From NCBI GenBank assembly GCA_937981985.1, contig CALJNB010000004.1, forward strand, positions 1 to 64,000: DNA of 64,000 nt. The letters run 5' to 3'. The notes under the pieces were generated by a model, which was not told the origin of the DNA, made no database searches, and saw nothing but the letters and a program-made list of their open reading frames with translations. Numbering within the stretch: the first letter of the stretch is position 1; each line of letters begins with the position of its first letter. The translations under genes and the position numbers were made by a program. The stretch is from an uncultured bacterium (GTDB lineage: Bacteria; Myxococcota_A; Bradymonadia; Bradymonadales; Bradymonadaceae). Shown here piece after piece: positions 1 to 64,000 of this stretch.

Positions 1-1716
1 CAACTGACGACCGGAAAACAAATGTTTGGGGGTTGGAGTCTTGTGGTGGTGGTTAAGTCTCAAACTCAACCTCTACGTCGTGTTGTTTTATGGGATGGCT
101 TTCTACGCCACGAAACGGGTTCACTAAATGTAAATTTAAAGGACACATTGGGAATGCGACGTGCCGAATCTTCTGTTGAAATGGATTTGATTCGATATGA
201 CGGAGACAAGGGGAACTATGATTCCATGCTCATTGATGGGAAGCTCTTTATTCCAAAAAATCCTTATCCCACAACCGATCCGGCTGCGGCAGGCGATCTC
301 GCCAATTCTAGTATTACACGCTTTGGTAAACGTTTTGAAGATCGTAAACCTTTTTACAAAAACACACTGGGATATGATGCAGATCTTTTCCAAATTTATT
401 CGATACTAAATTCTGATACCGATCTTGAGTTGGAGTTCAAAACGAACGGTGACATTATTCATACAGGCGTTATTTCAGTTCAGTCTGATGTTGAAGATCG
501 TTTCGTCCAAAGTGATTGGGGAGATGGTATAAATGGTACGTCATCTAGTCTAATGAACGGTGAAACGGGATTTAGCGCGACAACGGGGCATATGTTTCAT
601 GACACCGTAGCTGGTGCCTTGCATGCCGTTCAGTTTTCTTATTCTTACGATGGTCAACGTTATGAGGTTGCCCCAGTACGTAATAATCGAACCGGTAATA
701 AATATTATAATCGTTGGCGTAGCGCGGCGAGTATCTATCCCCATGGTGAGTGTTTAGGAACCAAGTATTGGCTTTATCGTGAGGTGGATACGAGTCTTGT
801 CTCATGGATCTTCGGCGCTGGTCGAGTCGGCGAAGCGCGGCCCACTTGTGATGCAGATGTTAAGACTCAATTTGCGATTACCGGTGGCGCTACATTAGTT
901 CGTTCGGATGACGGCGGAGAGACGACTTTGACTGAAAGCGACCATAATTGGAATGGTGATAACCGAGATGGTGCCGTGATTGAACTTATTGGACGAGAGT
1001 TCAAAATCGAGGGCGACCCTATCACGACGACAACTGCCGGCTTGTTTCATTATGCCTACCTTGACATGAACGATACCGTCGTTGAATACGATCTTAACTC
1101 GACCAAAACTTGGGCTTTTGAGTCTGATTTTGATGGACGGGTAGAATCCAAAATTTTTGACGGTCTAATTCCCCGTGGTTTTGGTAACCTTGATATCACA
1201 AAATCTGAGACGAATAGTTCGGTAAGCGAGGTGTTCTTCCGGACGGGTGACTCAGTTGTCGATGTTCAGTCTAAGTCTTGGGAAGGTCCTTTTCTTGATG
1301 GTGACCTCCTGGGCAATACCACGACCAATAATCACCAGTTTTTCCAGTATGCTATTGTGACCAAACTTACAGACCCAGCAAATAACGCCGTCGAATCTGA
1401 AATCACTTTTGAAGAAATTTCGTTCGATTTATACGGTATCGCCATTCCTATTGTTAACGGAACCGGGGTGGGAACTTGGAAGCGCATCGACGACGATGAT
1501 GTTGAAATTGCTGATCTCTTTTCTAAGTCGAGCACGGTTGAGAATATCGACCGCACAAACGTTATTGCTCCGTCGTTTGAACTAGATACAAATGTTTCTT
1601 CGGGTTTAGACCCTTCGCTAGCATCTGAAAGTACATGTTCTACAGGTTATGGAAGCACAACCTTGTTTCCGCTTTTGATTCTCGGAATGTTTTGGCGTCG
1701 AAGAGACCGCACCTAA
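1..1716 (+). CDS. Secreted surface protein with MYXO-CTERM-like tail (5' partial)
   Basis: The reading frame is open from base 1 and the first codons match an internal stretch of the next gene (LTTGKQMFGGW), so the N-terminus lies outside the window. The visible 571 residues are mostly beta-type sequence with no recognised enzyme motif. The C-terminus has a Cys-Ser-Thr group, a hydrophobic stretch (TTLFPLLILGMFW) and RRRDRT. That matches the MYXO-CTERM arrangement used in myxobacteria-like lineages to sort proteins to the cell surface. The GGW-(S/T)-L-VVV and LWDGF motifs recall large secreted proteins of unknown role in other phyla. It is a tandem paralog of the following gene. Function unknown; surface location is inferred from the tail. 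Confidence 0.8.
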   Translation, partial: QLTTGKQMFGGWSLVVVVKSQTQPLRRVVLWDGFLRHETGSLNVNLKDTLGMRRAESSVEMDLIRYDGDKGNYDSMLIDGKLFIPKNPYPTTDPAAAGDLANSSITRFGKRFEDRKPFYKNTLGYDADLFQIYSILNSDTDLELEFKTNGDIIHTGVISVQSDVEDRFVQSDWGDGINGTSSSLMNGETGFSATTGHMFHDTVAGALHAVQFSYSYDGQRYEVAPVRNNRTGNKYYNRWRSAASIYPHGECLGTKYWLYREVDTSLVSWIFGAGRVGEARPTCDADVKTQFAITGGATLVRSDDGGETTLTESDHNWNGDNRDGAVIELIGREFKIEGDPITTTTAGLFHYAYLDMNDTVVEYDLNSTKTWAFESDFDGRVESKIFDGLIPRGFGNLDITKSETNSSVSEVFFRTGDSVVDVQSKSWEGPFLDGDLLGNTTTNNHQFFQYAIVTKLTDPANNAVESEITFEEISFDLYGIAIPIVNGTGVGTWKRIDDDDVEIADLFSKSSTVENIDRTNVIAPSFELDTNVSSGLDPSLASESTCSTGYGSTTLFPLLILGMFWRRRDRT

Positions 1717-1840
1717 TATCGAGAAATCAATTCTTTTCTCGCCCTGTTTTTTCCTTCTATTCTGCGAAGGATGATCGCACCAAGATGGAATTCCCTCTTT
1801 CCAAAACTCCACTTTGACGCGATATTTGCGCAATTAAAAT

Positions 1841-1869
1841 TTCTTAATCGTCTGGCCTTCCGCTATAAT
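1841..1869 (+). promoter_or_regulatory. Candidate sigma-70-type promoter
   Basis: A perfect TATAAT lies at 1864-1869, with a weak -35 (TTCTTA) 17 bases upstream. It ends about 40 bases before the GTG start of the second surface-protein gene, suggesting the duplicated gene has its own promoter. Confidence 0.35.
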
Positions 1870-1910
1870 TGACTAAAGAATCATAAAACTAAAAATCACG
1901 AGGTAGTATA

Positions 1911-4175
1911 GTGAAAAAGACCGTCCAGAAAGCGTTGAGCATTCTTTTAGCAGCAGTGTTTGCCTTAGTTGCATCTGATGCGTCGGCCCGTGATTTTGAA
2001 AGGCAATTTGATAAAACCTTCAATGGTCGCATCTATTCGGTGAGTAATTCTCTTATCACGTGCGATTCAGGAGATTCAAGATGTGCCGGAGCACAAGACT
2101 TCACGGGTCCCGTTTATCAAAATGGTCCTTTCCAGATGGTTAACATCGATGTGGATTCTGATCCTTCTACATTTAATTCTTCGTATGCAAATCTCCAGCT
2201 GCCAGCCACGTCCAAAATTGTTTTTGCAAAACTTTATTGGAGTGGCCAGTACACCGACAATGGTGCGCCGCATAAGTTCAATGCCCCACCCGATGCTGCA
2301 GCAAAGAATAAGGTTCTCTTTAAAGTTCCGGGTGGCAATTATGTTGGCGTAAAGGGTTCTATCGATGTCGATGGTGAAGGTTTTTATCAAGGCCATGCCG
2401 ACGTTACGAATTTGGTAAATGGGTCGGGATTCTACTCAGTCGCCAATGTTCAGCTCACGACAGGTAAGCAAATGTTTGGCGGTTGGACCCTAATGGTTGT
2501 GGTAGAATCGCAACTAGAACCTTTACGCAGAATCGTTCTATGGGATGGTTTTTTAAGGCACGAAACCGGTTCTCAAAAATTTGCGCTCAAAGACACACTT
2601 GGGATGCGACGAAAGGAATCGTCGGTTGAGATGAATCTTATCCAGTATGATGGGGATAAAGGAAATTATGATGCAATGTTAATCGACTCGAACTTATTCG
2701 TGCCGAAAAATTTGTATCCCATAGATGATCCCGCTGCAGCTGGTGATGTCGCGAACTCTAGCATTACAAAATTAGGAAAGCGTTTTGAGGACCGTAAGCC
2801 ATTTTACAAAAATACGTTGGGTTATGATGATGATCTTTTTGAGATTTATTCGGTACTCAATTCAGACGAACATCTTGAATTCGAGTTTAAAACTAAAGGC
2901 GATATTATCCATCGTGGTGTAATCTCGGTTCAATCCGATGTTGAAGATCGATTTGTTCAAACCGATTGGGGGAAAGGCGCTAACGGAACATCCTCCTCTT
3001 TATTAAACGGCGAGAATGGTTTTCATAATAAGTCTGGGCATATGTTCCACGATACTCTTTCCGGTGCATTGCATACTGTACAGTTTTCATACACCTACGA
3101 TGGACAACAATACGAAGTCTTGCCGGTTCGCAATAACTTGTCCGACACGGCGTACTATGGAACCTGGCGTGCAGCCAATTCAAGTGTCTACCCCATCTCT
3201 GAATGTCTACGCACGAAATACTGGTTATATCGTGAGGTAGACAGAAGTATTGTGTCTTGGTTTGCGGGCTTCAATCGAAGAGGGGCCGCTAGACCGGCAT
3301 GTGACGGACGATTTACAACGACTTATTCGATTACAGGAGCCGCAACTGTGGCCCTTTCCGATGATGCAGGCGAGTCCACTTTGACCGGGACCAACGCGCG
3401 TTGGTGGGGAAGTTATACAGACGGACACGTTATTCGTTTCTCTGCCCGAGAGTTCAAAGTAGAGGGTGATGCTATTACTAGTCCAACCGTAGGCCTTCAG
3501 CACGATGTCTACCTCGATGATAGTAATAATAAGATTAATTACAAACTCAATTCCGGGATCAAATGGAGCTTTGAGTCCGATTTTCACGGTAGGTTAGAAT
3601 CCAAAATCTTTGATGGTCTCATCTCTCGCGGATTCGGAAACCTCGATATAGATCATTCCGAAACCAATAATTCGGTCGTAGAAGTCATGTTTAGGACTGG
3701 CGACTCGATTGCCGATGTACAATCTAAATCCTGGGAAGGACCATTTTTAGATGGGGATCTATTAGGAAATACCACAACAAATAATCATAGGTTTTTCCAG
3801 TATGCGGTCGTTACAACCTTGACTGATCCGGCGAACAACACCGTTGAGTCTGAACTCACGTTCAACGAAATTTCCTTTGACCTCTATGGCATTGCGGCCC
3901 CTTATACGAACGGAACATGGACACGTTTGGGTGAAGTAGAATCTCCAACCGAAATCTCGCTGGTTAGACCAGGTTATAGTATCGAAATTTCTGACGCTGA
4001 TCGTGCCAAAGGGATTGCCGGAATTGAATTCCAGGCGAATCGATTAGAGGAAGCGGACATAGATTCGGATTTTCTTCTCGGTTTGGATTCGGCCGCTTCC
4101 TGTTCTACGAGCGGTCAAACTATGACCTGGTTTCCGCTCCTCCTTGCAATGTTTTGGCGTCGAAGAAAACGTTAA
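1911..4175 (+). CDS. Secreted surface protein with MYXO-CTERM-like tail
   Basis: This 754-residue protein starts at GTG with GAGG nine bases upstream. An N-terminal signal peptide (about residues 1-27, ending ASDASA) directs it to the periplasm. The body is a long beta-rich region including the motifs AKLYWSGQY, GGWTLMVVVES and VLWDGFLRH. The C-terminal tail is Cys-Ser-Thr, then a hydrophobic stretch, then WRRRKR, as in MYXO-CTERM proteins. It is a close full-length paralog of the preceding gene, diverging mainly near the C-terminal third. It ends convergent with the next gene, and the two share the palindromic TTAA as stop codons. Function unknown; a cell-surface structural or adhesive role is inference. 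Confidence 0.85.
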   Translation: MKKTVQKALSILLAAVFALVASDASARDFERQFDKTFNGRIYSVSNSLITCDSGDSRCAGAQDFTGPVYQNGPFQMVNIDVDSDPSTFNSSYANLQLPATSKIVFAKLYWSGQYTDNGAPHKFNAPPDAAAKNKVLFKVPGGNYVGVKGSIDVDGEGFYQGHADVTNLVNGSGFYSVANVQLTTGKQMFGGWTLMVVVESQLEPLRRIVLWDGFLRHETGSQKFALKDTLGMRRKESSVEMNLIQYDGDKGNYDAMLIDSNLFVPKNLYPIDDPAAAGDVANSSITKLGKRFEDRKPFYKNTLGYDDDLFEIYSVLNSDEHLEFEFKTKGDIIHRGVISVQSDVEDRFVQTDWGKGANGTSSSLLNGENGFHNKSGHMFHDTLSGALHTVQFSYTYDGQQYEVLPVRNNLSDTAYYGTWRAANSSVYPISECLRTKYWLYREVDRSIVSWFAGFNRRGAARPACDGRFTTTYSITGAATVALSDDAGESTLTGTNARWWGSYTDGHVIRFSAREFKVEGDAITSPTVGLQHDVYLDDSNNKINYKLNSGIKWSFESDFHGRLESKIFDGLISRGFGNLDIDHSETNNSVVEVMFRTGDSIADVQSKSWEGPFLDGDLLGNTTTNNHRFFQYAVVTTLTDPANNTVESELTFNEISFDLYGIAAPYTNGTWTRLGEVESPTEISLVRPGYSIEISDADRAKGIAGIEFQANRLEEADIDSDFLLGLDSAASCSTSGQTMTWFPLLLAMFWRRRKR

Positions 4176-4747
4176 TCTTGCCGGCCTTCGACCGCTAAGA
4201 GAAGAATCGCTATCGCTATTCCCATCTCATGAGAAAGAAGGTTGTTGGTATTCTTCGTAAAATCTAAATCAAATTTTGCAACGAAAGGATTAAAATGTTG
4301 ATCAAACTCTGCGACCAAATTACCGCCTATATTGATATCATAATGTTGCGGAACGATATTACTTAGGAAACGACGGAACAAAGCAAGTAACATTGAGTCT
4401 TCATCAATACTTCCGACAATGTTGTCGTCCATATCAAGAATCTTCCAACTATCTCGAAATAGGGACGCCATGCCTTCGCGCTTTAAGGCGCCGATTTTTT
4501 GACCATCGGCGCGTGAAACATCGTAGGTCCCCGAAAAATCTCTCCAGCGTCGGGCTTGGATCAAAATAACAGGATTGGTTTTGGTGTGGTCAAAAACGGT
4601 GATCGCTTCTTTGAGCTTAAATGCTTTTTGTTTGATGAAGTATTTTAAATTTGATTGAGTATCGAAAATTTCAAACTCACTTCCCAAAAACGAAAAAATT
4701 TTCTTACGGGCTAATAGCTTCGATGTGGCTACAAGTTCTGTACTCAT
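4172..4747 (-). CDS. LURP-one-related / scramblase-like protein
   Basis: A 191-residue protein with no signal peptide. It shows the layout of the LURP-one-related (Tubby/phospholipid-scramblase-like) family: FEIFD near residue 25-30, IKQKAFKLKEAITVFD, then a repeated strand pattern (YDVSRADGQKIGALKRE, WKILDMDDNIVGSIDED). A hydrophobic helix (GIAIAILLLAVE) at the very C-terminus is typical of bacterial members and of scramblase-like proteins. The molecular role of bacterial members is not established. The gene ends within the stop codon of the convergent upstream gene and follows the ABC-F gene on the same strand after about 100 bases. Confidence 0.6.
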   Translation of the reverse strand: MSTELVATSKLLARKKIFSFLGSEFEIFDTQSNLKYFIKQKAFKLKEAITVFDHTKTNPVILIQARRWRDFSGTYDVSRADGQKIGALKREGMASLFRDSWKILDMDDNIVGSIDEDSMLLALFRRFLSNIVPQHYDINIGGNLVAEFDQHFNPFVAKFDLDFTKNTNNLLSHEMGIAIAILLLAVEGRQD

Positions 4748-4850
4748 GATTTCCTCAAATTTAGATATTGCAGAATGTCGGACTAGATTGTCATAAAATC
4801 TGCGATAGGGTTAGAGGTGATTTCAAACGCAAAAGAACGCGTATGCGGGT

Positions 4851-6476
4851 CTATAGATTATATAGTTTCTTTCGTTCTGCTGTAATGCGTTCGTTGGCAA
4901 TATATTCATCGTAGGTTGTCATATAATCAACCATCCCGTTGGGGCCGATTTCGATAATGCGATTAGCAACAGTATTCACCAACTCATGATCGTGTGATGA
5001 GAATAGAATGACGTTATCGGGGTCAAACCCAGACATTCCCTCATTCAAAGCCGTAATCGATTCTAGATCTAAGTGATTGGTGGGTTCGTCCATAATTAGA
5101 ACATTTGCACCCACCTGCATCATACGCGAAAGCATGCAGCGTACTCTTTCTCCACCGGACAGTACTTTTGCGCGTTTTTGGGTATCTTCTCCGCTGAACA
5201 ACATTCGACCTAAGAATCCACGAATATATTCTTCGTGTTCGTCGGATGAAAACTGTCGAAGCCAATCCACTAAGTTGAGATCACAGCCATCAAAGTAAGT
5301 TTCGTTTTCACTAGGGAAATAACCCATTGTAATGGTTTCACCGACCGTGAATTCACCTTCGTCAGCTTTTAATTCATCGGCTAAAATTCGGAAGAGTGTT
5401 GTTTTGGCACGACTGTCGGCACCAACAAATGCGATTCGATCGCCACGATTCACTACAAAAGAAATATTGTTTAGAACCTTCTCACCATCGATCGATTTTG
5501 TAATTCCTTCTGCGCGAATGACAACTTTTCCGCAGGGACGTTCGGACTTAAATACGATGTGGGGATATTTACGTGTCGACCTTGGAAGATCTTCCAAGGT
5601 CAATTTGTCGAGTAGCTTTCGACGCGAAGTCGCTTGTTTTGCTTTTGACGCGTTACTGCTAAATCGTTCGATAAACTTTTTAAGATCCTTTGCTTTATCG
5701 GCATCTTTCTTTTGTTTATCGCGCCTTTGTTCTTCGGCTAGTTGGGATGCGCGGTACCAAAAGTCGTAATTTCCCACGTAGGCGCGAACGCGTTTGAAAT
5801 CGATATCGGCGATATGTGTACATACGTTGTTCAGAAAGTGACGATCGTGGCTGATTACGATCACTAAAGTATCCAATCTAGCGAGGTATTCTTCTAGCCA
5901 TGTAACAGTTGCCACATCCAGGTGATTGGTAGGCTCATCTAAAAGAAGGATGTCTGGGTTACCAAAAATGGCTTGAGCCAACAGTACGCGAACTTTATCG
6001 CTGGCATCCAGATCAGCCATGAGTTTTGAATGAAGAGATTGTGCAATTCCCAGGCTGGCGAGTAGTGAAGCAACCTCAGATTCGGCTTCGTAACCGTTCA
6101 TGTCCGCATAAACACCTTCAAGATCTGCCGCTTCTGCGCCGTCGGCTTCGTTGAAATCCGGTTTGGCGTACAATGCTTCGCGCCGTTTGTGAATTTCGTA
6201 TAGTTTTTTATATCCCAACATGACGGTATCGGCCGCAGTTTTATCATCGTAGGCCGATTGCTCTTGCTCAAGAGTAGCGATACGAAGCCCAGGTGGAATT
6301 TCAATTGAGCCAGAGCTTGGTTCAAGCGCTCCTGAAAGAAGCTTCATGAAGGTTGATTTTCCTGCGCCATTTGCGCCAATGAGTCCGTAGCAATTTCCTG
6401 GTACGAATTTTACATTCACGTCTTCAAAAAGCGGCGATCCGCTAAAATTCATCATAATGTCGTGGGTTGTAATCAT
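4851..6476 (-). CDS. ybiT: ABC-F family ATPase, YbiT type
   Basis: A cytoplasmic protein of 541 residues with two ABC ATPase domains joined by a charged linker and no membrane segment. ABC-F proteins act on the ribosome. Domain 1 has Walker A GANGAGKST and LLLDEPTNHLD. The linker carries SNASKAKQATSRRK, diagnostic of the YbiT branch. Domain 2 has LSGGERVR and MDEPTNHLD. The domain-2 Walker A is degenerate (GADSRAKTT, without the Gly before Lys), and the domain-1 signature lacks LSGG, as in E. coli YbiT. I chose the ATG at 6476 because AAGGAG lies seven bases upstream; a longer frame to 6521 would add 15 non-homologous residues. Confidence 0.9.
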   Translation of the reverse strand: MITTHDIMMNFSGSPLFEDVNVKFVPGNCYGLIGANGAGKSTFMKLLSGALEPSSGSIEIPPGLRIATLEQEQSAYDDKTAADTVMLGYKKLYEIHKRREALYAKPDFNEADGAEAADLEGVYADMNGYEAESEVASLLASLGIAQSLHSKLMADLDASDKVRVLLAQAIFGNPDILLLDEPTNHLDVATVTWLEEYLARLDTLVIVISHDRHFLNNVCTHIADIDFKRVRAYVGNYDFWYRASQLAEEQRRDKQKKDADKAKDLKKFIERFSSNASKAKQATSRRKLLDKLTLEDLPRSTRKYPHIVFKSERPCGKVVIRAEGITKSIDGEKVLNNISFVVNRGDRIAFVGADSRAKTTLFRILADELKADEGEFTVGETITMGYFPSENETYFDGCDLNLVDWLRQFSSDEHEEYIRGFLGRMLFSGEDTQKRAKVLSGGERVRCMLSRMMQVGANVLIMDEPTNHLDLESITALNEGMSGFDPDNVILFSSHDHELVNTVANRIIEIGPNGMVDYMTTYDEYIANERITAERKKLYNL

Positions 6477-6673
6477 TGCCAAGCTCCTTAATCTAATCTG
6501 CAATTGAGCCGCGTATCTCATGGCCCTACGCGTATTTCAACCAAAAATTTCGATGGGAGCGACGATCTTTCAAACAATTGAAAAAGGATTGTATTATTTT
6601 TGTTAGGAGGGCAGATTATCAAAGCCTAGAAAAAACGATGTTAAGGCCACGAACCGATCATGGAAGTCGAAAT

Positions 6674-8512
6674 ATGGAACACAGTAAAATACATAATTAT
6701 ATTAAAAATGTTTTAGGAAATATGCCGAAGGACTGGCTGAATCTAACGACGCATCGACTCGATATCTTTGATGAGAAATTGGCTAAAGTTCAGTTTTTGG
6801 AACGATTCGAAAGCCTGTTTGAAGAAAATGATTTTGAAACATCGGCCTTGAGCGAACTTCCAACAGCGTACGACTATATTCGATTGGGTCATCCGTTATC
6901 GTGTATCCTAGAATGGGTCATCGCGCGTAGACATGGCCTACATGCTAACAACGTTATAAGTTTTTCTTCAAAAACAATTCCGGTAATGGCAATTCTGAGA
7001 AAGAATTTACTCGATAAGGTTCAAACCCAAATCGTATACACTGGTACACTTCCGGACTGCTTCGACGTCGATGTGTTACGAAATGTGTACGGCTATCAAT
7101 TCGAATTAGCTAAAACTGACGGAGCGACATTTTCGGATTTTAACGGAACAACCCTTTATATTTCTGAGACGCCCATCGAGTCGGCGGACCTGGACCCGAC
7201 GGTTGATTTCTATATTACAAATCATAGCGGTCTTGGCTCGATTGTATTAATCAACGGTGTCGAGAACGAACCGTACATCGCAGCGATTCAGCACGTGAGA
7301 AGAAGAGAAACGATTGCAATGACACCCGCGAATTGTCTTTTTACATTATGGTCGCTATTGGCCCCCTTGGCCACACATAGTACTAGTTCGTCATTGGTCG
7401 CACATAAAAGCTCGGTACTTGATTCCATTCAGACAATCACCCAAAGCGCAACTACGGCGCTTGTAGGATCTTGCGGCCTATCGATTCAGTATGCGATTTC
7501 AATGGGACTGATTCATCACGCATTAGAAAATCATAAAGGAAAAGATATTAAAATTATCGTTCCGACAAATTGTTACGGCGGAACAAATGACCAAGCAAGA
7601 CGCATTGCGGCCTGTGTCGCAAATGTCGAGGTCGTTGATCTGGCCGTCGATGGCGATAACGAAATGGTTCAAAGTATTGATACGGTTCTGAATGAGATTG
7701 CAGAGGCCGACGGTGTGCCCCTCATTATTGCCGAGATTCCTACAAACCCCAGGGTCGAAGTTCCCGACCTCATAAAGCTTGAGGCCGTTCTCAGTGCGGC
7801 TCGAAAAACAAAAGCCGGCGACGCAGCGATTGCGCCCGTATTCATTTTAGATCAAACCTTTTGCCCGAATTTACATTTTTTAGGCGATACCGAAATTTTA
7901 TCTCAAGTTCAAACCATTGCTTATGTGAGTGGTTCAAAATTTCCAAGCGGTGGAAAATGTACGGCCGGGTATTGTGTGGCGAATAAGCCAGCAGCGCCTT
8001 TAATGGAAAAGATCGAAACCCACTTAAAGCTTTGTGATAACGAAGCAACAGATCTTCAAATGGAAATATTGGCAACTCAAATGCCTTCAATGAACCAACG
8101 TATAGCCAAGGCTTACGCGAATACCCGTGAGTTTGTTGATTTTATAAGCGAGACTTTACCCGACGCAAAAATCAATTTCGTTTCCAAAGATCTAGCGAAG
8201 CAAGGATTCACACCTTCGGTATTTTCTTTGGACCTTCCAACGAAGGGAAATACGGCCGAAGAAAAGGAGGCTTATAAGCGAACTCTAAACCATAAGTTAA
8301 TCAACTTAATGATTTCTAAGATTCCTAACGAGAGTAAGCATTGTGTAAGTTATGGACAGCTAAGTGGGTGTTATTGGACGATCCCTGCAACGTCTACTCA
8401 AGGGACAACAAAAGAGGGTGATAAGGATTATATCGCGCGCGTTTCATTGTCGCCTAATATGGACGTTGAGGCCCATAAGAGAGTTTTTTTAGAATTCGTT
8501 CAAGAAATTTAG
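6674..8512 (+). CDS. PLP-dependent enzyme, Cys/Met-metabolism (cystathionine gamma-lyase-like) fold
   Basis: A 612-residue protein. The C-terminal two thirds resemble the cystathionine gamma-synthase/lyase family: ILDQTFCPN precedes GSKFPSGGKCTAGY, whose Lys after GS is the probable Schiff-base lysine. The first 250 residues are extra compared with the usual 400-residue enzymes, so the substrate cannot be named. I chose ATG 6674 because GGAAG lies seven bases upstream. ATG 6638 and TTG 6578 are in frame but have no good ribosome-binding site. The stop at 8510-8512 lies four bases before the presumed start of the next gene, so the two are probably translationally coupled. It is divergent from ybiT. 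Confidence 0.65.
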   Translation: MEHSKIHNYIKNVLGNMPKDWLNLTTHRLDIFDEKLAKVQFLERFESLFEENDFETSALSELPTAYDYIRLGHPLSCILEWVIARRHGLHANNVISFSSKTIPVMAILRKNLLDKVQTQIVYTGTLPDCFDVDVLRNVYGYQFELAKTDGATFSDFNGTTLYISETPIESADLDPTVDFYITNHSGLGSIVLINGVENEPYIAAIQHVRRRETIAMTPANCLFTLWSLLAPLATHSTSSSLVAHKSSVLDSIQTITQSATTALVGSCGLSIQYAISMGLIHHALENHKGKDIKIIVPTNCYGGTNDQARRIAACVANVEVVDLAVDGDNEMVQSIDTVLNEIAEADGVPLIIAEIPTNPRVEVPDLIKLEAVLSAARKTKAGDAAIAPVFILDQTFCPNLHFLGDTEILSQVQTIAYVSGSKFPSGGKCTAGYCVANKPAAPLMEKIETHLKLCDNEATDLQMEILATQMPSMNQRIAKAYANTREFVDFISETLPDAKINFVSKDLAKQGFTPSVFSLDLPTKGNTAEEKEAYKRTLNHKLINLMISKIPNESKHCVSYGQLSGCYWTIPATSTQGTTKEGDKDYIARVSLSPNMDVEAHKRVFLEFVQEI

Positions 8513-8516
8513 CGCA

Positions 8517-9677
8517 ATCAAAAACTCCATCTACATATCCAGCTTTGCATCGATTACTGAAATTGATCCTGTCACGTGGGACGCGTTTGTAAGTTCGCCT
8601 TTTATCTCGCACGCCTTTCTTCGAATTCTTGAAGAGGCTAAATGTGTTGGCGGAGATACGGGCTGGCTTCCGGTTTATATTGTCGCAACAAATGAACAAA
8701 AAGAAATCAAAGGCGCACTTCCTTTCTACGTGAAAACCAACTCTACGGGCGAGTTTGTTTTTGATTGGGGTTGGGCTGATGCAGCGCAAAACGCGGGGAT
8801 GGCTTATTATCCCAAAGGTTTAGTCGCGTCGCCTTTTAGCCCTGTTCCCGGTGAAAGATTGCTGACGGAAGTCGGGGATGTGCCCACCAAAAGCGCGTTA
8901 ATTCAGGGAGCACTCGAAGTAATGGTCCAGATGGGGCTATCGTCTGTTCATTTTAATTTTCTTCGCGACGCCGATCTTAAAGCCTTAGAGAACGCCTCCA
9001 TTCCCATTAGAAACGGCGTTCAATACCATTGGTATAATCGTGACCTTAATAATGAAGTGTACCAAGATTACGATGCCTTTCTTTCTCGATTTCGTTCAAA
9101 ACGTCGGGCGAACCTCAGGCGAGAACGCAAAAAACTAAGGGAACAAGGTGTTACAACGCGTGTCTTACAAGGGGGTGAAATTTCTGAGGAACACGTATCG
9201 CAAATGTATGGTTTTTACTTGAGTACTATCCATAAATTTCATTGGGGCCGTCAGTATTTAAACGAGGATTTTTTTCAGCTTGCACGAGAGCAACTAAGAG
9301 ATTGTCTGCATTTTGTTTTTGCCGAACAAGACAAAAAGGTTTTCGCCGGTGCCTTCAACCTTAAAGATGAAGAACGTCTTTATGGCCGTTATTGGGGGTG
9401 TAATAAAGAAGTTCAATACGCTCACTTTGAAGTCTGTATGTACACGCCGATTGAATGGTGTATTGAAAACGGGATAAAAGTTTTTGAGCCTGGGGCCGGT
9501 GGTGACCATAAATTTGAACGAGGATTTACGCCCACTAAAACTCATAGCGCGCATTTCTTGAGAAACGCGCCTTTGAATCGTGCAGTGGTTGAATCCTTGC
9601 AACACGAAGCCAAACATATTGAGAAACAATTTGCCTACTTTAGGACCCAATCTCCTTTTAAAGAGCCAGACTTCTAA
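8517..9677 (+). CDS. FemAB-like / peptidogalycan (PF04339-type) acyltransferase, non-canonical start
   Basis: About 386 residues with the GNAT/FemAB-type fold of 'peptidogalycan biosynthesis' proteins. Family motifs appear in order: WDAFVSSPFISHAFL, DTGWLP, EFVFDWGWADA, YYPKGLVASPFSPV, RRANLRRERKKL, FEPGAGGDHKFERGF. The first canonical start in this frame is GTG 8730, but the conserved N-terminal 70 residues are encoded upstream, back to an in-frame TAG at 8490. Between them there is no ATG, GTG or TTG. Homology-based length puts initiation near ATC 8517 (ATC AAA AAC TCC), four bases after the upstream stop. Either an ATC start, a point change from ATG, or a stop-codon slip from the upstream gene is needed. 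Product assignment is firm; the start is not. Confidence 0.7.
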   Translation: MKNSIYISSFASITEIDPVTWDAFVSSPFISHAFLRILEEAKCVGGDTGWLPVYIVATNEQKEIKGALPFYVKTNSTGEFVFDWGWADAAQNAGMAYYPKGLVASPFSPVPGERLLTEVGDVPTKSALIQGALEVMVQMGLSSVHFNFLRDADLKALENASIPIRNGVQYHWYNRDLNNEVYQDYDAFLSRFRSKRRANLRRERKKLREQGVTTRVLQGGEISEEHVSQMYGFYLSTIHKFHWGRQYLNEDFFQLAREQLRDCLHFVFAEQDKKVFAGAFNLKDEERLYGRYWGCNKEVQYAHFEVCMYTPIEWCIENGIKVFEPGAGGDHKFERGFTPTKTHSAHFLRNAPLNRAVVESLQHEAKHIEKQFAYFRTQSPFKEPDF

Positions 9678-9746
9678 GAATCGGTAGAGTTGCGTGTTAG
9701 CCAGGCCCGCGGTATACGAAGGTCGTCTCAATATTGGTAATTTATC

Positions 9747-11048
9747 ATGGCTGAAATTCGTCCCTTTCGCGCAATTCGATATTCTAAAGATGTAGTCCTT
9801 GATGATGTGGTTACGCCGCCTTACGACGTTATCAACGGCGAACAGCAAAAAGCTTTTTACGAACAATCCAAAGTAAACTTTATTCGAATCGATTTGGGCT
9901 ACCAATATGAAGCCGATACGCCATCTAACAACCGCTACACGCGTGCGCGGCAGACGATGATGGATTGGATTGCAACAGGTGTTTTGGCAATCGATTCGGA
10001 ACCGGCTTTGTATTTTCATGAGCAAACCTTCAAGAATGAGGCAGGCCTGGAAATGACCCGCAAAGGTTTTTTCGCGACGATTCGTTTGGCGGAATATGAA
10101 GAGGGTATCGTTCTTCCACATGAACGAACGTTGAAGGGGCCAAAAATTGATCGTCTCAATTTGATGAAAGAAAGCGAGTGCCACCTATCTCCGGTTTTCT
10201 TTCTCTACGATGATCCTGAGAGAGTTGTAGATAACGCGTTGGCTTCGCAAACTGCGCCGATTGCGGATGTAATGACCGCCGACGGGATTCGACACGTCCT
10301 CTGGAAAATCACAGATCCGAAGGCGATTGAAATCGCCAAGCAATTTGTGGATAAAGACGCCGTTTTGATCGCAGATGGCCATCATCGATATGAAACCGCT
10401 TTGGCGTATCGACAACACCGGCGTGATAGCGCGATCGAAAAAGACGACAACGCACCTTATGAATTTGCATTGGGATTCTTCGTGAATTTTAGAGATCCCG
10501 GGCTCGCTGTTTTTGGTACACATAGGGTGGTGCATTCTCTAGATACTTTTGACTACCCTTCGATGATAGACAAAATAAAGTCGCGGTCAGATTTTGAAGT
10601 TACAGAAATCGATACAACGGACGCGGAGGGGGTTCGTTCAAAATTAGCCGAAGCCGGCGATAAATATCCAAGCTTTGCGCTATTAACATCTACAACCAAA
10701 CCCGTGATGGTAAGCTATATTGGAACGACCGATTCAGATCTTTTTGACGCTCAAACACCTGATGATGTTCGTGTTCTGGACGTCGCTATTTTGCACGAGG
10801 GAATATTTGACCGTATGTTAGGTATTTCTAAAAGTGTACAAGAGGCCAAAACCAATCTAAAGTACATTAAAGGATTTGATGACGCGTTCAATATGCGAAC
10901 AAAGAGCGAAAATCAGCTCATCGTTTTAATGAATGCGACAAAGGTAGAACAAGTGGACGCAGTGTGTCGATCTGGCGGGAAGATGCCGCAAAAGTCTACA
11001 TTCTTCTATCCAAAAGTATTGAGCGGTTTGCTCATCAATCCGGCTTAA
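9747..11048 (+). CDS. DUF1015 family protein
   Basis: A cytoplasmic protein of 433 residues, full length for the family. Recognisable DUF1015 features are IRPFRAIRY at the N-terminus, VVTPPYDVI, and ADGHHRYETAL near residue 210; the His pair in the last motif is strongly conserved. The family is widespread and often annotated as SerC-associated, but its biochemical role is not known. The ATG at 9747 follows a 69-base gap after the acyltransferase gene. It is followed within a few bases by a lipoprotein gene, so it probably heads or belongs to a short operon running to 12404. Confidence 0.85.
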   Translation: MAEIRPFRAIRYSKDVVLDDVVTPPYDVINGEQQKAFYEQSKVNFIRIDLGYQYEADTPSNNRYTRARQTMMDWIATGVLAIDSEPALYFHEQTFKNEAGLEMTRKGFFATIRLAEYEEGIVLPHERTLKGPKIDRLNLMKESECHLSPVFFLYDDPERVVDNALASQTAPIADVMTADGIRHVLWKITDPKAIEIAKQFVDKDAVLIADGHHRYETALAYRQHRRDSAIEKDDNAPYEFALGFFVNFRDPGLAVFGTHRVVHSLDTFDYPSMIDKIKSRSDFEVTEIDTTDAEGVRSKLAEAGDKYPSFALLTSTTKPVMVSYIGTTDSDLFDAQTPDDVRVLDVAILHEGIFDRMLGISKSVQEAKTNLKYIKGFDDAFNMRTKSENQLIVLMNATKVEQVDAVCRSGGKMPQKSTFFYPKVLSGLLINPA

Positions 11049-11064
11049 CGTGACTAGGATATAC

Positions 11065-11967
11065 GTGAAATCTCTTCGATTCTATTTATTATTGTTGACC
11101 TTCGGGCTTATTTTTTCTTCATGTGAAAAAGAAGACGCGGCTGCGTTAGCAAAAAATAAAGCTCTTAAAGAAAAAGTCGCACTAGAAATGAAAAAAGCGA
11201 TGGAAGAAGCGGATGAGAAGAAACCGAAAACGAAGACGGCGAAAAAAATTGCAAAAAAATCGGTAAAAAAGCCGAAGCCGAAAGTGGATCCGACTCTTGC
11301 CAACCGTCCAAACCAAAGGCCAAAACCTGAAACAGACCTCGCTAAAGAGAAGCTAGAACCGGTGGTAAAAAAAACACCGAATACGAAAAAAGCAGCTGAG
11401 AAAAAGGCGGTGTCAAAGAAAAAGCAAAAGACGCTTCGCCCGGCGGTCATTCAAATTATTACCAATTTTGAAGAAGCGGATGCGACTGTGAATGGGATAC
11501 CTTACCCCGAATACGTTCCACAGGGTGAAGAGCCCGGCATGATTCTCCCTGCCGGTGGACCCTATGCGGTTGAAGTTACCGGTGCGAACGCGAGAAGCTA
11601 CGAGATCTATCTTAAGCCCAACGAAACGCGTCTTCTTTTCGTTTCAAACACCGGAGGTTCGGTCGCAAAGCCCAAGAAGAAAGTTACGAAAAAACCGGAA
11701 AAGAAAGAAAAGAAAAAAGAAGAAGAAAAGAAAGCGGACGAAAAAAAATCTCCGGGCAAGGTAACCATCTACGGAAAGCCTCCAGGTACAATTTTGGTTG
11801 ATGGTGTGAGTACCGGAGAGAAAACACCAGGGACCATTGAGATGAAAAATGGCCGACACGAAGTACAGATTAAATATGACGAATCCGGCGAGATTTCAGA
11901 GAAAAAAATCGTCCGAGTACGTGATAACTCTAAAATTAAACTCTTCTTCCGCGAACGAAAAAAGTAA
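11065..11967 (+). CDS. Lys-rich lipoprotein with C-terminal PEGA-like domain
   Basis: About 300 residues. A lipoprotein signal peptide (MKSLRFYLLLLTF, lipobox FSSC) is followed by roughly 100 residues of Lys/Glu/Ala/Pro-rich low-complexity sequence. A small beta domain (ATVNGIPYPEYVPQGEEPG) comes next, then a second Lys-rich linker. The last 65 residues are PEGA-like (GKVTIYGKPPGTILVDG). PEGA domains are found in envelope proteins of deltaproteobacteria. I preferred GTG 11065, which has AGGAT five bases upstream, over GTG 11050. The basic linkers could bind anionic cell-wall polymers or nucleic acid; this is inference. Confidence 0.65.
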   Translation: MKSLRFYLLLLTFGLIFSSCEKEDAAALAKNKALKEKVALEMKKAMEEADEKKPKTKTAKKIAKKSVKKPKPKVDPTLANRPNQRPKPETDLAKEKLEPVVKKTPNTKKAAEKKAVSKKKQKTLRPAVIQIITNFEEADATVNGIPYPEYVPQGEEPGMILPAGGPYAVEVTGANARSYEIYLKPNETRLLFVSNTGGSVAKPKKKVTKKPEKKEKKKEEEKKADEKKSPGKVTIYGKPPGTILVDGVSTGEKTPGTIEMKNGRHEVQIKYDESGEISEKKIVRVRDNSKIKLFFRERKK

Positions 11968-12404
11968 TGCGTCCTCATCATTATCAATTCGCTCATAAAG
12001 CATTACCCGCGCATTTTTTTAATGATGTTGCTCAGTTTAGTAAGCTATTAAAGATGGATGGAAAGATTTTTCTGCACTATCTTTGGACTACCGTAGGTGA
12101 GGATTTGGACGAAGATAAGCGCCTTGCCTACGAGTTGGGTTTGGAATCACGTAAGCACGGGAAGTATGATCTTAACTTAATCACGATGCCCACACCCATT
12201 GATACACCGGAAGCTTTCTATGTTTTGCTAGCGACCGATGGTCAGACTCATTCCTATTTTACTTTGGAACTTAGTAAGACCGATGATGCAGATCTTGCTC
12301 TACTCTGTGAGTGGGCCGCAGACGGGTCTCATCAAAATTACGGACAATTGGGCTCGTCTGACGTAGAGCTTTTCGTTCGTAAATGCGTGGCGTCTCTGAA
12401 ATAG
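11967..12404 (+). CDS. Hypothetical protein
   Basis: A 145-residue soluble protein with no signal peptide or membrane segment. I do not recognise the family. Visible features are a His-rich N-terminus (RPHHYQFAHKALPAHFF), a DLNLITMPTPIDTPEAFYVLL segment split by predicted turns, and the motif YFTLELSKT. Its ATG overlaps the stop of the preceding lipoprotein (TAATG), so it is translated from the same message. It looks like a small conserved domain protein; no function can be assigned from sequence. Confidence 0.6.
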   Translation: MRPHHYQFAHKALPAHFFNDVAQFSKLLKMDGKIFLHYLWTTVGEDLDEDKRLAYELGLESRKHGKYDLNLITMPTPIDTPEAFYVLLATDGQTHSYFTLELSKTDDADLALLCEWAADGSHQNYGQLGSSDVELFVRKCVASLK

Positions 12405-12502
12405 ATTCCTACCCAAGCGGCTCCTTCCTGCTTTAGTAGCACGCGCCACATAGAGTTCGTTCATTCATCACAATTATATTTGATTCGTCTCCTCGAAACC
12501 AT

Positions 12503-12531
12503 TTGACATTATTTTGTAAGATATTTAGTTT
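12503..12531 (+). promoter_or_regulatory. Candidate promoter of the polyamine operon
   Basis: TTGACA at 12503-12508 matches the -35 consensus exactly. Seventeen bases later a weak -10 (TAGTTT) is present. If used, transcription would start near 12538 and the terminator hairpin at 12567-12590 would lie in the 5' leader. Confidence 0.35.
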
Positions 12532-12537
12532 CGCGCG

Positions 12538-12553
12538 CTCGCAAGATTGCGAG
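12538..12553 (+). promoter_or_regulatory. Leader hairpin upstream of speD
   Basis: CTCGC (12538-12542) pairs with GCGAG (12549-12553) around the loop AAGATT. It sits directly ahead of the intrinsic terminator and may be the first element of an attenuator. No ligand-binding RNA family was recognised. Confidence 0.4.
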
Positions 12554-12566
12554 AACTTTTATCAGC

Positions 12567-12590
12567 AACCGCTGAACGCGGTTTTTTTTT
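12567..12590 (+). terminator. Intrinsic terminator immediately before speD (possible attenuator)
   Basis: AACCGC (12567-12572) pairs with GCGGTT (12578-12583), loop TGAAC, followed by an unbroken run of T to 12590. The ribosome-binding site GAGG of speD begins at the next base. It either ends transcription from the operon stopping at 12404 or acts as an attenuator in the polyamine-operon leader. Confidence 0.7.
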
Positions 12591-12601
12591 GAGGTTAGTT
12601 G

Positions 12602-13024
12602 ATGATTGATACTTTAGGTACTCACCTTCTCATAGAGTTATTTGAGTGTGATGCGTCGATATTAGACTCGATTGAAAGCATCGAAATCATTCTTAACGAA
12701 GCCGCGTTGGCAGCCAAAGCAACGCCTGTAGGATCAAGTTTCCACCGCTTTCAACCCAATGGGACGAGCGGAATTATCCTCCTAGCTGAATCCCACATCT
12801 CAATTCATTCGTGGCCAGAGGACGGTTATGCAGCGGTGGATTTTTTCACCTGTGGTGGCTGCGATCCACACGCGGGTATTCCAGTACTTATAGAAGCATT
12901 TAAAGCGGGATCAACCGAAATTCTCGAAGTCGAGCGCGGGCAACTAGGGCAGTCTAAGTCTATAACGGTCCTCAGTCACGACCGCGTGCAAACATCTAAA
13001 CAACTAGAAAAGGTAAACCGATGA
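12602..13024 (+). CDS. speD: S-adenosylmethionine decarboxylase proenzyme
   Basis: This 140-residue cytoplasmic enzyme makes decarboxylated AdoMet, the aminopropyl donor for spermidine synthesis. It is the short prokaryotic class (about 120-140 residues). The self-processing site is visible: LAESHISIHSWPE, in which Ser64 after Glu63 becomes the pyruvoyl group. His69 and Cys84 in VDFFTCGGC are the conserved catalytic pair. ATG 12602 is preceded by GAGG; an in-frame TTG three bases upstream is less likely. Its stop overlaps the ATG of pdaD by four bases. First gene of a four-gene polyamine operon. Confidence 0.93.
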   Translation: MIDTLGTHLLIELFECDASILDSIESIEIILNEAALAAKATPVGSSFHRFQPNGTSGIILLAESHISIHSWPEDGYAAVDFFTCGGCDPHAGIPVLIEAFKAGSTEILEVERGQLGQSKSITVLSHDRVQTSKQLEKVNR

Positions 13025-13497
13025 TGTTCTCTCAACCTACGCACTACTTCTTATGTTCGGGAAGCGCAGAGGGCTATTCTCCTCTGAATGCATTTGACGG
13101 AGCATTATTAGCCTCAACTGTGGGCGATACGAATCTTGTTAAGATGAGTTCGATTCTCCCACCCGCTTGTGAGAAAGTAGAACCCTTCAAGCTTCCTTAC
13201 GGAGCACTTGTCCCCGTCGCCTACGCGGATATGGTAAGCAGCAAGGCTGGCGAATGGATTGGTGCAGCAGTCGCTATCGGAATACCCGCAGACCCGACCT
13301 TACCGGGACTCATTATGGAATATCACGCTCACGGTCGTCTGGAAGATATTGAACGCCAAGTCCGCGAGATGGCAATTCAGGGTATGGCGACGCGCAATCG
13401 CGAAATCAAAGAAGTCGTTTCGATAGGTGTTGAACATCGAGTCGATACGCATGGTGCTTGTTTCGCAGGCGTCGTTCTTTGGAATGCTTCAAAATAG
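13021..13497 (+). CDS. pdaD: Pyruvoyl-dependent arginine decarboxylase
   Basis: A 158-residue proenzyme that converts arginine to agmatine. The self-cleavage site is KMSSILPP, with Ser44 expected to become the pyruvoyl group; the length matches the archaeal and bacterial PdaD family. It overlaps speD by four bases. Together with the downstream agmatinase it supplies putrescine for SpeE. It is notable that both decarboxylases of this operon use a pyruvoyl rather than a PLP cofactor, so the pathway from arginine to spermidine is PLP-independent. Confidence 0.92.
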   Translation: MMFSQPTHYFLCSGSAEGYSPLNAFDGALLASTVGDTNLVKMSSILPPACEKVEPFKLPYGALVPVAYADMVSSKAGEWIGAAVAIGIPADPTLPGLIMEYHAHGRLEDIERQVREMAIQGMATRNREIKEVVSIGVEHRVDTHGACFAGVVLWNASK

Positions 13498-13527
13498 TTC
13501 TACTTTTAAACGCTAAGCGAGTTTACC

Positions 13528-14367
13528 ATGTCCATTTGGTATGATGAAGTTTTCAACTCAAACCTTCGTTTTGGACTGCTAACAACGCAGACCTTATTCG
13601 AGGGACAAAGTCCTTTTCAAAAAGTTACTATCATTGAAACCGAAGCATTGGGTCGGGCTCTGTTAATCGATGATCTTTGGATGACTTCTGAAGGAGACGA
13701 AAAAAATTACCATGAGTTGCTTGTTCATCCCGCAATGACAACAGCGCCCAATATTGAACGTGTTTTGATCATTGGTGGTGGTGATGGTGGTACTGCGCGT
13801 GAGGTACTTAGATACCGGCAAGTTAAGCATGTAGATATGGTGGAAATTGACGGTATGGTCGTTGATGCCTGCAAAGAATTTCTTCCCTCTATTGGAAGCG
13901 CTTGGGATGATCCTCGACTTAATGTGGTCATTGGTGATGGTATTGCGTGGGTAGAAAATGAAGACAGAAAGTACGATGTTATTATAGTGGATGGGTCAGA
14001 TCCTGTAGGGCCAGCAAAGGGTCTATTCAATACGAAATTCTACGAAAATTGCGCGAAGCTTTTAGGCGATGACGGTGTCTTTGTCACGCAGTCCGAATCA
14101 GACCATACTTTTCTAGATGTGCATCTAGATATGGTGCAGTCGATTCGAGAGGTATTTGGAACTGCAGATCCTTACTACAGAAATGTAATGTTATATGCCG
14201 CCGGAAGTTGGAGCTGGACTTACGCTTCCAAAAAGACAGATCGGCGCGTATTTATCGAAGAACGGATGTCGTTTATAGAGTCCCAGTGCGAGATCTATAA
14301 CCGTGACATTCATCGCGGTGTCTTTGCAGTGCCAAATTTTATTAGAAGGAGGCTCGATGAGTTTTAG
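13528..14367 (+). CDS. speE: Spermidine synthase
   Basis: A 279-residue aminopropyltransferase that transfers the aminopropyl group from decarboxylated AdoMet to putrescine, giving spermidine and methylthioadenosine. The Rossmann core has IGGGDGGTAREV (nucleotide binding, about residue 87) and VDGSDPVGPA (about residue 155) with the catalytic Asp. QSESD follows near residue 190. Length is normal. It sits 30 bases after pdaD and overlaps the agmatinase start by 11 bases. The methylthioadenosine by-product could feed the mtnA salvage gene seen near 60.4 kb. Confidence 0.95.
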   Translation: MSIWYDEVFNSNLRFGLLTTQTLFEGQSPFQKVTIIETEALGRALLIDDLWMTSEGDEKNYHELLVHPAMTTAPNIERVLIIGGGDGGTAREVLRYRQVKHVDMVEIDGMVVDACKEFLPSIGSAWDDPRLNVVIGDGIAWVENEDRKYDVIIVDGSDPVGPAKGLFNTKFYENCAKLLGDDGVFVTQSESDHTFLDVHLDMVQSIREVFGTADPYYRNVMLYAAGSWSWTYASKKTDRRVFIEERMSFIESQCEIYNRDIHRGVFAVPNFIRRRLDEF

Positions 14368-15211
14368 TCAAGACGGTCCTAAGTTTATGAGCAGCGAACG
14401 CCTTTCCGGTTTTACAGAAGGCGAGAAGATAGCCATCTTTGGAGCCTGTTACGACGGGACTACCTCTTTTCGTCCTGGTACTCGACGCGGACCAGACGCC
14501 ATTCGTAACGCTAGTTACGGTTTAGAAACTTATTCGCCTGAACAGAATAAAGAGCTTGAAGTATTTCTTGACCTAGGGAATCTGGACGAGGTTTTCGGGG
14601 CGCCAAAAATTGCCCACGAGAACGTTTATCACGGGACGATGGAGGTTATTGAAAATGGCTTAGTGCCTTTTATGCTTGGAGGGGAACATTCTTTGACTCC
14701 TCCGTCAGTACAGGCAGTGTTTGAAAAGCATCCAACGCTTTTCGTGGTTCAATTCGATGCTCACGCTGACCTGCGTCATGAATATCTTGGAGAAAAGGAT
14801 AGTCACGCTTGTGCAATGCGGCGAGTTCTGGATTTCTTAGCGGGTGAAGACCTACTTCAAGTCGGAATACGGTCTGGTACGCAAGCCGAGTTTGAAGAGC
14901 TTCGTTCAAGCAAACGCCTCGTTTCGCCTGACGCTAAATTGTTTGAAAAGCGCCTCGAGAAATTCAAAGGTCGTCCAGTTTATATTAGTGTTGATTTAGA
15001 TATTTTTGATCCAGCGATTTTTCCAGGTACAGGTACTCCGGAGCCCGGTGGGATTTTTTGGAAAGATTTTGCGCAATTACTTGCTTGTCTTCAAGGTTTT
15101 GAAATTGTCGGTATGGATGTGATGGAACTTTCACCTCAACTTGATCTATCGGGTTGTTCATCCGTTCTGGCCGCGAAAGTTGTTCGCGAGATGCTAATTC
15201 TAAGTCAGTAA
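14357..15211 (+). CDS. speB: Agmatinase
   Basis: A 284-residue ureohydrolase that hydrolyses agmatine to putrescine and urea using two manganese ions. Metal-ligand motifs are all present: GGEHS, FDAHADLR, and SVDLDIFDP. GTGTPEPGG is typical of agmatinase-like members. I placed the start at ATG 14357, which has AGGAGG upstream; the longer frame from 14303 lies inside speE. It overlaps speE by 11 bases and is the last gene of the operon, completing arginine to agmatine to putrescine to spermidine. Confidence 0.93.
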   Translation: MSFSQDGPKFMSSERLSGFTEGEKIAIFGACYDGTTSFRPGTRRGPDAIRNASYGLETYSPEQNKELEVFLDLGNLDEVFGAPKIAHENVYHGTMEVIENGLVPFMLGGEHSLTPPSVQAVFEKHPTLFVVQFDAHADLRHEYLGEKDSHACAMRRVLDFLAGEDLLQVGIRSGTQAEFEELRSSKRLVSPDAKLFEKRLEKFKGRPVYISVDLDIFDPAIFPGTGTPEPGGIFWKDFAQLLACLQGFEIVGMDVMELSPQLDLSGCSSVLAAKVVREMLILSQ

Positions 15212-15292
15212 GAATTCCGTAATTTTCCAAAAATATAGTTGCTGATCTGACCTACGAAATGCAAGGTGGAGGGGTCTCAATACGGGTAATCG

Positions 15293-16507
15293 ATGGGTCT
15301 TTCAATAGATGATATTCTTGCAGCCAAAGATCGAATCGGCGATTCGATTTTTTTAACACCTTGTCGGAAGAGTACGCTTCTAAGTCGTGAAACAGGTAAG
15401 CGAGTTTACTTAAAGCTTGATAACTTGCAGATGACAGGATCTTTTAAAGAACGTGGCGCTCGCAATAAATTGATGAGCTTAAGCGAAGACGAACGCGCTA
15501 AGGGAGTCATCGCGGCTTCGGCCGGAAATCACGCGCAGGCTGTTGCATACCACGGGTCCGAGCTAGGGATAAAAACCAAAATAGTGATGCCCCTCGGTAC
15601 GCCGCTCATCAAGGTTGAACGTACTAAATCCTTCGGAGGTGAGGTGGTTTTGGCCGGCGATAACTTCGATGAGGCATATAAGGTAGCCAGGGAGATCGAA
15701 AAAAAAGAAGGCCTTGTTTTTGTTCATCCTTTCGATGATGCCGCGGTAATCGCAGGGCAAGGGACACTCGGTTTAGAAATTTTAGAGCAAATACCCGATG
15801 TAGATATCATGGTTGTCGCTGTCGGCGGTGGTGGCCTTATCTCCGGCGTGGCTGCTGCCGTAAAAGCGGTGAAGCCATCGGTGAAAATTATCGGTGTTGA
15901 GCCCGAAGTTTTGCCGTCGATGAAGCGCGCCGTAGACGCAGGCCGACCCATTGAGCTCCCGGCGCATCATACGTTGGCTGACGGAATAGCGGTTCGAAAA
16001 GTCGGTGCGTTAACCTCGTCGATCGTGTCAGATTTAGTCGACGAAATGGTGACCGTAACCGAGTCTGAAATCGCTCAGGCGATCTTGGTTTTATTGGAGC
16101 ACGAAAAAACTCTAGCCGAAGGCGCGGGGGCAGCGGCGCTGGCCGCTGTACGTTCTGGAAAAGTAGGGACGGGCGAAGAGAAGATTTGCGCCATCATTTG
16201 CGGCGGCAATATCGATATGAATATCATCTCACGAATTATCGAAAATGGTTTAGTAGCAGCCGGTCGCCTTCAGCGGATTGCAGTTCAGATTAGGGATACT
16301 CCCGGAACTCTCGCAACAATTTTATCGATAGTCGGTGACTTAAAGGGAAATGTATTAGACGTGCGTCACGATAGAACGTTCACGATGGGTAGTTCTTTTG
16401 GGAGTACCAATGTGGAATTCAAAATTGAAACTAAAAATAAACAACATTTCGATGAGATAAAATCGGAGCTTAGCAAGCATGGGTTTGATTCGATTGAGTT
16501 TTTATAA
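15293..16507 (+). CDS. ilvA: Threonine dehydratase with C-terminal ACT domain
   Basis: A 404-residue PLP enzyme that deaminates threonine to 2-oxobutanoate. The Schiff-base lysine is Lys52 in TGSFKERGA, and the phosphate-binding loop is VGGGGLISG. Residues from about 328 form an ACT domain (RIAVQIRDTPGTLATIL), the short single-ACT type found in both catabolic TdcB-like and some biosynthetic enzymes. The symbol is a best guess between the two. It lies 82 bases after the polyamine operon on the same strand and ends two bases from the convergent mannanase gene. Confidence 0.88.
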   Translation: MGLSIDDILAAKDRIGDSIFLTPCRKSTLLSRETGKRVYLKLDNLQMTGSFKERGARNKLMSLSEDERAKGVIAASAGNHAQAVAYHGSELGIKTKIVMPLGTPLIKVERTKSFGGEVVLAGDNFDEAYKVAREIEKKEGLVFVHPFDDAAVIAGQGTLGLEILEQIPDVDIMVVAVGGGGLISGVAAAVKAVKPSVKIIGVEPEVLPSMKRAVDAGRPIELPAHHTLADGIAVRKVGALTSSIVSDLVDEMVTVTESEIAQAILVLLEHEKTLAEGAGAAALAAVRSGKVGTGEEKICAIICGGNIDMNIISRIIENGLVAAGRLQRIAVQIRDTPGTLATILSIVGDLKGNVLDVRHDRTFTMGSSFGSTNVEFKIETKNKQHFDEIKSELSKHGFDSIEFL

Positions 16508-16509
16508 AT

Positions 16510-17637
16510 CTACGGGACGCAATTGACCAAGTTGTCCTGAAAATTGAGATCAAAAAGAATGGAAGGATCTTCTGAAAATCGTTTGAAGTCTGACTCACTT
16601 GGATGCCCAGGGAAGGGAGCGTAGAAATGATCTGGGCGATCCAATTCTGCATTTGCATTTCGCCAAAGTAGAACCCACGAAATGGCGCGGGTTTTTTCGT
16701 TATCCTGTAGGACTTTCAATAGGACCGTCGTAAACCAGTCTGGCCTTCCAATGCCTTCTAACCCTGTCTCGGTCAGTGCTGCGATCTTTTTTCGGCTAAG
16801 TGCAAAATCAACTACTGTTTCCAGACTCCTAATAAATTCCGCTTTTTGTCCGAACGCTATATTCTTATAGTCATCGTTGCCGATGATATCGACGAATGCG
16901 TCCCCTGGATACCATGTTCGGATCTCGCTTGTAGTTTTAGGAGAATCTAGTGCGTGTACCCACAGTATATTCGAGACACCAGCTTGATGGATATAGTCGA
17001 AGGTAAACCACCATAGTTTTTTAAAGAGTTCCGGGTCAGCGTCGCCCCACCAAAACCAATTGCCGTTCATTTCGTGGAAAGGGCGGAAGAAGATAGGCAC
17101 CGGAGAGACTTCCTGAAATAATTGGATAAGACGGTTAAGCCAGGTTTTATATTTTTCGTGTTCAGTACCGCCCGGTAAAATTGCGTTTAAAACAATATCA
17201 GAAGGAATGGATGTATCCCAGCTATCGCCGCCGGTAACAGGATTACTTGCGTGCCAACTTATCGTACTCAGGGAGCCGCGATCAAATCCCGTTTGGATTT
17301 CGGAAATCATAAAGTCAAAGGGGACTGAATCCAGGTTTTTCTCGTCACCGCGTTCCAATTTGCCGAGGTCCCACCCTATCATTGCGGGGCGCATACCCGA
17401 AGTTTCGAGAACATCAGATCGTCCGGAATCGCCAAACCATCTCACGCCGTAGGCTGCATCATCTTGATGTCCCAACAAAGTAGCTTCTCCGCTTTGGTCT
17501 TGGAGGAGACTCAGAACACAAGCCGATAGCGCGTTTGTCTGTGGGTTTGCTGGCGGTGAGTAAATATTAACCTTTAGTTCCTTCGTAGTACACGAGACCC
17601 ATAGGCTCAAAGCGATGATTAGTAGGATGTTTTTCAC
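16510..17637 (-). CDS. GH26 beta-mannanase-type lipoprotein
   Basis: A 375-residue lipoprotein (signal peptide ending WVSC) with a single glycoside hydrolase family 26 domain. GH26 motifs are clear: GHQDDAAYG near the N-terminus, RPFHEMNGNWFWWG with the acid/base Glu, and ALTETGLEGI with the probable nucleophile Glu. Family members cleave beta-1,4-mannans with a retaining mechanism. Lipid anchoring suggests that oligosaccharides are cut at the cell envelope. No neighbouring sugar transporter or other glycanase is visible. Exact substrate is uncertain because GH26 also includes beta-1,3-xylanases and lichenases. Confidence 0.88.
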   Translation of the reverse strand: MKNILLIIALSLWVSCTTKELKVNIYSPPANPQTNALSACVLSLLQDQSGEATLLGHQDDAAYGVRWFGDSGRSDVLETSGMRPAMIGWDLGKLERGDEKNLDSVPFDFMISEIQTGFDRGSLSTISWHASNPVTGGDSWDTSIPSDIVLNAILPGGTEHEKYKTWLNRLIQLFQEVSPVPIFFRPFHEMNGNWFWWGDADPELFKKLWWFTFDYIHQAGVSNILWVHALDSPKTTSEIRTWYPGDAFVDIIGNDDYKNIAFGQKAEFIRSLETVVDFALSRKKIAALTETGLEGIGRPDWFTTVLLKVLQDNEKTRAISWVLLWRNANAELDRPDHFYAPFPGHPSESDFKRFSEDPSILFDLNFQDNLVNCVP

Positions 17638-17681
17638 TCAAACAGAGTAGGGGAAGTGAATGTGAATGACAACCAGTCCCG

Positions 17682-17710
17682 TTGACACCTCGGGTAGGGC
17701 GACATAGATT
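17682..17710 (+). promoter_or_regulatory. Sigma-70-type promoter of the ABC operon
   Basis: TTGACA (17682-17687), a 17-base spacer and TAGATT (17705-17710). The expected start of transcription is about 20 bases before the first ATG of the ABC operon. Confidence 0.55.
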
Positions 17711-17737
17711 CTCAATACTCCTTCACACGGTCAGACA

Positions 17738-18526
17738 ATGTCGATGTTAAAAAAATTCGGTGAATTCTTTGTTACGATTGAATCAGACGATGGTATACCA
17801 GCACAAGCAGGTTCTGCGGATATCGAAGAGGCGGCAAGCGCCGCAGCGAATCATGTTTCGAGTCGAGGCGAAAAGCCTTCCAAGCGTGAGAAAGTAAAAG
17901 TTGAAGACCCCTTTGCCGACGACGATTTCGATATTGCGGCTTTGGAAAGAGAGCTCGCGTCAGATAAAAAAGCAGCAGCCGCGGCTGGACACATCCCCCG
18001 TCCCTCCAAATCGACGGGTGGCACGAAGAACGGTGATTTTAGTCCCAGCTCCTTCGACGAGATCTATCAAAGATCAGGTTTACCTGCAGAGATGTCCACC
18101 GATTTTACGGTTTATACCATCGAACAACTGCTCGCTAATCCCCATCTTCAAAACTTGCCAGAAGCTACAAAACGAGCATCATTAATGGTGGCCTTGCAGG
18201 CTCGAAATATAACAGCAGCCGAAGTTGTGTCAGACGCGAGAAACCGTGATCACGCATTAGACGAGCATGATGCTGAACTCATGAACACGCTAATCGATAT
18301 GGAAGCCACGACTGAGCAAAAAAACAAGCAAGCAGAAGAACGTATTAATGCGTTACTTGACGAGCTACGCTTAGAGATGGCTGCAAATAACGAAAAGGTA
18401 GAACTGGCAAAGGCGACCTATTACGATTGGAAAAAGTCAAAAAAGGACGAAGAGAAACGACTTTTTGACGCGATTTCACACCTTGTCGAACCTGGCGCCG
18501 GTAATCCTGTTTCCCAAGACGACTAA
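17738..18526 (+). CDS. Hypothetical protein of the ABC operon
   Basis: A 262-residue acidic soluble protein without signal peptide or TM helix. The N-terminal third is low-complexity and charged. The middle (about residues 115-170: YQRSGLPAEMSTDFTVYTIEQ) looks folded, and the last 80 residues are a probable coiled coil. I do not recognise the family. It is first in the operon with the SBP-OmpA fusion, permease, ATPase and a membrane coiled-coil protein, 29 bases before the SBP gene. Co-transcription suggests an accessory role in that transporter. Confidence 0.65.
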   Translation: MSMLKKFGEFFVTIESDDGIPAQAGSADIEEAASAAANHVSSRGEKPSKREKVKVEDPFADDDFDIAALERELASDKKAAAAAGHIPRPSKSTGGTKNGDFSPSSFDEIYQRSGLPAEMSTDFTVYTIEQLLANPHLQNLPEATKRASLMVALQARNITAAEVVSDARNRDHALDEHDAELMNTLIDMEATTEQKNKQAEERINALLDELRLEMAANNEKVELAKATYYDWKKSKKDEEKRLFDAISHLVEPGAGNPVSQDD

Positions 18527-18555
18527 ATAAACCCTAACTAAACAAGAGAAAAATA

Positions 18556-20139
18556 ATGGCAAATATTAGAATCAATACAGGCGGAAAGATACTCGCCGCC
18601 GTCCTTGCGATAGCAGCACTTGGATTCGTTGGGTGGAAATTACTACCTAAAAAAGATGCTGTTAAAGACAGTAAAGTTATTCCGAAGATTGATGGCAAAG
18701 AGACCAAAACAGCGGCGTCGGCCGATGATGGAAAATCAACGCCAGGCATCGATCGTCCGATTAAAGTCGCAATTGTTACGTGGGGTGGATATGCCGGCGG
18801 CATTTTGGCCAACAACGGATTTGCAGCGAATAAAGAAAGTATCTTTTGGAAAGAGTACGGTATCGAAGTTGAGCTCAAGGTGATCGATGATTATGCAGCA
18901 AGTAGAGACGCCTTTAAAAAAGGCGGGGACAATGGTGGCGTCGATATTATGTGGGGAACCGTTGACTCCTATGCTCTTGAATATCCCGAAATTAAAGCTC
19001 TAAATCCTCAAGCTTTTATGCAATACGATTGGTCGCGTGGTGGGGATGCGATAGCGGTCACTAAAGAAATTAAGGAAGTTGCGGATCTCAAAGGCAAACG
19101 CGTAGCCGTTGCCGAGGCAACTCCATCGCACTATTTTGCCCTTTATCTTCTTTCTCAAGCGAATATGAAAACCGGTGACGTCAATTTTGTTTTCACAGCT
19201 TCGGCCATTGAGGCAGCGGCGCTCTTCCGAACGGGAAAGGTTGATGCGGCAGTAAGTTGGTCGCCAGATGTTTATCAAGCAGCTGAAGCCCGCGAAGGCG
19301 GACATATCCTAGCGTCAACCAAAGATGCAACAGCACTTATCGCCGACATCTTTATTTCTCGAGGTGATTTTGCGGATAAACATCCCGAACTTTTAGCCAA
19401 ATTTTTATTAGGTTGGTTTGATGGTGTTGAAAAAGTGAATGCCAAGCCAGCGTCTGTTTATGATCTCATGGTTGCTGGTTTTGAGGGAATTAAAAAAGAA
19501 GATGCGAAGGGAATGATAGAAGATGTTAAGCTTCCGAGCTATGCTGAAAATCTCGCATTCTTTGAGGTTACCGGTGATCAACTTCGTGGCTACGATGACA
19601 TATACAATGAAAGTGTAACAATCTGGAGAAGTCTTGGTAAAATTTCAGGAAAAACGGTTGCTGAAGCAACACGTACTCCAAAATATTTAAACGCGATTAG
19701 AGTCGAAGCCGAGAAGCGCTTTGGGAAAGTTGAAGCTAAAGAAGCCACAAAAGAATTTGCATTCGATTTTAACGAAAAGAAAAAGCCAAAGGAATCGATT
19801 CTCACCAAGCGCATTTCAATCTTTTTTCCATCAGGAAAATTTGAACTCGACGGAAATGCGAAGACGGTTCTCGATGATGCTGCGGCTCTTGCCCAAACAT
19901 TTGGTTCGGCGGGAATGCGTGTTACGGGTAATACGGATAGCAAAGGTAATGCAGCGAAGAATCAGACCTTATCACAAAAACGAGCACAGGCGGTCGTGGA
20001 TTATGTCATTCAAAAACATGGCTTTCCTAAAGATAAGTTTATTGTAGTCGGCGCTGGTTCTAAGAACCCGGTCGCTGACAATAATACTAAAGAAGGTCGT
20101 CAGCAAAATCGTCGTACCGATTTCGAAATTGTCCGTTAA
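18556..20139 (+). CDS. Membrane-anchored substrate-binding protein fused to OmpA-like domain
   Basis: A 527-residue protein. An uncleaved signal anchor (about residues 9-31) is followed by a Lys/Asp linker. A TauA/NMT1-type periplasmic binding domain spans about 70-390 (IKVAIVTWGGYAGG, VAVAEATPSHYFALYLL). An OmpA/MotB-type peptidoglycan-binding domain fills about 415-527 (FFPSGKFELDG, TGNTDSKGNAAKNQTLSQKRA, NRRTDFEI). Such fusions would hold the binding protein between the inner membrane and the cell wall. Downstream permease and ATPase genes show that it serves an ABC importer of the nitrate/taurine/aliphatic-sulfonate class; the substrate is unknown. Confidence 0.85.
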   Translation: MANIRINTGGKILAAVLAIAALGFVGWKLLPKKDAVKDSKVIPKIDGKETKTAASADDGKSTPGIDRPIKVAIVTWGGYAGGILANNGFAANKESIFWKEYGIEVELKVIDDYAASRDAFKKGGDNGGVDIMWGTVDSYALEYPEIKALNPQAFMQYDWSRGGDAIAVTKEIKEVADLKGKRVAVAEATPSHYFALYLLSQANMKTGDVNFVFTASAIEAAALFRTGKVDAAVSWSPDVYQAAEAREGGHILASTKDATALIADIFISRGDFADKHPELLAKFLLGWFDGVEKVNAKPASVYDLMVAGFEGIKKEDAKGMIEDVKLPSYAENLAFFEVTGDQLRGYDDIYNESVTIWRSLGKISGKTVAEATRTPKYLNAIRVEAEKRFGKVEAKEATKEFAFDFNEKKKPKESILTKRISIFFPSGKFELDGNAKTVLDDAAALAQTFGSAGMRVTGNTDSKGNAAKNQTLSQKRAQAVVDYVIQKHGFPKDKFIVVGAGSKNPVADNNTKEGRQQNRRTDFEIVR

Positions 20140-20145
20140 TTTTTC

Positions 20146-20165
20146 CCCGACCGAGAGTCGGGTTT
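20146..20165 (+). terminator. Intercistronic hairpin between SBP and permease
   Basis: CCCGAC (20146-20151) pairs with GTCGGG (20157-20162) around CGAGA, followed by only TTT. It could lower downstream expression so that binding protein exceeds permease, or stabilise the upstream message. Too weak a T-tract for a full terminator. Confidence 0.45.
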
Positions 20166-20183
20166 ACCCATTAAGGTTCCCCA

Positions 20184-20987
20184 TTGTTTGAACTCCGACA
20201 AGCTCTACCGAAATCTACGCGCTATGCGATCGGTGGAATTACGATTGCAATTCTCGTCATAATTTGGGTAGCAGTAACGGCAAGCGGTGCTTTTAGCGCT
20301 GCCGTTCTTCCAGGGCCAGGAGACCTCTTTCGGTCTATTCCGAAGATGTGGAACGCACCAAATTTCATGGCAATGAATGCGTTGACATCTTTAGGAAGGA
20401 TTACCGCCGGATTCATTTTGGCCGCGCTGGTCTCTATTCCCTTGGGGATTTTGATGGGATCTTTCACGCCTATTCGCGCTGCTGTTAATCCAATAATCAT
20501 CCCTATGCGGTTTTTACCGATCGCGGCTGCCGTGCCCATTTTCATTCTTTGGTTCGATTTCGGCGAGACAATGAAAATTACATTGCTCTTCGTGGGAACC
20601 TTTGTTTATTTATTACCTTTGGTTGTGGAAACCGTAGATCAAGTTGATGACGTTTACTTACGAACCGCTGCTACTTTAGGCGCCACAAAGAGTCAGATTA
20701 TTAAGACCATTTTGGTGCCGGCATCGCTCCCGGCTATCTTTGAGGCACTTCGTGTTATGTACGGTATCGGCTGGACCTACGTAATGCTCGCCGAATTCGT
20801 GACCGAGGAGGGGACAGGATACGCAGGTATAGGGTACCTCATTAATAAAATGCGTCGTTTCGGGTCGCTTAGCGATGTTTTGGTTTGTGTCATATTGATT
20901 TTGATTATCGGTGTAGCCGTTGACCGGCTTCTAGCATTTATCGGGCGATTACTATTCGCCTGGGCCCAACCCGCGGTGAAAGGATGA
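20184..20987 (+). CDS. ABC transporter permease (TauC/SsuC-like)
   Basis: A 267-residue inner-membrane protein with about six TM helices of the binding-protein-dependent permease type. The EAA-like loop that contacts the ATPase is seen at about residues 160-180 (RTAATLGATKSQIIKTILVPASLP). The start is TTG 20184 with AAGG seven bases upstream; no ATG fits. It overlaps the ATPase gene by four bases. Homology is to the nitrate/sulfonate/taurine permeases, agreeing with the binding protein. Confidence 0.9.
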   Translation: MFELRQALPKSTRYAIGGITIAILVIIWVAVTASGAFSAAVLPGPGDLFRSIPKMWNAPNFMAMNALTSLGRITAGFILAALVSIPLGILMGSFTPIRAAVNPIIIPMRFLPIAAAVPIFILWFDFGETMKITLLFVGTFVYLLPLVVETVDQVDDVYLRTAATLGATKSQIIKTILVPASLPAIFEALRVMYGIGWTYVMLAEFVTEEGTGYAGIGYLINKMRRFGSLSDVLVCVILILIIGVAVDRLLAFIGRLLFAWAQPAVKG

Positions 20988-21811
20988 GCGAAGAAATGGA
21001 AAATAAAAAAATACCGGTGGTTGAAGTTAAGGGACTTACAAGGACCTTTACGACCTCAGAGGGGGAATCTTTTACGGCGATAAAAGACGTAAATCTGGTG
21101 ATAGAAGACCGACCCGACCGCGGCGAAATGTGCGCAGTACTCGGCCCCTCGGGTTGCGGAAAATCGACCCTCTTGAATATGGTGGCCGGTTTGGATATGC
21201 CAACTTCGGGAACCGTTAAAGTAGATGGGAAGTCGATCGAAGGCCCGGGGCCCGACCGCGGTATGGTTTTTCAAAATTATTCAAGTATGCCTTGGATGAA
21301 TGTCCTTGAAAACGTTGCCTACGGTTTAAAGCTTCGGGGAATGAGCGTTAATGAGCGCCACGATCGAGCTAAGAAACTTATCGATCAAGTCGGTCTGAGT
21401 GGACACGAATTAAAATATCCAAAAGATCTCTCCGGCGGGATGCGTCAACGGGTAGCTATTGCGAGAACACTTGCAGTAGAACCCAACATTATCTTGATGG
21501 ATGAGCCTTTCGGGGCATTGGATGTGAGTACGCGCGTTGAGATGCAGGATATGCTTCTGCGTATCAATCTTGAGTTACAACCGACGATTCTTTTCATAAC
21601 TCATGATATTAGTGAGGCCGTTTACCTGGCCAATCGCATTTATATTTTCTCTGCGAGTCCGGGGACAATCGTCGACGTTATTGATGTTGACCTTCCGATC
21701 GAACGTGATCGAACCATTAAACATTCCCCACGATTCCGAAAATATGAATCAATGATTTTGGAACGTATTCATGAATTGGGTGAAGACTCTGAATACAAGA
21801 CTACGGTTTAG
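20984..21811 (+). CDS. ABC transporter ATP-binding protein (TauB/SsuB-like)
   Basis: A 275-residue cytoplasmic ATPase. Walker A is GPSGCGKST, Q-loop VFQNYSSMPWMNV, signature LSGGMRQR, Walker B IILMDEPFGALD, and the H-loop His is in FITHDISEA. This pattern is that of the nitrate/sulfonate/bicarbonate importer subfamily. It overlaps the permease by four bases and is followed after three bases by the membrane coiled-coil gene. Confidence 0.92.
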   Translation: MSEEMENKKIPVVEVKGLTRTFTTSEGESFTAIKDVNLVIEDRPDRGEMCAVLGPSGCGKSTLLNMVAGLDMPTSGTVKVDGKSIEGPGPDRGMVFQNYSSMPWMNVLENVAYGLKLRGMSVNERHDRAKKLIDQVGLSGHELKYPKDLSGGMRQRVAIARTLAVEPNIILMDEPFGALDVSTRVEMQDMLLRINLELQPTILFITHDISEAVYLANRIYIFSASPGTIVDVIDVDLPIERDRTIKHSPRFRKYESMILERIHELGEDSEYKTTV

Positions 21812-21814
21812 TAA

Positions 21815-22654
21815 ATGGCTGAAAAGAAAAAACAACGTAACTTACATAAAGAAGCTTTTTTTAGTCAGTATAATATCATCCTTCTCGCGTTTGCGGTTAT
21901 CGCCGCGGTTCTAACTGGAAGTTTTTTACCGATCGTCGCGGCTGTAGGTTTAGAGGTTTTGTACCTGGCTTTCGTTCCTGAGACCCAAATTTTTAAGCGT
22001 TTGGTCGACCAAAAATATTTGGAGATCGATAAAGAAGAAATCGATAATCAATACGAAAAGAGAATGTCATTACTTCAGTGGGGACAACGTGAGCGTTACG
22101 AATCTTTAGCGGGACTTATTCAAGACACGAAAGCAAACTTGAATAAGCACGGTGATGGGTTGGGGGATTCGATGGTTGGAAAACTTCGAACTCTCGAAGA
22201 ACGTTTCCTTTGGATGATGGAGACTGCTAATTCCTATGATCATTACCTAGGAAACGTGGACCACGATACGTTGCAACGGGATTTACATCACGTTCAATCG
22301 TCTATTTCTACCGCGTCGGGCGTCGTAAAAAAAACGCTTGAAGAACGTCATCATATTCTTAAAAAACGTCTGGAACGTCTGGAGAAGGTTTATGAAAATC
22401 GAACGGTCCTGACGACCCAGATTTCTACTGTTGAAGATATCATGCGGCTCATTTTTGAGTCATCGCTTTCAATGACAGATCCTCGCGGTGTTTCAAAACA
22501 GGTGGATGATTTACTTATCGATGTAGAATCGACCGAAGAGACGGTTAACGAACTCGACGGCGGTGAGTTTGAAGAAGAAATGGAATTGGAATTTGATGCC
22601 GAGCTTGAAAAAGCGTTGGCCGAAGCCGAAGAAGCCAGCGAGATCCATCTCTAG
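21815..22654 (+). CDS. Membrane-anchored coiled-coil protein
   Basis: A 279-residue protein with one hydrophobic hairpin or two TM helices near residues 18-55 (YNIILLAFAVIAAVLTG, then a second segment ending YLAFVP). The rest is a long helical, probably coiled-coil cytoplasmic region with a very acidic C-terminus. I do not recognise a named family. As last gene of the ABC operon, three bases after the ATPase, it is likely a scaffold or regulator of that transporter. No terminator was evident after it. Confidence 0.65.
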   Translation: MAEKKKQRNLHKEAFFSQYNIILLAFAVIAAVLTGSFLPIVAAVGLEVLYLAFVPETQIFKRLVDQKYLEIDKEEIDNQYEKRMSLLQWGQRERYESLAGLIQDTKANLNKHGDGLGDSMVGKLRTLEERFLWMMETANSYDHYLGNVDHDTLQRDLHHVQSSISTASGVVKKTLEERHHILKKRLERLEKVYENRTVLTTQISTVEDIMRLIFESSLSMTDPRGVSKQVDDLLIDVESTEETVNELDGGEFEEEMELEFDAELEKALAEAEEASEIHL

Positions 22655-22701
22655 ATTTTGCTGAGTTTCTATTTTGATGACTCATTCGTTAAGCAAGGAA
22701 C

Positions 22702-23163
22702 TTACTCAATAATTTTGTGAATGATGACGTAGTCACCACCTCGACTCTGAACAGGAAATTCGTCACAGGTATCCCACGACCCTTTCCTAATAATTTCGAT
22801 CTCTAGAGCTACTATTCTACTTTCACTTTTCTCGAAGACGCTTTCTAGTTCTTCCTTAGTAACCTGACTTTCACAGAATTTTATAAAATAGTCTTGAATG
22901 GATCGACGGACGTAGAATTCAAGCTGTCCCGGGTTTCCACGTTTATTTATAAAAGGCTTGGAAACGATTTCAGCGGTGACGTTTTCACCATGCTTTCCTT
23001 TTTCGTCAGGGGCTTTATCGCCGACCACGTTATGGGTTGTCATCACTTTCTTAGCTATTTCTGTGCTTTGAGATCTTGGTTGTTGAAGGTCACGATCCTT
23101 GATTTTAGTTCTCGGACATGCGGTCAAGCTCACAAAAATGAAAATCAAAAAGAGTCGATGCAT
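22702..23163 (-). CDS. Small lipoprotein
   Basis: A 153-residue lipoprotein of unknown role. ATG 23163 starts a clear signal peptide with lipobox SLTACP; the longer frame upstream would bury it. The mature part has two further Cys residues (FCESQ and DTCDEF) that could form a disulfide. No family recognised. It is transcribed divergently from the large motor-like operon that starts about 80 bases away, so the two may share a regulatory region. Confidence 0.6.
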   Translation of the reverse strand: MHRLFLIFIFVSLTACPRTKIKDRDLQQPRSQSTEIAKKVMTTHNVVGDKAPDEKGKHGENVTAEIVSKPFINKRGNPGQLEFYVRRSIQDYFIKFCESQVTKEELESVFEKSESRIVALEIEIIRKGSWDTCDEFPVQSRGGDYVIIHKIIE

Positions 23164-23245
23164 TATAAATCCATTTTTAGTTATGGCGTACCCATGTAAT
23201 AAATTTGGATACAACGTACTCCGCTTTTCTTCAGAAGACCACAAG

Positions 23246-25021
23246 ATGCTTTCTTTCGTTAGCTCTGCCACAGCCAGGCCAATCAAAGATCATTTGATTA
23301 TCGATCCTTGGGCACGAATCTGGCATATTGCGACTTCGACTTTAAGCCAGGCCACCACTTTGTTGAAATATCTTCAGATTTCGATTTTCGTACTTTTGAG
23401 CGCCTGCTCTTTTGTACGTTTCGAAGTGAGTCCGTACGTCGTACGAGATGTGGAGATTTATTATTCCGAGCAAGAAGACGTTACCTTTTTCTTTTGGAAG
23501 ATTAGACAGGAAGCCTTGCTTGATAAAGTCAGCTTTGAACAGTTTCAAAATTCTGATTATCGCGAAATAAGATTGGATGATGCGTTATTCCCCGCGGCGC
23601 CTTTTCAATGTGGTAACCATTGGTGTTTCCAATACCAGCAGACAGGGAAATACGAAAACGTATTAGAACCGATTCGTTCGGTTCATTCCAACCAAGGTGT
23701 TTTCGCAGGTACGAAGCCCCGACTGGAAACGGTAGGCACGACCTTTGGAAGTGAGCCCATCGGGATCGATAATAATAATCGTATCGATCCTCATCTTTAC
23801 GATTGGTTTGGCGAAAATAAGGTCGTTCTGAAGCGCGGATTCGAATGGCAATTTCGAGATCCTGGGGGGAACGATTGTGGGGCAGCAACTCAACCTTGGG
23901 CTTCGTTTTCAGGCGAAATCGATTCCAAACACGATTGGGTAGAATCGGCTAGTGCTGCGTGTTTCGCACTTCGTCCCAAACGAATTGATGGGCGAGGCGC
24001 GGAAGTTTTGATCCGATTACCCGCGTCAGCCGAAACCACCTTTGAGAAACAGCGCTACGATGCAGCTACAGAAATAGCTCATGCAGTTTATGGGGTTCTT
24101 GTTGATATGGAAATTCCCAACGATCAACGTTGTAATCAAATTAAGGATTGGCTGGCGTCCACGATTGAAGGGGCGATAGCTTCAAACTCTGAATCCCATA
24201 CGCTTCTTGGAATCTACACCCCGCTTTCAACTGTCGATGGCGAATCGCTATCGGGTTGCGAGCAACGCAATCAACAAGATTTTCCGCTAGCAAAAATGAT
24301 ACAAGATGCAAGGTCGGAACTGTCGCTCATCGAGAAACCGGTCCGAGTAATATGGATTTATGTAAATAATATTGATCAAGCACCGGCTGACCGGGTTTTA
24401 ACTCAGATTGTAGGGCTCCAAACGGCGCTTTCGAATAGTTTTTTGACTTATAACTTGGCGATTGGGTCCGATTTCATCATTCAATATTTTCAGCAAGACT
24501 CGCCTTTGGATGTGTTCGATGAAGATCCTGACGGAGAATTTGATCTTAATCCATTTAAACACGGGATTGGTTGGCGTCCGATCGAGGATGCTACCTTTGG
24601 TGCAGACATTCGTTCTTGGGCGAAGGCGAACCTTCCCTTTCACACCATGATTCACAACGACCGAACTGAGATTCCGATAAAAAAATGGACCGATGCAGCC
24701 GACGCAAAACGTTTTAAAATTTGCCAGGCAACGCCCTTTGAAGTCGACTTGATCGGTCTTAAAAGTCCCCTTTTTCAGTTCACGCGATTGGAGCCCAGTC
24801 TTGTCTGGCCCGATGATCAAGACCCATTTTTTTCTGTTCGAATTGATCCACAGATTCTTCTCCCAAAAAACGCTTATCGGCTTCAGCGCGTCGATACAGT
24901 CATCGAGGCTTGTCTACGTTTCTGCGACGCCCGTTTTCAGACTCAATCTAGAGAAGTATTTCAGAGTTGGTCGCAAACCCCCGGGGAAAGAGCCATGGAG
25001 ATTTGTCAATGGACCGAATAA
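23246..25021 (+). CDS. Large lipoprotein, first gene of the motor-like operon
   Basis: About 591 residues. A hydrophobic stretch ending in the lipobox FVLLSAC lies near residue 50 from ATG 23246. TTG 23360 or 23363 would give a conventional short signal peptide, so the start is uncertain. The mature part is mixed alpha/beta with several Cys residues and no family that I recognise. A stretch around residues 350-400 (EKPVRVIWIYVNNIDQAPAD) resembles the central strand and helix of a Rossmann- or vWA-like domain, a weak hint only. The gene overlaps the next by 13 bases and heads an eleven-gene operon of envelope proteins. Confidence 0.6.
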   Translation: MLSFVSSATARPIKDHLIIDPWARIWHIATSTLSQATTLLKYLQISIFVLLSACSFVRFEVSPYVVRDVEIYYSEQEDVTFFFWKIRQEALLDKVSFEQFQNSDYREIRLDDALFPAAPFQCGNHWCFQYQQTGKYENVLEPIRSVHSNQGVFAGTKPRLETVGTTFGSEPIGIDNNNRIDPHLYDWFGENKVVLKRGFEWQFRDPGGNDCGAATQPWASFSGEIDSKHDWVESASAACFALRPKRIDGRGAEVLIRLPASAETTFEKQRYDAATEIAHAVYGVLVDMEIPNDQRCNQIKDWLASTIEGAIASNSESHTLLGIYTPLSTVDGESLSGCEQRNQQDFPLAKMIQDARSELSLIEKPVRVIWIYVNNIDQAPADRVLTQIVGLQTALSNSFLTYNLAIGSDFIIQYFQQDSPLDVFDEDPDGEFDLNPFKHGIGWRPIEDATFGADIRSWAKANLPFHTMIHNDRTEIPIKKWTDAADAKRFKICQATPFEVDLIGLKSPLFQFTRLEPSLVWPDDQDPFFSVRIDPQILLPKNAYRLQRVDTVIEACLRFCDARFQTQSREVFQSWSQTPGERAMEICQWTE

Positions 25022-25641
25022 TCTCAATATTGTCTCTTTGTTTTTTTATGTTAATCGCGTCTGTATCGTTGGCTCAAGAACGGCCGACCGTTCAAAATCG
25101 ATTTGCGAAGAAGTCAGGCGCGGTTTCGGGGCACCTAACGGGTTCCACGCACGTGCGAAACGATTTTTACGATGCTTTCGGTTTTGGTCTGGACCTCAGC
25201 TATTACTTCGGCGAATCTTTCGGCGTTGAAATACGCGGGGTGTTGATTCAAAGTTCACTGTCGGCTCCAGCGCTTGACCTCAAAGAGCGGACGGGTCTAA
25301 CACCTGATACCTATCCACAATTCGGTATGATTCTTGGGGGAGCTCGTTATTCGATCGGCTACGGGAAGATACTGATATTCAAAAATCTTGTAGTTCATTT
25401 CGATCCTCAGCTTTTCCTCAATGGTGGCGTCACGTTCGCTGAACGTCGAATAATCCCGACCGGTCTTTTTGGAGTGTCTTTATTGAGCCATTTCCGTTGG
25501 GGTTTGCAGCTCAAAATTGATCTTGCAGGAAGCCTTCAGTTCGAAGACCGAACCGATCGGGGAACGGTAACGAGTTTTGGGTTTATGCCTTCCATCGGAA
25601 TAGGCTGGAATTCAGGAATACTTGGTGGGAGGAACCCATGA
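25009..25641 (+). CDS. Outer-membrane beta-barrel protein
   Basis: A 210-residue protein with a signal peptide (ending VSLAQ) and alternating hydrophobic strands typical of an eight-strand barrel (FGFGLDLSYYFGESFGVEIRG, ending GIGWNSG). It resembles the outer-membrane beta-barrel domain proteins common in myxobacteria-like genomes. ATG 25009 lies inside the end of the previous gene; longer starts would hide the signal peptide. It overlaps the following lipoprotein gene by four bases (ATGA). Likely part of an outer-membrane complex with the neighbouring barrels and lipoproteins. Confidence 0.75.
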   Translation: MDRIISILSLCFFMLIASVSLAQERPTVQNRFAKKSGAVSGHLTGSTHVRNDFYDAFGFGLDLSYYFGESFGVEIRGVLIQSSLSAPALDLKERTGLTPDTYPQFGMILGGARYSIGYGKILIFKNLVVHFDPQLFLNGGVTFAERRIIPTGLFGVSLLSHFRWGLQLKIDLAGSLQFEDRTDRGTVTSFGFMPSIGIGWNSGILGGRNP

Positions 25642-27644
25642 GAGTGTTCGCTATCTTACTTCTTTCTTGTTCTCTATCTTGCGCTAGCGTTGTGTCGAAC
25701 CCTGCGGCTCCCGATCGCTTTTCTTTTTTACAAAAAAGACAACTAAGCGATTTCGAACGTGCTTTAGCTTCTGATGCTCATAACGGAGAGGAGACGGATT
25801 GGACTAAGCTCGGGAATAGCTGGCTTGCGTTTGCCAATTGCGAACCTTTTCCCGACGTTAACTTTGAAGACAGATCAATATCCTTTTTGGAAGCAAGTTT
25901 ACGATCTGAATCGGCAAGACGTGATATGCGTTTAATCATCTTTGCTTCGGACGACGCTCCAGTAGAAACTCTAGCCGGAACGCTCATGTCGGAATCGTTC
26001 TTTAACCGAAAGGGTATAGATGAAGACGCTATAAAATGGCCTGGTGGGACTGAGCGTTGGGCGGACGAACACCCAGCATCTTTGGATATCCAAAGCCGAT
26101 GCTCAGAGTATATAACTGAGGTGGCCAACAAAGCACTCGATCTCGACAAAGACGGACTGCGTACGCCATTGGAGTATTGGGAAGCGCGTTATTACAACTC
26201 CATCATCGTCGCGAACAAGATGAGTAAGGATATTCCTTTCGAAAAAAGAAGGGGCGCGATTGGGGAGACACTTTTTAAGATAAACCTTGAAGGTATACGT
26301 TACTTCGCCGGCCGTCGTCGTATTTTCGAACAAGAAAGTCAAAGTCTAAAAAAGCAAAGAAACGAAAATTCGAAGTCTCCTGATGAGGATGCTGACCTTC
26401 TTCGATTACAAACCTTGGGTATGAACTACGTTTCAGCTTTTAGCAAAAAGATAAAGATCTTAGCCGACAATCTGCAAGAACTCGTACCGGTTGAAGGTCT
26501 TCGTTTCTCCGCGACCGAGTTGGCGATCGCGAAAAGTGTTTTGGCGATGTTGGCTTTAGAGGATGGTCGTTTCGAAGACGCGAGAAATTACCTCATTAGT
26601 AAACCGGGTTCGGTTCCCGATTTTGATGATACGCAGTCCGCGTGGTTGTCACGTTACCTCGATATTCGCGTCAACTCCGCCTTAGGTAATTTCAAATATA
26701 TCAGCGCTAAGTACGATAACGCATTACCCCCAAGACGGTCCAAATATTACGGCCCCTACGTCTATCGACTTGCAATAGCGCTAAAGGAGGGGGGCACAAA
26801 AGATCGCTTCTACGGGGTTGTGAAGTCCGCTTTCAGGGATCGTGTTTACAAGTCCGATCCCTTTTTACGTGCGCTATATTTCGAACTTTTAAAATCACTC
26901 GCCGCGGTGCCATTCGGGCCCGAAGTTAGCGAAATGCTGGAGGAACTAGGTTTGCGAGGAGAGACTTTTGAAAGGGTCGAGGAGTTAGCTCGCGTTGCTC
27001 TTGATGAAGGGCATCCGGACAATGCTTCAGCGGCAGCAAAATGGCTACTGAGCAACCATAATAACGCGAAGTTTCATCCTCGTTATAACGCTATTACCGC
27101 CCTCAGCGCTTTTCAGAGTGACGATGAGGCCTTATTTTTAGCCGCGTTGAAGGCTGTTATTTATCGGCAAAAAGAAGTAGTCGAGGCTCTTGCTCCTTCT
27201 CGTCGTGCGAAGTTTTTTCAGCACGCCGATATCGAACTCACACGCGTGCTGCAAAGGATCATTCCCGAAATGGCGGAGTGGGGTGATTCAGCTATGATTC
27301 GTAAACGCCGGCAAAAATGGCTGAAGGTTCTTGTCGGTGTGACGCAAGAATTTCTGCATAACGACAAGAACTCTATGGCGCGTCGCGCCCTGGTCGAACT
27401 TTATCGTTTAGCAAGTGGTTTACTCGAAGACGACCCGAGGGGATACGCAGAACGTGTGGGTGAATCGAGATTGAGGCCGTTGGTTCTTGGGCAGGTTACA
27501 TTGGAGTCAACAGAATTAGACGCGTTCGAACCAGGAATCGATCTCGGGATCTCAACGGTATTTAGTACAACCTTAGTTCCTAACAATACACCTATCGCTG
27601 AGTGGATGGACCGGTTCCCCGAAGGAGAGGTCTACGATGATTAG
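25638..27644 (+). CDS. Large helical-repeat lipoprotein
   Basis: A 668-residue lipoprotein (lipobox SLSCA) that is almost entirely helical. Paired amphipathic helices from about residue 250 on suggest TPR- or HEAT-like repeats, although no perfect TPR consensus was seen. Such proteins act as periplasmic scaffolds in multi-protein machines. It overlaps genes on both sides (four and eight bases), so its translation is coupled to the two beta-barrel proteins. No family name is assigned. Confidence 0.6.
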   Translation: MRVFAILLLSCSLSCASVVSNPAAPDRFSFLQKRQLSDFERALASDAHNGEETDWTKLGNSWLAFANCEPFPDVNFEDRSISFLEASLRSESARRDMRLIIFASDDAPVETLAGTLMSESFFNRKGIDEDAIKWPGGTERWADEHPASLDIQSRCSEYITEVANKALDLDKDGLRTPLEYWEARYYNSIIVANKMSKDIPFEKRRGAIGETLFKINLEGIRYFAGRRRIFEQESQSLKKQRNENSKSPDEDADLLRLQTLGMNYVSAFSKKIKILADNLQELVPVEGLRFSATELAIAKSVLAMLALEDGRFEDARNYLISKPGSVPDFDDTQSAWLSRYLDIRVNSALGNFKYISAKYDNALPPRRSKYYGPYVYRLAIALKEGGTKDRFYGVVKSAFRDRVYKSDPFLRALYFELLKSLAAVPFGPEVSEMLEELGLRGETFERVEELARVALDEGHPDNASAAAKWLLSNHNNAKFHPRYNAITALSAFQSDDEALFLAALKAVIYRQKEVVEALAPSRRAKFFQHADIELTRVLQRIIPEMAEWGDSAMIRKRRQKWLKVLVGVTQEFLHNDKNSMARRALVELYRLASGLLEDDPRGYAERVGESRLRPLVLGQVTLESTELDAFEPGIDLGISTVFSTTLVPNNTPIAEWMDRFPEGEVYDD

Positions 27645-28386
27645 TGGTTTATTTTACCGTATTGGCATCTCTTTTATCGTCCTCGTTTGCTCTACTTCTG
27701 TGGCCTCGGCTCAGGAACGAAAGGGAGCCAGCGAAGAGTGTGGCGCGGATCGCCGATGTCGCATTCAACGGATTAAAGACATCAACCAAACACGACGTCG
27801 AAATGCGTTCTTTAACGATCGCAATGCAAGACGAAGTGGAAGAGCGCAAGCCGAAAAAGAACGATTGAAAAAAACGCCTCGTACCAACCGGCCCTTCACT
27901 GCAGAAATGAGATCATCGCGCGTAGGGTTCTTCGGACTAGCAATGGGATATCAATTCGCAGATAATTTTAGGGGTCAATTATCGTGGCACCTCGTTGATA
28001 TTGTAAACTATAGTTCTGCGACCATCGCGCTATACGGCAGCCAGTTTGGTTTGAGTTTAGAGTATTTCTTAACAACCGGCGCGTTTGCTCCTTTTCTTTC
28101 TAGCGGTTTCTACATTTACGATGGACCTGCAGGCACTAATTATTCTTCGTCTAGCGGCTCAACTGGACAGCAGGGCTCGTTACATTTTGCCGAACTTGGT
28201 GCCGGGTTTGATGTTCAATTGGACGGCGGATATAGATTTCGATTAATGGGCGCCTATAAGCCGCTATTATACCATCAAGGAATCGTAGGGGATACCCATG
28301 ATGAGTCGGTCAAGAACGCCCTAAAAGAGACCTTTGACGTGGATATGCAAATCGATGTCGTTGTTCAACTGGGGTATGCATTTTGA
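27637..28386 (+). CDS. Outer-membrane beta-barrel protein
   Basis: A 249-residue protein with a signal peptide (cleavage after ASAQ). A basic, Arg-rich segment of about 60 residues follows (FNDRNARRSGRAQAEKERLKK is the densest part), then a barrel domain with strands such as GFFGLAMGYQFADNF and a terminal aromatic strand VVVQLGYAF, the usual C-terminal signature for outer-membrane insertion. The basic segment before the barrel could contact peptidoglycan, LPS or a partner protein. Part of the eleven-gene operon. Confidence 0.7.
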   Translation: MISGLFYRIGISFIVLVCSTSVASAQERKGASEECGADRRCRIQRIKDINQTRRRNAFFNDRNARRSGRAQAEKERLKKTPRTNRPFTAEMRSSRVGFFGLAMGYQFADNFRGQLSWHLVDIVNYSSATIALYGSQFGLSLEYFLTTGAFAPFLSSGFYIYDGPAGTNYSSSSGSTGQQGSLHFAELGAGFDVQLDGGYRFRLMGAYKPLLYHQGIVGDTHDESVKNALKETFDVDMQIDVVVQLGYAF

Positions 28387-28388
28387 AA

Positions 28389-29603
28389 ATGGATAAAATA
28401 ATGTTCAAAAAAACAATCATTTCGTTTTTGTTCTTATCTTGTTTTTTGTGGTCTAACGCACTTTTTGCTCAAGGCAACAAAGAATTAGAGCCGCAGATTA
28501 CGAAACTCAATAAGAACGAGTTGTCGAAAGATAGGGAGAATAAACCCGCTGTTAAACAACAGACTGCTGAGGATGCCAGAAGGCGTTATCTTGAAATTCG
28601 AGAAAGTGCACGACGAGAAATTCGAAGCGGAGATGGCGTCGTGCATATTTATATACTCGCCGAGGAGATGATCGATGAGGTGGTCTCCGAGATCGTCAAA
28701 CTCAACGTCAGTGCAGTGTCTCCTATTGCGGTTCGGCCCATATCGTTGACTTCGAATCTCAATAAAGAGTTCGGCGATTTCGTAGAAGCTACGCTCGTTA
28801 CAAATATCGCCAACAATACCGATATGATTGTCAAACGATGCGCGGCTTGCGGAGCGATGCGTTCGAGAATCGAAAACGGGCAATGGGCGATTACTTTGGG
28901 GATTACCTCACAAGAAGATCTCCGACGTGAGGCGAAGCGTTTAGGGGTGAAGGCGTTCTTAGACATTAAGTTCTCTCATTTCCCCGGGGCGAACGTTGTC
29001 GCAATGAACGTTGAAATTACGAGAGCGGATGACGGCGCTATTTTGTGGACAGATACTTATCGAAGTGATGCGACGACAGCGTCTATTCTTAGAAGTGGAG
29101 ATCGCGTCATTAGTCGCGCGGAGAGAATGAAAGAGCTTGAAAGAAAAATCGATGCGCGACCTTATTATGGACACATGCTTTACGGAGGAGCTGCGTTCAT
29201 TCCATTTGACGGGCCAACCGGCGGTATTGGTGGGGCGTCGTTAGGTTACCGTCTCTACGAGCGTTTCGGCGAGGACCGACGGTGGACTTTTGGAATAGGT
29301 GCGGAAGGTTTTGCCAATTTTAGCGATGCTAACCCTTTGTTGGGCTCTTTCGTAGGCGGAACACTTCAGTGGGAAATCTTCGAACCGGATCTCAATAGTC
29401 CTACATATAGAACCGGACCGACAATCTCGGGTTTTTTCGCTGGCACGGAGGGTAATTCTGTTGCTGCCGAGTGGGGGTTCGACGTCACTCTGCAATTTCG
29501 TTTGGGGCTGGGTGCCAGCATCATGTATTTTAATCCGGTAGAATTTGCCGGTGGAGATTTAGGTGGGCTTGGCTACAAGTTTCGCGTTTCGTTTAATTGG
29601 TAA
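28389..29603 (+). CDS. FlgO/CsgG-like domain fused to an outer-membrane barrel
   Basis: About 404 residues with a signal peptide (ending NALFAQ). Residues from about 75 to 230 have the CsgG/FlgO/TolB-N fold pattern: VAVRPISL-type first strand, DFVEATLVTNIANNTDMIVK, a small-letter 'LGVKAFLDIKF' strand, and ITRADDGAILWTDTYRSD, typical of FlgO-type proteins. The C-terminal 170 residues form a beta barrel ending KFRVSFNW. FlgO proteins are associated with the outer-membrane part of some flagella. Start is ATG 28389 or 28401. The combination in one protein is unusual. Confidence 0.65.
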   Translation: MDKIMFKKTIISFLFLSCFLWSNALFAQGNKELEPQITKLNKNELSKDRENKPAVKQQTAEDARRRYLEIRESARREIRSGDGVVHIYILAEEMIDEVVSEIVKLNVSAVSPIAVRPISLTSNLNKEFGDFVEATLVTNIANNTDMIVKRCAACGAMRSRIENGQWAITLGITSQEDLRREAKRLGVKAFLDIKFSHFPGANVVAMNVEITRADDGAILWTDTYRSDATTASILRSGDRVISRAERMKELERKIDARPYYGHMLYGGAAFIPFDGPTGGIGGASLGYRLYERFGEDRRWTFGIGAEGFANFSDANPLLGSFVGGTLQWEIFEPDLNSPTYRTGPTISGFFAGTEGNSVAAEWGFDVTLQFRLGLGASIMYFNPVEFAGGDLGGLGYKFRVSFNW

Positions 29604-29608
29604 ACTTT

Positions 29609-30361
29609 ATGACTAATTTATATAAATACTTTTTTCTTAGTGCTGGACTTATTCTTTTTAATGCTTGTTCAAAGAATAATGTCCCCGAGACGATAGTTGT
29701 CGGTTCGGACAGATCCGCAGAGGCGCAAGTTTCGTACGCCGATGGTTCTTCTCAACGTTATGTCATTCGGATGAGTGACGGAAAACGTGATTGGGAAATC
29801 GAATTCCCTAACGTCGCGTCGGGGTATATGGTTAAAATTCCGCTAAAGAATGAGCCCGGGGATAATGGAATCGTTTGGGAGTCTGAAAATCTGACGGCGG
29901 CGGATAAGGAATTGCTAAAAGATCTCCGTCGGGAAAATCCTGAAATGGAACGAGAAGGCGTTTTCAGAAACGGACGAAACTTAAACGATCCAGAAGGTAA
30001 AAACGAATTAGGAGGATTAGAACCCGGCGCCGAACTCGACAAAGATGGTAACCCGATATCCGACCCTGGAAAAGTGGCGTTACAGCAAAACGAAGACGCG
30101 GCCTCTCAAACTCGTCCAAGTTATTTGCTTGGGATCCAAGAGGTGGGAAAGCTCTTTCAATCCAATAATTACGAACTCGCGATGGTACGGATTGTTCAGT
30201 TGGAGAAGGCGTACCCCAACGATGTGAAAATATTGTCAATGAAAGGTACGTTATGGATGAAGCTGGGTAAGAAAAACTTGGCGAGGGAAGCTTGGGAACA
30301 AGTTTTGCAAATTGAACCCGACAATCGCGCTGTTATTCAAGCGCTTAAACAAACGAATTAG
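29609..30361 (+). CDS. TPR lipoprotein
   Basis: About 250 residues. Lipoprotein signal peptide (lipobox LFNACS), a beta-rich domain to about residue 85 (YADGSSQRYVIRMSDGKRDW), an acidic linker, then two or three tetratricopeptide repeats at the C-terminus (MKLGKKNLAREAWEQVLQIE is a good TPR). TPR proteins of this type are periplasmic adaptors. ATG 29609 is chosen over an in-frame TTG 12 bases upstream. It is immediately followed, seven bases on, by the MotA-like gene. Confidence 0.75.
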   Translation: MTNLYKYFFLSAGLILFNACSKNNVPETIVVGSDRSAEAQVSYADGSSQRYVIRMSDGKRDWEIEFPNVASGYMVKIPLKNEPGDNGIVWESENLTAADKELLKDLRRENPEMEREGVFRNGRNLNDPEGKNELGGLEPGAELDKDGNPISDPGKVALQQNEDAASQTRPSYLLGIQEVGKLFQSNNYELAMVRIVQLEKAYPNDVKILSMKGTLWMKLGKKNLAREAWEQVLQIEPDNRAVIQALKQTN

Positions 30362-30368
30362 GATTAGT

Positions 30369-31118
30369 ATGCATCTCATTATTGGAATACTCATTGTTGT
30401 CGGTTCGTTTCTTCTATCGATCGAATATATGTCCGATGAATTTAGCGGATTTCTAAATGCTTACTCGGGCATTCTTTTGGTCGGCGTGCCCATCGGTCTG
30501 GTTTTGATGTCCTACAAATTTTCGACTATCGGACAGGCCTTCTCTGGATTTTTTGGGGCACTATTTGCCAACGCCGAGAATGAGCGCCAAGCAGTCGCCA
30601 ACGACCTCGTCGCGTTTGGTCGCGAAGTGCGTCGTGATAAAGGTCTGGCTGCTTCTACCATTTTGGAGAAGAGTTCGGACCCTTTATTTCGCCATCTAGG
30701 GAGACATGTTCTGCAAAGCACCGATCCCGGAGAAATTGAAGCTGATGCCATGATTATCGGCGACAGAAACCTTGAACCTTTTCGCGCGGCCGAACGTGTT
30801 CTAAGCAGTCTTGGTGATTACGCGCCTGCGATGGGAATGATTGGCACCGTTATCGGTTTAATTCAGCTTCTTGCAAATATGCGCGATTTCGAAAAACTTG
30901 GTCCTGGAATGGCGATCGCACTCTTAACAACTTTCTACGGACTTGTTCTAGCTAACTTGCTGTACCTGCCGTTGAGTAGGCTGGTCGCAAACTATATTAG
31001 TAAACGCACAACTCATATGAACTTGATCGTTGAGGGAATGCTAAAGCTCTCTCGACGGCGTCCCATACACGAAGTTCAAGAGGTCATGGGTACTCATTCT
31101 GAGAAGGTAAGGCCGTGA
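30369..31118 (+). CDS. MotA-like stator protein
   Basis: A 249-residue inner-membrane protein of the MotA/TolQ/ExbB superfamily with four TM helices and the large cytoplasmic loop of MotA. The motif DYAPAMGMIGTVIGLI carries the conserved Pro-Ala-Met-Gly at the start of TM3, and GPGMAIALLTTFYGLVLANL is the TM4 motif characteristic of MotA. ATG 30369 has AGGATT upstream. It overlaps the MotB-like gene by four bases (GTGA). With that partner it should form a proton-conducting stator that drives movement of the neighbouring FliG-like protein. Confidence 0.9.
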   Translation: MHLIIGILIVVGSFLLSIEYMSDEFSGFLNAYSGILLVGVPIGLVLMSYKFSTIGQAFSGFFGALFANAENERQAVANDLVAFGREVRRDKGLAASTILEKSSDPLFRHLGRHVLQSTDPGEIEADAMIIGDRNLEPFRAAERVLSSLGDYAPAMGMIGTVIGLIQLLANMRDFEKLGPGMAIALLTTFYGLVLANLLYLPLSRLVANYISKRTTHMNLIVEGMLKLSRRRPIHEVQEVMGTHSEKVRP

Positions 31119-31933
31119 GTAAGCTACAGCATATCGGGGCGTCCTATTTTGAGGCTGCACCGCTTAAAAAAAGGGCAGGTTGGATTATTAGCTACGCTGA
31201 TTTGATGACGATAATCTTAACATTCATGATTCTTCTTTTATCGATTTCTACCATTGCGCAAACCAAGTTCGACCTGATGGTGGAATCTCTGACAGGTAAG
31301 AAAGTGGGTAATCTTCAGGAAGTTAAGACGAAGATCGATGAGGTAGTCAAAATTGAGGCTATCGGTGGAGAAGTCACGACTAACATTGATGAAAGAGGTT
31401 TAACTATTTCGTTTTCAAACGCGCTTCTCTTTGAGTCTGGTGAGGCGAAGTTGACCGAGCGTGGGTCTAAAATATTTGCGCCTATTGGAAAGCATCTCGT
31501 CGAGGATTTAGAGCTCGCATACGGGCTGGTCGTCGAGGGATACACCGACGATGTGCCTATTTCCAACAGCAAGTTTAATTCGAATTGGGAACTTTCTACC
31601 AGTCGCGCGATTGATGTTATGGAGCGCTTACATGAAGAAGGGCTACAAAGAAATCGTATGAGTGTTCAAGGTTTCGCGGATACTCGTCCAGAGGGAGACA
31701 TCGATCTTCATGACGAAGCGAAGATCTCTAAATTGGATACGACCCAGCTTGGCGAACTTCGCGCTACGAATCGTCGCGTTGTGATTCGAATTGATAAATT
31801 ACACGAAGACGTTTTTAAGAAAGTCTTGGGGAGTCAAGAAAAGGTACCTGTGGGAAAAGATGAAGGTATTTCGCCTCGAGATATTCCTGGATTTGGAACT
31901 GAATTGAAAATGAACATGGGAAGTGCGAAATGA
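31115..31933 (+). CDS. MotB-like stator protein with peptidoglycan-binding domain
   Basis: A 272-residue protein with a short cytoplasmic N-terminus, one TM helix and a C-terminal OmpA-like domain. The plug/proton-binding Asp is Asp29 in SYADLMTIILTFMILL, equivalent to Asp32 of E. coli MotB. The wall-binding motifs are VEGYTDDVPI, ELSTSRA and RATNRRVVIRI. The OmpA domain means that the stator is fixed to peptidoglycan, as in flagella and unlike the AglQS proteins of Myxococcus gliding. Start is GTG 31115, coupled to motA. Confidence 0.92.
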   Translation: MSKLQHIGASYFEAAPLKKRAGWIISYADLMTIILTFMILLLSISTIAQTKFDLMVESLTGKKVGNLQEVKTKIDEVVKIEAIGGEVTTNIDERGLTISFSNALLFESGEAKLTERGSKIFAPIGKHLVEDLELAYGLVVEGYTDDVPISNSKFNSNWELSTSRAIDVMERLHEEGLQRNRMSVQGFADTRPEGDIDLHDEAKISKLDTTQLGELRATNRRVVIRIDKLHEDVFKKVLGSQEKVPVGKDEGISPRDIPGFGTELKMNMGSAK

Positions 31934-33720
31934 AGAACTGTAAAATTTTAATATTATTCATATTCTTGTTGTTTTTTCCGTCGCAAGTTTTCGCACAAGA
32001 TGATGGTGTGATTCGACTCAATCTTGAACCCACAGAAAAAACTCGAATGTCTCAACGTGAGAGGCAGGTCTCACAGGCGGAGAAGGCTCGGGTATCGACT
32101 CAAGCAAGAAATATAGTCGAGTCGCTTTTCGAAAGATTGTGTCCTGGCCGATGTCAGCTTGTGAGCCTGGATGTGAAAATGGAACGACCCAAACCGGTTG
32201 GACAAGCAACGCCCGGTTTCGAATCGGTGTCCGGTTCTTCCTATGATGCCACGCCAAGAGGAATCAACGTCAACGTACTTTTGGACAGTAAGTTACCCAG
32301 GAATTTTCAAGCCAACATACCACGTATGATTCAGTATCAACTTCATACATTAGCGCCCAAAATAAATGTGAAGCCTGAATTACTGAATTTTCCCGAACCT
32401 CAATTAGCGCCTATGGCGCCTTACCTTCCTGAGCCTCCACAAAGAACTTTTCAACCGCCGCCACTACCAGAGATTCCAGCGCCGCTACCTCCAGTTGAGG
32501 CCGAGAAAAAAGAGGCCGTCGTCGATGAAGTCGTTCCGGTGGAAGAAGAGTCAGTTCTCAAAAATTTCCTAAAAGAATTGGCTCCTTGGTTGGGGCCGAT
32601 CTTGATGGCCTTGGTCTTATTTGGCTTCGCGCTCGTTCTGCTTCGTCGAATTTCGGAACTGGGTAAGTCCGGTGCTATGTTGAGTGAAGATTCTAAAAAG
32701 AAAGTACGAAATGTCGATTTGGATCTGGTGAAGCAAGATTTTGAAAATAATCGTTCACTTAGAAATCGTATACTTAGAAAATGGATCGGTGAAGACCCTG
32801 AAGGGGTCGCAGATCTTGTTCGCTGGATTGGTCCACATATTTTGGTTGATTTAAAAAAGGATAGTGCGTTGAAGCCGCAATTAACGATTATAGCTGGTAT
32901 CCTTTCCGACCAAAACGATACATTGAGTTTCGAAGAAATAGAAAAGCTCGGTGGCGTCGCTCAAAAGCGTCTTGTTTCTGAGAAAGTTATCTTCGATGGG
33001 AGTGGAAAAAGCGATTGGGAATTTCTTGAAGGTCTGGGTGTGAATAGTCTCCATCGTATCGTTAAAGGCTGTACGACTGACGAACATGTGTACGTTCTTG
33101 GTCAGCTCCCGAGAAGTTTACGCGGCTCGTATTTAGAAACACTCAGTAACGCAGCACGAAAGGAATTGGTATTAGGAACCTCTTCCACGATGATGTCAAA
33201 AACAGATGCTTCATCGCTTGCCGCAAGGCTTCGTAGAAACGCCGACGAGTTTTCGCATATCAGTACCGAAGCTAACGGTCAGACGATGTTGGTCCTCGAG
33301 ATGGTTGAAGCCTTGGCGTTAGACGAACAAATCTCGATGCTCCGAGATTTGAGCGCAAATCGTCCCGAGGTTTCTCAACGCGTTCTAAATCGCCTTGTTC
33401 TCGAAACCACAACATTGTTAATCCCCGGTGATATTCTTGCGGACGCGATTCATCGTACGCCTATTGAAACCCTTACTGGGTTTCTTCGTGGTACGCTTCC
33501 AGAAGTTAGAGATCATTTTCTTACGATAGCGCCGGGTTCAAAACGGCAGGCTCTAGGAACAGAACTTTCACTGAATTTGCCGGTCGGAAGAGGAGAGTAT
33601 TTGTCAGCGCGGGATACCTTAATGAAGACACTTCATGGTTTGGCGCTCAGAGATGGATTTGATTTGTCGAAAGCAAATTTAAAAATGTTAGATCACCGTA
33701 GAAATAATCAGGAGATATGA
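31930..33720 (+). CDS. FliF-like membrane protein with FliG-like cytoplasmic domains
   Basis: A 596-residue protein. It has a cleavable signal peptide (ends VFAQ), then a periplasmic part of about 190 residues with FliF/SctJ ring-building-like segments (VNVLLDSKLP; TQARNIVESLFERL), a Pro-rich linker, one TM helix (about 222-242), and a cytoplasmic part. The first cytoplasmic segment contains WIGEDPEGVADLVRWIG, the FliG-binding tail pattern of FliF. Next is a FliG-M-like helical region (about 365-425) and a FliG-C-like torque domain (about 440-585) with LTGFLRGTLPEVRDHFL. In the torque helix an Arg replaces E. coli Lys264 and one acidic residue survives. Natural FliF-FliG fusion is my inference. 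Confidence 0.7.
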   Translation: MKNCKILILFIFLLFFPSQVFAQDDGVIRLNLEPTEKTRMSQRERQVSQAEKARVSTQARNIVESLFERLCPGRCQLVSLDVKMERPKPVGQATPGFESVSGSSYDATPRGINVNVLLDSKLPRNFQANIPRMIQYQLHTLAPKINVKPELLNFPEPQLAPMAPYLPEPPQRTFQPPPLPEIPAPLPPVEAEKKEAVVDEVVPVEEESVLKNFLKELAPWLGPILMALVLFGFALVLLRRISELGKSGAMLSEDSKKKVRNVDLDLVKQDFENNRSLRNRILRKWIGEDPEGVADLVRWIGPHILVDLKKDSALKPQLTIIAGILSDQNDTLSFEEIEKLGGVAQKRLVSEKVIFDGSGKSDWEFLEGLGVNSLHRIVKGCTTDEHVYVLGQLPRSLRGSYLETLSNAARKELVLGTSSTMMSKTDASSLAARLRRNADEFSHISTEANGQTMLVLEMVEALALDEQISMLRDLSANRPEVSQRVLNRLVLETTTLLIPGDILADAIHRTPIETLTGFLRGTLPEVRDHFLTIAPGSKRQALGTELSLNLPVGRGEYLSARDTLMKTLHGLALRDGFDLSKANLKMLDHRRNNQEI

Positions 33721-34667
33721 TGAAAAATATAATACGTAAATTTACGATTCCCGTTTTTGGAATGCTATTCTCATACCTTTTGTTTAGTGCGTGTACCGTA
33801 ATTCGTGAAGTAGGACCGGAGGAGGAAAAGGAGAAGGACGCACTTCCACCTAAAGTTATTGATATGCTTGTTCTCGTAGAATTAGGACGCGGAACGACCA
33901 ATCTAACGGAAGACTTTGGAAAGATTATCGGTACATTGCGAGCCGGTTTAGAGGCGCAAAACATCAGTGTGCGAAAGGCCGCTATGGCACCCATGTACCG
34001 GCAGTCCGACGGCGTTGTTCCTATCGTGTTTGGTGAAAACGATCCGGATTCGGACTTTTCATCATATGCCGATGCCCTACTGTTCTATACTCGAGACGCG
34101 GGTACTGAGTTCATTCCCGATAAGGCTTCGTCAGATATTGAAAACCTGGCGATTCTGGGCGCTAATCTAGACCAAAGGGCCGTTTATCACCCAGAGAGCG
34201 CAGACCCCGACGCCATCGCGTATTTCGAGTCGGCAAAGGATGGGTTTCTCGTGGTTCATCTAGCCGCCTCGCCGAGAAGGTGCGCAGCATCGGATAGCGA
34301 TTGTACGAATATCGAGGGTACAAGTTATAGCGCATATTTTACACAGGAAATAGACGATAAAGCCACGTGGTTAACGCTTCCAGGTAAAACGGGTTTGCCA
34401 GCTGATAAGATCGTTCACGCTGTTATCGCTACCGCTGAGGGCATCGATTATGATGAGTTTCGAGAAATATGTTCTAACTACCCAAATTTTCCGGCGACGA
34501 AACTAGATGTTATGGAACCTTCTGAAAAAGTATTTTTTAATAAATTTGTGGACGAAATTGAAGACAACGGGGGAACCGCTGAATATATGGATCTCTGCGA
34601 AGCGATGTCTAAAGCCGGAGAGGTGAGTTTACTTCAGATGAGTGCAAAGATTAGGACGGCGTTTTAA
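33717..34667 (+). CDS. Lipoprotein with vWA-like fold, motor operon
   Basis: A 316-residue lipoprotein (lipobox LLFSAC). The early strand KVIDMLVLVELGRGT and the following helix KIIGTLRAGLEAQNISVRKA follow the first strand, loop and helix of von Willebrand A domains. The metal-binding DxSxS is absent, so any domain is degenerate. Two Cys-rich loops follow (RRCAASDSDC; REICSNYPN). Start has GGAG and overlaps the FliF/FliG-like gene by four bases. Gliding bacteria use a vWA lipoprotein (CglB) as an outer-membrane adhesin, which makes a similar role here conceivable but unproven. Confidence 0.5.
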   Translation: MMKNIIRKFTIPVFGMLFSYLLFSACTVIREVGPEEEKEKDALPPKVIDMLVLVELGRGTTNLTEDFGKIIGTLRAGLEAQNISVRKAAMAPMYRQSDGVVPIVFGENDPDSDFSSYADALLFYTRDAGTEFIPDKASSDIENLAILGANLDQRAVYHPESADPDAIAYFESAKDGFLVVHLAASPRRCAASDSDCTNIEGTSYSAYFTQEIDDKATWLTLPGKTGLPADKIVHAVIATAEGIDYDEFREICSNYPNFPATKLDVMEPSEKVFFNKFVDEIEDNGGTAEYMDLCEAMSKAGEVSLLQMSAKIRTAF

Positions 34668-35228
34668 ATGCAACCTAAGAAACGAGTAATCGCAGCACAG
34701 AGTATCGGTATGTTATTGGCTCTGGGAGTTGGGGTTCTCATCGGTGCAAGAAGTTGTGGCAAAACGGAGACACATCGAGAATATATGATGCCTACGAAGC
34801 AGCAGCCAGAGGTTGTCGAAAAAATTGTTTACGAATGCCCGCCCGAGGTCCCCGAGATACAACTTGAAAAAGGCGATCAGAAACGGGGCAAGACTGTGAA
34901 CAGACGCATCAAAGCGAAGGTTAAATCTGAACTTCCAGCGGATAACGTGCAATCACAAAATAAGAGAAAACGTTTGCTTGCTGTTGTTCGCGCGAAATCA
35001 AAAGCGACACTTACGAGTTGTCGTGGATCCGATAAGCAAGTTTACCGTCTAAGCGTTAGTCTTGTGGCTAAAAAAAACGGTAGTGTCTCGACGGTCAAAA
35101 TTAATGCTCCGCCGGGGGAGGTTCCAGCGGGAATTTTAAATTGTTTACGCGGTCGGATGAAAAAATGGACCTTGCCTGAATCTGATGTCGTGGCTCAACA
35201 GCCTATTATTTGGGGGCTTACGCTTTAG
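34668..35228 (+). CDS. AgmX/PglI-type (TonB-like) C-terminal domain protein
   Basis: A 186-residue protein anchored by one N-terminal TM helix (about 10-28). A basic, Pro/Glu-rich spacer follows, then a 90-residue domain with a conserved Cys pair (LTSCRGSD and LNCLRGRM) and YRLSVSLVAKKNGSVSTVKI. This pattern matches the AgmX/PglI C-terminal domain of myxobacterial gliding proteins GltG and GltJ, which resembles the TonB C-terminus and contacts outer-membrane partners. It is the last gene of the operon, immediately after the vWA-like lipoprotein. Confidence 0.7.
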   Translation: MQPKKRVIAAQSIGMLLALGVGVLIGARSCGKTETHREYMMPTKQQPEVVEKIVYECPPEVPEIQLEKGDQKRGKTVNRRIKAKVKSELPADNVQSQNKRKRLLAVVRAKSKATLTSCRGSDKQVYRLSVSLVAKKNGSVSTVKINAPPGEVPAGILNCLRGRMKKWTLPESDVVAQQPIIWGLTL

Positions 35229-35244
35229 TTGACGGTCGGAGCAA

Positions 35245-35823
35245 CTAACGAATCCAGCGCGAGACTGTTTCAAGCTCTTCGCCGTCAAAACGGGTGATGT
35301 CTCGATATATATCAAGAGTATCGCCATTTACACAAAACTTGAAACTCTTGTTGTCCGCGGAATTCAGTTCGCCTTGTCCGGAGGTGTCGTAGCTTCCTTT
35401 TTCTATTTTTTCCGTAAAGCTTGTACGAATGCATTCGCAGCCCAATGTCCGCGTCGTGCATTGAGTAAATTTATCTAATTCCGATTCACAGCTTTCCCCG
35501 TCACTAAAACAAGTCTTAGGTATCCACCCGAAATATTGGATTCGTAGATTGTAATCAAAATCTACTTGTCCGTTTTCGAATCGAATCGTGCCGGCTAAGC
35601 CAGTATTGGTTCTGACATAACGCGTTTCGAAACAGGCGTCTTCCACCTTGAGTCCTTGAGAATTCGAGATTGCTATCGCTTGCCATGTTCCGGTGGGATC
35701 TCCACCGCAGGCGGTGAAGTCTTCAATTCCCCCAGTAGGGAGCGTTGCTCCCGGATCAGGTTCTGATTCTGGTTCTGCGCATCCAAACGAAAAGCACATT
35801 AAGAAAAGAGTCCAATGCTTCAC
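35245..35823 (-). CDS. Cys-rich lipoprotein
   Basis: A 192-residue lipoprotein (lipobox FGCAE) with a Pro/Glu linker and a beta-rich, Cys-containing domain (ACGGDPTGTWQ is typical of deltaproteobacterial lipocalin-like lipoproteins). Function unknown. It converges on the motor operon and is last of a three-gene minus-strand operon, overlapping the middle gene by four bases. Confidence 0.65.
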   Translation of the reverse strand: MKHWTLFLMCFSFGCAEPESEPDPGATLPTGGIEDFTACGGDPTGTWQAIAISNSQGLKVEDACFETRYVRTNTGLAGTIRFENGQVDFDYNLRIQYFGWIPKTCFSDGESCESELDKFTQCTTRTLGCECIRTSFTEKIEKGSYDTSGQGELNSADNKSFKFCVNGDTLDIYRDITRFDGEELETVSRWIR

Positions 35824-36842
35824 CGCGTCCTCGTCTGGAAAACGCAGAAACCAAATACAAAAATAAATATCCAGAGACTTGTCGGTTTGCTGTTAAGCGA
35901 ACATCCAAGAGCGGTTTCTAAATAGGGTCCAGTTGGTTTTTTTCGAGCAACGGCCACCCATTTTGAATCACAATAATTGTTACTATGATCGCAGCCCTTT
36001 TCGTAGACGAGCCATGTGTCCAATACCTCTTGAATTTTCTCCTCGCGGAGATTGACGTCGCCCTGCGTTGAAGCCGTTATGAGATGAATTGTCGCTTCTT
36101 TAGCAGCGTTAAACATCGGGTCAGTTTCGCCGTCACAAGCATCCATGCTATCTGAATGCGCCATCCCATCTTTTTTTTCTTCCAGCTCTCCTGATACCGC
36201 TTCCACGTAATTCATAATATGATAAATTTTACGGGCGTTGGGGCTTCGAATCGTATGAGAAAAAGAATCTTGTAAGGTGTGCATCGCACGCCCGAGATAG
36301 AAAGCGGGCCCTGAAACTTGAAGGTTTACTCGTCCGTAATAATCAACACTTGTCTCGATATCAATAATAGGAGCTTGGCCAAGCGAAATAGCTGCTTTTT
36401 GAAGGGAGGATTCAATTTCAGCGCGTATTCCTTTTACGGCCGAAGCATCTCCTTCGACGCCGTCATCATCCACGGCTCGAAGGGCATGTAGATATTGTCC
36501 TTCCTCGGCTAGATGTATGGATCGTAGTTCGTGTAAATCTAGCAAGACGTGGCCTTCGGTGTCCGGTGACCGAATTCCGAGGAGCAAGCTTACAATGATA
36601 AATCGTTGGACCTCGTCTGCGATGGCTACGTTATGTATGTCGATTAATGAGTCACTGATAGCTTTCCATGTTTCATCTTTTGGTAGTTCGAAATCTTCGG
36701 GAACGCTAACGTCGATCGCAGAATTTAGATAAGCGTCGAGTGAGATGCTCTCGTGACATGGGTCTCCGAAAGCGCTTGAAACTTGGTATGCGTGAGCAAA
36801 GTTCGGGAAAAAAATGAGCAATAATACGAATAGAAATTTCAT
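35820..36842 (-). CDS. Zinc-dependent phospholipase C / nuclease-fold secreted protein with MYXO-CTERM-like tail
   Basis: A 340-residue protein with a signal peptide (ends AHA). It is mostly helical, and RAMHTLQDSFSHTIRS supplies the HxxxDxxxH zinc-ligand pattern of bacterial zinc-dependent phospholipase C and related S1/P1-type nucleases. PCHESISLDAYL near residue 30 supplies another His. The C-terminus reads Cys, linker, hydrophobic stretch (LWIFIFVFGFCVF), QTRTR, resembling MYXO-CTERM surface sorting. The catalytic activity is therefore inferred from one motif and the helical fold. It overlaps its neighbours by four bases on each side. Confidence 0.6.
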   Translation of the reverse strand: MKFLFVLLLIFFPNFAHAYQVSSAFGDPCHESISLDAYLNSAIDVSVPEDFELPKDETWKAISDSLIDIHNVAIADEVQRFIIVSLLLGIRSPDTEGHVLLDLHELRSIHLAEEGQYLHALRAVDDDGVEGDASAVKGIRAEIESSLQKAAISLGQAPIIDIETSVDYYGRVNLQVSGPAFYLGRAMHTLQDSFSHTIRSPNARKIYHIMNYVEAVSGELEEKKDGMAHSDSMDACDGETDPMFNAAKEATIHLITASTQGDVNLREEKIQEVLDTWLVYEKGCDHSNNYCDSKWVAVARKKPTGPYLETALGCSLNSKPTSLWIFIFVFGFCVFQTRTR

Positions 36843-37405
36843 AGCGTGAACTCGACGGTAAGCACCGTTCGGTGTTCGATTTGGAGAAGGGGAATGCCCG
36901 ACAGAACTGGAGCAACGAGTGTGAACGTTAGTGGTTCAAATTTGAGGACAAAGGATGAGTAACGATCAAAGGGTTGAAAGCGTAGCGCAGTAGGTCGTAA
37001 GTCGAAAAAAACTCCAATTTGGCCAGCGTCGTCGAGGTCGGTATCGAAAAGTAATATCGATGGGCCGGCCGCTACGCTTGACGACATAAAGCCGTTTGCA
37101 TATCGATATTCTGCGCCGATGCCAGGATTGAGGACCCCTTGGGTTACGCCATTTTCAAAGTCGCGGTCGACCCACAAGTCTTGTTCAACTTGGACGAAAA
37201 CCCCCCAACGTTTCCATTGTTTACCACCTCGAACTGACCAACCGAAACGTACGTTTAACAATAACTCGGTGAGTAATGTTTGGTGAAAACTTCCACCTAC
37301 GTAGTAATCGTTTCCGTAATTCGATTCCTGCGCATAAGCGGAGTGAGTAAACGAGCCGCAGATAAAAAGAAATACAATGACGCGCAAGTGTGAATGGATA
37401 GACAT
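36839..37405 (-). CDS. Outer-membrane beta-barrel protein
   Basis: A 188-residue protein with a signal peptide (ends YAQ) and repeating amphipathic strands with aromatic ends (NVRFGWSVRGG, GIGAEYRYANGF, terminal VLTVEFTL). It is probably a small eight-strand barrel. First gene of the minus-strand trio with the phospholipase-like and lipoprotein genes. Confidence 0.65.
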   Translation of the reverse strand: MSIHSHLRVIVFLFICGSFTHSAYAQESNYGNDYYVGGSFHQTLLTELLLNVRFGWSVRGGKQWKRWGVFVQVEQDLWVDRDFENGVTQGVLNPGIGAEYRYANGFMSSSVAAGPSILLFDTDLDDAGQIGVFFDLRPTALRFQPFDRYSSFVLKFEPLTFTLVAPVLSGIPLLQIEHRTVLTVEFTL

Positions 37406-37709
37406 AACTGACTCGGCTTAGCTTGGGCGATGATACGATAAAAATTTTATATAGAATAGAGAGACCAAAAAAAAGGTTGTTTTGAATTGAGGCCACGCCT
37501 GTTGCTTAGTCGTAAAAGTACTTTAGATGCATCGTTGATAGTGGTCCCTCGGAGTGCCGTTTTAACAAAGATTTATAAAGATCGTTCCTTTGAACGATAC
37601 CAGCGGAAACGAAATTGAGATTAGCAATGAACAAGACCAGAAGAATTTTCCTTCAGACTGGTGAGGATTCCTGCTAGTAGGTTCCAGTCGACATCTACCG
37701 GAATGAAAT
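37406..37709 (+). other. Divergent intergenic region, no gene seen
   Basis: About 300 bases between the divergent barrel gene and the glycosyltransferase-like gene. Promoters for both must lie here, but I could not pick a convincing -35/-10 pair. No RNA gene or long repeat was recognised. Confidence 0.5.
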
Positions 37710-38603
37710 ATGGAATACGTGCTTTTTGTGGCAGATAAGTTTTCAGATGAAATGCGTTCACGAAGCGATCTTTTCCCAGGTGGGGCTGAACGTACTGACG
37801 AGGCGGCAATCCAAGCCTGTCCTTATCAAGTGAAAAAGGTTAAGTGGGAACGGCTCTCTGAAAAAATGATCAAAGATTCTATCGTCGTCATCGTCGGGAA
37901 TTCGGGAGATGCGAAATCGAAACATCTTGAGATGCTCACGAGATTTCGAAAACATGTTCTCTTTGAACACGATGTCCGTATTTGTAATTGGCGAGGAAAC
38001 TTCCCTGTCGCCTTAGAACCGATCCATCGATTTTCACATCGTTGTTGTTGTCGTCACGCCGAATGGCGACCCGTGTTTCAGAGTGCTTTAGGCGTAATTT
38101 ATCTAACGAAGCTTCAAAAGAAGTACTACGATGATAATTACTTTTTTCGCGGTCACGGCAAGTCTGAAATTTTGGGTTCTTCGCTATTTGATGAGGAGTT
38201 TTTGCAATACGTTGAACAGAAATCCTGCTCGACTCTTTGTAACGAAGGTACTTTGGTACCCGGTACTTCCACGAAGATAAAAGGTGCGAAGCAAGCGCAA
38301 CGTTTTTGCAAAGAAAAGGGATGGGAATTTACTAAGATAAGAAACTTTACGCCACGACAAGTTTGGGACGCGATGTCGAATGCGAAACGATTCGTCTATC
38401 TTCCGATTGGGTTGGAACCAGCCGGTCGAATGCCGGTGGAAGCTCGTCTTTTGGGGAGTGATGTAATTGTCAACGAACATGTAGGTGTTGCAGGGGAAGA
38501 AATTTGGAAGCTAGAGGATACTGAATTCGTAGAGGCTATTAGGAAACAGCCTCATCGCTTTTGGAAACTAGTGCGTGATCTTAGTCCTGATTTTGCTCTA
38601 TAG
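37710..38603 (+). CDS. Glycosyltransferase-like protein
   Basis: A 297-residue soluble protein. The C-terminal half has LEPAGRMPVEARLLG and DVIVNEHVGVAGE, matching the nucleotide-sugar-binding part of GT-B glycosyltransferases in which GxEPxxRxxxEA binds the donor. The N-terminal half has VLFVADKFSD, LFPGGAERTDEA, FEHDVRICNWRG and a cluster of Cys (HRCCCRH). Single gene, flanked by a divergent and a convergent neighbour. Its acceptor is unknown. The Cys-rich HRCCCRH may be structural or metal-binding. Confidence 0.5.
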   Translation: MEYVLFVADKFSDEMRSRSDLFPGGAERTDEAAIQACPYQVKKVKWERLSEKMIKDSIVVIVGNSGDAKSKHLEMLTRFRKHVLFEHDVRICNWRGNFPVALEPIHRFSHRCCCRHAEWRPVFQSALGVIYLTKLQKKYYDDNYFFRGHGKSEILGSSLFDEEFLQYVEQKSCSTLCNEGTLVPGTSTKIKGAKQAQRFCKEKGWEFTKIRNFTPRQVWDAMSNAKRFVYLPIGLEPAGRMPVEARLLGSDVIVNEHVGVAGEEIWKLEDTEFVEAIRKQPHRFWKLVRDLSPDFAL

Positions 38604-38871
38604 ACCTTAGGTCAAAGTTGCGGAGGGCTCACGAAGCGACAGACGAGAAAAAATTTGATTTTCGTTAGAATGTTGTGCTCGTTTCGAAATATCAAGAAAT
38701 AAGAGCCGAGATTAATAAGACAGGGGTTACTGTTTATAACGCATACCATAGCGCCATCGCCTGGCCGGCAATTGAGAATAATTGATTCGATAACCCGTTC
38801 TCATTGCGGTGGCCTTCTATTCAGGATTAGGAAAAATGAATAGGAATAAAATAAGAACTATGGTTTCGAAC
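38604..38871 (-). other. Convergent intergenic region, no gene seen
   Basis: About 270 bases between convergent genes. Short frames here have no ribosome-binding site or homology that I recognise, and no strong terminator hairpin was found. Confidence 0.4.
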
Positions 38872-40599
38872 TTAGACCATGACCTTCTTATTGAGTTCGG
38901 TTTGGAGTTTCTTATATCGTGACGGAAAATGACGCCGTACGAAGGTGTCAATTCCCCAAAAATGTTCTTCCCGACTTCGTTCGTAAAATGCAGCGGTAGA
39001 AAAAATAAGGAGGTCGAAGTGCCGCACGAACACATCACTGGTCGTTGTTCGCATTTCCTCAGAGCTGAAGGTTTGATTGTGGGCTTCCACAAGCTCAAAG
39101 AATTGGAATGCTAATTGAGCGTGGGCGTTCATTGTGATTTGATCGGCATCATAGGGTTGGAAGTCAAAATTTTCTTCGGACTTGATTATTTGCTGAGCTA
39201 TTTTGGCAAATTCGTCTACAGAATTTGAAACATCGATCGGATTCGAATCCGGACGGGTCGCTATAAAAGCATCAATCATTTTTCGTTTGTTCGTTGTTTT
39301 TTTCAACGAGGAAATTCCACGAAGTGCGAGGCGAAAGTAGATGGGGAGATCGTGTAAGGTCAAATCAAGTTTGGCGGGGAATTCGGAGAGGAAAGACGAG
39401 GAGGGCATCTCACTTTGTAAATCTTTCCTCAAAAATAGGAATTTATATTCCATCGCGTCTGCCAGTACTTCGGCAAATAATGCGCTGATACTATGAATGA
39501 GGCGTTCCTCATACTCGCTAACCAGGTAGTCGATGCAACGGGCTTCCCATTCTTCTGTCGTCCCTTTTTCGACGGCGTATTGAAGAAGCGTCTCGATACT
39601 TTCGCCATTTATACTTTTTGAAATATCAGGGCGTTTTTGGAACCCCGCTGCATGGGTGTATGTTTTTTCGAAATCAAATAGATGAGCCTGCCATTGGTGT
39701 CCCCATACATCGTGAATGATGTATTTATCGACATCTTCGGCGGGTAAGATTGAAATCATCGAAGTGAGCGTTGAGCTGGACTCCTCCAGACTCAAGCCTG
39801 ATATCTTGGATATTTTTTTCAGAGTTTCCGCGTTGATTTGATCCCCAGTAAAAAATCCGAAAACTGGAAAGTGAGCCATGAAACTTTGTTTTTGGCTCGA
39901 AAAATTACCCCAAAGTCGGCTGAGAGAATCGTCACTTTGTTTACCTTCTTTGACACTTAAATGAGATACCGATTCGAAAGGCACACAGAAAAAAATTGAA
40001 GTCGCGGTTCTAATTATTTTTACATCGATTTCGGGTAGATAAAAATCTGTGTACAGAGCGGCGAAAAGTTCGCCGACTCTGGGCGCAGGTCCATGTAAAT
40101 CGAAAATTGAATCAAGCGCGCCGATGACTCGCTTTCTTTTTTCTGTCGCTAGAATCTCTGAATCGTAAAACTCTTGTTCTAGTTCAATGAGTTCAGATTC
40201 ATCAATGTTTAGGGTTTTGAGGAGGGAGTCTCGAACACGCTCTCGGTTACCTTTCTTATCACAAAAGTCGACAGCGAAATGACTCAAAGTTGCTGATGAG
40301 AAGGTATCGATGATACCGGCTTGGTCGATGACCGTTCCTTCGAGCTCTTGGGCTCTTAGCACGCCGGAGGCAAACGCGAGATCGATTTCCTTTTCACTGA
40401 TATTGTCGGGTTTAGCGAGAGGAGGGGCGTGCGAAAAAGTGGCGTAGTACTTTTTAAGCCGTGCCGCTTCAGCATCCTTTTCGCGTCCCTTACTCATTGC
40501 CATCCATGAAATAGTGGCCTTCTGGAAGGATTTAAGGTGTTCGAGGAGAGCCGCGTATTTTTTGTCTATTCGCGAATGGGGCGACGCGCGAAATGTCAT
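38872..40599 (-). CDS. Unknown protein with HDxxGH motif
   Basis: A 575-residue, mainly helical soluble protein of no family known to me. The striking motif YIIHDVWGHQWQAHLFDFE (about residue 290) has two His and one Asp in an HDxxGH arrangement, with a third His three residues after Trp-Gln. Such a cluster often binds iron or zinc. Two later Glu-rich helices (RCIDYLVSEYEERL; SISALFAEVLADAMEYKF) could complete a site. ATG 40599 overlaps the stop of the PRMT-like gene (ATGA), so the two are coupled; they may act on the same substrate. Confidence 0.6.
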   Translation of the reverse strand: MTFRASPHSRIDKKYAALLEHLKSFQKATISWMAMSKGREKDAEAARLKKYYATFSHAPPLAKPDNISEKEIDLAFASGVLRAQELEGTVIDQAGIIDTFSSATLSHFAVDFCDKKGNRERVRDSLLKTLNIDESELIELEQEFYDSEILATEKRKRVIGALDSIFDLHGPAPRVGELFAALYTDFYLPEIDVKIIRTATSIFFCVPFESVSHLSVKEGKQSDDSLSRLWGNFSSQKQSFMAHFPVFGFFTGDQINAETLKKISKISGLSLEESSSTLTSMISILPAEDVDKYIIHDVWGHQWQAHLFDFEKTYTHAAGFQKRPDISKSINGESIETLLQYAVEKGTTEEWEARCIDYLVSEYEERLIHSISALFAEVLADAMEYKFLFLRKDLQSEMPSSSFLSEFPAKLDLTLHDLPIYFRLALRGISSLKKTTNKRKMIDAFIATRPDSNPIDVSNSVDEFAKIAQQIIKSEENFDFQPYDADQITMNAHAQLAFQFFELVEAHNQTFSSEEMRTTTSDVFVRHFDLLIFSTAAFYERSREEHFWGIDTFVRRHFPSRYKKLQTELNKKVMV

Positions 40600-41438
40600 T
40601 TTGAATCTAAACAAACAACATCGAATTTCGCATCCAAAGTATCGCTGCCATAGTTATATGCGATATCAATTTTGTATTTGTTATTCTTCTTGAGCTCTAT
40701 CTTCTCGTTTAGAAATATAACTTCGGGATTATAGAGGAAGCGCGTAGGATGTGTCCAAAGTCCGTCGGCGAGCTCAGCGCGACCCTCGATGAGGACAGCG
40801 TCGGCAATACGGTTGTGTCGAGCGACGACTTCAACGGAGGTTTTTACGGTTAACCCATTTTCGTTATCCATGAAGATGTCGTCGTACATTACTTTTGAAG
40901 ACACGGGTTCATCATCGTCAAAAACAACAGAGCGGCTATCACAATCAATTCGTACGCCGTACAACATTTCTTGAGCGTCCAATAATCGTATATAAGACTG
41001 AACTCGTCTGGGAATTATTATGGGCTTAGGTTTTAGAAATTTTCGAAGATGATTGACGACTTGTATTTCGGGTTCAAAAAATTGGCCGGTGCAAAGAAGC
41101 TCACAAATGAGAACATCGGCCTGTTCGGGAAGTTCTACTTTTGTAGCGTCGCCGTGAATGACTTCGATAATATCTTGCATTCCGTTACGTTCGGCTAGGT
41201 GGCCAATCAAAGTTACGAACCTTGGATGGAGTTCTATGCAATATACTTTTTTGGCACCTGCCATCGCGGCAAATAAGCCCAGGATTCCAGTACCTGAGCC
41301 TGCATCTATAACAACATCACCTGGCTTAACGGATTGTTCGATGGCCTCTTTCCATAAGCGAGTTCGTGCTGTGTCATGTAGGCAGAAAGAAATTTCATAG
41401 GGCGTGAACGCGACTTCGGTTGCGGTTAATTCAGTCAT
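40596..41438 (-). CDS. PRMT-like class I methyltransferase
   Basis: A 280-residue AdoMet methyltransferase. Motif I is DAGSGTGILGLFAAMAGA, motif II EVIHGDATKVELPEQADVLICELL, and the beta-barrel-like C-terminal half is of the protein-arginine-methyltransferase type. The double-E region of PRMTs is only partly present (ICELLCTGQFFEPE). Its neighbour is the HDxxGH protein, coupled by a four-base overlap. Bacterial relatives often modify peptides or small molecules, so protein arginine methylation is not established here. Confidence 0.7.
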   Translation of the reverse strand: MTELTATEVAFTPYEISFCLHDTARTRLWKEAIEQSVKPGDVVIDAGSGTGILGLFAAMAGAKKVYCIELHPRFVTLIGHLAERNGMQDIIEVIHGDATKVELPEQADVLICELLCTGQFFEPEIQVVNHLRKFLKPKPIIIPRRVQSYIRLLDAQEMLYGVRIDCDSRSVVFDDDEPVSSKVMYDDIFMDNENGLTVKTSVEVVARHNRIADAVLIEGRAELADGLWTHPTRFLYNPEVIFLNEKIELKKNNKYKIDIAYNYGSDTLDAKFDVVCLDSK

Positions 41439-41592
41439 AGTGAACCTAGAGATTTGAGCTAGCTAAAGGGTACAAGTTTGGGCTACCTGCGTCGACGTTG
41501 TTTTTGCTTTCATTTTGAGAAGATTGTTTGTTTCAAAGGTACTATTTTAGGTTATGCTCCGGTCGTTAATCTAAATTTGCTAAGGAGATTTC

Positions 41593-42288
41593 ATGAAGAG
41601 TTTTGTCGCAGAAACGATAGGTACGTTTTGGTTGGTTCTAGGAGGCTGCGGGGCCGCAGTATTGGCGGCTGGTATCCCGGGCGTCGGTATTGGGTATTTT
41701 GGAGTTTCGGCCGCGTTTGGTCTAACTGTTCTAACGATGGCTTTTGCCATTGGCCATATTTCAGGTTGTCACTTGAATCCGGCTGTTTCGATTGGCTTAT
41801 GGGCAGGCGGTCGTTTCCCGGCCAGTAAGCTCGCGCCTTATATTATCGCGCAAGTTTTGGGCGCGATTATAGCGGGTGGGGTTTTATATCTCATTGCATC
41901 GGGGGTTCAAGGATTCGAACTTGGTGGCTTTGCGTCAAATGGGTACGGCGAACACTCGCCGCACAAATATTCAATGATTGCTGCGTTGGTATGTGAAGTC
42001 GTTATGACCGCAATGTTCTTATTTATCATTATGGGCGCAACAGATGATCGCGCCCCCAGCGGTTTTGCTCCCATCGCTATTGGTCTCGGTTTAACGCTTA
42101 TTCATTTGATTAGCATCCCCGTCACCAATACTTCTGTGAATCCTGCACGAAGCACTGGTGTTGCAGTATTTGTTGGAGATTGGGCAGTAGCTCAGCTTTG
42201 GTTGTTTTGGGTGGCGCCTATTGTGGGCGGAGTTCTTGGCGCGGTTGCGTACAAGTTTATTGCTTCTGAGGAAAGTGCCGATAGCTAA
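41593..42288 (+). CDS. aqpZ: Aquaporin Z-type water channel
   Basis: A 231-residue inner-membrane channel with six TM helices and two half helices. Both NPA motifs are present (GCHLNPAVS with Asn62, and [10 protein letters not shown]). Phe43, the His in [10 protein letters not shown], the Thr in NTSVNPARS and the following Arg form the narrow selectivity filter of water-specific channels rather than the wider glycerol filter. ATG 41593 follows AGGAG. Convergent with the CcmE gene, 60 bases away. Confidence 0.95.
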
Positions 42289-42348
42289 TTCGCTTAGCGT
42301 TATTTCAATTGGCTCTTTTCTTAGAAGCTGGTTGTTCGATGTTCAAGG

Positions 42349-42825
42349 TTATTCCAAGGAAGCTCTTGGAGACTGTTCTTCGGCAGTAGGTGGTTCCCCC
42401 TCATAACGGCTTGGACATTTAACAAGCACTTCCTCTGCTACAAGAACCATCTTTTTATCAACGGTTCCGGTTACGACGACTTCCATGTCTTCGGCGAAAG
42501 TATCGGGCATCGCGCGACTATAAACAACGTCGATAGACAGGCCCTTTTCGGCGATTCGAAATTCTCTTTTTAATTCGCCGGGATTACCAACAACCGAACC
42601 TTGCTCAACGATCCCTTTGATGCGAACTTTTTGTCCGGGAAGGTCTGTACCGACGGCGAGTGCTTCATCAACGGTGTAGAAGTAGGTTTCGGATTTAGTT
42701 GCATCGAATACGATATAACCCAAAGCCAAAACGACGATTAAAATCAGCGCAATTGACCAAAGCGGCATCCCGCTGGCTTCGTGTTCGCGGTCGTCAGATT
42801 CGTAGGTGTCATACTCTTCATTCAT
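42349..42825 (-). CDS. ccmE: CcmE-type haem chaperone, CxxxY variant
   Basis: A 158-residue membrane-anchored protein: acidic N-terminus, one TM helix (about 22-41), then the CcmE OB-fold (VRIKGIVEQGSVV, IDVVYSRAMPDTFAEDMEVVVTG). CcmE carries haem in the periplasm during cytochrome c maturation. The usual haem-binding His (LAKHDxxY) is replaced by Cys137 in LVKCPSRYEG, the CxxxY form known from Desulfovibrio and archaea. No other ccm gene is in the window. The assignment is good; the functional consequence of the Cys rests on published variants. Confidence 0.82.
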   Translation of the reverse strand: MNEEYDTYESDDREHEASGMPLWSIALILIVVLALGYIVFDATKSETYFYTVDEALAVGTDLPGQKVRIKGIVEQGSVVGNPGELKREFRIAEKGLSIDVVYSRAMPDTFAEDMEVVVTGTVDKKMVLVAEEVLVKCPSRYEGEPPTAEEQSPRASLE

Positions 42826-42910
42826 AAATTTCTCACCGTTAAATACCTAATAACGCTAGCCTAAGTTATTGAAAATGTCGAATAACAAGCAACTGTTTTT
42901 CCCTAAGAGT

Positions 42911-42935
42911 ATAGAAAGACTTGCAAAAGCAAGTC
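42911..42935 (-). terminator. Candidate intrinsic terminator of the 42963-44765 gene
   Basis: A perfect 7-base inverted repeat (GACTTGC at 42918-42924 and GCAAGTC at 42929-42935, loop of four). On the minus strand it is followed by TTTCTAT, a broken T-tract, about 28 bases after the stop codon. Confidence 0.5.
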
Positions 42936-42962
42936 CCGAAGGGGTTATCTATCGGAATGGCT

Positions 42963-44765
42963 CTAATCCAAGATCTGGTCTTCAAGAAGCTCAATTAGGC
43001 TTTCTGCGACGAAGCTGTTTCCAGCCTGATTGAAATGGATGTTGGTGTACCAGTGGATTCCCCATCGTGCGATTCCTTCGGCATCATCAACGATGTTTCC
43101 AACGATATTTCCACGGCGCAAACGAGAGTCCCAAGCGTTTGCTTCTCGCATCTGCGTATGGATGTCCAACATGAAGGTGTCGGGTGAAGAGTTGGCAATT
43201 TGACGAAGTTGTGCGGCATAAGCACTAGACTGAGCGTCAACATCGTAACTATAATGATTAACGTCTGCCCAAACGGCGCTCATTAAAATGATTTCGGCGT
43301 TCGGGTTGTGAACGCGAATCTCGTTAATGAGTCCGCGAATTTGCTGATTAAAATCGGCTGCAGCTGCAGCAAGCGTCGAAAATCTTGCCGTCGCGGGATT
43401 GTGGAAATCGATACGAACATCGTTAACCGTGAAGGCGAGAACGTAAATATCGCCATCGGTAGGCCAGTTATATCCACCGTTTCTGAAGTCACTTGCGCGT
43501 TGATTTCCAACGCCGTTGTTTACAATTTCGATTCGGTTACCGATTGCGTTTTGCACCAAATCACTCCAACGTGTTATTCCTAAGGTTGTGTCGTAAGTAA
43601 TTGCCGTGTTTGAATCGCCAAGGAGCACAACCTTTTTCTTGCCTGTAGCTGTGTGGGTAGCGGTTTGTTCTATACTTGCAACTTCATCCATTACTTCGAT
43701 AGTAACTTCGGAACAGCTTCCCCAGCACGTTCTCGCGCTCGTTACATTGCAACCGGCGTTGCAATGTAGGTCCCATTCGCCACCGCCGCGATTACAAGCA
43801 GGCTGCTTTTTGGCACCACAAGTGTTGTCGTTGTTATCATGAGTTTCTGTATGAATTGGGTCAGCAAAGTTGATGTCTGAAGTGTTTTCATCGGAAGTAT
43901 CATTTTCAGAACTTGCATTGTGCTTTTCGATTTCATGCGGAAGACAGTCTCTCTGTCCCACGCGTCCGCACCAAGCAGGTGTCGAAATTGAAGCGCCATG
44001 GTGGTCTGAATTTGTTGTATTGTCGGAAGTGGTGTCGTTGTTGGTGTTAGTTTGGGTTGCGGCATGTTTTTCGAGCTCATGTGTGTAGCAGTCTCGCTGC
44101 CCTTCACGTCCGCACCAAGCAGGTGTTGAATGTGAAGCCGCAACGTGGTCTGAGTTTGTTGAGTTGTCGGAGTCGGTATGGGTCGCGGCATGCTTCTCGA
44201 GCTCATGCGTATAACAGTCTCGCTGCCCTACACGACCGCACCACGCTGGCGTTTCAGTATTCGAAGTATTGCTCGTGACATTGGAAGAGGGGTTTACTTC
44301 GTTCGGGTTACTGTTTGTACCGGGGTCGGCGAAAGATTCGGCACAACTCCCCCAGCATGTCCTCGCGCTGGTAACATTACAACCTTCGTTGCAAAATAGG
44401 TCCCATTCACCGCCACCTCCATTACACGCAGGTTGTTTCTTCGCGCCACAGCTTATTGTTAGAGATGATGTGTCTGAGGTAGGAGTATCGCGGCTCTGTT
44501 CGTGTGGGTTGTAAGAGATAGCTCCGTCTCCTGTATTTCTTCCCGACGGTACATCATTCTTTTTATTTATTGAGAAGTCATCCGATTTGGAATTTTTTCG
44601 TTTCGGAACGGCAGTATTCTCGACGCCATTTTTATTTTCGTCACCGTTTCGGACTTCAATCTCAACGTTGATTTGGTCGACTAATTCTTCATTCGAATCT
44701 TCAGCGAATTGGCAACTTTGGAAGAATATGCTGAGGATAAGGATAAGGGGGTATCTAAAGTTCAT
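42963..44765 (-). CDS. Cys-module SGNH-hydrolase lipoprotein
   Basis: A 600-residue lipoprotein (lipobox FQSCQ). After an Asp/Asn-rich spacer come Cys modules in the order A, B, B, B, A. Module A is CGAKKQPACNGGGGEWDL plus GCNVTSARTCWGSC; module B is AWCGRVGQRDCYTHELEKH. An SGNH/GDSL-type hydrolase domain begins near residue 376 with VVLLGDSNTAITY (nucleophile Ser in GDSN), followed by AFTVNDVR. The terminal His motif is TNIHFNQAGN; the usual DxxH Asp is Thr. It pairs with a paralog 3.3 kb away. Esterase activity on envelope polysaccharides is plausible; nothing else is known. Confidence 0.75.
   Translation of the reverse strand: MNFRYPLILILSIFFQSCQFAEDSNEELVDQINVEIEVRNGDENKNGVENTAVPKRKNSKSDDFSINKKNDVPSGRNTGDGAISYNPHEQSRDTPTSDTSSLTISCGAKKQPACNGGGGEWDLFCNEGCNVTSARTCWGSCAESFADPGTNSNPNEVNPSSNVTSNTSNTETPAWCGRVGQRDCYTHELEKHAATHTDSDNSTNSDHVAASHSTPAWCGREGQRDCYTHELEKHAATQTNTNNDTTSDNTTNSDHHGASISTPAWCGRVGQRDCLPHEIEKHNASSENDTSDENTSDINFADPIHTETHDNNDNTCGAKKQPACNRGGGEWDLHCNAGCNVTSARTCWGSCSEVTIEVMDEVASIEQTATHTATGKKKVVLLGDSNTAITYDTTLGITRWSDLVQNAIGNRIEIVNNGVGNQRASDFRNGGYNWPTDGDIYVLAFTVNDVRIDFHNPATARFSTLAAAAADFNQQIRGLINEIRVHNPNAEIILMSAVWADVNHYSYDVDAQSSAYAAQLRQIANSSPDTFMLDIHTQMREANAWDSRLRRGNIVGNIVDDAEGIARWGIHWYTNIHFNQAGNSFVAESLIELLEDQILD
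43711..44449 (-). repeat. Five Cys-rich modules in the first SGNH lipoprotein gene
   Basis: Coding repeats. The two A modules lie at about 43711-43822 and 44340-44449 and differ at only a few residues. Three B modules lie between them (about 43928-43980, 44058-44130, 44188-44262), separated by Asp/Asn/Thr/Ser-rich spacers. Order A-B-B-B-A. Confidence 0.7.
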
Positions 44766-45019
44766 TTCATTTACTCAATAATACTGTTAAAAAATTTATA
44801 AAAATTGATAATAAGTCAAACATTCATTCATTCATTGGACGCGGATCTACGAAACTAAAGTAAATAAGTCAAATTTTATTGAAGAAAGTTCTTGCTTTCC
44901 AGATTTAGGTCTAATTTAAAGGGGATAGTCAGCCTTGATACTTCAGGTTGGATTGTTTTTTTACCTATCAAAGAGGCGTTTGACGCAGTCTGAATAGCGG
45001 GTTGTACGGATGAAATTTG

Positions 45020-46363
45020 CTAGTCTATTTCTGAGTTGTGAAGCGGAAATATCAAAGTAAAGCACGCGCCCTTATCGTCGGATTCGACGAAGATATCCCC
45101 ACCCATCGCGGTCATCATTTGGTGAACGATGGCTAAACCAAGTCCGGTTCCTTCACCGGGTTCTTTAGTAGTAAAAAAGGGATCGAATATCTTTTCCAAA
45201 TGTCGATCGGAGATACCTGGACCGTTGTCTGATATCCAAAAATTTGAAAACCCGTTTCTTTCGTCGATTCCGAATCGAAGCGTTTTTTGTTCTTGTGCGC
45301 CGCAAGCATCTACAGCGTTGAGAATAAGGTTAACGAGTATCTGAACCACTTGGGCGGGGACTGCGTGAACAAGATTAGCGTCGATGGTATCTGCGTATTC
45401 GAATTTTACGTCCCGAGATTTGGGGATGGCTTTAACGAGTTCTATGGCTTGATCTAGGCAGGCCTGCAGCGATGTTGGCTTGGGGATTGCGCCGTCTTGG
45501 CGGCTGTAGTCCAGAAGTCCGCCAATGATCACTCGTATGCGTTCTAATTGGCCGGAGACGCGTCGAAGCGCATCGGCACTTTCCCCTTCATCTAAAGATC
45601 CATCTTCCATAAGTTCGATATATCCGGAAACGGCCGCAAGGGGGTTTCCAATTTCGTGCGCGATACCTGCAGCTAATTGCCCAACGCTTGCCAGCTTTTC
45701 AGATCTAACCAGAGAGATTTGCGTGCTTTGTAGAGAACTGTTCGTGTCTTCTAATTCTTTGAGGCGACGTTCTAGTTTGCTTTGATAGTCAGCCAATGCG
45801 TGAAACATTTCGTTGAAGCTTTTTGAGACTTCGCCGAACTCATCGGCCTTATAACCTTCGATCGGCAAAGTGAAATCGCCTCCGGCAGCGCGTACGGCTG
45901 CCAAGCGAATCGCGCGCAAGGGACTCATGACGGCAAATCCAAACCAAGCATAGGGAGCAAAGACGATACCGAGCCCGATTAAGAGAAATACGACTAAGCT
46001 AAAGAGGTATTGTTCTTTACTATTTTTTAAATATCGAACTTCGACGATCAGATCTTTATATCTCCCCGTTATTTTTTTACCGCTATAGTTTTCTTTCTTC
46101 CAGACAAAGTTACCACCACGTGAAACCGAAACTAGATCTCCCGGTTCGGTATCGAAAACCAGATTGTCTCGTTGTTCTAGAGAACGGGCGATATTGTCTG
46201 CGTAGCGTGTTGCAATTGACCTTCGATTATTTTCGACCGTGAATTGGAAAAATAGAAAAAGGAGTATGAGAAAAACGATAACGCCTAGGGCCGAAACTTT
46301 TAGGAAGCGTGAACGCAGTCCGGAAAAGTGCTTCAGATCTGTTCGGTCAGATGTTGGACTCAT
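45020..46363 (-). CDS. Sensor histidine kinase
   Basis: A 447-residue kinase. TM helices at about 25-47 and 120-143 flank a short periplasmic sensor region of about 70 residues. A HAMP domain (about 145-200), a coiled-coil, the H-box ([15 protein letters not shown]), N-box ([15 protein letters not shown]), DNGPGI and [20 protein letters not shown] complete a standard HisKA/HATPase core. No response-regulator gene is adjacent. The start overlaps the prepilin peptidase stop by four bases, so it may control pilus- or secretion-related genes; that link is contextual only. Confidence 0.9.
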
Positions 46364-47340
46364 AAATACAATAAGACCATATTTATTTCGGGAGGTAGGA
46401 GGTGTCCAAATAACATGAATTCAGCGCCCGCCAGTGCGAGAAAGGGGCCGAAGGGAATGGCTGCCATACCAAAACCTCCATCGTCTTCTTCGGTCTCCGA
46501 GTCCTTATCTGTTTCTTTTGGAGGTCCATTATCTTCTTCATCTTCATCATCTTCAGCAAAAACCTCATCAATATTTCGGAGAAAGTTTGGTTTTATGAGG
46601 TAAGCCAGGCCTGCTGCGATAAGCCCTTGCATGCTAGCAGCAAATAAAATGAAGATTAGGGCTGGCCAGCCAAGCCATGCTCCTAGCATCGCCATTAAGG
46701 TGACATCGCCACCTCCCATTCCCTGCACGTTTCTAACGCTAAAATATAATTGAATAATAAGTATTATGAAAAGACCGCCGACGAGCCATCCTATGATGCT
46801 TATCATCGGCGTCACTGGCGGCCAGAAAAAGGTCTGATAGCCTTCACCAAAACCGGCTTTAAGAATCCAGGGTGACGCTAATCCTAATGCCATACCTGGG
46901 AAGGTGAGCTCGTGTGGAATAATGAGGTGTTCTAGGTCAATAGCTGTAATTGCGATAAGAATTACAAAAAATAGGAACCGTAAGGCGACCAATGCTGCTA
47001 CCGGCCAGATTGGAATATCATACCCATCTAGAAGAGGGTGGGTATGTTTCCACCAAAGCCCGGCGGCGATGAGGCCTGTGAAAATTTCCATCGCGGCGTA
47101 ACGAAACGAATAGCCGGACTTACATGTTCTGCATTTTCCGCCGAGAATAAACCACGAGAGTATAGGTATGTTGTCATAGAAACGGATCGGAGTTTCGCAC
47201 GATCCGCATCGGCTCGGGGGGTGGGATAAGGACATTTCGAGCGGAAGCCGATAAATGACGACGTTAAGAAAACTACCAATACAGGCTCCTACTAAAAAGG
47301 AAACCACGAGGCCGTACCAAAATAAAATTACGGGTGTCAT
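46360..47340 (-). CDS. pilD: Prepilin peptidase (leader peptidase/methyltransferase)
   Basis: A 326-residue inner-membrane aspartic protease with about eight TM helices that cleaves and N-methylates type IV prepilins and type II pseudopilins. Two CxxC pairs are present (CGSCETP and CRTCKSG), as are both catalytic Asp regions (AITAIDLEHLIIP and GMGGGDVTL). A 35-residue highly acidic loop (AEDDEDEEDNG core) is inserted between late TM helices, which is unusual. It sits between the histidine kinase and a small membrane protein gene. Confidence 0.9.
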   Translation of the reverse strand: MTPVILFWYGLVVSFLVGACIGSFLNVVIYRLPLEMSLSHPPSRCGSCETPIRFYDNIPILSWFILGGKCRTCKSGYSFRYAAMEIFTGLIAAGLWWKHTHPLLDGYDIPIWPVAALVALRFLFFVILIAITAIDLEHLIIPHELTFPGMALGLASPWILKAGFGEGYQTFFWPPVTPMISIIGWLVGGLFIILIIQLYFSVRNVQGMGGGDVTLMAMLGAWLGWPALIFILFAASMQGLIAAGLAYLIKPNFLRNIDEVFAEDDEDEEDNGPPKETDKDSETEEDDGGFGMAAIPFGPFLALAGAEFMLFGHLLPPEINMVLLYL

Positions 47341-47892
47341 TTATTTCTTCTCTCTATAGCCGCGACCGAAAAATGCGAAATGTGATAAAATAGTGATAGA
47401 TGCAAGCATCGTTAAAATTGCACTAATCCACAATGAAAAATCGGCATCACGCAAAATCAGTCCGTCCGGACCGGGGCCATATTGTGCTGCGGCTTTATCT
47501 ATGCAGAAAAAAGCAATGATGATTGAGAGGGAAAAGATCGCAAACATCGACGACCACCACAATAACTGGCGATGGTACTTAAACGATACGCCGTAGAACC
47601 AGGTCCAAATATAGAGAATGAACCAGCAGCTACCGATCGACCAAGGCGTCCATTCGGGATTGTTGAATGAAAAGAGGACGGCTATAGCGCCGGCTATGAT
47701 GTTAAAAATCATCGACGGGAAGATGAAATAGTTCGCAGGAAAGCGCCCTTGAAGGAGGCGCGCTCGAGGTTGGGCCGATGTTGCGTCGACCTCTCCTAGA
47801 ACAACTATAGCTAGTTCTTGAGAAGTTTCGGGGTCAGCCTCAGGTTTAAGGGCGGCTGGGGGAAGGTCGGGATGTTTTGATTGTTCTGTCAA
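47341..47892 (-). CDS. Multi-pass membrane protein
   Basis: A 183-residue protein with a soluble Pro/Glu-rich N-terminus of about 50 residues and four TM helices (for example FPSMIFNIIAGAIAVLF and AILTMLASITILSHFAFF). I do not recognise a family. It is directly upstream of the prepilin peptidase with no gap and may be co-transcribed with it. Confidence 0.6.
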   Translation of the reverse strand: MTEQSKHPDLPPAALKPEADPETSQELAIVVLGEVDATSAQPRARLLQGRFPANYFIFPSMIFNIIAGAIAVLFSFNNPEWTPWSIGSCWFILYIWTWFYGVSFKYHRQLLWWSSMFAIFSLSIIIAFFCIDKAAAQYGPGPDGLILRDADFSLWISAILTMLASITILSHFAFFGRGYREKK

Positions 47893-48033
47893 ATTGCGTT
47901 TGCGCGTAAGGCCAGTTCACACCCTACGACAATGACGGAGTCTGGAAAACATCGGATTTCATTTGCGTGGCTACTTTTAGTAGCGTCTGCGTTTCGCGGG
48001 GACGACGGGCTGTAGTCGATTTAGGATTTAAAT

Positions 48034-49743
48034 TTATCGGACCAGCGTTGAAAGGAGAGACGTTAAGCGGGTTGCGACAAAGGTATTTCCATTTTGGTTG
48101 AAATGTATATTCGTATACCAACTCACCCCAAACTGACGGACACCCGCGGCATCGCTATTTGCGTTACCAATACTGCCGTCTCTTCGAACCCGTGAATTCC
48201 AAGCTCCGGCGCTTCTCATATCGTTAAATATGTCCAACATGTGAACATTTGATGCTGCGTTAGCGATTCGATGGAGCTGGTTGGTGTAAATATCGGTCCC
48301 AGCATCAACATCGTAGCTATATTTTCCAACACTATATCCTGCCCAAACGGCGCTCATGAGGACGATTTTTGCATGAGGACTATTTCGCAGGATTTCCTCA
48401 ATTAAGTTGCGAATATTTCGGTCGAATCCAAGCACCGTCGTTTCAGGCGGGATACCGGTAATGAAAGAATCTCGACGAACATCGTTAACGGTAAACCCAA
48501 TCACGTAGATATCACCATCTTTGGGCCAGCCGAATCCGTTATTCAGGAAGTCTTCTGCACGTTGGTTACCTCGACCGAAGTTTACAATATTTACTTTATT
48601 GCCCATCGAATTCTGAACCTGGTCACTCCAACGGGTTATGCCCACGCTGCTTGCGTAAGTGATCGCCGTATTTGAATCGCCAAGTAAAACGACTTTCTTT
48701 GTGCCGTTGGAATTATGAACCGGCGTGTTATTGTTGTTCGTATTATTGGGATTATTGTTGAGTTCGTGCGGATAACAAGTTCGTTGCCCGACGCGTCCGC
48801 ACCATGCCGGAATAGATGTTATCGGGGTGGTCGTTTCACTTGAGTTTGTGGATGGAAGTTCGTGAGCATAACAAGCACGCTGTCCTGGACCTCCGCACCA
48901 AGCAGGTGTTGAATTTCCAGTATTCGAAGTACTTCCATTTGTATTCCCATTGGAGGTTCCGTCGCTCGAACAGTTCCCATAACACTTTCGATCACTTCCA
49001 GCAGAACAACCCGAGTTGCATTCGAGATCCCAAGCTTGTGGACCGGTTACGCAGGCCAACTGTCGAAGTCCGCCACAGGCGTTTCCCGGATTAGAGCTAA
49101 CCGGAGTGACCGGTTTACCCGTTTGGGAGCAGCTGCCATAACATTTTTTATCGCTTCCGGCAGAACAGCCGCTACTACATTCTAGATCCCATGGTTTTGG
49201 TCCAATCACGCAAGCAAGCTGTCTGAGCCCACCACACATATTTGAGTTACTGTTGTTTCCTGCCTCTGGCACACTGATATTGGAATTAGTTTCAGCACAA
49301 CTTCCGTAACATTTTTTGTCGCTTCCGACCCGACATCCTTCCGTACAATAGAAGTCCCATTCGCCGCCTCCACCGTTACATGCAGGTTGTCTGCGTAGTC
49401 CACAGTTATCAACATAAGCTTCGTATGCGGTTTCTGAAACTTCATCGAAAAGAACTTCAGAACTTATTTGTCGTCGAGAAAAATCGATTTTCTGACTAAA
49501 CGCATTATCGCCTATGATTAAGTTCTCTTCTGGATACCCATTTAGACGGTTTTCGACGTTGACATTAAAACGTTCGTCTTCGTTATCAGTCGAGTTATCG
49601 ATTTCGTTGTCGATACTCGTGCTACTTTCTTCATTTGGCCAGGTTGTTTCGTCAGACGACCCATCGCTGGCCTCATCAGCAAGTTGGCAGTGCACAAGAA
49701 AGAGGCAGAGAATAAGGGAGTAAAATTTAGTATTTTTCATCAT
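48034..49743 (-). CDS. Cys-module SGNH-hydrolase lipoprotein (paralog)
   Basis: A 569-residue lipoprotein (lipobox LVHCQ) with the same plan as the protein encoded at 42963-44765. It has an acidic Ser/Asp/Asn spacer, three A modules (QPACNGGGGEWDFYC, then two CGGLRQLACV variants, each ending GSDKKCYGSC or close), and two B modules (AWCGGPGQRACYAHEL, AWCGRVGQRTCYPHEL). An SGNH domain starts near residue 350 (VVLLGDSNTAITYASS). The terminal His motif again lacks Asp three residues before (TNIHFNQNGN). Start has two ATG codons; the first is listed. Confidence 0.75.
   Translation of the reverse strand: MMKNTKFYSLILCLFLVHCQLADEASDGSSDETTWPNEESSTSIDNEIDNSTDNEDERFNVNVENRLNGYPEENLIIGDNAFSQKIDFSRRQISSEVLFDEVSETAYEAYVDNCGLRRQPACNGGGGEWDFYCTEGCRVGSDKKCYGSCAETNSNISVPEAGNNSNSNMCGGLRQLACVIGPKPWDLECSSGCSAGSDKKCYGSCSQTGKPVTPVSSNPGNACGGLRQLACVTGPQAWDLECNSGCSAGSDRKCYGNCSSDGTSNGNTNGSTSNTGNSTPAWCGGPGQRACYAHELPSTNSSETTTPITSIPAWCGRVGQRTCYPHELNNNPNNTNNNNTPVHNSNGTKKVVLLGDSNTAITYASSVGITRWSDQVQNSMGNKVNIVNFGRGNQRAEDFLNNGFGWPKDGDIYVIGFTVNDVRRDSFITGIPPETTVLGFDRNIRNLIEEILRNSPHAKIVLMSAVWAGYSVGKYSYDVDAGTDIYTNQLHRIANAASNVHMLDIFNDMRSAGAWNSRVRRDGSIGNANSDAAGVRQFGVSWYTNIHFNQNGNTFVATRLTSLLSTLVR
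48761..49400 (-). repeat. Five Cys-rich modules in the second SGNH lipoprotein gene
   Basis: Coding repeats. Three A modules (about 49302-49400, 49131-49237, 48972-49083) and two B modules (about 48851-48908, 48761-48816). The A modules end in CYGSC or CYGNC, and all are separated by Asn/Ser/Thr-rich linkers. Confidence 0.65.
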
Positions 49744-50108
49744 TCGGACCGCTCTAATTTTTTGGAAAGCTCAATTAGCTAAACATTTGGTGGCCCGTTT
49801 AGTAAATTACGAAGATAAAGTCTAGTCTTTTTCTTATGCCTAGAACAATACTTTAGGTCGGCGAATATCAGATTCGTTCGTCATTCTTCCTATTCAATGA
49901 GTCCACGTTTGGCTCCGAAATTGGAGACAAAGTTTCAAATGGAAGCAAGGACTGTTAAATCCGACTACTAGGGTTGCTGAGTTCGCAGAATTAAATCTTT
50001 TGGCTGTAAGGCTTGCTGTTCTTTGCAGTCGGTTCAAAATTCTATACTTTTAATAGATCCAAAATACCCACCATTCGTTTTAAGAAGTACGACCATCTAG
50101 GAGAAGAA
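49744..50108 (+). other. Divergent promoter region, no gene seen
   Basis: About 365 AT-rich bases between the divergent SGNH lipoprotein and vWA genes. TATACT (50043-50048) is a possible -10 for the vWA gene, but no clear -35 was found at the right distance. No RNA gene was recognised. Confidence 0.4.
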
Positions 50109-51830
50109 ATGAAAAATAACAAAAAGTTAGTACTATCTGCAATCGCACTCGCCGGCGCTTTAAGCTGTAACAAATCGGGCCCTTCGGAATCAGCGTCTGT
50201 CGTCAAAGCATCGCCAGCCGATCGGGAAAAAAAGGAAATTCAGGCAGTCGAAGAAGTGAGTGCTCCGCGTGAGGGCGCGAGTCTCAGCGATGATATTCGT
50301 ATCGGAAGTGGGCGTGGCAACGGTATTAGAACGTCTAAGGCGGCACCCGAAATGCAGAAAACCAATCCTATGAAGAAAATGAAATCTAAGGGTGGTGTGG
50401 GCCCGAAGGGCGCTTTTGGTTCTGACCCTACCGGAAAAAGAAGTCGCGTCGAACACACGGAACGAGTCGACCGAGCTACGAATACAGAAGGATATAAAGA
50501 TCACGGAGTGAATCCACTCACTAAAACCGTCGATGATAAGTTTTCGACTTTTTCTATCGATGTCGATACAGCTAGCTACTCGATTTCGCGAAAAAAGTTG
50601 AATGCTGGAATTATGCCTCCGCCGGCGTCAGTTCGAGTTGAAGAATTTGTAAATTATTTTAAATACGACTATCCCTCACCCGAAGAAGGAGCATTCGCTG
50701 TTCATCTTGAGGGGGCTCCAAGTCCCTTTGTGGCCAACGGCGGCGATTACATTATGCGAGTCGGCGTTCAGGGCAAAAAATTGAAAAAAGCTGAGCGTAA
50801 ACCGGTTCATCTTACCTTTTTAGTTGATGTTTCAGGTTCGATGTCGGCAGCAGATAAGTTACCACTTGCTCAAACAGCGATGCACATTTTGGTCGATAAT
50901 TTAAAAGAGGGAGACAGCATTGCCTTGTCGACCTATGCCGGACACACAGCGGAGGTTCTTGCCCCGACTGGAATCCAAAGCCGAGAAAAGATTAAGAAAG
51001 CAATTGATAGTCTGACTTCAGGTGGTGGTACGGGCATGTCTTCTGGAATGGAGTCGGCTTACAAATCGGCGATGAAAAATTTCCAGAAAAAGCACGTAAA
51101 TCGAGTTATTATTCTGTCGGATGGGGACGCAAATATTGGACCCAAGTCCCATAACGAAATTTTGAGCCGTATTAAGCATTTCGCCGATGAAGGTGTCACA
51201 CTTTCAACAATTGGCCTTGGTATGGGCAATTATAAAGATACGATGATGGAACAGCTAGCGAATAAAGGTAACGGAAATTACTATTATATCGATACGGCGA
51301 AAGAAGCGAAAAAGGTATTCGGAGAACAACTCGACGGAACCTTACAGGTCATCGCTAAAGACGTAAAAATTCAGGTCGAATTCGATTCTAATAAAGTCCA
51401 ATCCTATCGTCTTATCGGGTACGAAAATCGCGAGATCGCCGATGAAGATTTCAGAAATGATCGTGTTGATGCCGGGGAAATCGGTGCTGGCCATTCGGTC
51501 ACGGCGCTATACGCACTTAAGCTTACGAAAGCTGCGACAGGGAAGCTTGCAACCGTCCGTGTTCGTGCCAAGAAGCCGAATGGACAAAAGGCATCTGAGC
51601 TTGCTTTTGATTTGAACCGTTCTGCGATACGGGACACTCTAGCAAGTGCGAGTAAAGATTTTCAGTTTCAAATGGGTGTGGTTGAGTTCGCTGAAGTGTT
51701 GAGAAAGAGTCCTTACGCCGAAGGATTAACGCTTGCACTGGTACAGGAAATTATTAATCCTGTTCTTGCAGGGAAAGAAGATCGCATTGAGTTTTCGAAT
51801 CTTCTCAAAAAAGCAATCAGTCTGAAGTAA
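50109..51830 (+). CDS. von Willebrand A lipoprotein (YfbK type)
   Basis: A 573-residue lipoprotein (lipobox GALSC). I chose ATG 50109 because AGGAG precedes it and a signal peptide follows; the frame extends upstream to 50013 without meaning. After a basic linker comes the YfbK N-terminal domain (TFSIDVDTASYS), then the vWA domain (about 200-370) with intact MIDAS DVSGSMS and the helix GGTGMSSGMES. The C-terminal DUF3520-like region completes the architecture. Family members are envelope proteins of unknown function. No vWA partner gene is adjacent. Confidence 0.85.
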   Translation: MKNNKKLVLSAIALAGALSCNKSGPSESASVVKASPADREKKEIQAVEEVSAPREGASLSDDIRIGSGRGNGIRTSKAAPEMQKTNPMKKMKSKGGVGPKGAFGSDPTGKRSRVEHTERVDRATNTEGYKDHGVNPLTKTVDDKFSTFSIDVDTASYSISRKKLNAGIMPPPASVRVEEFVNYFKYDYPSPEEGAFAVHLEGAPSPFVANGGDYIMRVGVQGKKLKKAERKPVHLTFLVDVSGSMSAADKLPLAQTAMHILVDNLKEGDSIALSTYAGHTAEVLAPTGIQSREKIKKAIDSLTSGGGTGMSSGMESAYKSAMKNFQKKHVNRVIILSDGDANIGPKSHNEILSRIKHFADEGVTLSTIGLGMGNYKDTMMEQLANKGNGNYYYIDTAKEAKKVFGEQLDGTLQVIAKDVKIQVEFDSNKVQSYRLIGYENREIADEDFRNDRVDAGEIGAGHSVTALYALKLTKAATGKLATVRVRAKKPNGQKASELAFDLNRSAIRDTLASASKDFQFQMGVVEFAEVLRKSPYAEGLTLALVQEIINPVLAGKEDRIEFSNLLKKAISLK

Positions 51831-51832
51831 CT

Positions 51833-52300
51833 TTATTCAAAAATTGAAAGCGTCACACTTGCTTCAGTTTCTTCGGCGAAGTTGTTTTGTTCTGTTTGAT
51901 AAATAAATATACCTGAACACCAGATTACAAGTGTAACCCCGTAGATTGCCAATAACGCGGGAGAGTCTTCTCCTATTTCCAACGCTCCCATTAACATTCC
52001 CATTCCAATGAACAATATTATGGGTGAGGCGGCAATTAGTCCAATCAGACCCGCCTTGGGTTTATGATCATCGGAGCGGGCCTTGTACCAGTTATCGATT
52101 ATTTTTTGATTTCTGTATGGGATGTAGAGTAACCAAGGAGAACATCCAATCAAGATTAAAATGATATCTAAGCCGGGCTTGAGATTTGCACCTGTTTTTT
52201 GCTTCAATTCTGAGGTTGTTTTGTAGGCGTATATATACAGATAGATGCTAAAGGTTAAAAACATCAACAGAATAACAATAAGAGGATTCCGCTTTTTCAT
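51833..52300 (-). CDS. DUF4234-like membrane protein
   Basis: A 155-residue protein with three or four TM helices. FSIYLYIYAYKTTSEL and the later YIPYRNQKIIDN fit the DUF4234 pattern. ATG 52300 is used; the longer frame to 52726 overlaps the kinase gene in another frame and is not credible. It follows the kinase-FGE gene by 17 bases on the same strand and may be co-expressed with it. Confidence 0.6.
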   Translation of the reverse strand: MKKRNPLIVILLMFLTFSIYLYIYAYKTTSELKQKTGANLKPGLDIILILIGCSPWLLYIPYRNQKIIDNWYKARSDDHKPKAGLIGLIAASPIILFIGMGMLMGALEIGEDSPALLAIYGVTLVIWCSGIFIYQTEQNNFAEETEASVTLSIFE

Positions 52301-52317
52301 TTTCAAGTTCCGATTAT

Positions 52318-54981
52318 CTAAGGTTTTTCGTCGGGAATATCGTAAACAGTGCGAAACCCAACACTGGTCGATCGCGTTTTGCTGATGACGAAAACACGGC
52401 TTGCGATGCGACAGCTTCGAGCATCTTGGTTCCAAGCTCCACCACGAATGGGTTGTTGGAGATTCTCGGGCGGAAAACCGCCAACCCACTCTCGGACTCC
52501 GCCTGCCATGTCCCGAATCCCGTAAGGTGAACGATCTTTTTTGAACGCACCAACGGGTTCTATTTGAGAAAGTGCACGGCGAGACGAGCGCATCTTGCAA
52601 AAAGTCGGGTCGAAAGAGTCGCCCCAGGGGAAAAAGCGTCCGTCGGTACCACCAGCAGCTTTTTCCCATTCTAGTTCGGTAGGCAAGCGTAAGCGGCGTC
52701 CGATTTTTTGAGATTTCCACGCGCAATACGCCAAGGCGTCCTCATATCGGACCCCTATCACCGGCAATTTCCAATCGTGTCCCTCGCCAATCGGGTAACG
52801 TTGTCTTGCTGGTCCCTCAATCAAAATGGGGCGAGGAACGAAACGCTCTAGTGCTTCGTCTCTGGAAACGAGTAAACCTTCAGCGGCTCTTGTTTGAGGT
52901 GCGCGTTCAAGCGCGAGTTTCTTGTCGTTCAAATATATCTCATCTACCATCTCGAGGTATTCCTCAAAGGTCACCGGAAAGGTTTGGCAAAAGATACTTT
53001 CCACGAATTCGATGCTTTGTTCTCGGGCATCAAAAGCTTCTTTGTCGCCGCCACAAATCATGTTGCCCTCGTGAATATATTGGTAATCGCTATGCCAGAT
53101 GTCATCGGCAGGAAGGTCGATTTGAATGTCGAAAAAGTTCCCTTCTTGAATATGTATGGGGATAATAAATTCGAATTCTAAATGCTGAAATCGCGCAACG
53201 AAGGACGCCGGATCCAATTGTGTTATTTCGGCCGGAGAGTTGTAATTTCCTACAGATTTAAGCGGGCGCAAAATACGATCAAGTGACATGAGCTCTCGAA
53301 GCTCAAAACTTAGGTTCTGAGGCTGGGTCTGGATTGCTAAACTTCCTTTGGTTTTTAGTCCAGCCGCTTTGGTTCCATCATCATAACGTAGCGCTAAGGT
53401 TTCGTTATAGATCGCTTCGACATAGTTGCGATGCTTTATGGCACTGCCTCGCTTGTGCCAGTACAAATCTGACAAGCCTCGTCGTGCTGACGCGTCGTCT
53501 GGATTGAGCGCTATGGCTTGTAAATAATGTGAGATTGCCTCTCCAAAAACGCGTGAACGTTCTATTTTGGTTGTTTTTATTTTATCTTCAATCGACCAAA
53601 GTTCGAGCTTAGATTCCACTGATTCCCAACCTTGGAAACCTTGTTGGGCCAAACGATGGCTTTCGGTCAATTGAGCTATCGTTTTGCTTAGCGCTGTATA
53701 TAGCTTGGCTGCACTTTCACCGGAGATACGTTTTTCGTCACCTTGCCGTTGTTGAGAACCGTCCAACCATCGCTGGAGTTCGTTGGAAAAGTCCCGCGCC
53801 GAAGCGTGCCGTTTTTTGGGGTCGGAAGACATCGCTTTAAGACAGGTCTTTTCCAGGGCTTCGGGCACTGTTAATTTCGGAGCGCGTTCTGAGGGCGATG
53901 GAAAACGACCTTCGGCGACATGTTCCATGATATCGGCGGGGGAGGCTCCTCCGAATGGAGACTGAAAAGTAAGGACTTCATAAAGGACGACCCCAAGCGA
54001 ATAAATATCGCTTAATGCGTTTACGTTTTTTAGCTCACCCCGGGCTTGTTCGGGGGACATGTAAGCTGGCGTCCCAAGTGTATAATCGCCAGTTTCAGGA
54101 ATCGCGTTTTTAATCTTTTTGGAGTTCGCGAGTCCCCAATCTGTAAGGAGTACTTCTCCGAAATCACCGAGCATAATATTGTCCGGCTTGACGTCTCTAT
54201 GGACGACTCCGCGAGAGTGCGCGTAACCGAGAGCTTCGCTAACCCGTAAGATAACGGTTATGAGACGATTGAATGCGTACCGTTTTTTCGTGTTTGAGTG
54301 TTGGTTTTCCGAATGGGCTCTGATTGCATCCCTAAAGGTTTGAGGTCGCACTTCTCTCATCGTGTAAAAGAGTTCCCCAGTTTCCAATTTTCCAACATCG
54401 TAAATCGGGACGATATTCGGATGTTCGAGTTGGGCTGTAATTTGTGCCTCAAAGCGAAAGCGACGCAAAGCTACTCGGTCTTTATTTCTCGAAGTAGGAA
54501 ATAGTTTCATCGCGACGTTTCGATCAAGTTGTTTATCGAAGGCTCGTATCACGCTGCCGCCGCCACCTTCACCGAGAATGTCTCCGAGAACATAGCGATT
54601 TGCATCGGCAACCCGAGAAATCGGTAGAACATCTATTTGAGTTACAGCTCTAAAAGGTTTCGTTGGCTTTAAGGCCCGTTTGGGGGATTGGACGTTTTTC
54701 AAAAAAGTCGTTGTTTTTTCGTCAGTAAATCCTTGATTCCCATTTGGTTTATTCTCACCGTCTACTTCGTTGAGTTCGAATTCCTTTTTCTCTACGACCT
54801 TTTTACATTCTTCAAATTGATTGGGGTCTAGCCAGCCTCTCCTCGACCAATCTATTTCAGTGTTGTTTTCGTTCGTGAGCGACGAGATAATTTCGACGAA
54901 AATATCTGGAGTAAGAAATGATCGATGAAAAGCTGCAACCGCTATTTTACGGTATTTTTCGTTGATATGTGAGGATGCCAT
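52318..54981 (-). CDS. Ser/Thr protein kinase fused to a formylglycine-generating-enzyme (FGE) domain
   Basis: An 887-residue soluble protein. The kinase domain (about 135-410) has LGEGGGGSVIRAF, VAMKLF, HRDVKPDNIML, a DWG in place of DFG (LTDWGLA) and GTPAYMSPEQA, so it should be active. A helical region follows (about 430-600) with a TPR-like repeat. The last 190 residues are an FGE/SUMF1-like domain (LRLPTELEWEKAAGG, FPWGD, IRGGAWNQDA, VGFRTVYD). Such kinase-FGE fusions are common in myxobacteria-like and planctomycete genomes. The N-terminal 110 residues are unique. Target unknown. Confidence 0.9.
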   Translation of the reverse strand: MASSHINEKYRKIAVAAFHRSFLTPDIFVEIISSLTNENNTEIDWSRRGWLDPNQFEECKKVVEKKEFELNEVDGENKPNGNQGFTDEKTTTFLKNVQSPKRALKPTKPFRAVTQIDVLPISRVADANRYVLGDILGEGGGGSVIRAFDKQLDRNVAMKLFPTSRNKDRVALRRFRFEAQITAQLEHPNIVPIYDVGKLETGELFYTMREVRPQTFRDAIRAHSENQHSNTKKRYAFNRLITVILRVSEALGYAHSRGVVHRDVKPDNIMLGDFGEVLLTDWGLANSKKIKNAIPETGDYTLGTPAYMSPEQARGELKNVNALSDIYSLGVVLYEVLTFQSPFGGASPADIMEHVAEGRFPSPSERAPKLTVPEALEKTCLKAMSSDPKKRHASARDFSNELQRWLDGSQQRQGDEKRISGESAAKLYTALSKTIAQLTESHRLAQQGFQGWESVESKLELWSIEDKIKTTKIERSRVFGEAISHYLQAIALNPDDASARRGLSDLYWHKRGSAIKHRNYVEAIYNETLALRYDDGTKAAGLKTKGSLAIQTQPQNLSFELRELMSLDRILRPLKSVGNYNSPAEITQLDPASFVARFQHLEFEFIIPIHIQEGNFFDIQIDLPADDIWHSDYQYIHEGNMICGGDKEAFDAREQSIEFVESIFCQTFPVTFEEYLEMVDEIYLNDKKLALERAPQTRAAEGLLVSRDEALERFVPRPILIEGPARQRYPIGEGHDWKLPVIGVRYEDALAYCAWKSQKIGRRLRLPTELEWEKAAGGTDGRFFPWGDSFDPTFCKMRSSRRALSQIEPVGAFKKDRSPYGIRDMAGGVREWVGGFPPENLQQPIRGGAWNQDARSCRIASRVFVISKTRSTSVGFRTVYDIPDEKP

Positions 54982-55122
54982 GTCGCATGATACGTAATTT
55001 TGTATTTCACGACAATTGCCTTTTCTTAGGGTTCTGTTTTGCTACGGTGTGTGGACAGATGTGGTCCGCATGGGTCGACGAAAGCCGCGGGTCGTTGAAT
55101 TACAATAGTTACGGGAATCAAA

Positions 55123-55575
55123 ATGAGTAAACAACAATTAGGGTTAGCGCCCTATTTAGTAGTCCAGGGTGCTTCGGATGCTTTAGCTTTCTATGCGAAG
55201 GTTTTTGGTGCGCGTGAAATTCGGCGGATAATGGCGTTCGAGAAGGTGATGTATGCCGAAGTCGAAATAGGGGATTCGACCATGATGATTTCTGACGAGT
55301 ATCCCGATTTCGGACTCAGTGGTCCGCAGTCGTTGGGTGGGTCTCCTGTTTCACTTCACCTTTATGTAGAAGACGCCGATCAAATTTTCGAAAAGGCTAT
55401 CCAAGCGGGGGCGACGATGATCAAGCCCGTGGAGAATCAATTTTTCGGTGACCGACATGGTCAGGTTAAAGATCCTTTCGGGTACACATGGACGATCGCA
55501 ACCCGCATAGAAGAAATTTCAAACGCTCTTTTTCAAGAAAAAATGGACGCGGTTTTCAACCAGGGCAAATCATGA
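55123..55575 (+). CDS. VOC (glyoxalase/PhnB-like) protein
   Basis: A 150-residue protein with the two beta-alpha-beta-beta-beta units of the vicinal-oxygen-chelate family (LAPYLVVQGASDALAFYAKVFGA; DPFGYTWTIATRIEE). It resembles the PhnB-like group. Substrate unknown. It overlaps the start of the next VOC gene by four bases. Confidence 0.75.
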   Translation: MSKQQLGLAPYLVVQGASDALAFYAKVFGAREIRRIMAFEKVMYAEVEIGDSTMMISDEYPDFGLSGPQSLGGSPVSLHLYVEDADQIFEKAIQAGATMIKPVENQFFGDRHGQVKDPFGYTWTIATRIEEISNALFQEKMDAVFNQGKS

Positions 55576-55970
55576 GTACGGTTTCAATTATAGCCGTTGA
55601 GGATGTAGAAGCGACTTCCTTAGTCTTACAAGAGTTATTTGATTGGAAAAGTTCTCACGGAGGTCCGGAGTTCGATGATTTAGTCGATAAAAATAATCGG
55701 TCGGTATTATGGCTTCATAGTTTTGAGGCAGATGACCACAAACGATTTAGAGGAGCTAAAAACAAAGAACGCGGAGTCGGTTCTTCACTCTATGTGCTGG
55801 TGGAGGATATTGAGGCCACCTACGTGAAGGCTCAATCCAAATTGGAGAGTATCAGTATTGTTGAGGAGTTATTTCTTAACACAAACGCCCAGTTTCAAGA
55901 ATTCACATTCAAGTTAAAGGATGGCTATCAATTCACAGCGTGCGAAAAAGGTCCTTACTTAAAAATATGA
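55572..55970 (+). CDS. VOC family protein
   Basis: A 132-residue protein in the same superfamily (VSIIAVEDVEATSLVLQELF; YVLVEDIEATYVKAQ). ATG 55572 overlaps the stop of the upstream VOC gene (ATGA), so the two may form a heteromer. No enzyme activity can be assigned. Confidence 0.65.
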   Translation: MSTVSIIAVEDVEATSLVLQELFDWKSSHGGPEFDDLVDKNNRSVLWLHSFEADDHKRFRGAKNKERGVGSSLYVLVEDIEATYVKAQSKLESISIVEELFLNTNAQFQEFTFKLKDGYQFTACEKGPYLKI

Positions 55971-56022
55971 GGTTAAGAACCTTATTCGATGAATTCCGAA
56001 CGGTTCGGCCTGAATCCTGAAT

Positions 56023-56520
56023 TTACGCGAAGAATTCCAGCACACGTTCGTGTTCAGTGATGTGGGAACGGGGTGCCTTTAAAGTTGCGGTATGACCGCT
56101 TGGCTCAAATCCCCAGCGGGCATAGAAAGAAATTGCCGCGCTATTATAGTCGCCAACTTCTAGGCGGGCGCGAAGAAAACCTTGTTCTTTTGCGATCGAG
56201 ATGCATTTTTCCATCATTGTATCGCCAACGCCTTGGCCTCTAGCAGTTGGTGTTACCCAAACGCTGAAAATACCAACACTTTCAGCGTCTTCCCAGTGCG
56301 GCGCCAACGTAACAATTCCAACATCTTGTTGATCAAATGATGCTATCAACGTTGTAGCATCCGATTGGAGACGGCTTTTCCAGAAGCTGGGACTTTGATT
56401 TAGCTCTTCAACTAATGTTGAACCGAAAGCATCGGGATCAGATTGCAGAGCTTGTAATCTAATCGTTCTAAATCTGTCCCAATCAACGGCTAGAACACGT
56501 TGTATTGTTAATCTTTGCAC
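56023..56520 (-). CDS. GNAT N-acetyltransferase
   Basis: A 165-residue acetyl-CoA-dependent acetyltransferase. The core motif A is VWVTPTARGQGVGDTMMEK and motif B is LEVGDYNSAAISFYARWGFEPSG. Substrate not predictable. It lies on the minus strand after the YdeI-like gene. Confidence 0.85.
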   Translation of the reverse strand: MQRLTIQRVLAVDWDRFRTIRLQALQSDPDAFGSTLVEELNQSPSFWKSRLQSDATTLIASFDQQDVGIVTLAPHWEDAESVGIFSVWVTPTARGQGVGDTMMEKCISIAKEQGFLRARLEVGDYNSAAISFYARWGFEPSGHTATLKAPRSHITEHERVLEFFA

Positions 56521-56546
56521 TGCGTCTCCATTAATAAGAAAGGACC

Positions 56547-57116
56547 TTAATGAAAATAGTCTTGATTGTTTAAGGTTGCGATGATGGCGTCTAGGCGTCT
56601 TTTTCGCGTTTCGATCTTTTTCGCAGTATGAAGACGATGATAGATCGTAAATAGGTTCTTTCGATTGAGCGTTTCGTAGTGTTGTTTAGCGACTGGATGA
56701 GTCTCTAAAGTCTCAAGAAAGTCGGCCGGAATAACCATGTCGGCCGATCCAGCGTATGCGTTTTCCCAACGCCCATCTTCTATAGCTGCGTTCACATGAG
56801 ACAAGCCAGCCGGTTGCATGCGTCCTTCGTCGATCAACTCTTGTACATGGCGACAATTCTTCTTAGACCAATTCGATTTTGGTCGTCTCGGGGTCAGGCG
56901 CTGAAGGTAAGAGTTGTCATCCAAAGATTTCTTTTGGCTATCGATCCACCCCCAAATGATGGATGCGATGACACAGTCATTCCAGTCGACGCTAGGTATA
57001 CCTGATTTTTTTTTGAAAATTTTCACCCAAAGCTCGTGTTTGGTTTCGTGATGATTCTCGAGCCAGCTCTCAAGCTCGGACGCGTTTTCAAAAGACTTTA
57101 TTTCGGGTTCGGTCAT
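56547..57116 (-). CDS. YdeI/OmpD-associated family protein
   Basis: A 189-residue protein typical of the YdeI family: ELWVKIFKKKSG, WNDCVIASIIWGWIDSQKKSLDD, QRLTPRRPKSNWSKKN. The function of these proteins is not established. I chose ATG 57116 because GGAAG lies just upstream; the frame continues to 57149. Confidence 0.8.
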   Translation of the reverse strand: MTEPEIKSFENASELESWLENHHETKHELWVKIFKKKSGIPSVDWNDCVIASIIWGWIDSQKKSLDDNSYLQRLTPRRPKSNWSKKNCRHVQELIDEGRMQPAGLSHVNAAIEDGRWENAYAGSADMVIPADFLETLETHPVAKQHYETLNRKNLFTIYHRLHTAKKIETRKRRLDAIIATLNNQDYFH

Positions 57117-57285
57117 CTTAATCTTCCGGTTCATTCGATGCGGGCTCAATGGAAGCGTATTCGATCCTTACATCATCGTCATCCCTCTTTGGTCTTTGTA
57201 AGTAAAGAGCCTTTATTTTTATGAGTCCGTCAAATATACCTCGATCAACGTTGATGTTAGCTATCGACACATCCTAGGATATTCC

Positions 57286-57576
57286 ATGATCGACGAAAGC
57301 CAAGTACTTAAAATGGCAAAACTTTCTAAGTTAGAACTATCAACAACCGAAGCTTCGGCCCATCAGGAGACTCTTCGGCAGATTCTCGATTATATCCAAA
57401 ACCTAGATGAGGTGGATACCGACGGCGTAGAACCTACGATTCACCCCGTCTCGGTGGGTATGAATTTGCGCGATGATGTTGTTACTGATGTGTTGACTCG
57501 CGACGAGGTTCTTCAGAACGCTCCAGCAATGCAAGACGGTAAGTTCGTCGTCCCAAAAATGATAGGGGATTCGTAA
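57286..57576 (+). CDS. gatC: Asp-tRNA(Asn)/Glu-tRNA(Gln) amidotransferase subunit C
   Basis: A 96-residue subunit that stabilises the GatA-GatB complex. [13 protein letters not shown] and [15 protein letters not shown] are the family landmarks. It overlaps gatA by a single base (TAATG). First gene of gatC-gatA-gatB-mtnA. Confidence 0.92.
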
Positions 57577-58982
57577 TGGATTTATCTTTTGATACACTTC
57601 GAAAATCATACGAAGGAGGTGAACCCCTTAGTTCGGTTCTTTCGCCGTTACAGCTTCGGTGCGAAGAAAACCAACACAACTCCTTCATAACTCTCCCCGA
57701 AATTAAATATCAAGATTTCGACCCGACTAAGAAGTTGTCGGGAATTCCGATAGCGATTAAGGACAATATTTGCACGAAAGGAATTCGAACAACAGCAGCA
57801 AGTAAGATCCTTGACCGCTTTATTCCGCCTTATGACGCCACGGTTATAAAAAGATTAAACGCGGCCGGTGCTGTTCTTGTCGGGAAGACAAATATGGACG
57901 AGTTCGCGATGGGATCATCCAACGAAAATTCGGCTTTCGGAAAAGTTCTAAACGCCGCAAATCCAGACTACGTTCCCGGTGGGTCGTCGGGAGGAAGTGC
58001 GACCGCAGTAGCGGCTCAATTGTGTTCGGCGGCTCTTGGTTCGGATACAGGCGGAAGTATTCGCCAGCCCGCAAGTTTTTCCGGAGTCGTTGGAATGAAG
58101 CCTACTTATGGTCGTGTTAGTCGCTACGGTCTAATAGCCTTTGCATCAAGCTTGGATCAGATTGGGCCAATTACTCATAATGTTCAAGATGCGGCAACCC
58201 TCTTAGAAGTCATATCAGGTTTTGATCCACACGATATGACGTCGTCTAGAGTTGAAGTACCTGGGTTTTCTAAATTTGTTGGAAGGGATATTGAAGGGAT
58301 GCGCATTGGCGTACCAAAAGAATATTTCGACATAGATGGAAAGAACGTGAATTTAGATCCTGCTGTGCGTGAGACCACTCGGAAGTCTATTGAGTCACTC
58401 AGACAACAAGGGGCGGAAGTTTCATCTGTGTCCCTTCCTCATACCAAGTACGCTGTGTCGGTTTACTATCTCATTGCGACGGCGGAAGCGTCTTCGAATC
58501 TTTCGCGTTTTGATGGAGTTCGATTCGGTCACCGAAGTGATGCTTCAGAGGACCTAAATAAAATGTACGAAAAATCTCGATCTGAGGGGTTTGGAGAAGA
58601 GGTGAAGCGAAGGATTATGCTGGGAACTTATGTTCTTTCGGCAGGGTTCTACGATGCGTACTACCGAAAAGCACAGCGTGTTCGCACGCTTATTAAGCGG
58701 GACTTTCAACAGGTTTTTGAGAAGGTGGATACTTTACTTACACCGGTGACTCCAAGTCCTGCATTTCGCTTTGGAGAAAAGTCACAAGATCCTTTGCAAA
58801 TGTACTTGGCCGATATTTTTACAATCAGCTGTAACCTTGCCGGTTTACCCGGGATGAGCGTTCCTTTTTCAGAGTCTGAAGAAGGGCTCCCAATCGGTGT
58901 GCAATTACTTGCTCCATGGTGGGAAGAGGGGCGACTTTTTCAGATAGGTCGGCAGTTGGAATTAGTTAGGGGTAACGCATGA
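57576..58982 (+). CDS. gatA: Asp-tRNA(Asn)/Glu-tRNA(Gln) amidotransferase subunit A
   Basis: A 468-residue amidase-signature enzyme that releases ammonia from glutamine and channels it to GatB for conversion of Glu-tRNA(Gln) or Asp-tRNA(Asn). The Ser-cisSer-Lys triad is visible: Lys in IAIKDNICT and the Ser pair in [10 protein letters not shown] ... [12 protein letters not shown]. Length is normal. It overlaps gatB by four bases. Confidence 0.95.
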
Positions 58983-60412
58983 GTGATTGGGAGATTGTCA
59001 TCGGGTGTGAGGTTCATTGTCAGTTAGCCACACAGACTAAAATATTTAGCAGCGCACCGACTCTGTTTGGAAGAGTTGCTAATTCTCAGGTGGCTTCGGT
59101 GGATCTAGGTCTTCCGGGAGTACTTCCCGTCCTGAACGAAAAAGTAATTGACTACGCGATGCGTACCGGATTGGCATTGAACTGTAGGATTAACCAGTAT
59201 AACGAGTTTGCACGTAAGAACTATTTCTATCCGGATTTACCCAAAGGTTATCAAATTAGTCAGGCTGAGTTGCCGATTTGTGAACATGGTCATTTAGATA
59301 TCAATATCGAGGAACGTCAGAAAAGGATTGGAATTACTCGCATCCATATGGAAGAAGACGCTGGAAAATCGCAGCACTTAAGTGGTAAACCTGTCTCCCT
59401 TATTGACCTCAATCGAGCCGGTACTCCGCTGATAGAAATTGTATCTGAGCCCGATATGAGTTCGGCCGAAGAGGTCGTCGCTTATCTGAAAGAACTTCGT
59501 TCGATTGTGATCTATCTTGGTGTTTGTGATGGAAATATGGAAGAGGGCTCTTTCAGATGTGATGCTAACGTTTCGGTTAGAAAGAAAGGTGCGCAGTTAG
59601 GCACGCGATGCGAATTGAAGAACATCAACTCCTTTAAGTTCATTAAAGACGCGATAAAGTACGAAGCATTTCGCCAAATCGAATTGATTGAATCCGGTGG
59701 CGTTGTTCATCAAGAAACCAGACTCTATAATCCCGACCGCGGAATAACTTTTACGATGCGCACAAAAGAGGACGCGCACGACTATCGGTATTTTCCGGAT
59801 CCGGATCTCCCCTCGGTTATAATAAGTGACGCACAATTGGAAGCAGCAAGAACGAGTCTGCCCGAGTTACCTGCTCAAAAACGACAGCGGTATTCAGATT
59901 CCTTTTCGTTGAGTCTCTACGATGCTTCTATTCTCGCTGCCGATTTGAACGTCGCGAGCTATTTCGAACAATGCGTCTCATCGTTTTCGATAACTCCAAA
60001 AGTAACAGCAAACTGGATTATCAATGAAGTTCTTCGGGAAACCAATCCAAGTGAAATTGCTGATTTTACAATTTCACCCGTGCGTTTATCCGGACTCATT
60101 TCATTATTAGATGAAAAAATCATTAACGGCAAAATCGCAAAAGTTGTTTTCGAAAAGATGCTCACACAATCTGAACCAGCGATCGAAATTGTAGAGGCTC
60201 AGGGGCTTAAACAAGTTACCGATACCGGGGCCATAGAGGTCGTTATCAATCAATTGATCAAAGACAATCCAGAAAAGGTTCTTCAGTTTTTAGAAAAGCC
60301 CAAAATGTTAGGTTGGTTTGTCGGCCAGGTGATGAAAGCGATGAAAGGAAAGGCGAATCCACAAATCGTCAACGATCTTTTGATTCAAAAGTTAAACACG
60401 GACGGAAAATGA
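58979..60412 (+). CDS. gatB: Asp-tRNA(Asn)/Glu-tRNA(Gln) amidotransferase subunit B
   Basis: A 477-residue tRNA-binding subunit that activates the misacylated residue. [41 protein letters not shown] and [10 protein letters not shown] are the family motifs. A C-terminal YqeY-like helical domain is complete. It overlaps mtnA by four bases. Confidence 0.95.
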
Positions 60413-61410
60413 AAAGCGAAGTAGTGCCTATTCGAATGGTTAATGAAGATACATTCTTCATAGAAATGATAGACCAAAAAGAATTACCCCAAAATGAAAT
60501 ATGGGTTGCCTGCAAAACCGTTGAAGACGTCGCAGATGCGATTCGTTCGATGGTGGTTCGTGGTGCGCCAGCAATCGGCATCGCTGCGGCATACGGTGTA
60601 TTATTTGCGATAAGGGACCATGGAAAAGAGAGTTTCGATAAGTATGCCCGTTTATTAGGTCAGACGCGTCCAACAGCGGTTAATCTTTTTTGGGCAATTG
60701 ACCGAATGAAGACCGTTGTTGAAGACTACGAGGGCCGAGACCTCGCAGGCCGACTGAAGGTTGAAGCTGATTTGATTTTTGAAGAGGATAGGGAGAACAA
60801 CCTACGAATGGGTGATCAAGCGCAATCTCTTTTTACAAAACCTTCAAATATTTTGACACATTGTAACACCGGAGGACTGGCCACTGGAGGATTCGGTACC
60901 GCTTTAGGTATTATTCGCGCTGTACACCACGCCGGTAATTTAAAGAAAGTATGGGTGGACGAAACCCGCCCCTACCTGCAAGGCGCTAGATTAACGGCGT
61001 GGGAATGCATGAAGGATGACATTCCATCGACGCTGATCACAGATAATATGGCGGGTTACTTTATGCAAAAAGGTGAGGTCGATGCTGTTATCGTTGGTAC
61101 CGACCGCGTGGCGGCCAACGGTGATGTTGCAAATAAGATTGGGACCTATAGCCTCGCCGTTTTGTGTAAGTTTCACAACATTCCCTTTTACGTTGCCGCA
61201 CCTGTTTCGACAATCGATCCTAATACACCCACTGGTAAAGAGATTGTGATCGAACAGCGATCTTCAGAAGAGGTAACTCATGTGAGTGGGAAGTCGATTG
61301 CGCCTGAAGGTGTGAAGGTTTCTCACCCGGCCTTTGATGTAACGCCGGGTAATCTTGTAACAGCTATCATTACTGAAGACGGAATCTTCACATCGCCTTA
61401 CGCATTCTAA
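60409..61410 (+). CDS. mtnA: S-methyl-5-thioribose-1-phosphate isomerase
   Basis: A 333-residue methionine-salvage enzyme that isomerises methylthioribose-1-phosphate to methylthioribulose-1-phosphate. Motifs include VVRGAPAIGIAAAYG, THCNTGGLATGGFGTALG (catalytic Cys), VGTDRVAANGDVANKIGTY with the catalytic Asp, and VAAPVSTID. I chose ATG 60409, which overlaps the gatB stop (ATGA); a longer frame from 60313 lies inside gatB. No other salvage gene is in the window, but speD and speE upstream would produce the methylthioadenosine that this pathway recycles. Confidence 0.93.
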   Translation: MKSEVVPIRMVNEDTFFIEMIDQKELPQNEIWVACKTVEDVADAIRSMVVRGAPAIGIAAAYGVLFAIRDHGKESFDKYARLLGQTRPTAVNLFWAIDRMKTVVEDYEGRDLAGRLKVEADLIFEEDRENNLRMGDQAQSLFTKPSNILTHCNTGGLATGGFGTALGIIRAVHHAGNLKKVWVDETRPYLQGARLTAWECMKDDIPSTLITDNMAGYFMQKGEVDAVIVGTDRVAANGDVANKIGTYSLAVLCKFHNIPFYVAAPVSTIDPNTPTGKEIVIEQRSSEEVTHVSGKSIAPEGVKVSHPAFDVTPGNLVTAIITEDGIFTSPYAF

Positions 61411-61426
61411 CTATTTTATTCAGCTT

Positions 61427-62065
61427 CTAGTTAGGTCCGCCGCATGCTGCGGGGACTACGGGAAAGCTGCCGTTTGAACATATAAGGTTATCAGCATTGC
61501 ATTCAGCTGGCCCTTGCTGGATGGCCATCCGCGCTACGCATTTCTTCGTAACGTCATCACAAAAACTGGAAACACCTTTTTGACTGCTTTGCGGACAATC
61601 GTTAGCACTCCTGCATTCTTTTTTAGGTGTTGGTCGTTCTCCCGTTGCCGGTTTATCGTCTTCGAATCCGACCGGGCTATCGGTATTGTCGATGTTGCCG
61701 TCACCGTCGTTATCTTTTCCATCGCAAATTTCTGGCGCACCGGGGAAAACGGTATCACCGCCGTTTTCTGGATCGTCGTTCAGGTCTTCCATACAGCCTG
61801 AACCGTTTGCAGGTGTATTTATGCATTTATCACAAACGCTTGGGTTCTCGCCGGCTGCAAGAAAACCATCTCCATCTCCATCAAGATCTTCACACTTAAT
61901 CGCTTCGCCGGTCACAAATATGCAGACATTCTTTTTGCATTCATAACCGGACTGGCAATCATCTTTTTCCACACAACTAAATTGTTGTGGCTCGTCAGTA
62001 TTAAAATCGATCGAACATGATGAAAGAGAAAAAAGAGAAAAGATAAGGATGTGAGACCTGTTCAT
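61427..62065 (-). CDS. Cys-rich, Asp-rich lipoprotein
   Basis: About 212 residues. Lipoprotein signal peptide with lipobox LSSCS, then CVEKDDCQSGYECK, a Cys-rich region, and EICDGKDNDGDGNID. The last motif is the 'CDGxDND' unit often seen in MopE-like and EF-hand-like deltaproteobacterial surface proteins and may bind calcium. It follows its paralog with nine bases between stop and ATG. Function unknown. Confidence 0.7.
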   Translation of the reverse strand: MNRSHILIFSLFSLSSCSIDFNTDEPQQFSCVEKDDCQSGYECKKNVCIFVTGEAIKCEDLDGDGDGFLAAGENPSVCDKCINTPANGSGCMEDLNDDPENGGDTVFPGAPEICDGKDNDGDGNIDNTDSPVGFEDDKPATGERPTPKKECRSANDCPQSSQKGVSSFCDDVTKKCVARMAIQQGPAECNADNLICSNGSFPVVPAACGGPN

Positions 62066-62073
62066 GAATTTAC

Positions 62074-62652
62074 TCACTGACAAAACGCCGGAACTTCAGG
62101 AAATGCTCCATCGGTACAGTTTAGAACCGAACTATTGCAAGGACAAGGGTCAGGCGCATCGGCTCCGAAACAAATCGTTGTTCGCATCGTAGCCTCGCAG
62201 ATTTTTGAAGTGGGGTTGCAAAGAATAACGACACCTGGATTAGCGGTAGGGTCTACTGCCGCACAGTCATTGGCGCTATTACACGGGGTGCCGATGTTAT
62301 CAATGTTCCCATCTGAATCATTATCCTTGCCGTCACACTCTTCAGGAGCGTTCGGAAAGATAAATGGGTCGGTATCATCTGGATCTTCTTCACATTTGCT
62401 TTGAGTTTTGCACAGGTCGCAGTTTACACGGTCCGGACCGACCCCATATTTATCGCCGTCTGCATCAGGACATTTCGCAGGACCGGGTGTTTCAACTTCA
62501 CACGTATTGGAGGTGTTGCAAAAATATCCGGACTCGCAATCATCTTTGTCGTCACAACTAAATTTTTGCGGATCATCAATATTAAAACCGATTGAACAAG
62601 CCACTGCGGAAAAAGCGAAAAAAAGTAGAAAAGAAGCTTTGTGATTCATCAT
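62074..62652 (-). CDS. Cys-rich, Asp-rich lipoprotein (paralog)
   Basis: A 192-residue lipoprotein (lipobox SAVACS) with the same layout as its downstream neighbour: FSCDDKDDCESGYFC, EECDGKDNDSDGNID, and C-terminal Cys pairs (DPCPCNSS). The repeated 'CDGKDND' motif suggests calcium binding. It is upstream of the paralog and downstream of a third envelope gene on the same strand. Confidence 0.7.
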   Translation of the reverse strand: MMNHKASFLLFFAFSAVACSIGFNIDDPQKFSCDDKDDCESGYFCNTSNTCEVETPGPAKCPDADGDKYGVGPDRVNCDLCKTQSKCEEDPDDTDPFIFPNAPEECDGKDNDSDGNIDNIGTPCNSANDCAAVDPTANPGVVILCNPTSKICEATMRTTICFGADAPDPCPCNSSVLNCTDGAFPEVPAFCQ

Positions 62653-62675
62653 AAAAACCTAATCAAATACTGCTA

Positions 62676-63683
62676 TTAAAAATTGAACCCGCCACCGAAA
62701 CCAACACTGTGTTTGGTAATCATAGGTGCGAGCTTAAAGTTACTTGGAAGACTTGCATCGAGTTCTTCTTGGGTTGCGACATCACTTCCCCCCTGAATAT
62801 AGAAGAGAATGCCTGAAGCGATAGCAAGCCCGGCGGCGACGCCGTAAAAAATATTTGCGGTTACGGCTGTCGTCTCCGCATCTCGAATCTTCACCGCAGC
62901 TTCTTTTTGCGTCATATCATAGACGTCGCCTGTTTTCGGTGATTCCTCAAGGTCGGACTCCATCGCGCTGGCTTCGAGTCCGAAATAGATGCCGGCACCT
63001 AAGGCTCCGACGGCGAGTACGCCAGTTGACCACGCAAGGATCGTTTGGAATGTTCCGTCGCCGGCGTCATCCACGTAGTCGGGGCGCGCCACTAAATCTC
63101 TGACATCAAGGAGAACTTTCAACGAGGGTTCGATCGCAGAAACGATGTTGTCGTCGCCGGAAAGTCCTTTGACCGAATCATATTTAATGTAGAGGCGGTC
63201 TTCGACGTCGAAGTAGTCGGTGGCTAATTCAAGAGCGCCAGCCTGATCCGGCCGAATTCTGGCGGTTAGGATACGGTCCACGCCTGCGGCGGATCCAACT
63301 TCTGACAGACAAATAGGTTCGTTGAGGCATTCATCTCCGCCTCGTTTTTCGAGTTCGGATTGGATCGATGTTCCGGTAACAACCTTGATGTTGGTGACCG
63401 TAGCTGCGAAACGTTCAAGCTCGTTCTGGACGCGTGAAAGGAGTTCATCTTTTAGGTTTTCGCTGCGAATCGCAACGACGGCTACATTCTGGGTGCCTTC
63501 GTCAGAAAGAGTGCCCATGCTGGTATCATCTCCATCGCTGCCAAAGTCCATTCCCTCAGCTTCTTCTTCGGGTTCAGCTGACTCAACTTCTTCTTCGTCG
63601 AAGTCCATTCCTTGGGCGACAAGATTGGTTGTCATCAGGGACATACTCAGACACAACCACAGAATATGGGTAGCGTATTTCAT
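62676..63683 (-). CDS. Secreted or membrane protein with N-terminal CsgG/TolB-like domain
   Basis: A 335-residue protein with a signal peptide (ends LVAQ). An acidic segment with a repeated GMDF motif follows. Residues 65-190 resemble a CsgG/TolB-N-like alpha/beta domain (NVAVVAIRSENLKDELLSRVQNEL, ILTARI). Two TM helices lie near 215-238 and 275-297. This architecture recurs in myxobacteria-like genomes without a known role. First gene of the minus-strand trio. Confidence 0.6.
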   Translation of the reverse strand: MKYATHILWLCLSMSLMTTNLVAQGMDFDEEEVESAEPEEEAEGMDFGSDGDDTSMGTLSDEGTQNVAVVAIRSENLKDELLSRVQNELERFAATVTNIKVVTGTSIQSELEKRGGDECLNEPICLSEVGSAAGVDRILTARIRPDQAGALELATDYFDVEDRLYIKYDSVKGLSGDDNIVSAIEPSLKVLLDVRDLVARPDYVDDAGDGTFQTILAWSTGVLAVGALGAGIYFGLEASAMESDLEESPKTGDVYDMTQKEAAVKIRDAETTAVTANIFYGVAAGLAIASGILFYIQGGSDVATQEELDASLPSNFKLAPMITKHSVGFGGGFNF

Positions 63684-63873
63684 AATTTACTCTCATTCAA
63701 AGATGTTTTTAATCTACAAGGGAATTATCACAGGTCTTATATTCAAGCAACAACGTCCCGTCTGTGTGCAAAGTACCAGCAAAAGAGATAAACGAAAATT
63801 ATTCCTTGAATTGATCCTCGGGTTAGTTAAACTCACATTATCCTACATAGTTGACCTCCCACTGGAGTATTTC

Positions 63874-64000
63874 ATGAGATTGCATTTTTTGTTGATCGTT
63901 CTACTAACGTTTTCATTCACCAGCGCGTGTTCTGACGACGTTGGATCAAGTAGTAACAACACCGTTAAGAAACCAGATGGTAGCAGTTGTCCTGATGGTA
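63874..64000 (+). CDS. Lipoprotein (3' partial at window edge)
   Basis: ATG 63874 with GGAG six bases upstream starts a frame open to the end of the window. The first 19 residues are a signal peptide with lipobox FTSACS. Only 42 residues are visible, so nothing more can be said. Confidence 0.7.
   Translation, partial: MRLHFLLIVLLTFSFTSACSDDVGSSSNNTVKKPDGSSCPDG

Follow-up and report, generated by a model that had tools for sequence, protein, structure and literature searches.

What does a bacterium do with a flagellar-type stator that is encoded among outer-membrane proteins and lipoproteins, in a genome that holds no complete flagellar gene set? The question is raised by a bradymonad (Myxococcota) whose DNA we examined over a stretch of 64,000 nt, hereafter the window (assembly GCA_937981985.1, contig CALJNB010000004.1, positions 1 to 64,000). 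Our answer is that the operon probably encodes an undescribed cell-surface motor, with gliding or adhesin movement as its most likely work.

A conserved eleven-gene operon

The locus comprises eleven genes, A to K, all on the + strand at about 23246-35228 and joined by 4-13 base overlaps or tiny gaps, as a sequence-only reading had described:

Gene A, 23246..25021 (start uncertain), + strand: large Cys-rich predicted lipoprotein with lipobox LLSAC and no known family; syntenic, and aligned across 9 genomes
Gene B, 25009..25641, + strand: predicted outer-membrane beta-barrel, OMP_myx_plus-like (TIGR04565, PF13505)
Gene C, 25638..27644, + strand: TPR-like predicted lipoprotein of 668 aa, with a weak TPR match
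Gene D, 27637..28386, + strand: predicted outer-membrane barrel, syntenic in all complete loci
Gene E, 28383..29603, + strand: periplasmic alpha/beta part followed by a predicted C-terminal barrel
Gene F, 29597..30361, + strand: predicted lipoprotein with a C-terminal TPR (PF07719, 7.7e-5)
Gene G, 30369..31118, + strand: MotA, flagellar-class stator subunit (PF01618, 1.5e-21)
Gene H, 31115..31933, + strand: MotB with plug, OmpA-like peptidoglycan-binding domain and Asp29
Gene I, 31930..33720, + strand: putative rotor with FliF RBM3-like and FliG-like parts, from profile and fold searches
Gene J, 33717..34667, + strand: vWA/integrin-I-domain-like predicted lipoprotein, candidate surface adhesin (AF2 and Foldseek)
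Gene K, 34668..35228, + strand: N-terminal TM, proline-rich stretch and a C-terminal domain with weak likeness to the AgmX/PglI tail

That reading also had most genes overlapping, which applies to the junctions of 4-13 bases and not to the F/MotA pair: MotA begins at MH[VI] in nearly all relatives, the comparison of starts places its first codon at 30369 rather than 30312, and the overlap with F therefore disappears. All eleven genes recur in identical order in 10 other genomes, and the shorter contigs of relatives each carry an uninterrupted segment of that order, arguing that the arrangement is more than chance and answering the earlier suggestion to check whether the genes stay together. 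Across two families the order is kept wherever the relatives' sequence reaches, and in a third a divergent core, E-F-MotA-MotB-I, recurs. The neighbours outside A-K mostly differ between genera, inheritance of the operon is all-or-none, and among the genomes searched it is found only in the class Bradymonadia. A scan of the locus for promoters and terminators returned sites no more numerous than in shuffles.

Several of the envelope assignments were sharpened by profile and fold searches. The four lipoproteins called earlier are confirmed by a lipobox in A, C, F and J. Of two further barrels, B matches TIGR04565 at E 5.1e-14 (52.6 bits, under the 60-bit cut-off) and PF13505 at 0.005, and D, the least conserved of the set (E 1e-12 to 1e-28 between genera), is barrel-like and matches no family. 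The C-terminal half of E is likewise barrel-like with no family match, and its proposed FlgO/CsgG likeness found no support in either Pfam or PDB profiles. The profiles of C (A7) and E (A2) reach full strength only in operon carriers. The AF2 model of J (pLDDT 85.8) has a vWA-like fold, matching vWF A1, integrin beta and TRAP in Foldseek at E 3e-4 to 1e-2. The AgmX/PglI tail proposed for K stands as a weak likeness: against NF033768 the window protein scores E 0.034 (14.2 bits; cut-off 40), and three of its 12 family members reach E<=0.01, the best of them, at 0.004, staying below the cut-off.

A flagellar-class stator and a FliG-related protein

The stator proposed for G and H is well supported. 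The MotA profile matches PomA/MotA structures at 3e-28 versus about 1e-4 for TolQ/ExbB; in its family the E98 position is acidic in 12/12 sequences, and P173 and P222 are invariant. MotB matches the plug (PF13677, 8.2e-12) and OmpA (PF00691, 1.5e-12) models, whereas its ExbD match is merely 0.17, and Asp29 is invariant in the family. With plug, OmpA domain and PomA-like character, traits taken from a published stator classification (PMC12505986), the pair is of the flagellar class and not AglQ/S- or TolR-like.

The putative rotor I is laid out as a signal peptide, a FliF RBM3-like periplasmic part (aa 42-152), a proline-rich linker, a TM segment at about 209-247 and a cytoplasmic part (aa 264-594) resembling the M and C domains of FliG. 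The similarity to FliG, on which the sequence-only reading had staked its case, held in profile and fold searches. In profile searches I matches PDB FliG entries 3ajc (1.1e-6) and 1lkv (8.5e-6), and hhalign against a FliG alignment gives E 5.9e-6 over 240 columns. PF01706 exceeds its gathering cut-off in nine relatives, and 10 of the 12 members of the I family match Pfam FliG_C (best 3.7e-9). Foldseek ranks 1-13 for the predicted fold are all FliG (best E 9.7e-7). The hhalign comparison worked only with family alignments and was uninformative when made against E. coli FliG or FliF as lone sequences. Profile and fold thus agree that I is related to FliG. Its FliF part is of moderate strength: ranks 14-27 of the predicted fold's matches are FliF S-ring/RBM3 structures at E 0.01-0.03, closely followed by OsmC- and MamM-like folds, the hhalign match to FliF is weak, and I has no room for RBM1 and RBM2. 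The AF2 model of I has a pTM of 0.33, too low to fix the arrangement of its domains.

The MgtE_N domain resembles the middle domain of FliG and also matches I; however, the C-terminal FliG_C match together with the PDB and Foldseek rankings favours FliG over an MgtE identity. Elsewhere, one FliG_C match (G006:C52) looks by eye like an MgtE-type transporter and not the rotor, and other bradymonads carry small stand-alone FliG_C proteins unlinked to the operon.

At the expected interface with MotA, where the acidic E98 position lies on the stator side, all 12 I-family sequences that cover the FliG D289 position have E there. Near R281 and R297, basic residues stand at distances of 1-2 positions and 1 position, respectively, and K264 is replaced by R or Q. 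Family f7 has lost part of the pairing charges and f4 the acidic one; the rotor proteins of f4, searched alone, did not reach FliG. Inspection of the I-family alignment found the FliM-binding EHPQ motif absent.

Flagella and type III secretion in carrier genomes

The genome of the window has no flagellar FliG by FliG_C search and no rod or hook genes by Flg_bbr_C search, and the cluster is therefore not part of a flagellum. No complete flagellar set is present, as the sequence-only reading required, and 11 of 14 operon carriers in the home family are likewise flagellum-free. PF06429, searched as the mark of rod, hook and hook-associated genes, is missing from this genome and from 17/21 genomes of the family. 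The operon coexists with complete flagella in three genomes (G001, G007, G015) and with a flagellar FliG in family f7.

The FHIPEP gene of this genome scores above the SctV cut-off and under the FlhA cut-off; the export gate encoded here is thus the SctV of type III secretion, which operon-less relatives have too. Flagellum-free genomes have one SpoA gene each, which we read as SctQ. The bradymonads' needle-less type III secretion system and the flagellar export core have a common ancestry, yet the SctV, SctJ-like and SctQ-like genes lie on other contigs than the operon and are also present in operon-less genomes, and we therefore reject the operon as a part of that system.

A proposed surface motor and its rivals

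The earlier proposal of a trans-envelope motor without a filament is the best reading of the FliG similarity and the missing flagellum, with gliding as a possible output. We infer that MotA5B2 units, anchored on peptidoglycan by the OmpA domain of MotB and gated by its plug, would push against the cytoplasmic, FliG-like part of I. This single chain would combine a ring domain resembling RBM3 with one membrane helix and a torque domain, and would assemble in many copies into a ring. Torque might then travel along the proline-rich linker and through the periplasmic ring, reach the TPR lipoproteins C and F, the TM protein K and the barrels B, D and E, and move lipoprotein J, and probably also A, at the cell surface; the most likely output would be movement across surfaces and prey, by gliding or by means of adhesins. 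To this reading, a peptidoglycan-anchored MotAB turning a FliF-FliG-like ring that drives surface adhesins, we assign a probability of roughly 0.6. The chances are about even that it represents a separate class of rotary motor spanning the envelope: a flagellar stator turning a ring of natural FliF-FliG-like fusions that moves adhesins instead of a filament, the motor core of the flagellum at work with no export gate, rod, hook or filament.

Like the flagellar motor, the operon has a flagellar-class MotA/MotB, a FliG-like torque domain and a putative FliF RBM3-like domain; FliF-FliG fusions work in Salmonella and, in studies on Vibrio, assemble into rings (PMC11481574). In contrast to that motor, its FliF- and FliG-like parts share one short chain with a signal peptide and a single membrane helix, the FliG-like part sits inside a membrane protein that lacks EHPQ rather than forming a separate protein, no FliM/FliN, export gate, rod, hook or filament is linked, and the partners are outer-membrane, TPR and adhesin-like proteins. 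The GldLM motor of Bacteroidota gliding and type IX secretion is, like the motor proposed here, a rotary ion motor, and it serves movement over surfaces through outer-membrane adhesins, whereas no T9SS-like gene is recognised among the eleven; GldM is not known to have an OmpA domain of the MotB type, nor the GldLM system a FliG. The anti-phage system Zorya also pairs MotA/MotB-like proteins in a non-flagellar operon, and the MotB described here scores on ZorB models; identity with Zorya is rejected, as there is no ZorA match and none of the partners, which are envelope proteins, is recognised as ZorC/D/E.

The same motor might instead do work other than locomotion, such as secretion, polysaccharide or lipid movement, or killing during predation, as with the TolQR, ExbBD and T9SS motors. 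Bradymonads are contact-dependent predators (PMC7460792, PMC11509652), the operon contains no gliding regulator, relatives without it glide too, and E, B and D could form pores; yet the vWA/integrin-like lipoprotein J points to adhesion, the eleven genes include no secretion ATPase, secretin or polysaccharide enzyme, and operon-less genera are predators as well, so that we hold this alternative to be unlikely. A variant of the Myxococcus Agl/Glt gliding machine with its motor swapped appears considerably less probable. Both systems have a proton-channel motor, TPR proteins, outer-membrane barrels, an AgmX-type protein (weak here) and a vWA lipoprotein (vWA-like here); in Myxococcus the vWA domain belongs to CglB, an adhesin used in gliding (PMC13104615), B is an OMP_myx_plus-like barrel, and the 668-aa TPR protein C between two barrels recalls GltC (673 aa, TPR) beside the GltB/GltA barrels (PMC3169522 Table 1), although the parts are likened to GltA, B, C, G, J and CglB by size, type and fold description only. 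However, AglQ/S are ExbD/TolR-type (PMC3169522) and AglRS fall in a non-flagellar stator clade (PMC12505986), whereas here the stator is MotAB-type and joined to a FliG-like rotor; the two Glt papers searched (PMC3169522 among them) make no mention of FliG, and the C profile finds no clear relative outside operon carriers in 284 Myxococcota genomes. That the operon survives from a lost flagellum, as a remnant or a regulatory relic with no mechanical role, is scarcely credible. Resemblance to flagellar proteins is confined to the stator and rotor-like parts and most carriers have no flagella, yet the other eight genes match no flagellar family, the open frames, gene order and motor residues are kept in three families, and the operon stands alongside flagella or a flagellar FliG in the genomes named above; with FliG, rod and hook genes missing from the genome of the window, we reject it.

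Returning to the proposed surface motor, a link to movement is suggested by Lujinxingia, which has the operon and no flagellar genes and is described as gliding, as is, weakly, the operon-less Bradymonas (PMC7188933). Persicimonas, another operon-less genus, also glides, and the operon is thus not required for all gliding. Bradymonad surface motility has been ascribed to type IV pili (PMC11509652).

MotAB stators have well-known relatives outside flagella. Our literature search turned up no published non-flagellar machine with a rotor of the FliG type, in line with the earlier view of an undescribed system, and the operon offers a concrete, testable candidate for one. If the proposal is true, the operon shows what use can be made of half a flagellar motor and provides structural studies with a natural, minimal pair of stator and rotor, and it could give the predatory bradymonads a rotor-based mechanism of surface movement.

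The operon and its distribution

The bradymonad (phylum Myxococcota; class and phylum names follow PMC11509652) hosting the window G000:C4 carries eleven co-directional, tightly packed genes, here A to K, at 23246-35228 (+), and the operon proposed in the sequence-only reading is thus confirmed as real. The start of MotA (gene G) lies at 30369, the start site of nearly all relatives, and therefore MotA and gene F do not overlap. Gene I, encoding a rotor-like protein, is present in 14 of the 21 genomes of the home family, to which Lujinxingia vulgaris and one Lujinxingiaceae MAG belong, and in all three sampled genomes of a second bradymonad family, f7. Ten further genomes retain the identical order of all eleven genes, and shorter relative contigs carry uninterrupted stretches of it. 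The flanking genes mostly differ between genera, except that in several of them K is directly followed by a lineage-specific protein of ~300 aa. This protein (~290-300 aa; loci L018, L019, L023, L024 and L026), duplicated in some cases and absent from the window, is a possible twelfth operon gene. Strong matches to the profiles of E and C are confined to operon-carrying genomes, apart from a second, weaker E-like gene of f7 outside the operon:

L097:9312-10496, second E-like gene
L098:9195-10418, second E-like gene
L099:307-1515, second E-like gene

In L097 and L098 this gene adjoins, by eye, mreB-, penicillin-binding- and rodA-like genes.

A third bradymonad family, f4, has a divergent core in the order E-F-MotA-MotB-I in three genomes (G071, G089 and G210), with parts at contig ends in two additional ones (G242 and G261). 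The neighbours of these core loci (L156, L157, L158, L159 and L160) differ from those of the home-family operon. Over its full length, the f4 gene I can be aligned to that of the window family (hhalign probability 99.1, E 1e-17), and by itself it has no match reaching FliG.

A complete flagellar set owning the cluster was sought in the window's own genome, where neither a FliG_C match nor rod or hook genes were found. This absence alone is weak evidence because the draft is 85% complete; the same absence is seen in three Lujinxingia-genus genomes of 96-99% completeness. Rod and hook genes are absent from 11 of the 14 home-family operon carriers, the other three also have a flagellar gene set, and G013 (presumed Persicimonas) has a flagellum and no operon. 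Therefore, operon and flagellum are inherited independently. The sole FHIPEP gene of the own genome is SctV, not FlhA, by the NCBIfam cut-off:

G000:C29:8604-10703 (L071), lone SctV export-gate gene, with BamB- and OmpA-like genes on the same contig

One SctJ-sized and one SctQ-like gene are found elsewhere, on other contigs. Bradymonads have been reported to possess a type III secretion system without a needle (PMC11509652), and type III secretion genes are found in operon-less relatives also.

Stator and rotor-like protein

MotA matches PF01618 at 1.5e-21, and its profile matches PomA/MotA structures at 3e-28, versus about 1e-4 for TolQ and ExbB. MotB (gene H) contains a plug and an OmpA peptidoglycan-binding domain, with an ExbD score of just 0.17. 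A 2025 survey lists the plug and an expanded peptidoglycan domain as flagellar-stator traits and assigns AglRS to the non-flagellar group (PMC12505986). Among aligned relatives, the MotB channel aspartate and P173 and P222 of MotA never vary, and an acidic residue always occupies the MotA E98 position.

In protein I, a signal peptide is followed by a periplasmic alpha-beta-beta-alpha-beta domain; a proline-rich linker then leads to a membrane helix, behind which lies a helical cytoplasmic part. Its FliG similarity, first claimed from sequence, holds in profile searches: it matches FliG in the PDB (1.1e-6), the alignment of true FliG proteins against it covers 240 columns (E 5.9e-6), and Pfam FliG_C is matched by 10 of 12 family members (best 3.7e-9), with nine relatives passing the cut-off and the window's own protein under it at 14.8 bits. 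In Foldseek, FliG occupies ranks 1-13 and FliF S-ring structures ranks 14-27. The predicted FliF-like part is likely but not proven, because its E value is ~0.01, the unrelated OsmC and MamM folds rank closely behind, and the hhalign match to the FliF C-terminus is short and weak, albeit at the expected site between membrane helix and FliG part.

The home family has, at or beside the equivalent positions, the charged residues that E. coli is known to use for pairing with MotA, and FliM's EHPQ docking motif is missing. Because f7 has lost some of these charges and f4 the acidic one, they count as support for, not proof of, a torque interface with MotA. Fusions of FliF and FliG work in Salmonella and assemble into rings in Vibrio studies (PMC11481574), which makes a naturally occurring one-piece rotor plausible. 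Separately, the true flagellar FliF and FliG of f7 appear to form a single open frame of 865-872 aa within a real flagellar gene cluster, and stand-alone short FliG_C proteins (135-211 aa) with no linkage to motor genes occur in other bradymonads:

L073, G169:C12 about 110219, apparent natural flagellar FliF-FliG fusion
L074, G129:C60 about 224073, apparent natural flagellar FliF-FliG fusion
L078:2711-3304, stand-alone FliG_C protein, adjoining a DNA polymerase I-like gene (by eye)
L079:8899-9507, stand-alone FliG_C protein, with the same neighbour (by eye)
G210:C87, G071:C84 and G266:C537, further stand-alone FliG_C proteins

Envelope parts

Four proteins (A, C, F and J) have lipobox-like signals, and the cysteine is invariant in three of them (C, F and J). 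The confident model of J (pLDDT 85.8) has best fold matches including vWF A1, integrin beta and TRAP (E 3e-4 to 1e-2); the Myxococcus gliding adhesin CglB also has a von Willebrand domain (PMC13104615). B is a predicted outer-membrane barrel via TIGR04565, just below cut-off. The trio of barrel, 668-aa TPR protein and barrel resembles Myxococcus gltB, gltA and gltC in size and type (PMC3169522), and a profile search of gene C established no sequence link between them. As for the labels proposed earlier, no support was found for FlgO/CsgG in E, and the AgmX tail of K persists as a weak match. Just upstream of the operon, 18556-22654 encodes an NMT1-like substrate-binding protein fused to an OmpA domain, an ABC permease, an ATPase and a membrane protein.

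Proposed mechanism and place among known machines

MotAB, anchored to peptidoglycan, would turn a ring of protein I, and force would pass via the periplasmic ring and the TPR and lipoprotein parts to the outer-membrane barrels and the vWA lipoprotein. Three observations make gliding or adhesin transport the likeliest output: J has an adhesin-like fold, the set of parts resembles that of Glt, and Lujinxingia is reported to glide whereas Bradymonas glides weakly (PMC7188933). Lujinxingia has the operon and no flagellar genes, and Bradymonas (presumed genome, G002) is operon-less. However, Persicimonas (presumed G013), operon-less as well, glides too, and type IV pili account for some of the surface movement. 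That the motor serves secretion or another envelope task is a serious rival to gliding or adhesin transport.

The operon differs from a flagellum in lacking rod, hook, export gate and FliM docking, and from Agl/Glt in lacking an ExbD-type stator. Identity with Zorya was rejected on the defining features of that system. The open-access papers searched yielded no description of a non-flagellar machine with a FliG rotor. We regard the assembly as a system of a new kind, made up of known components and with a putative function.
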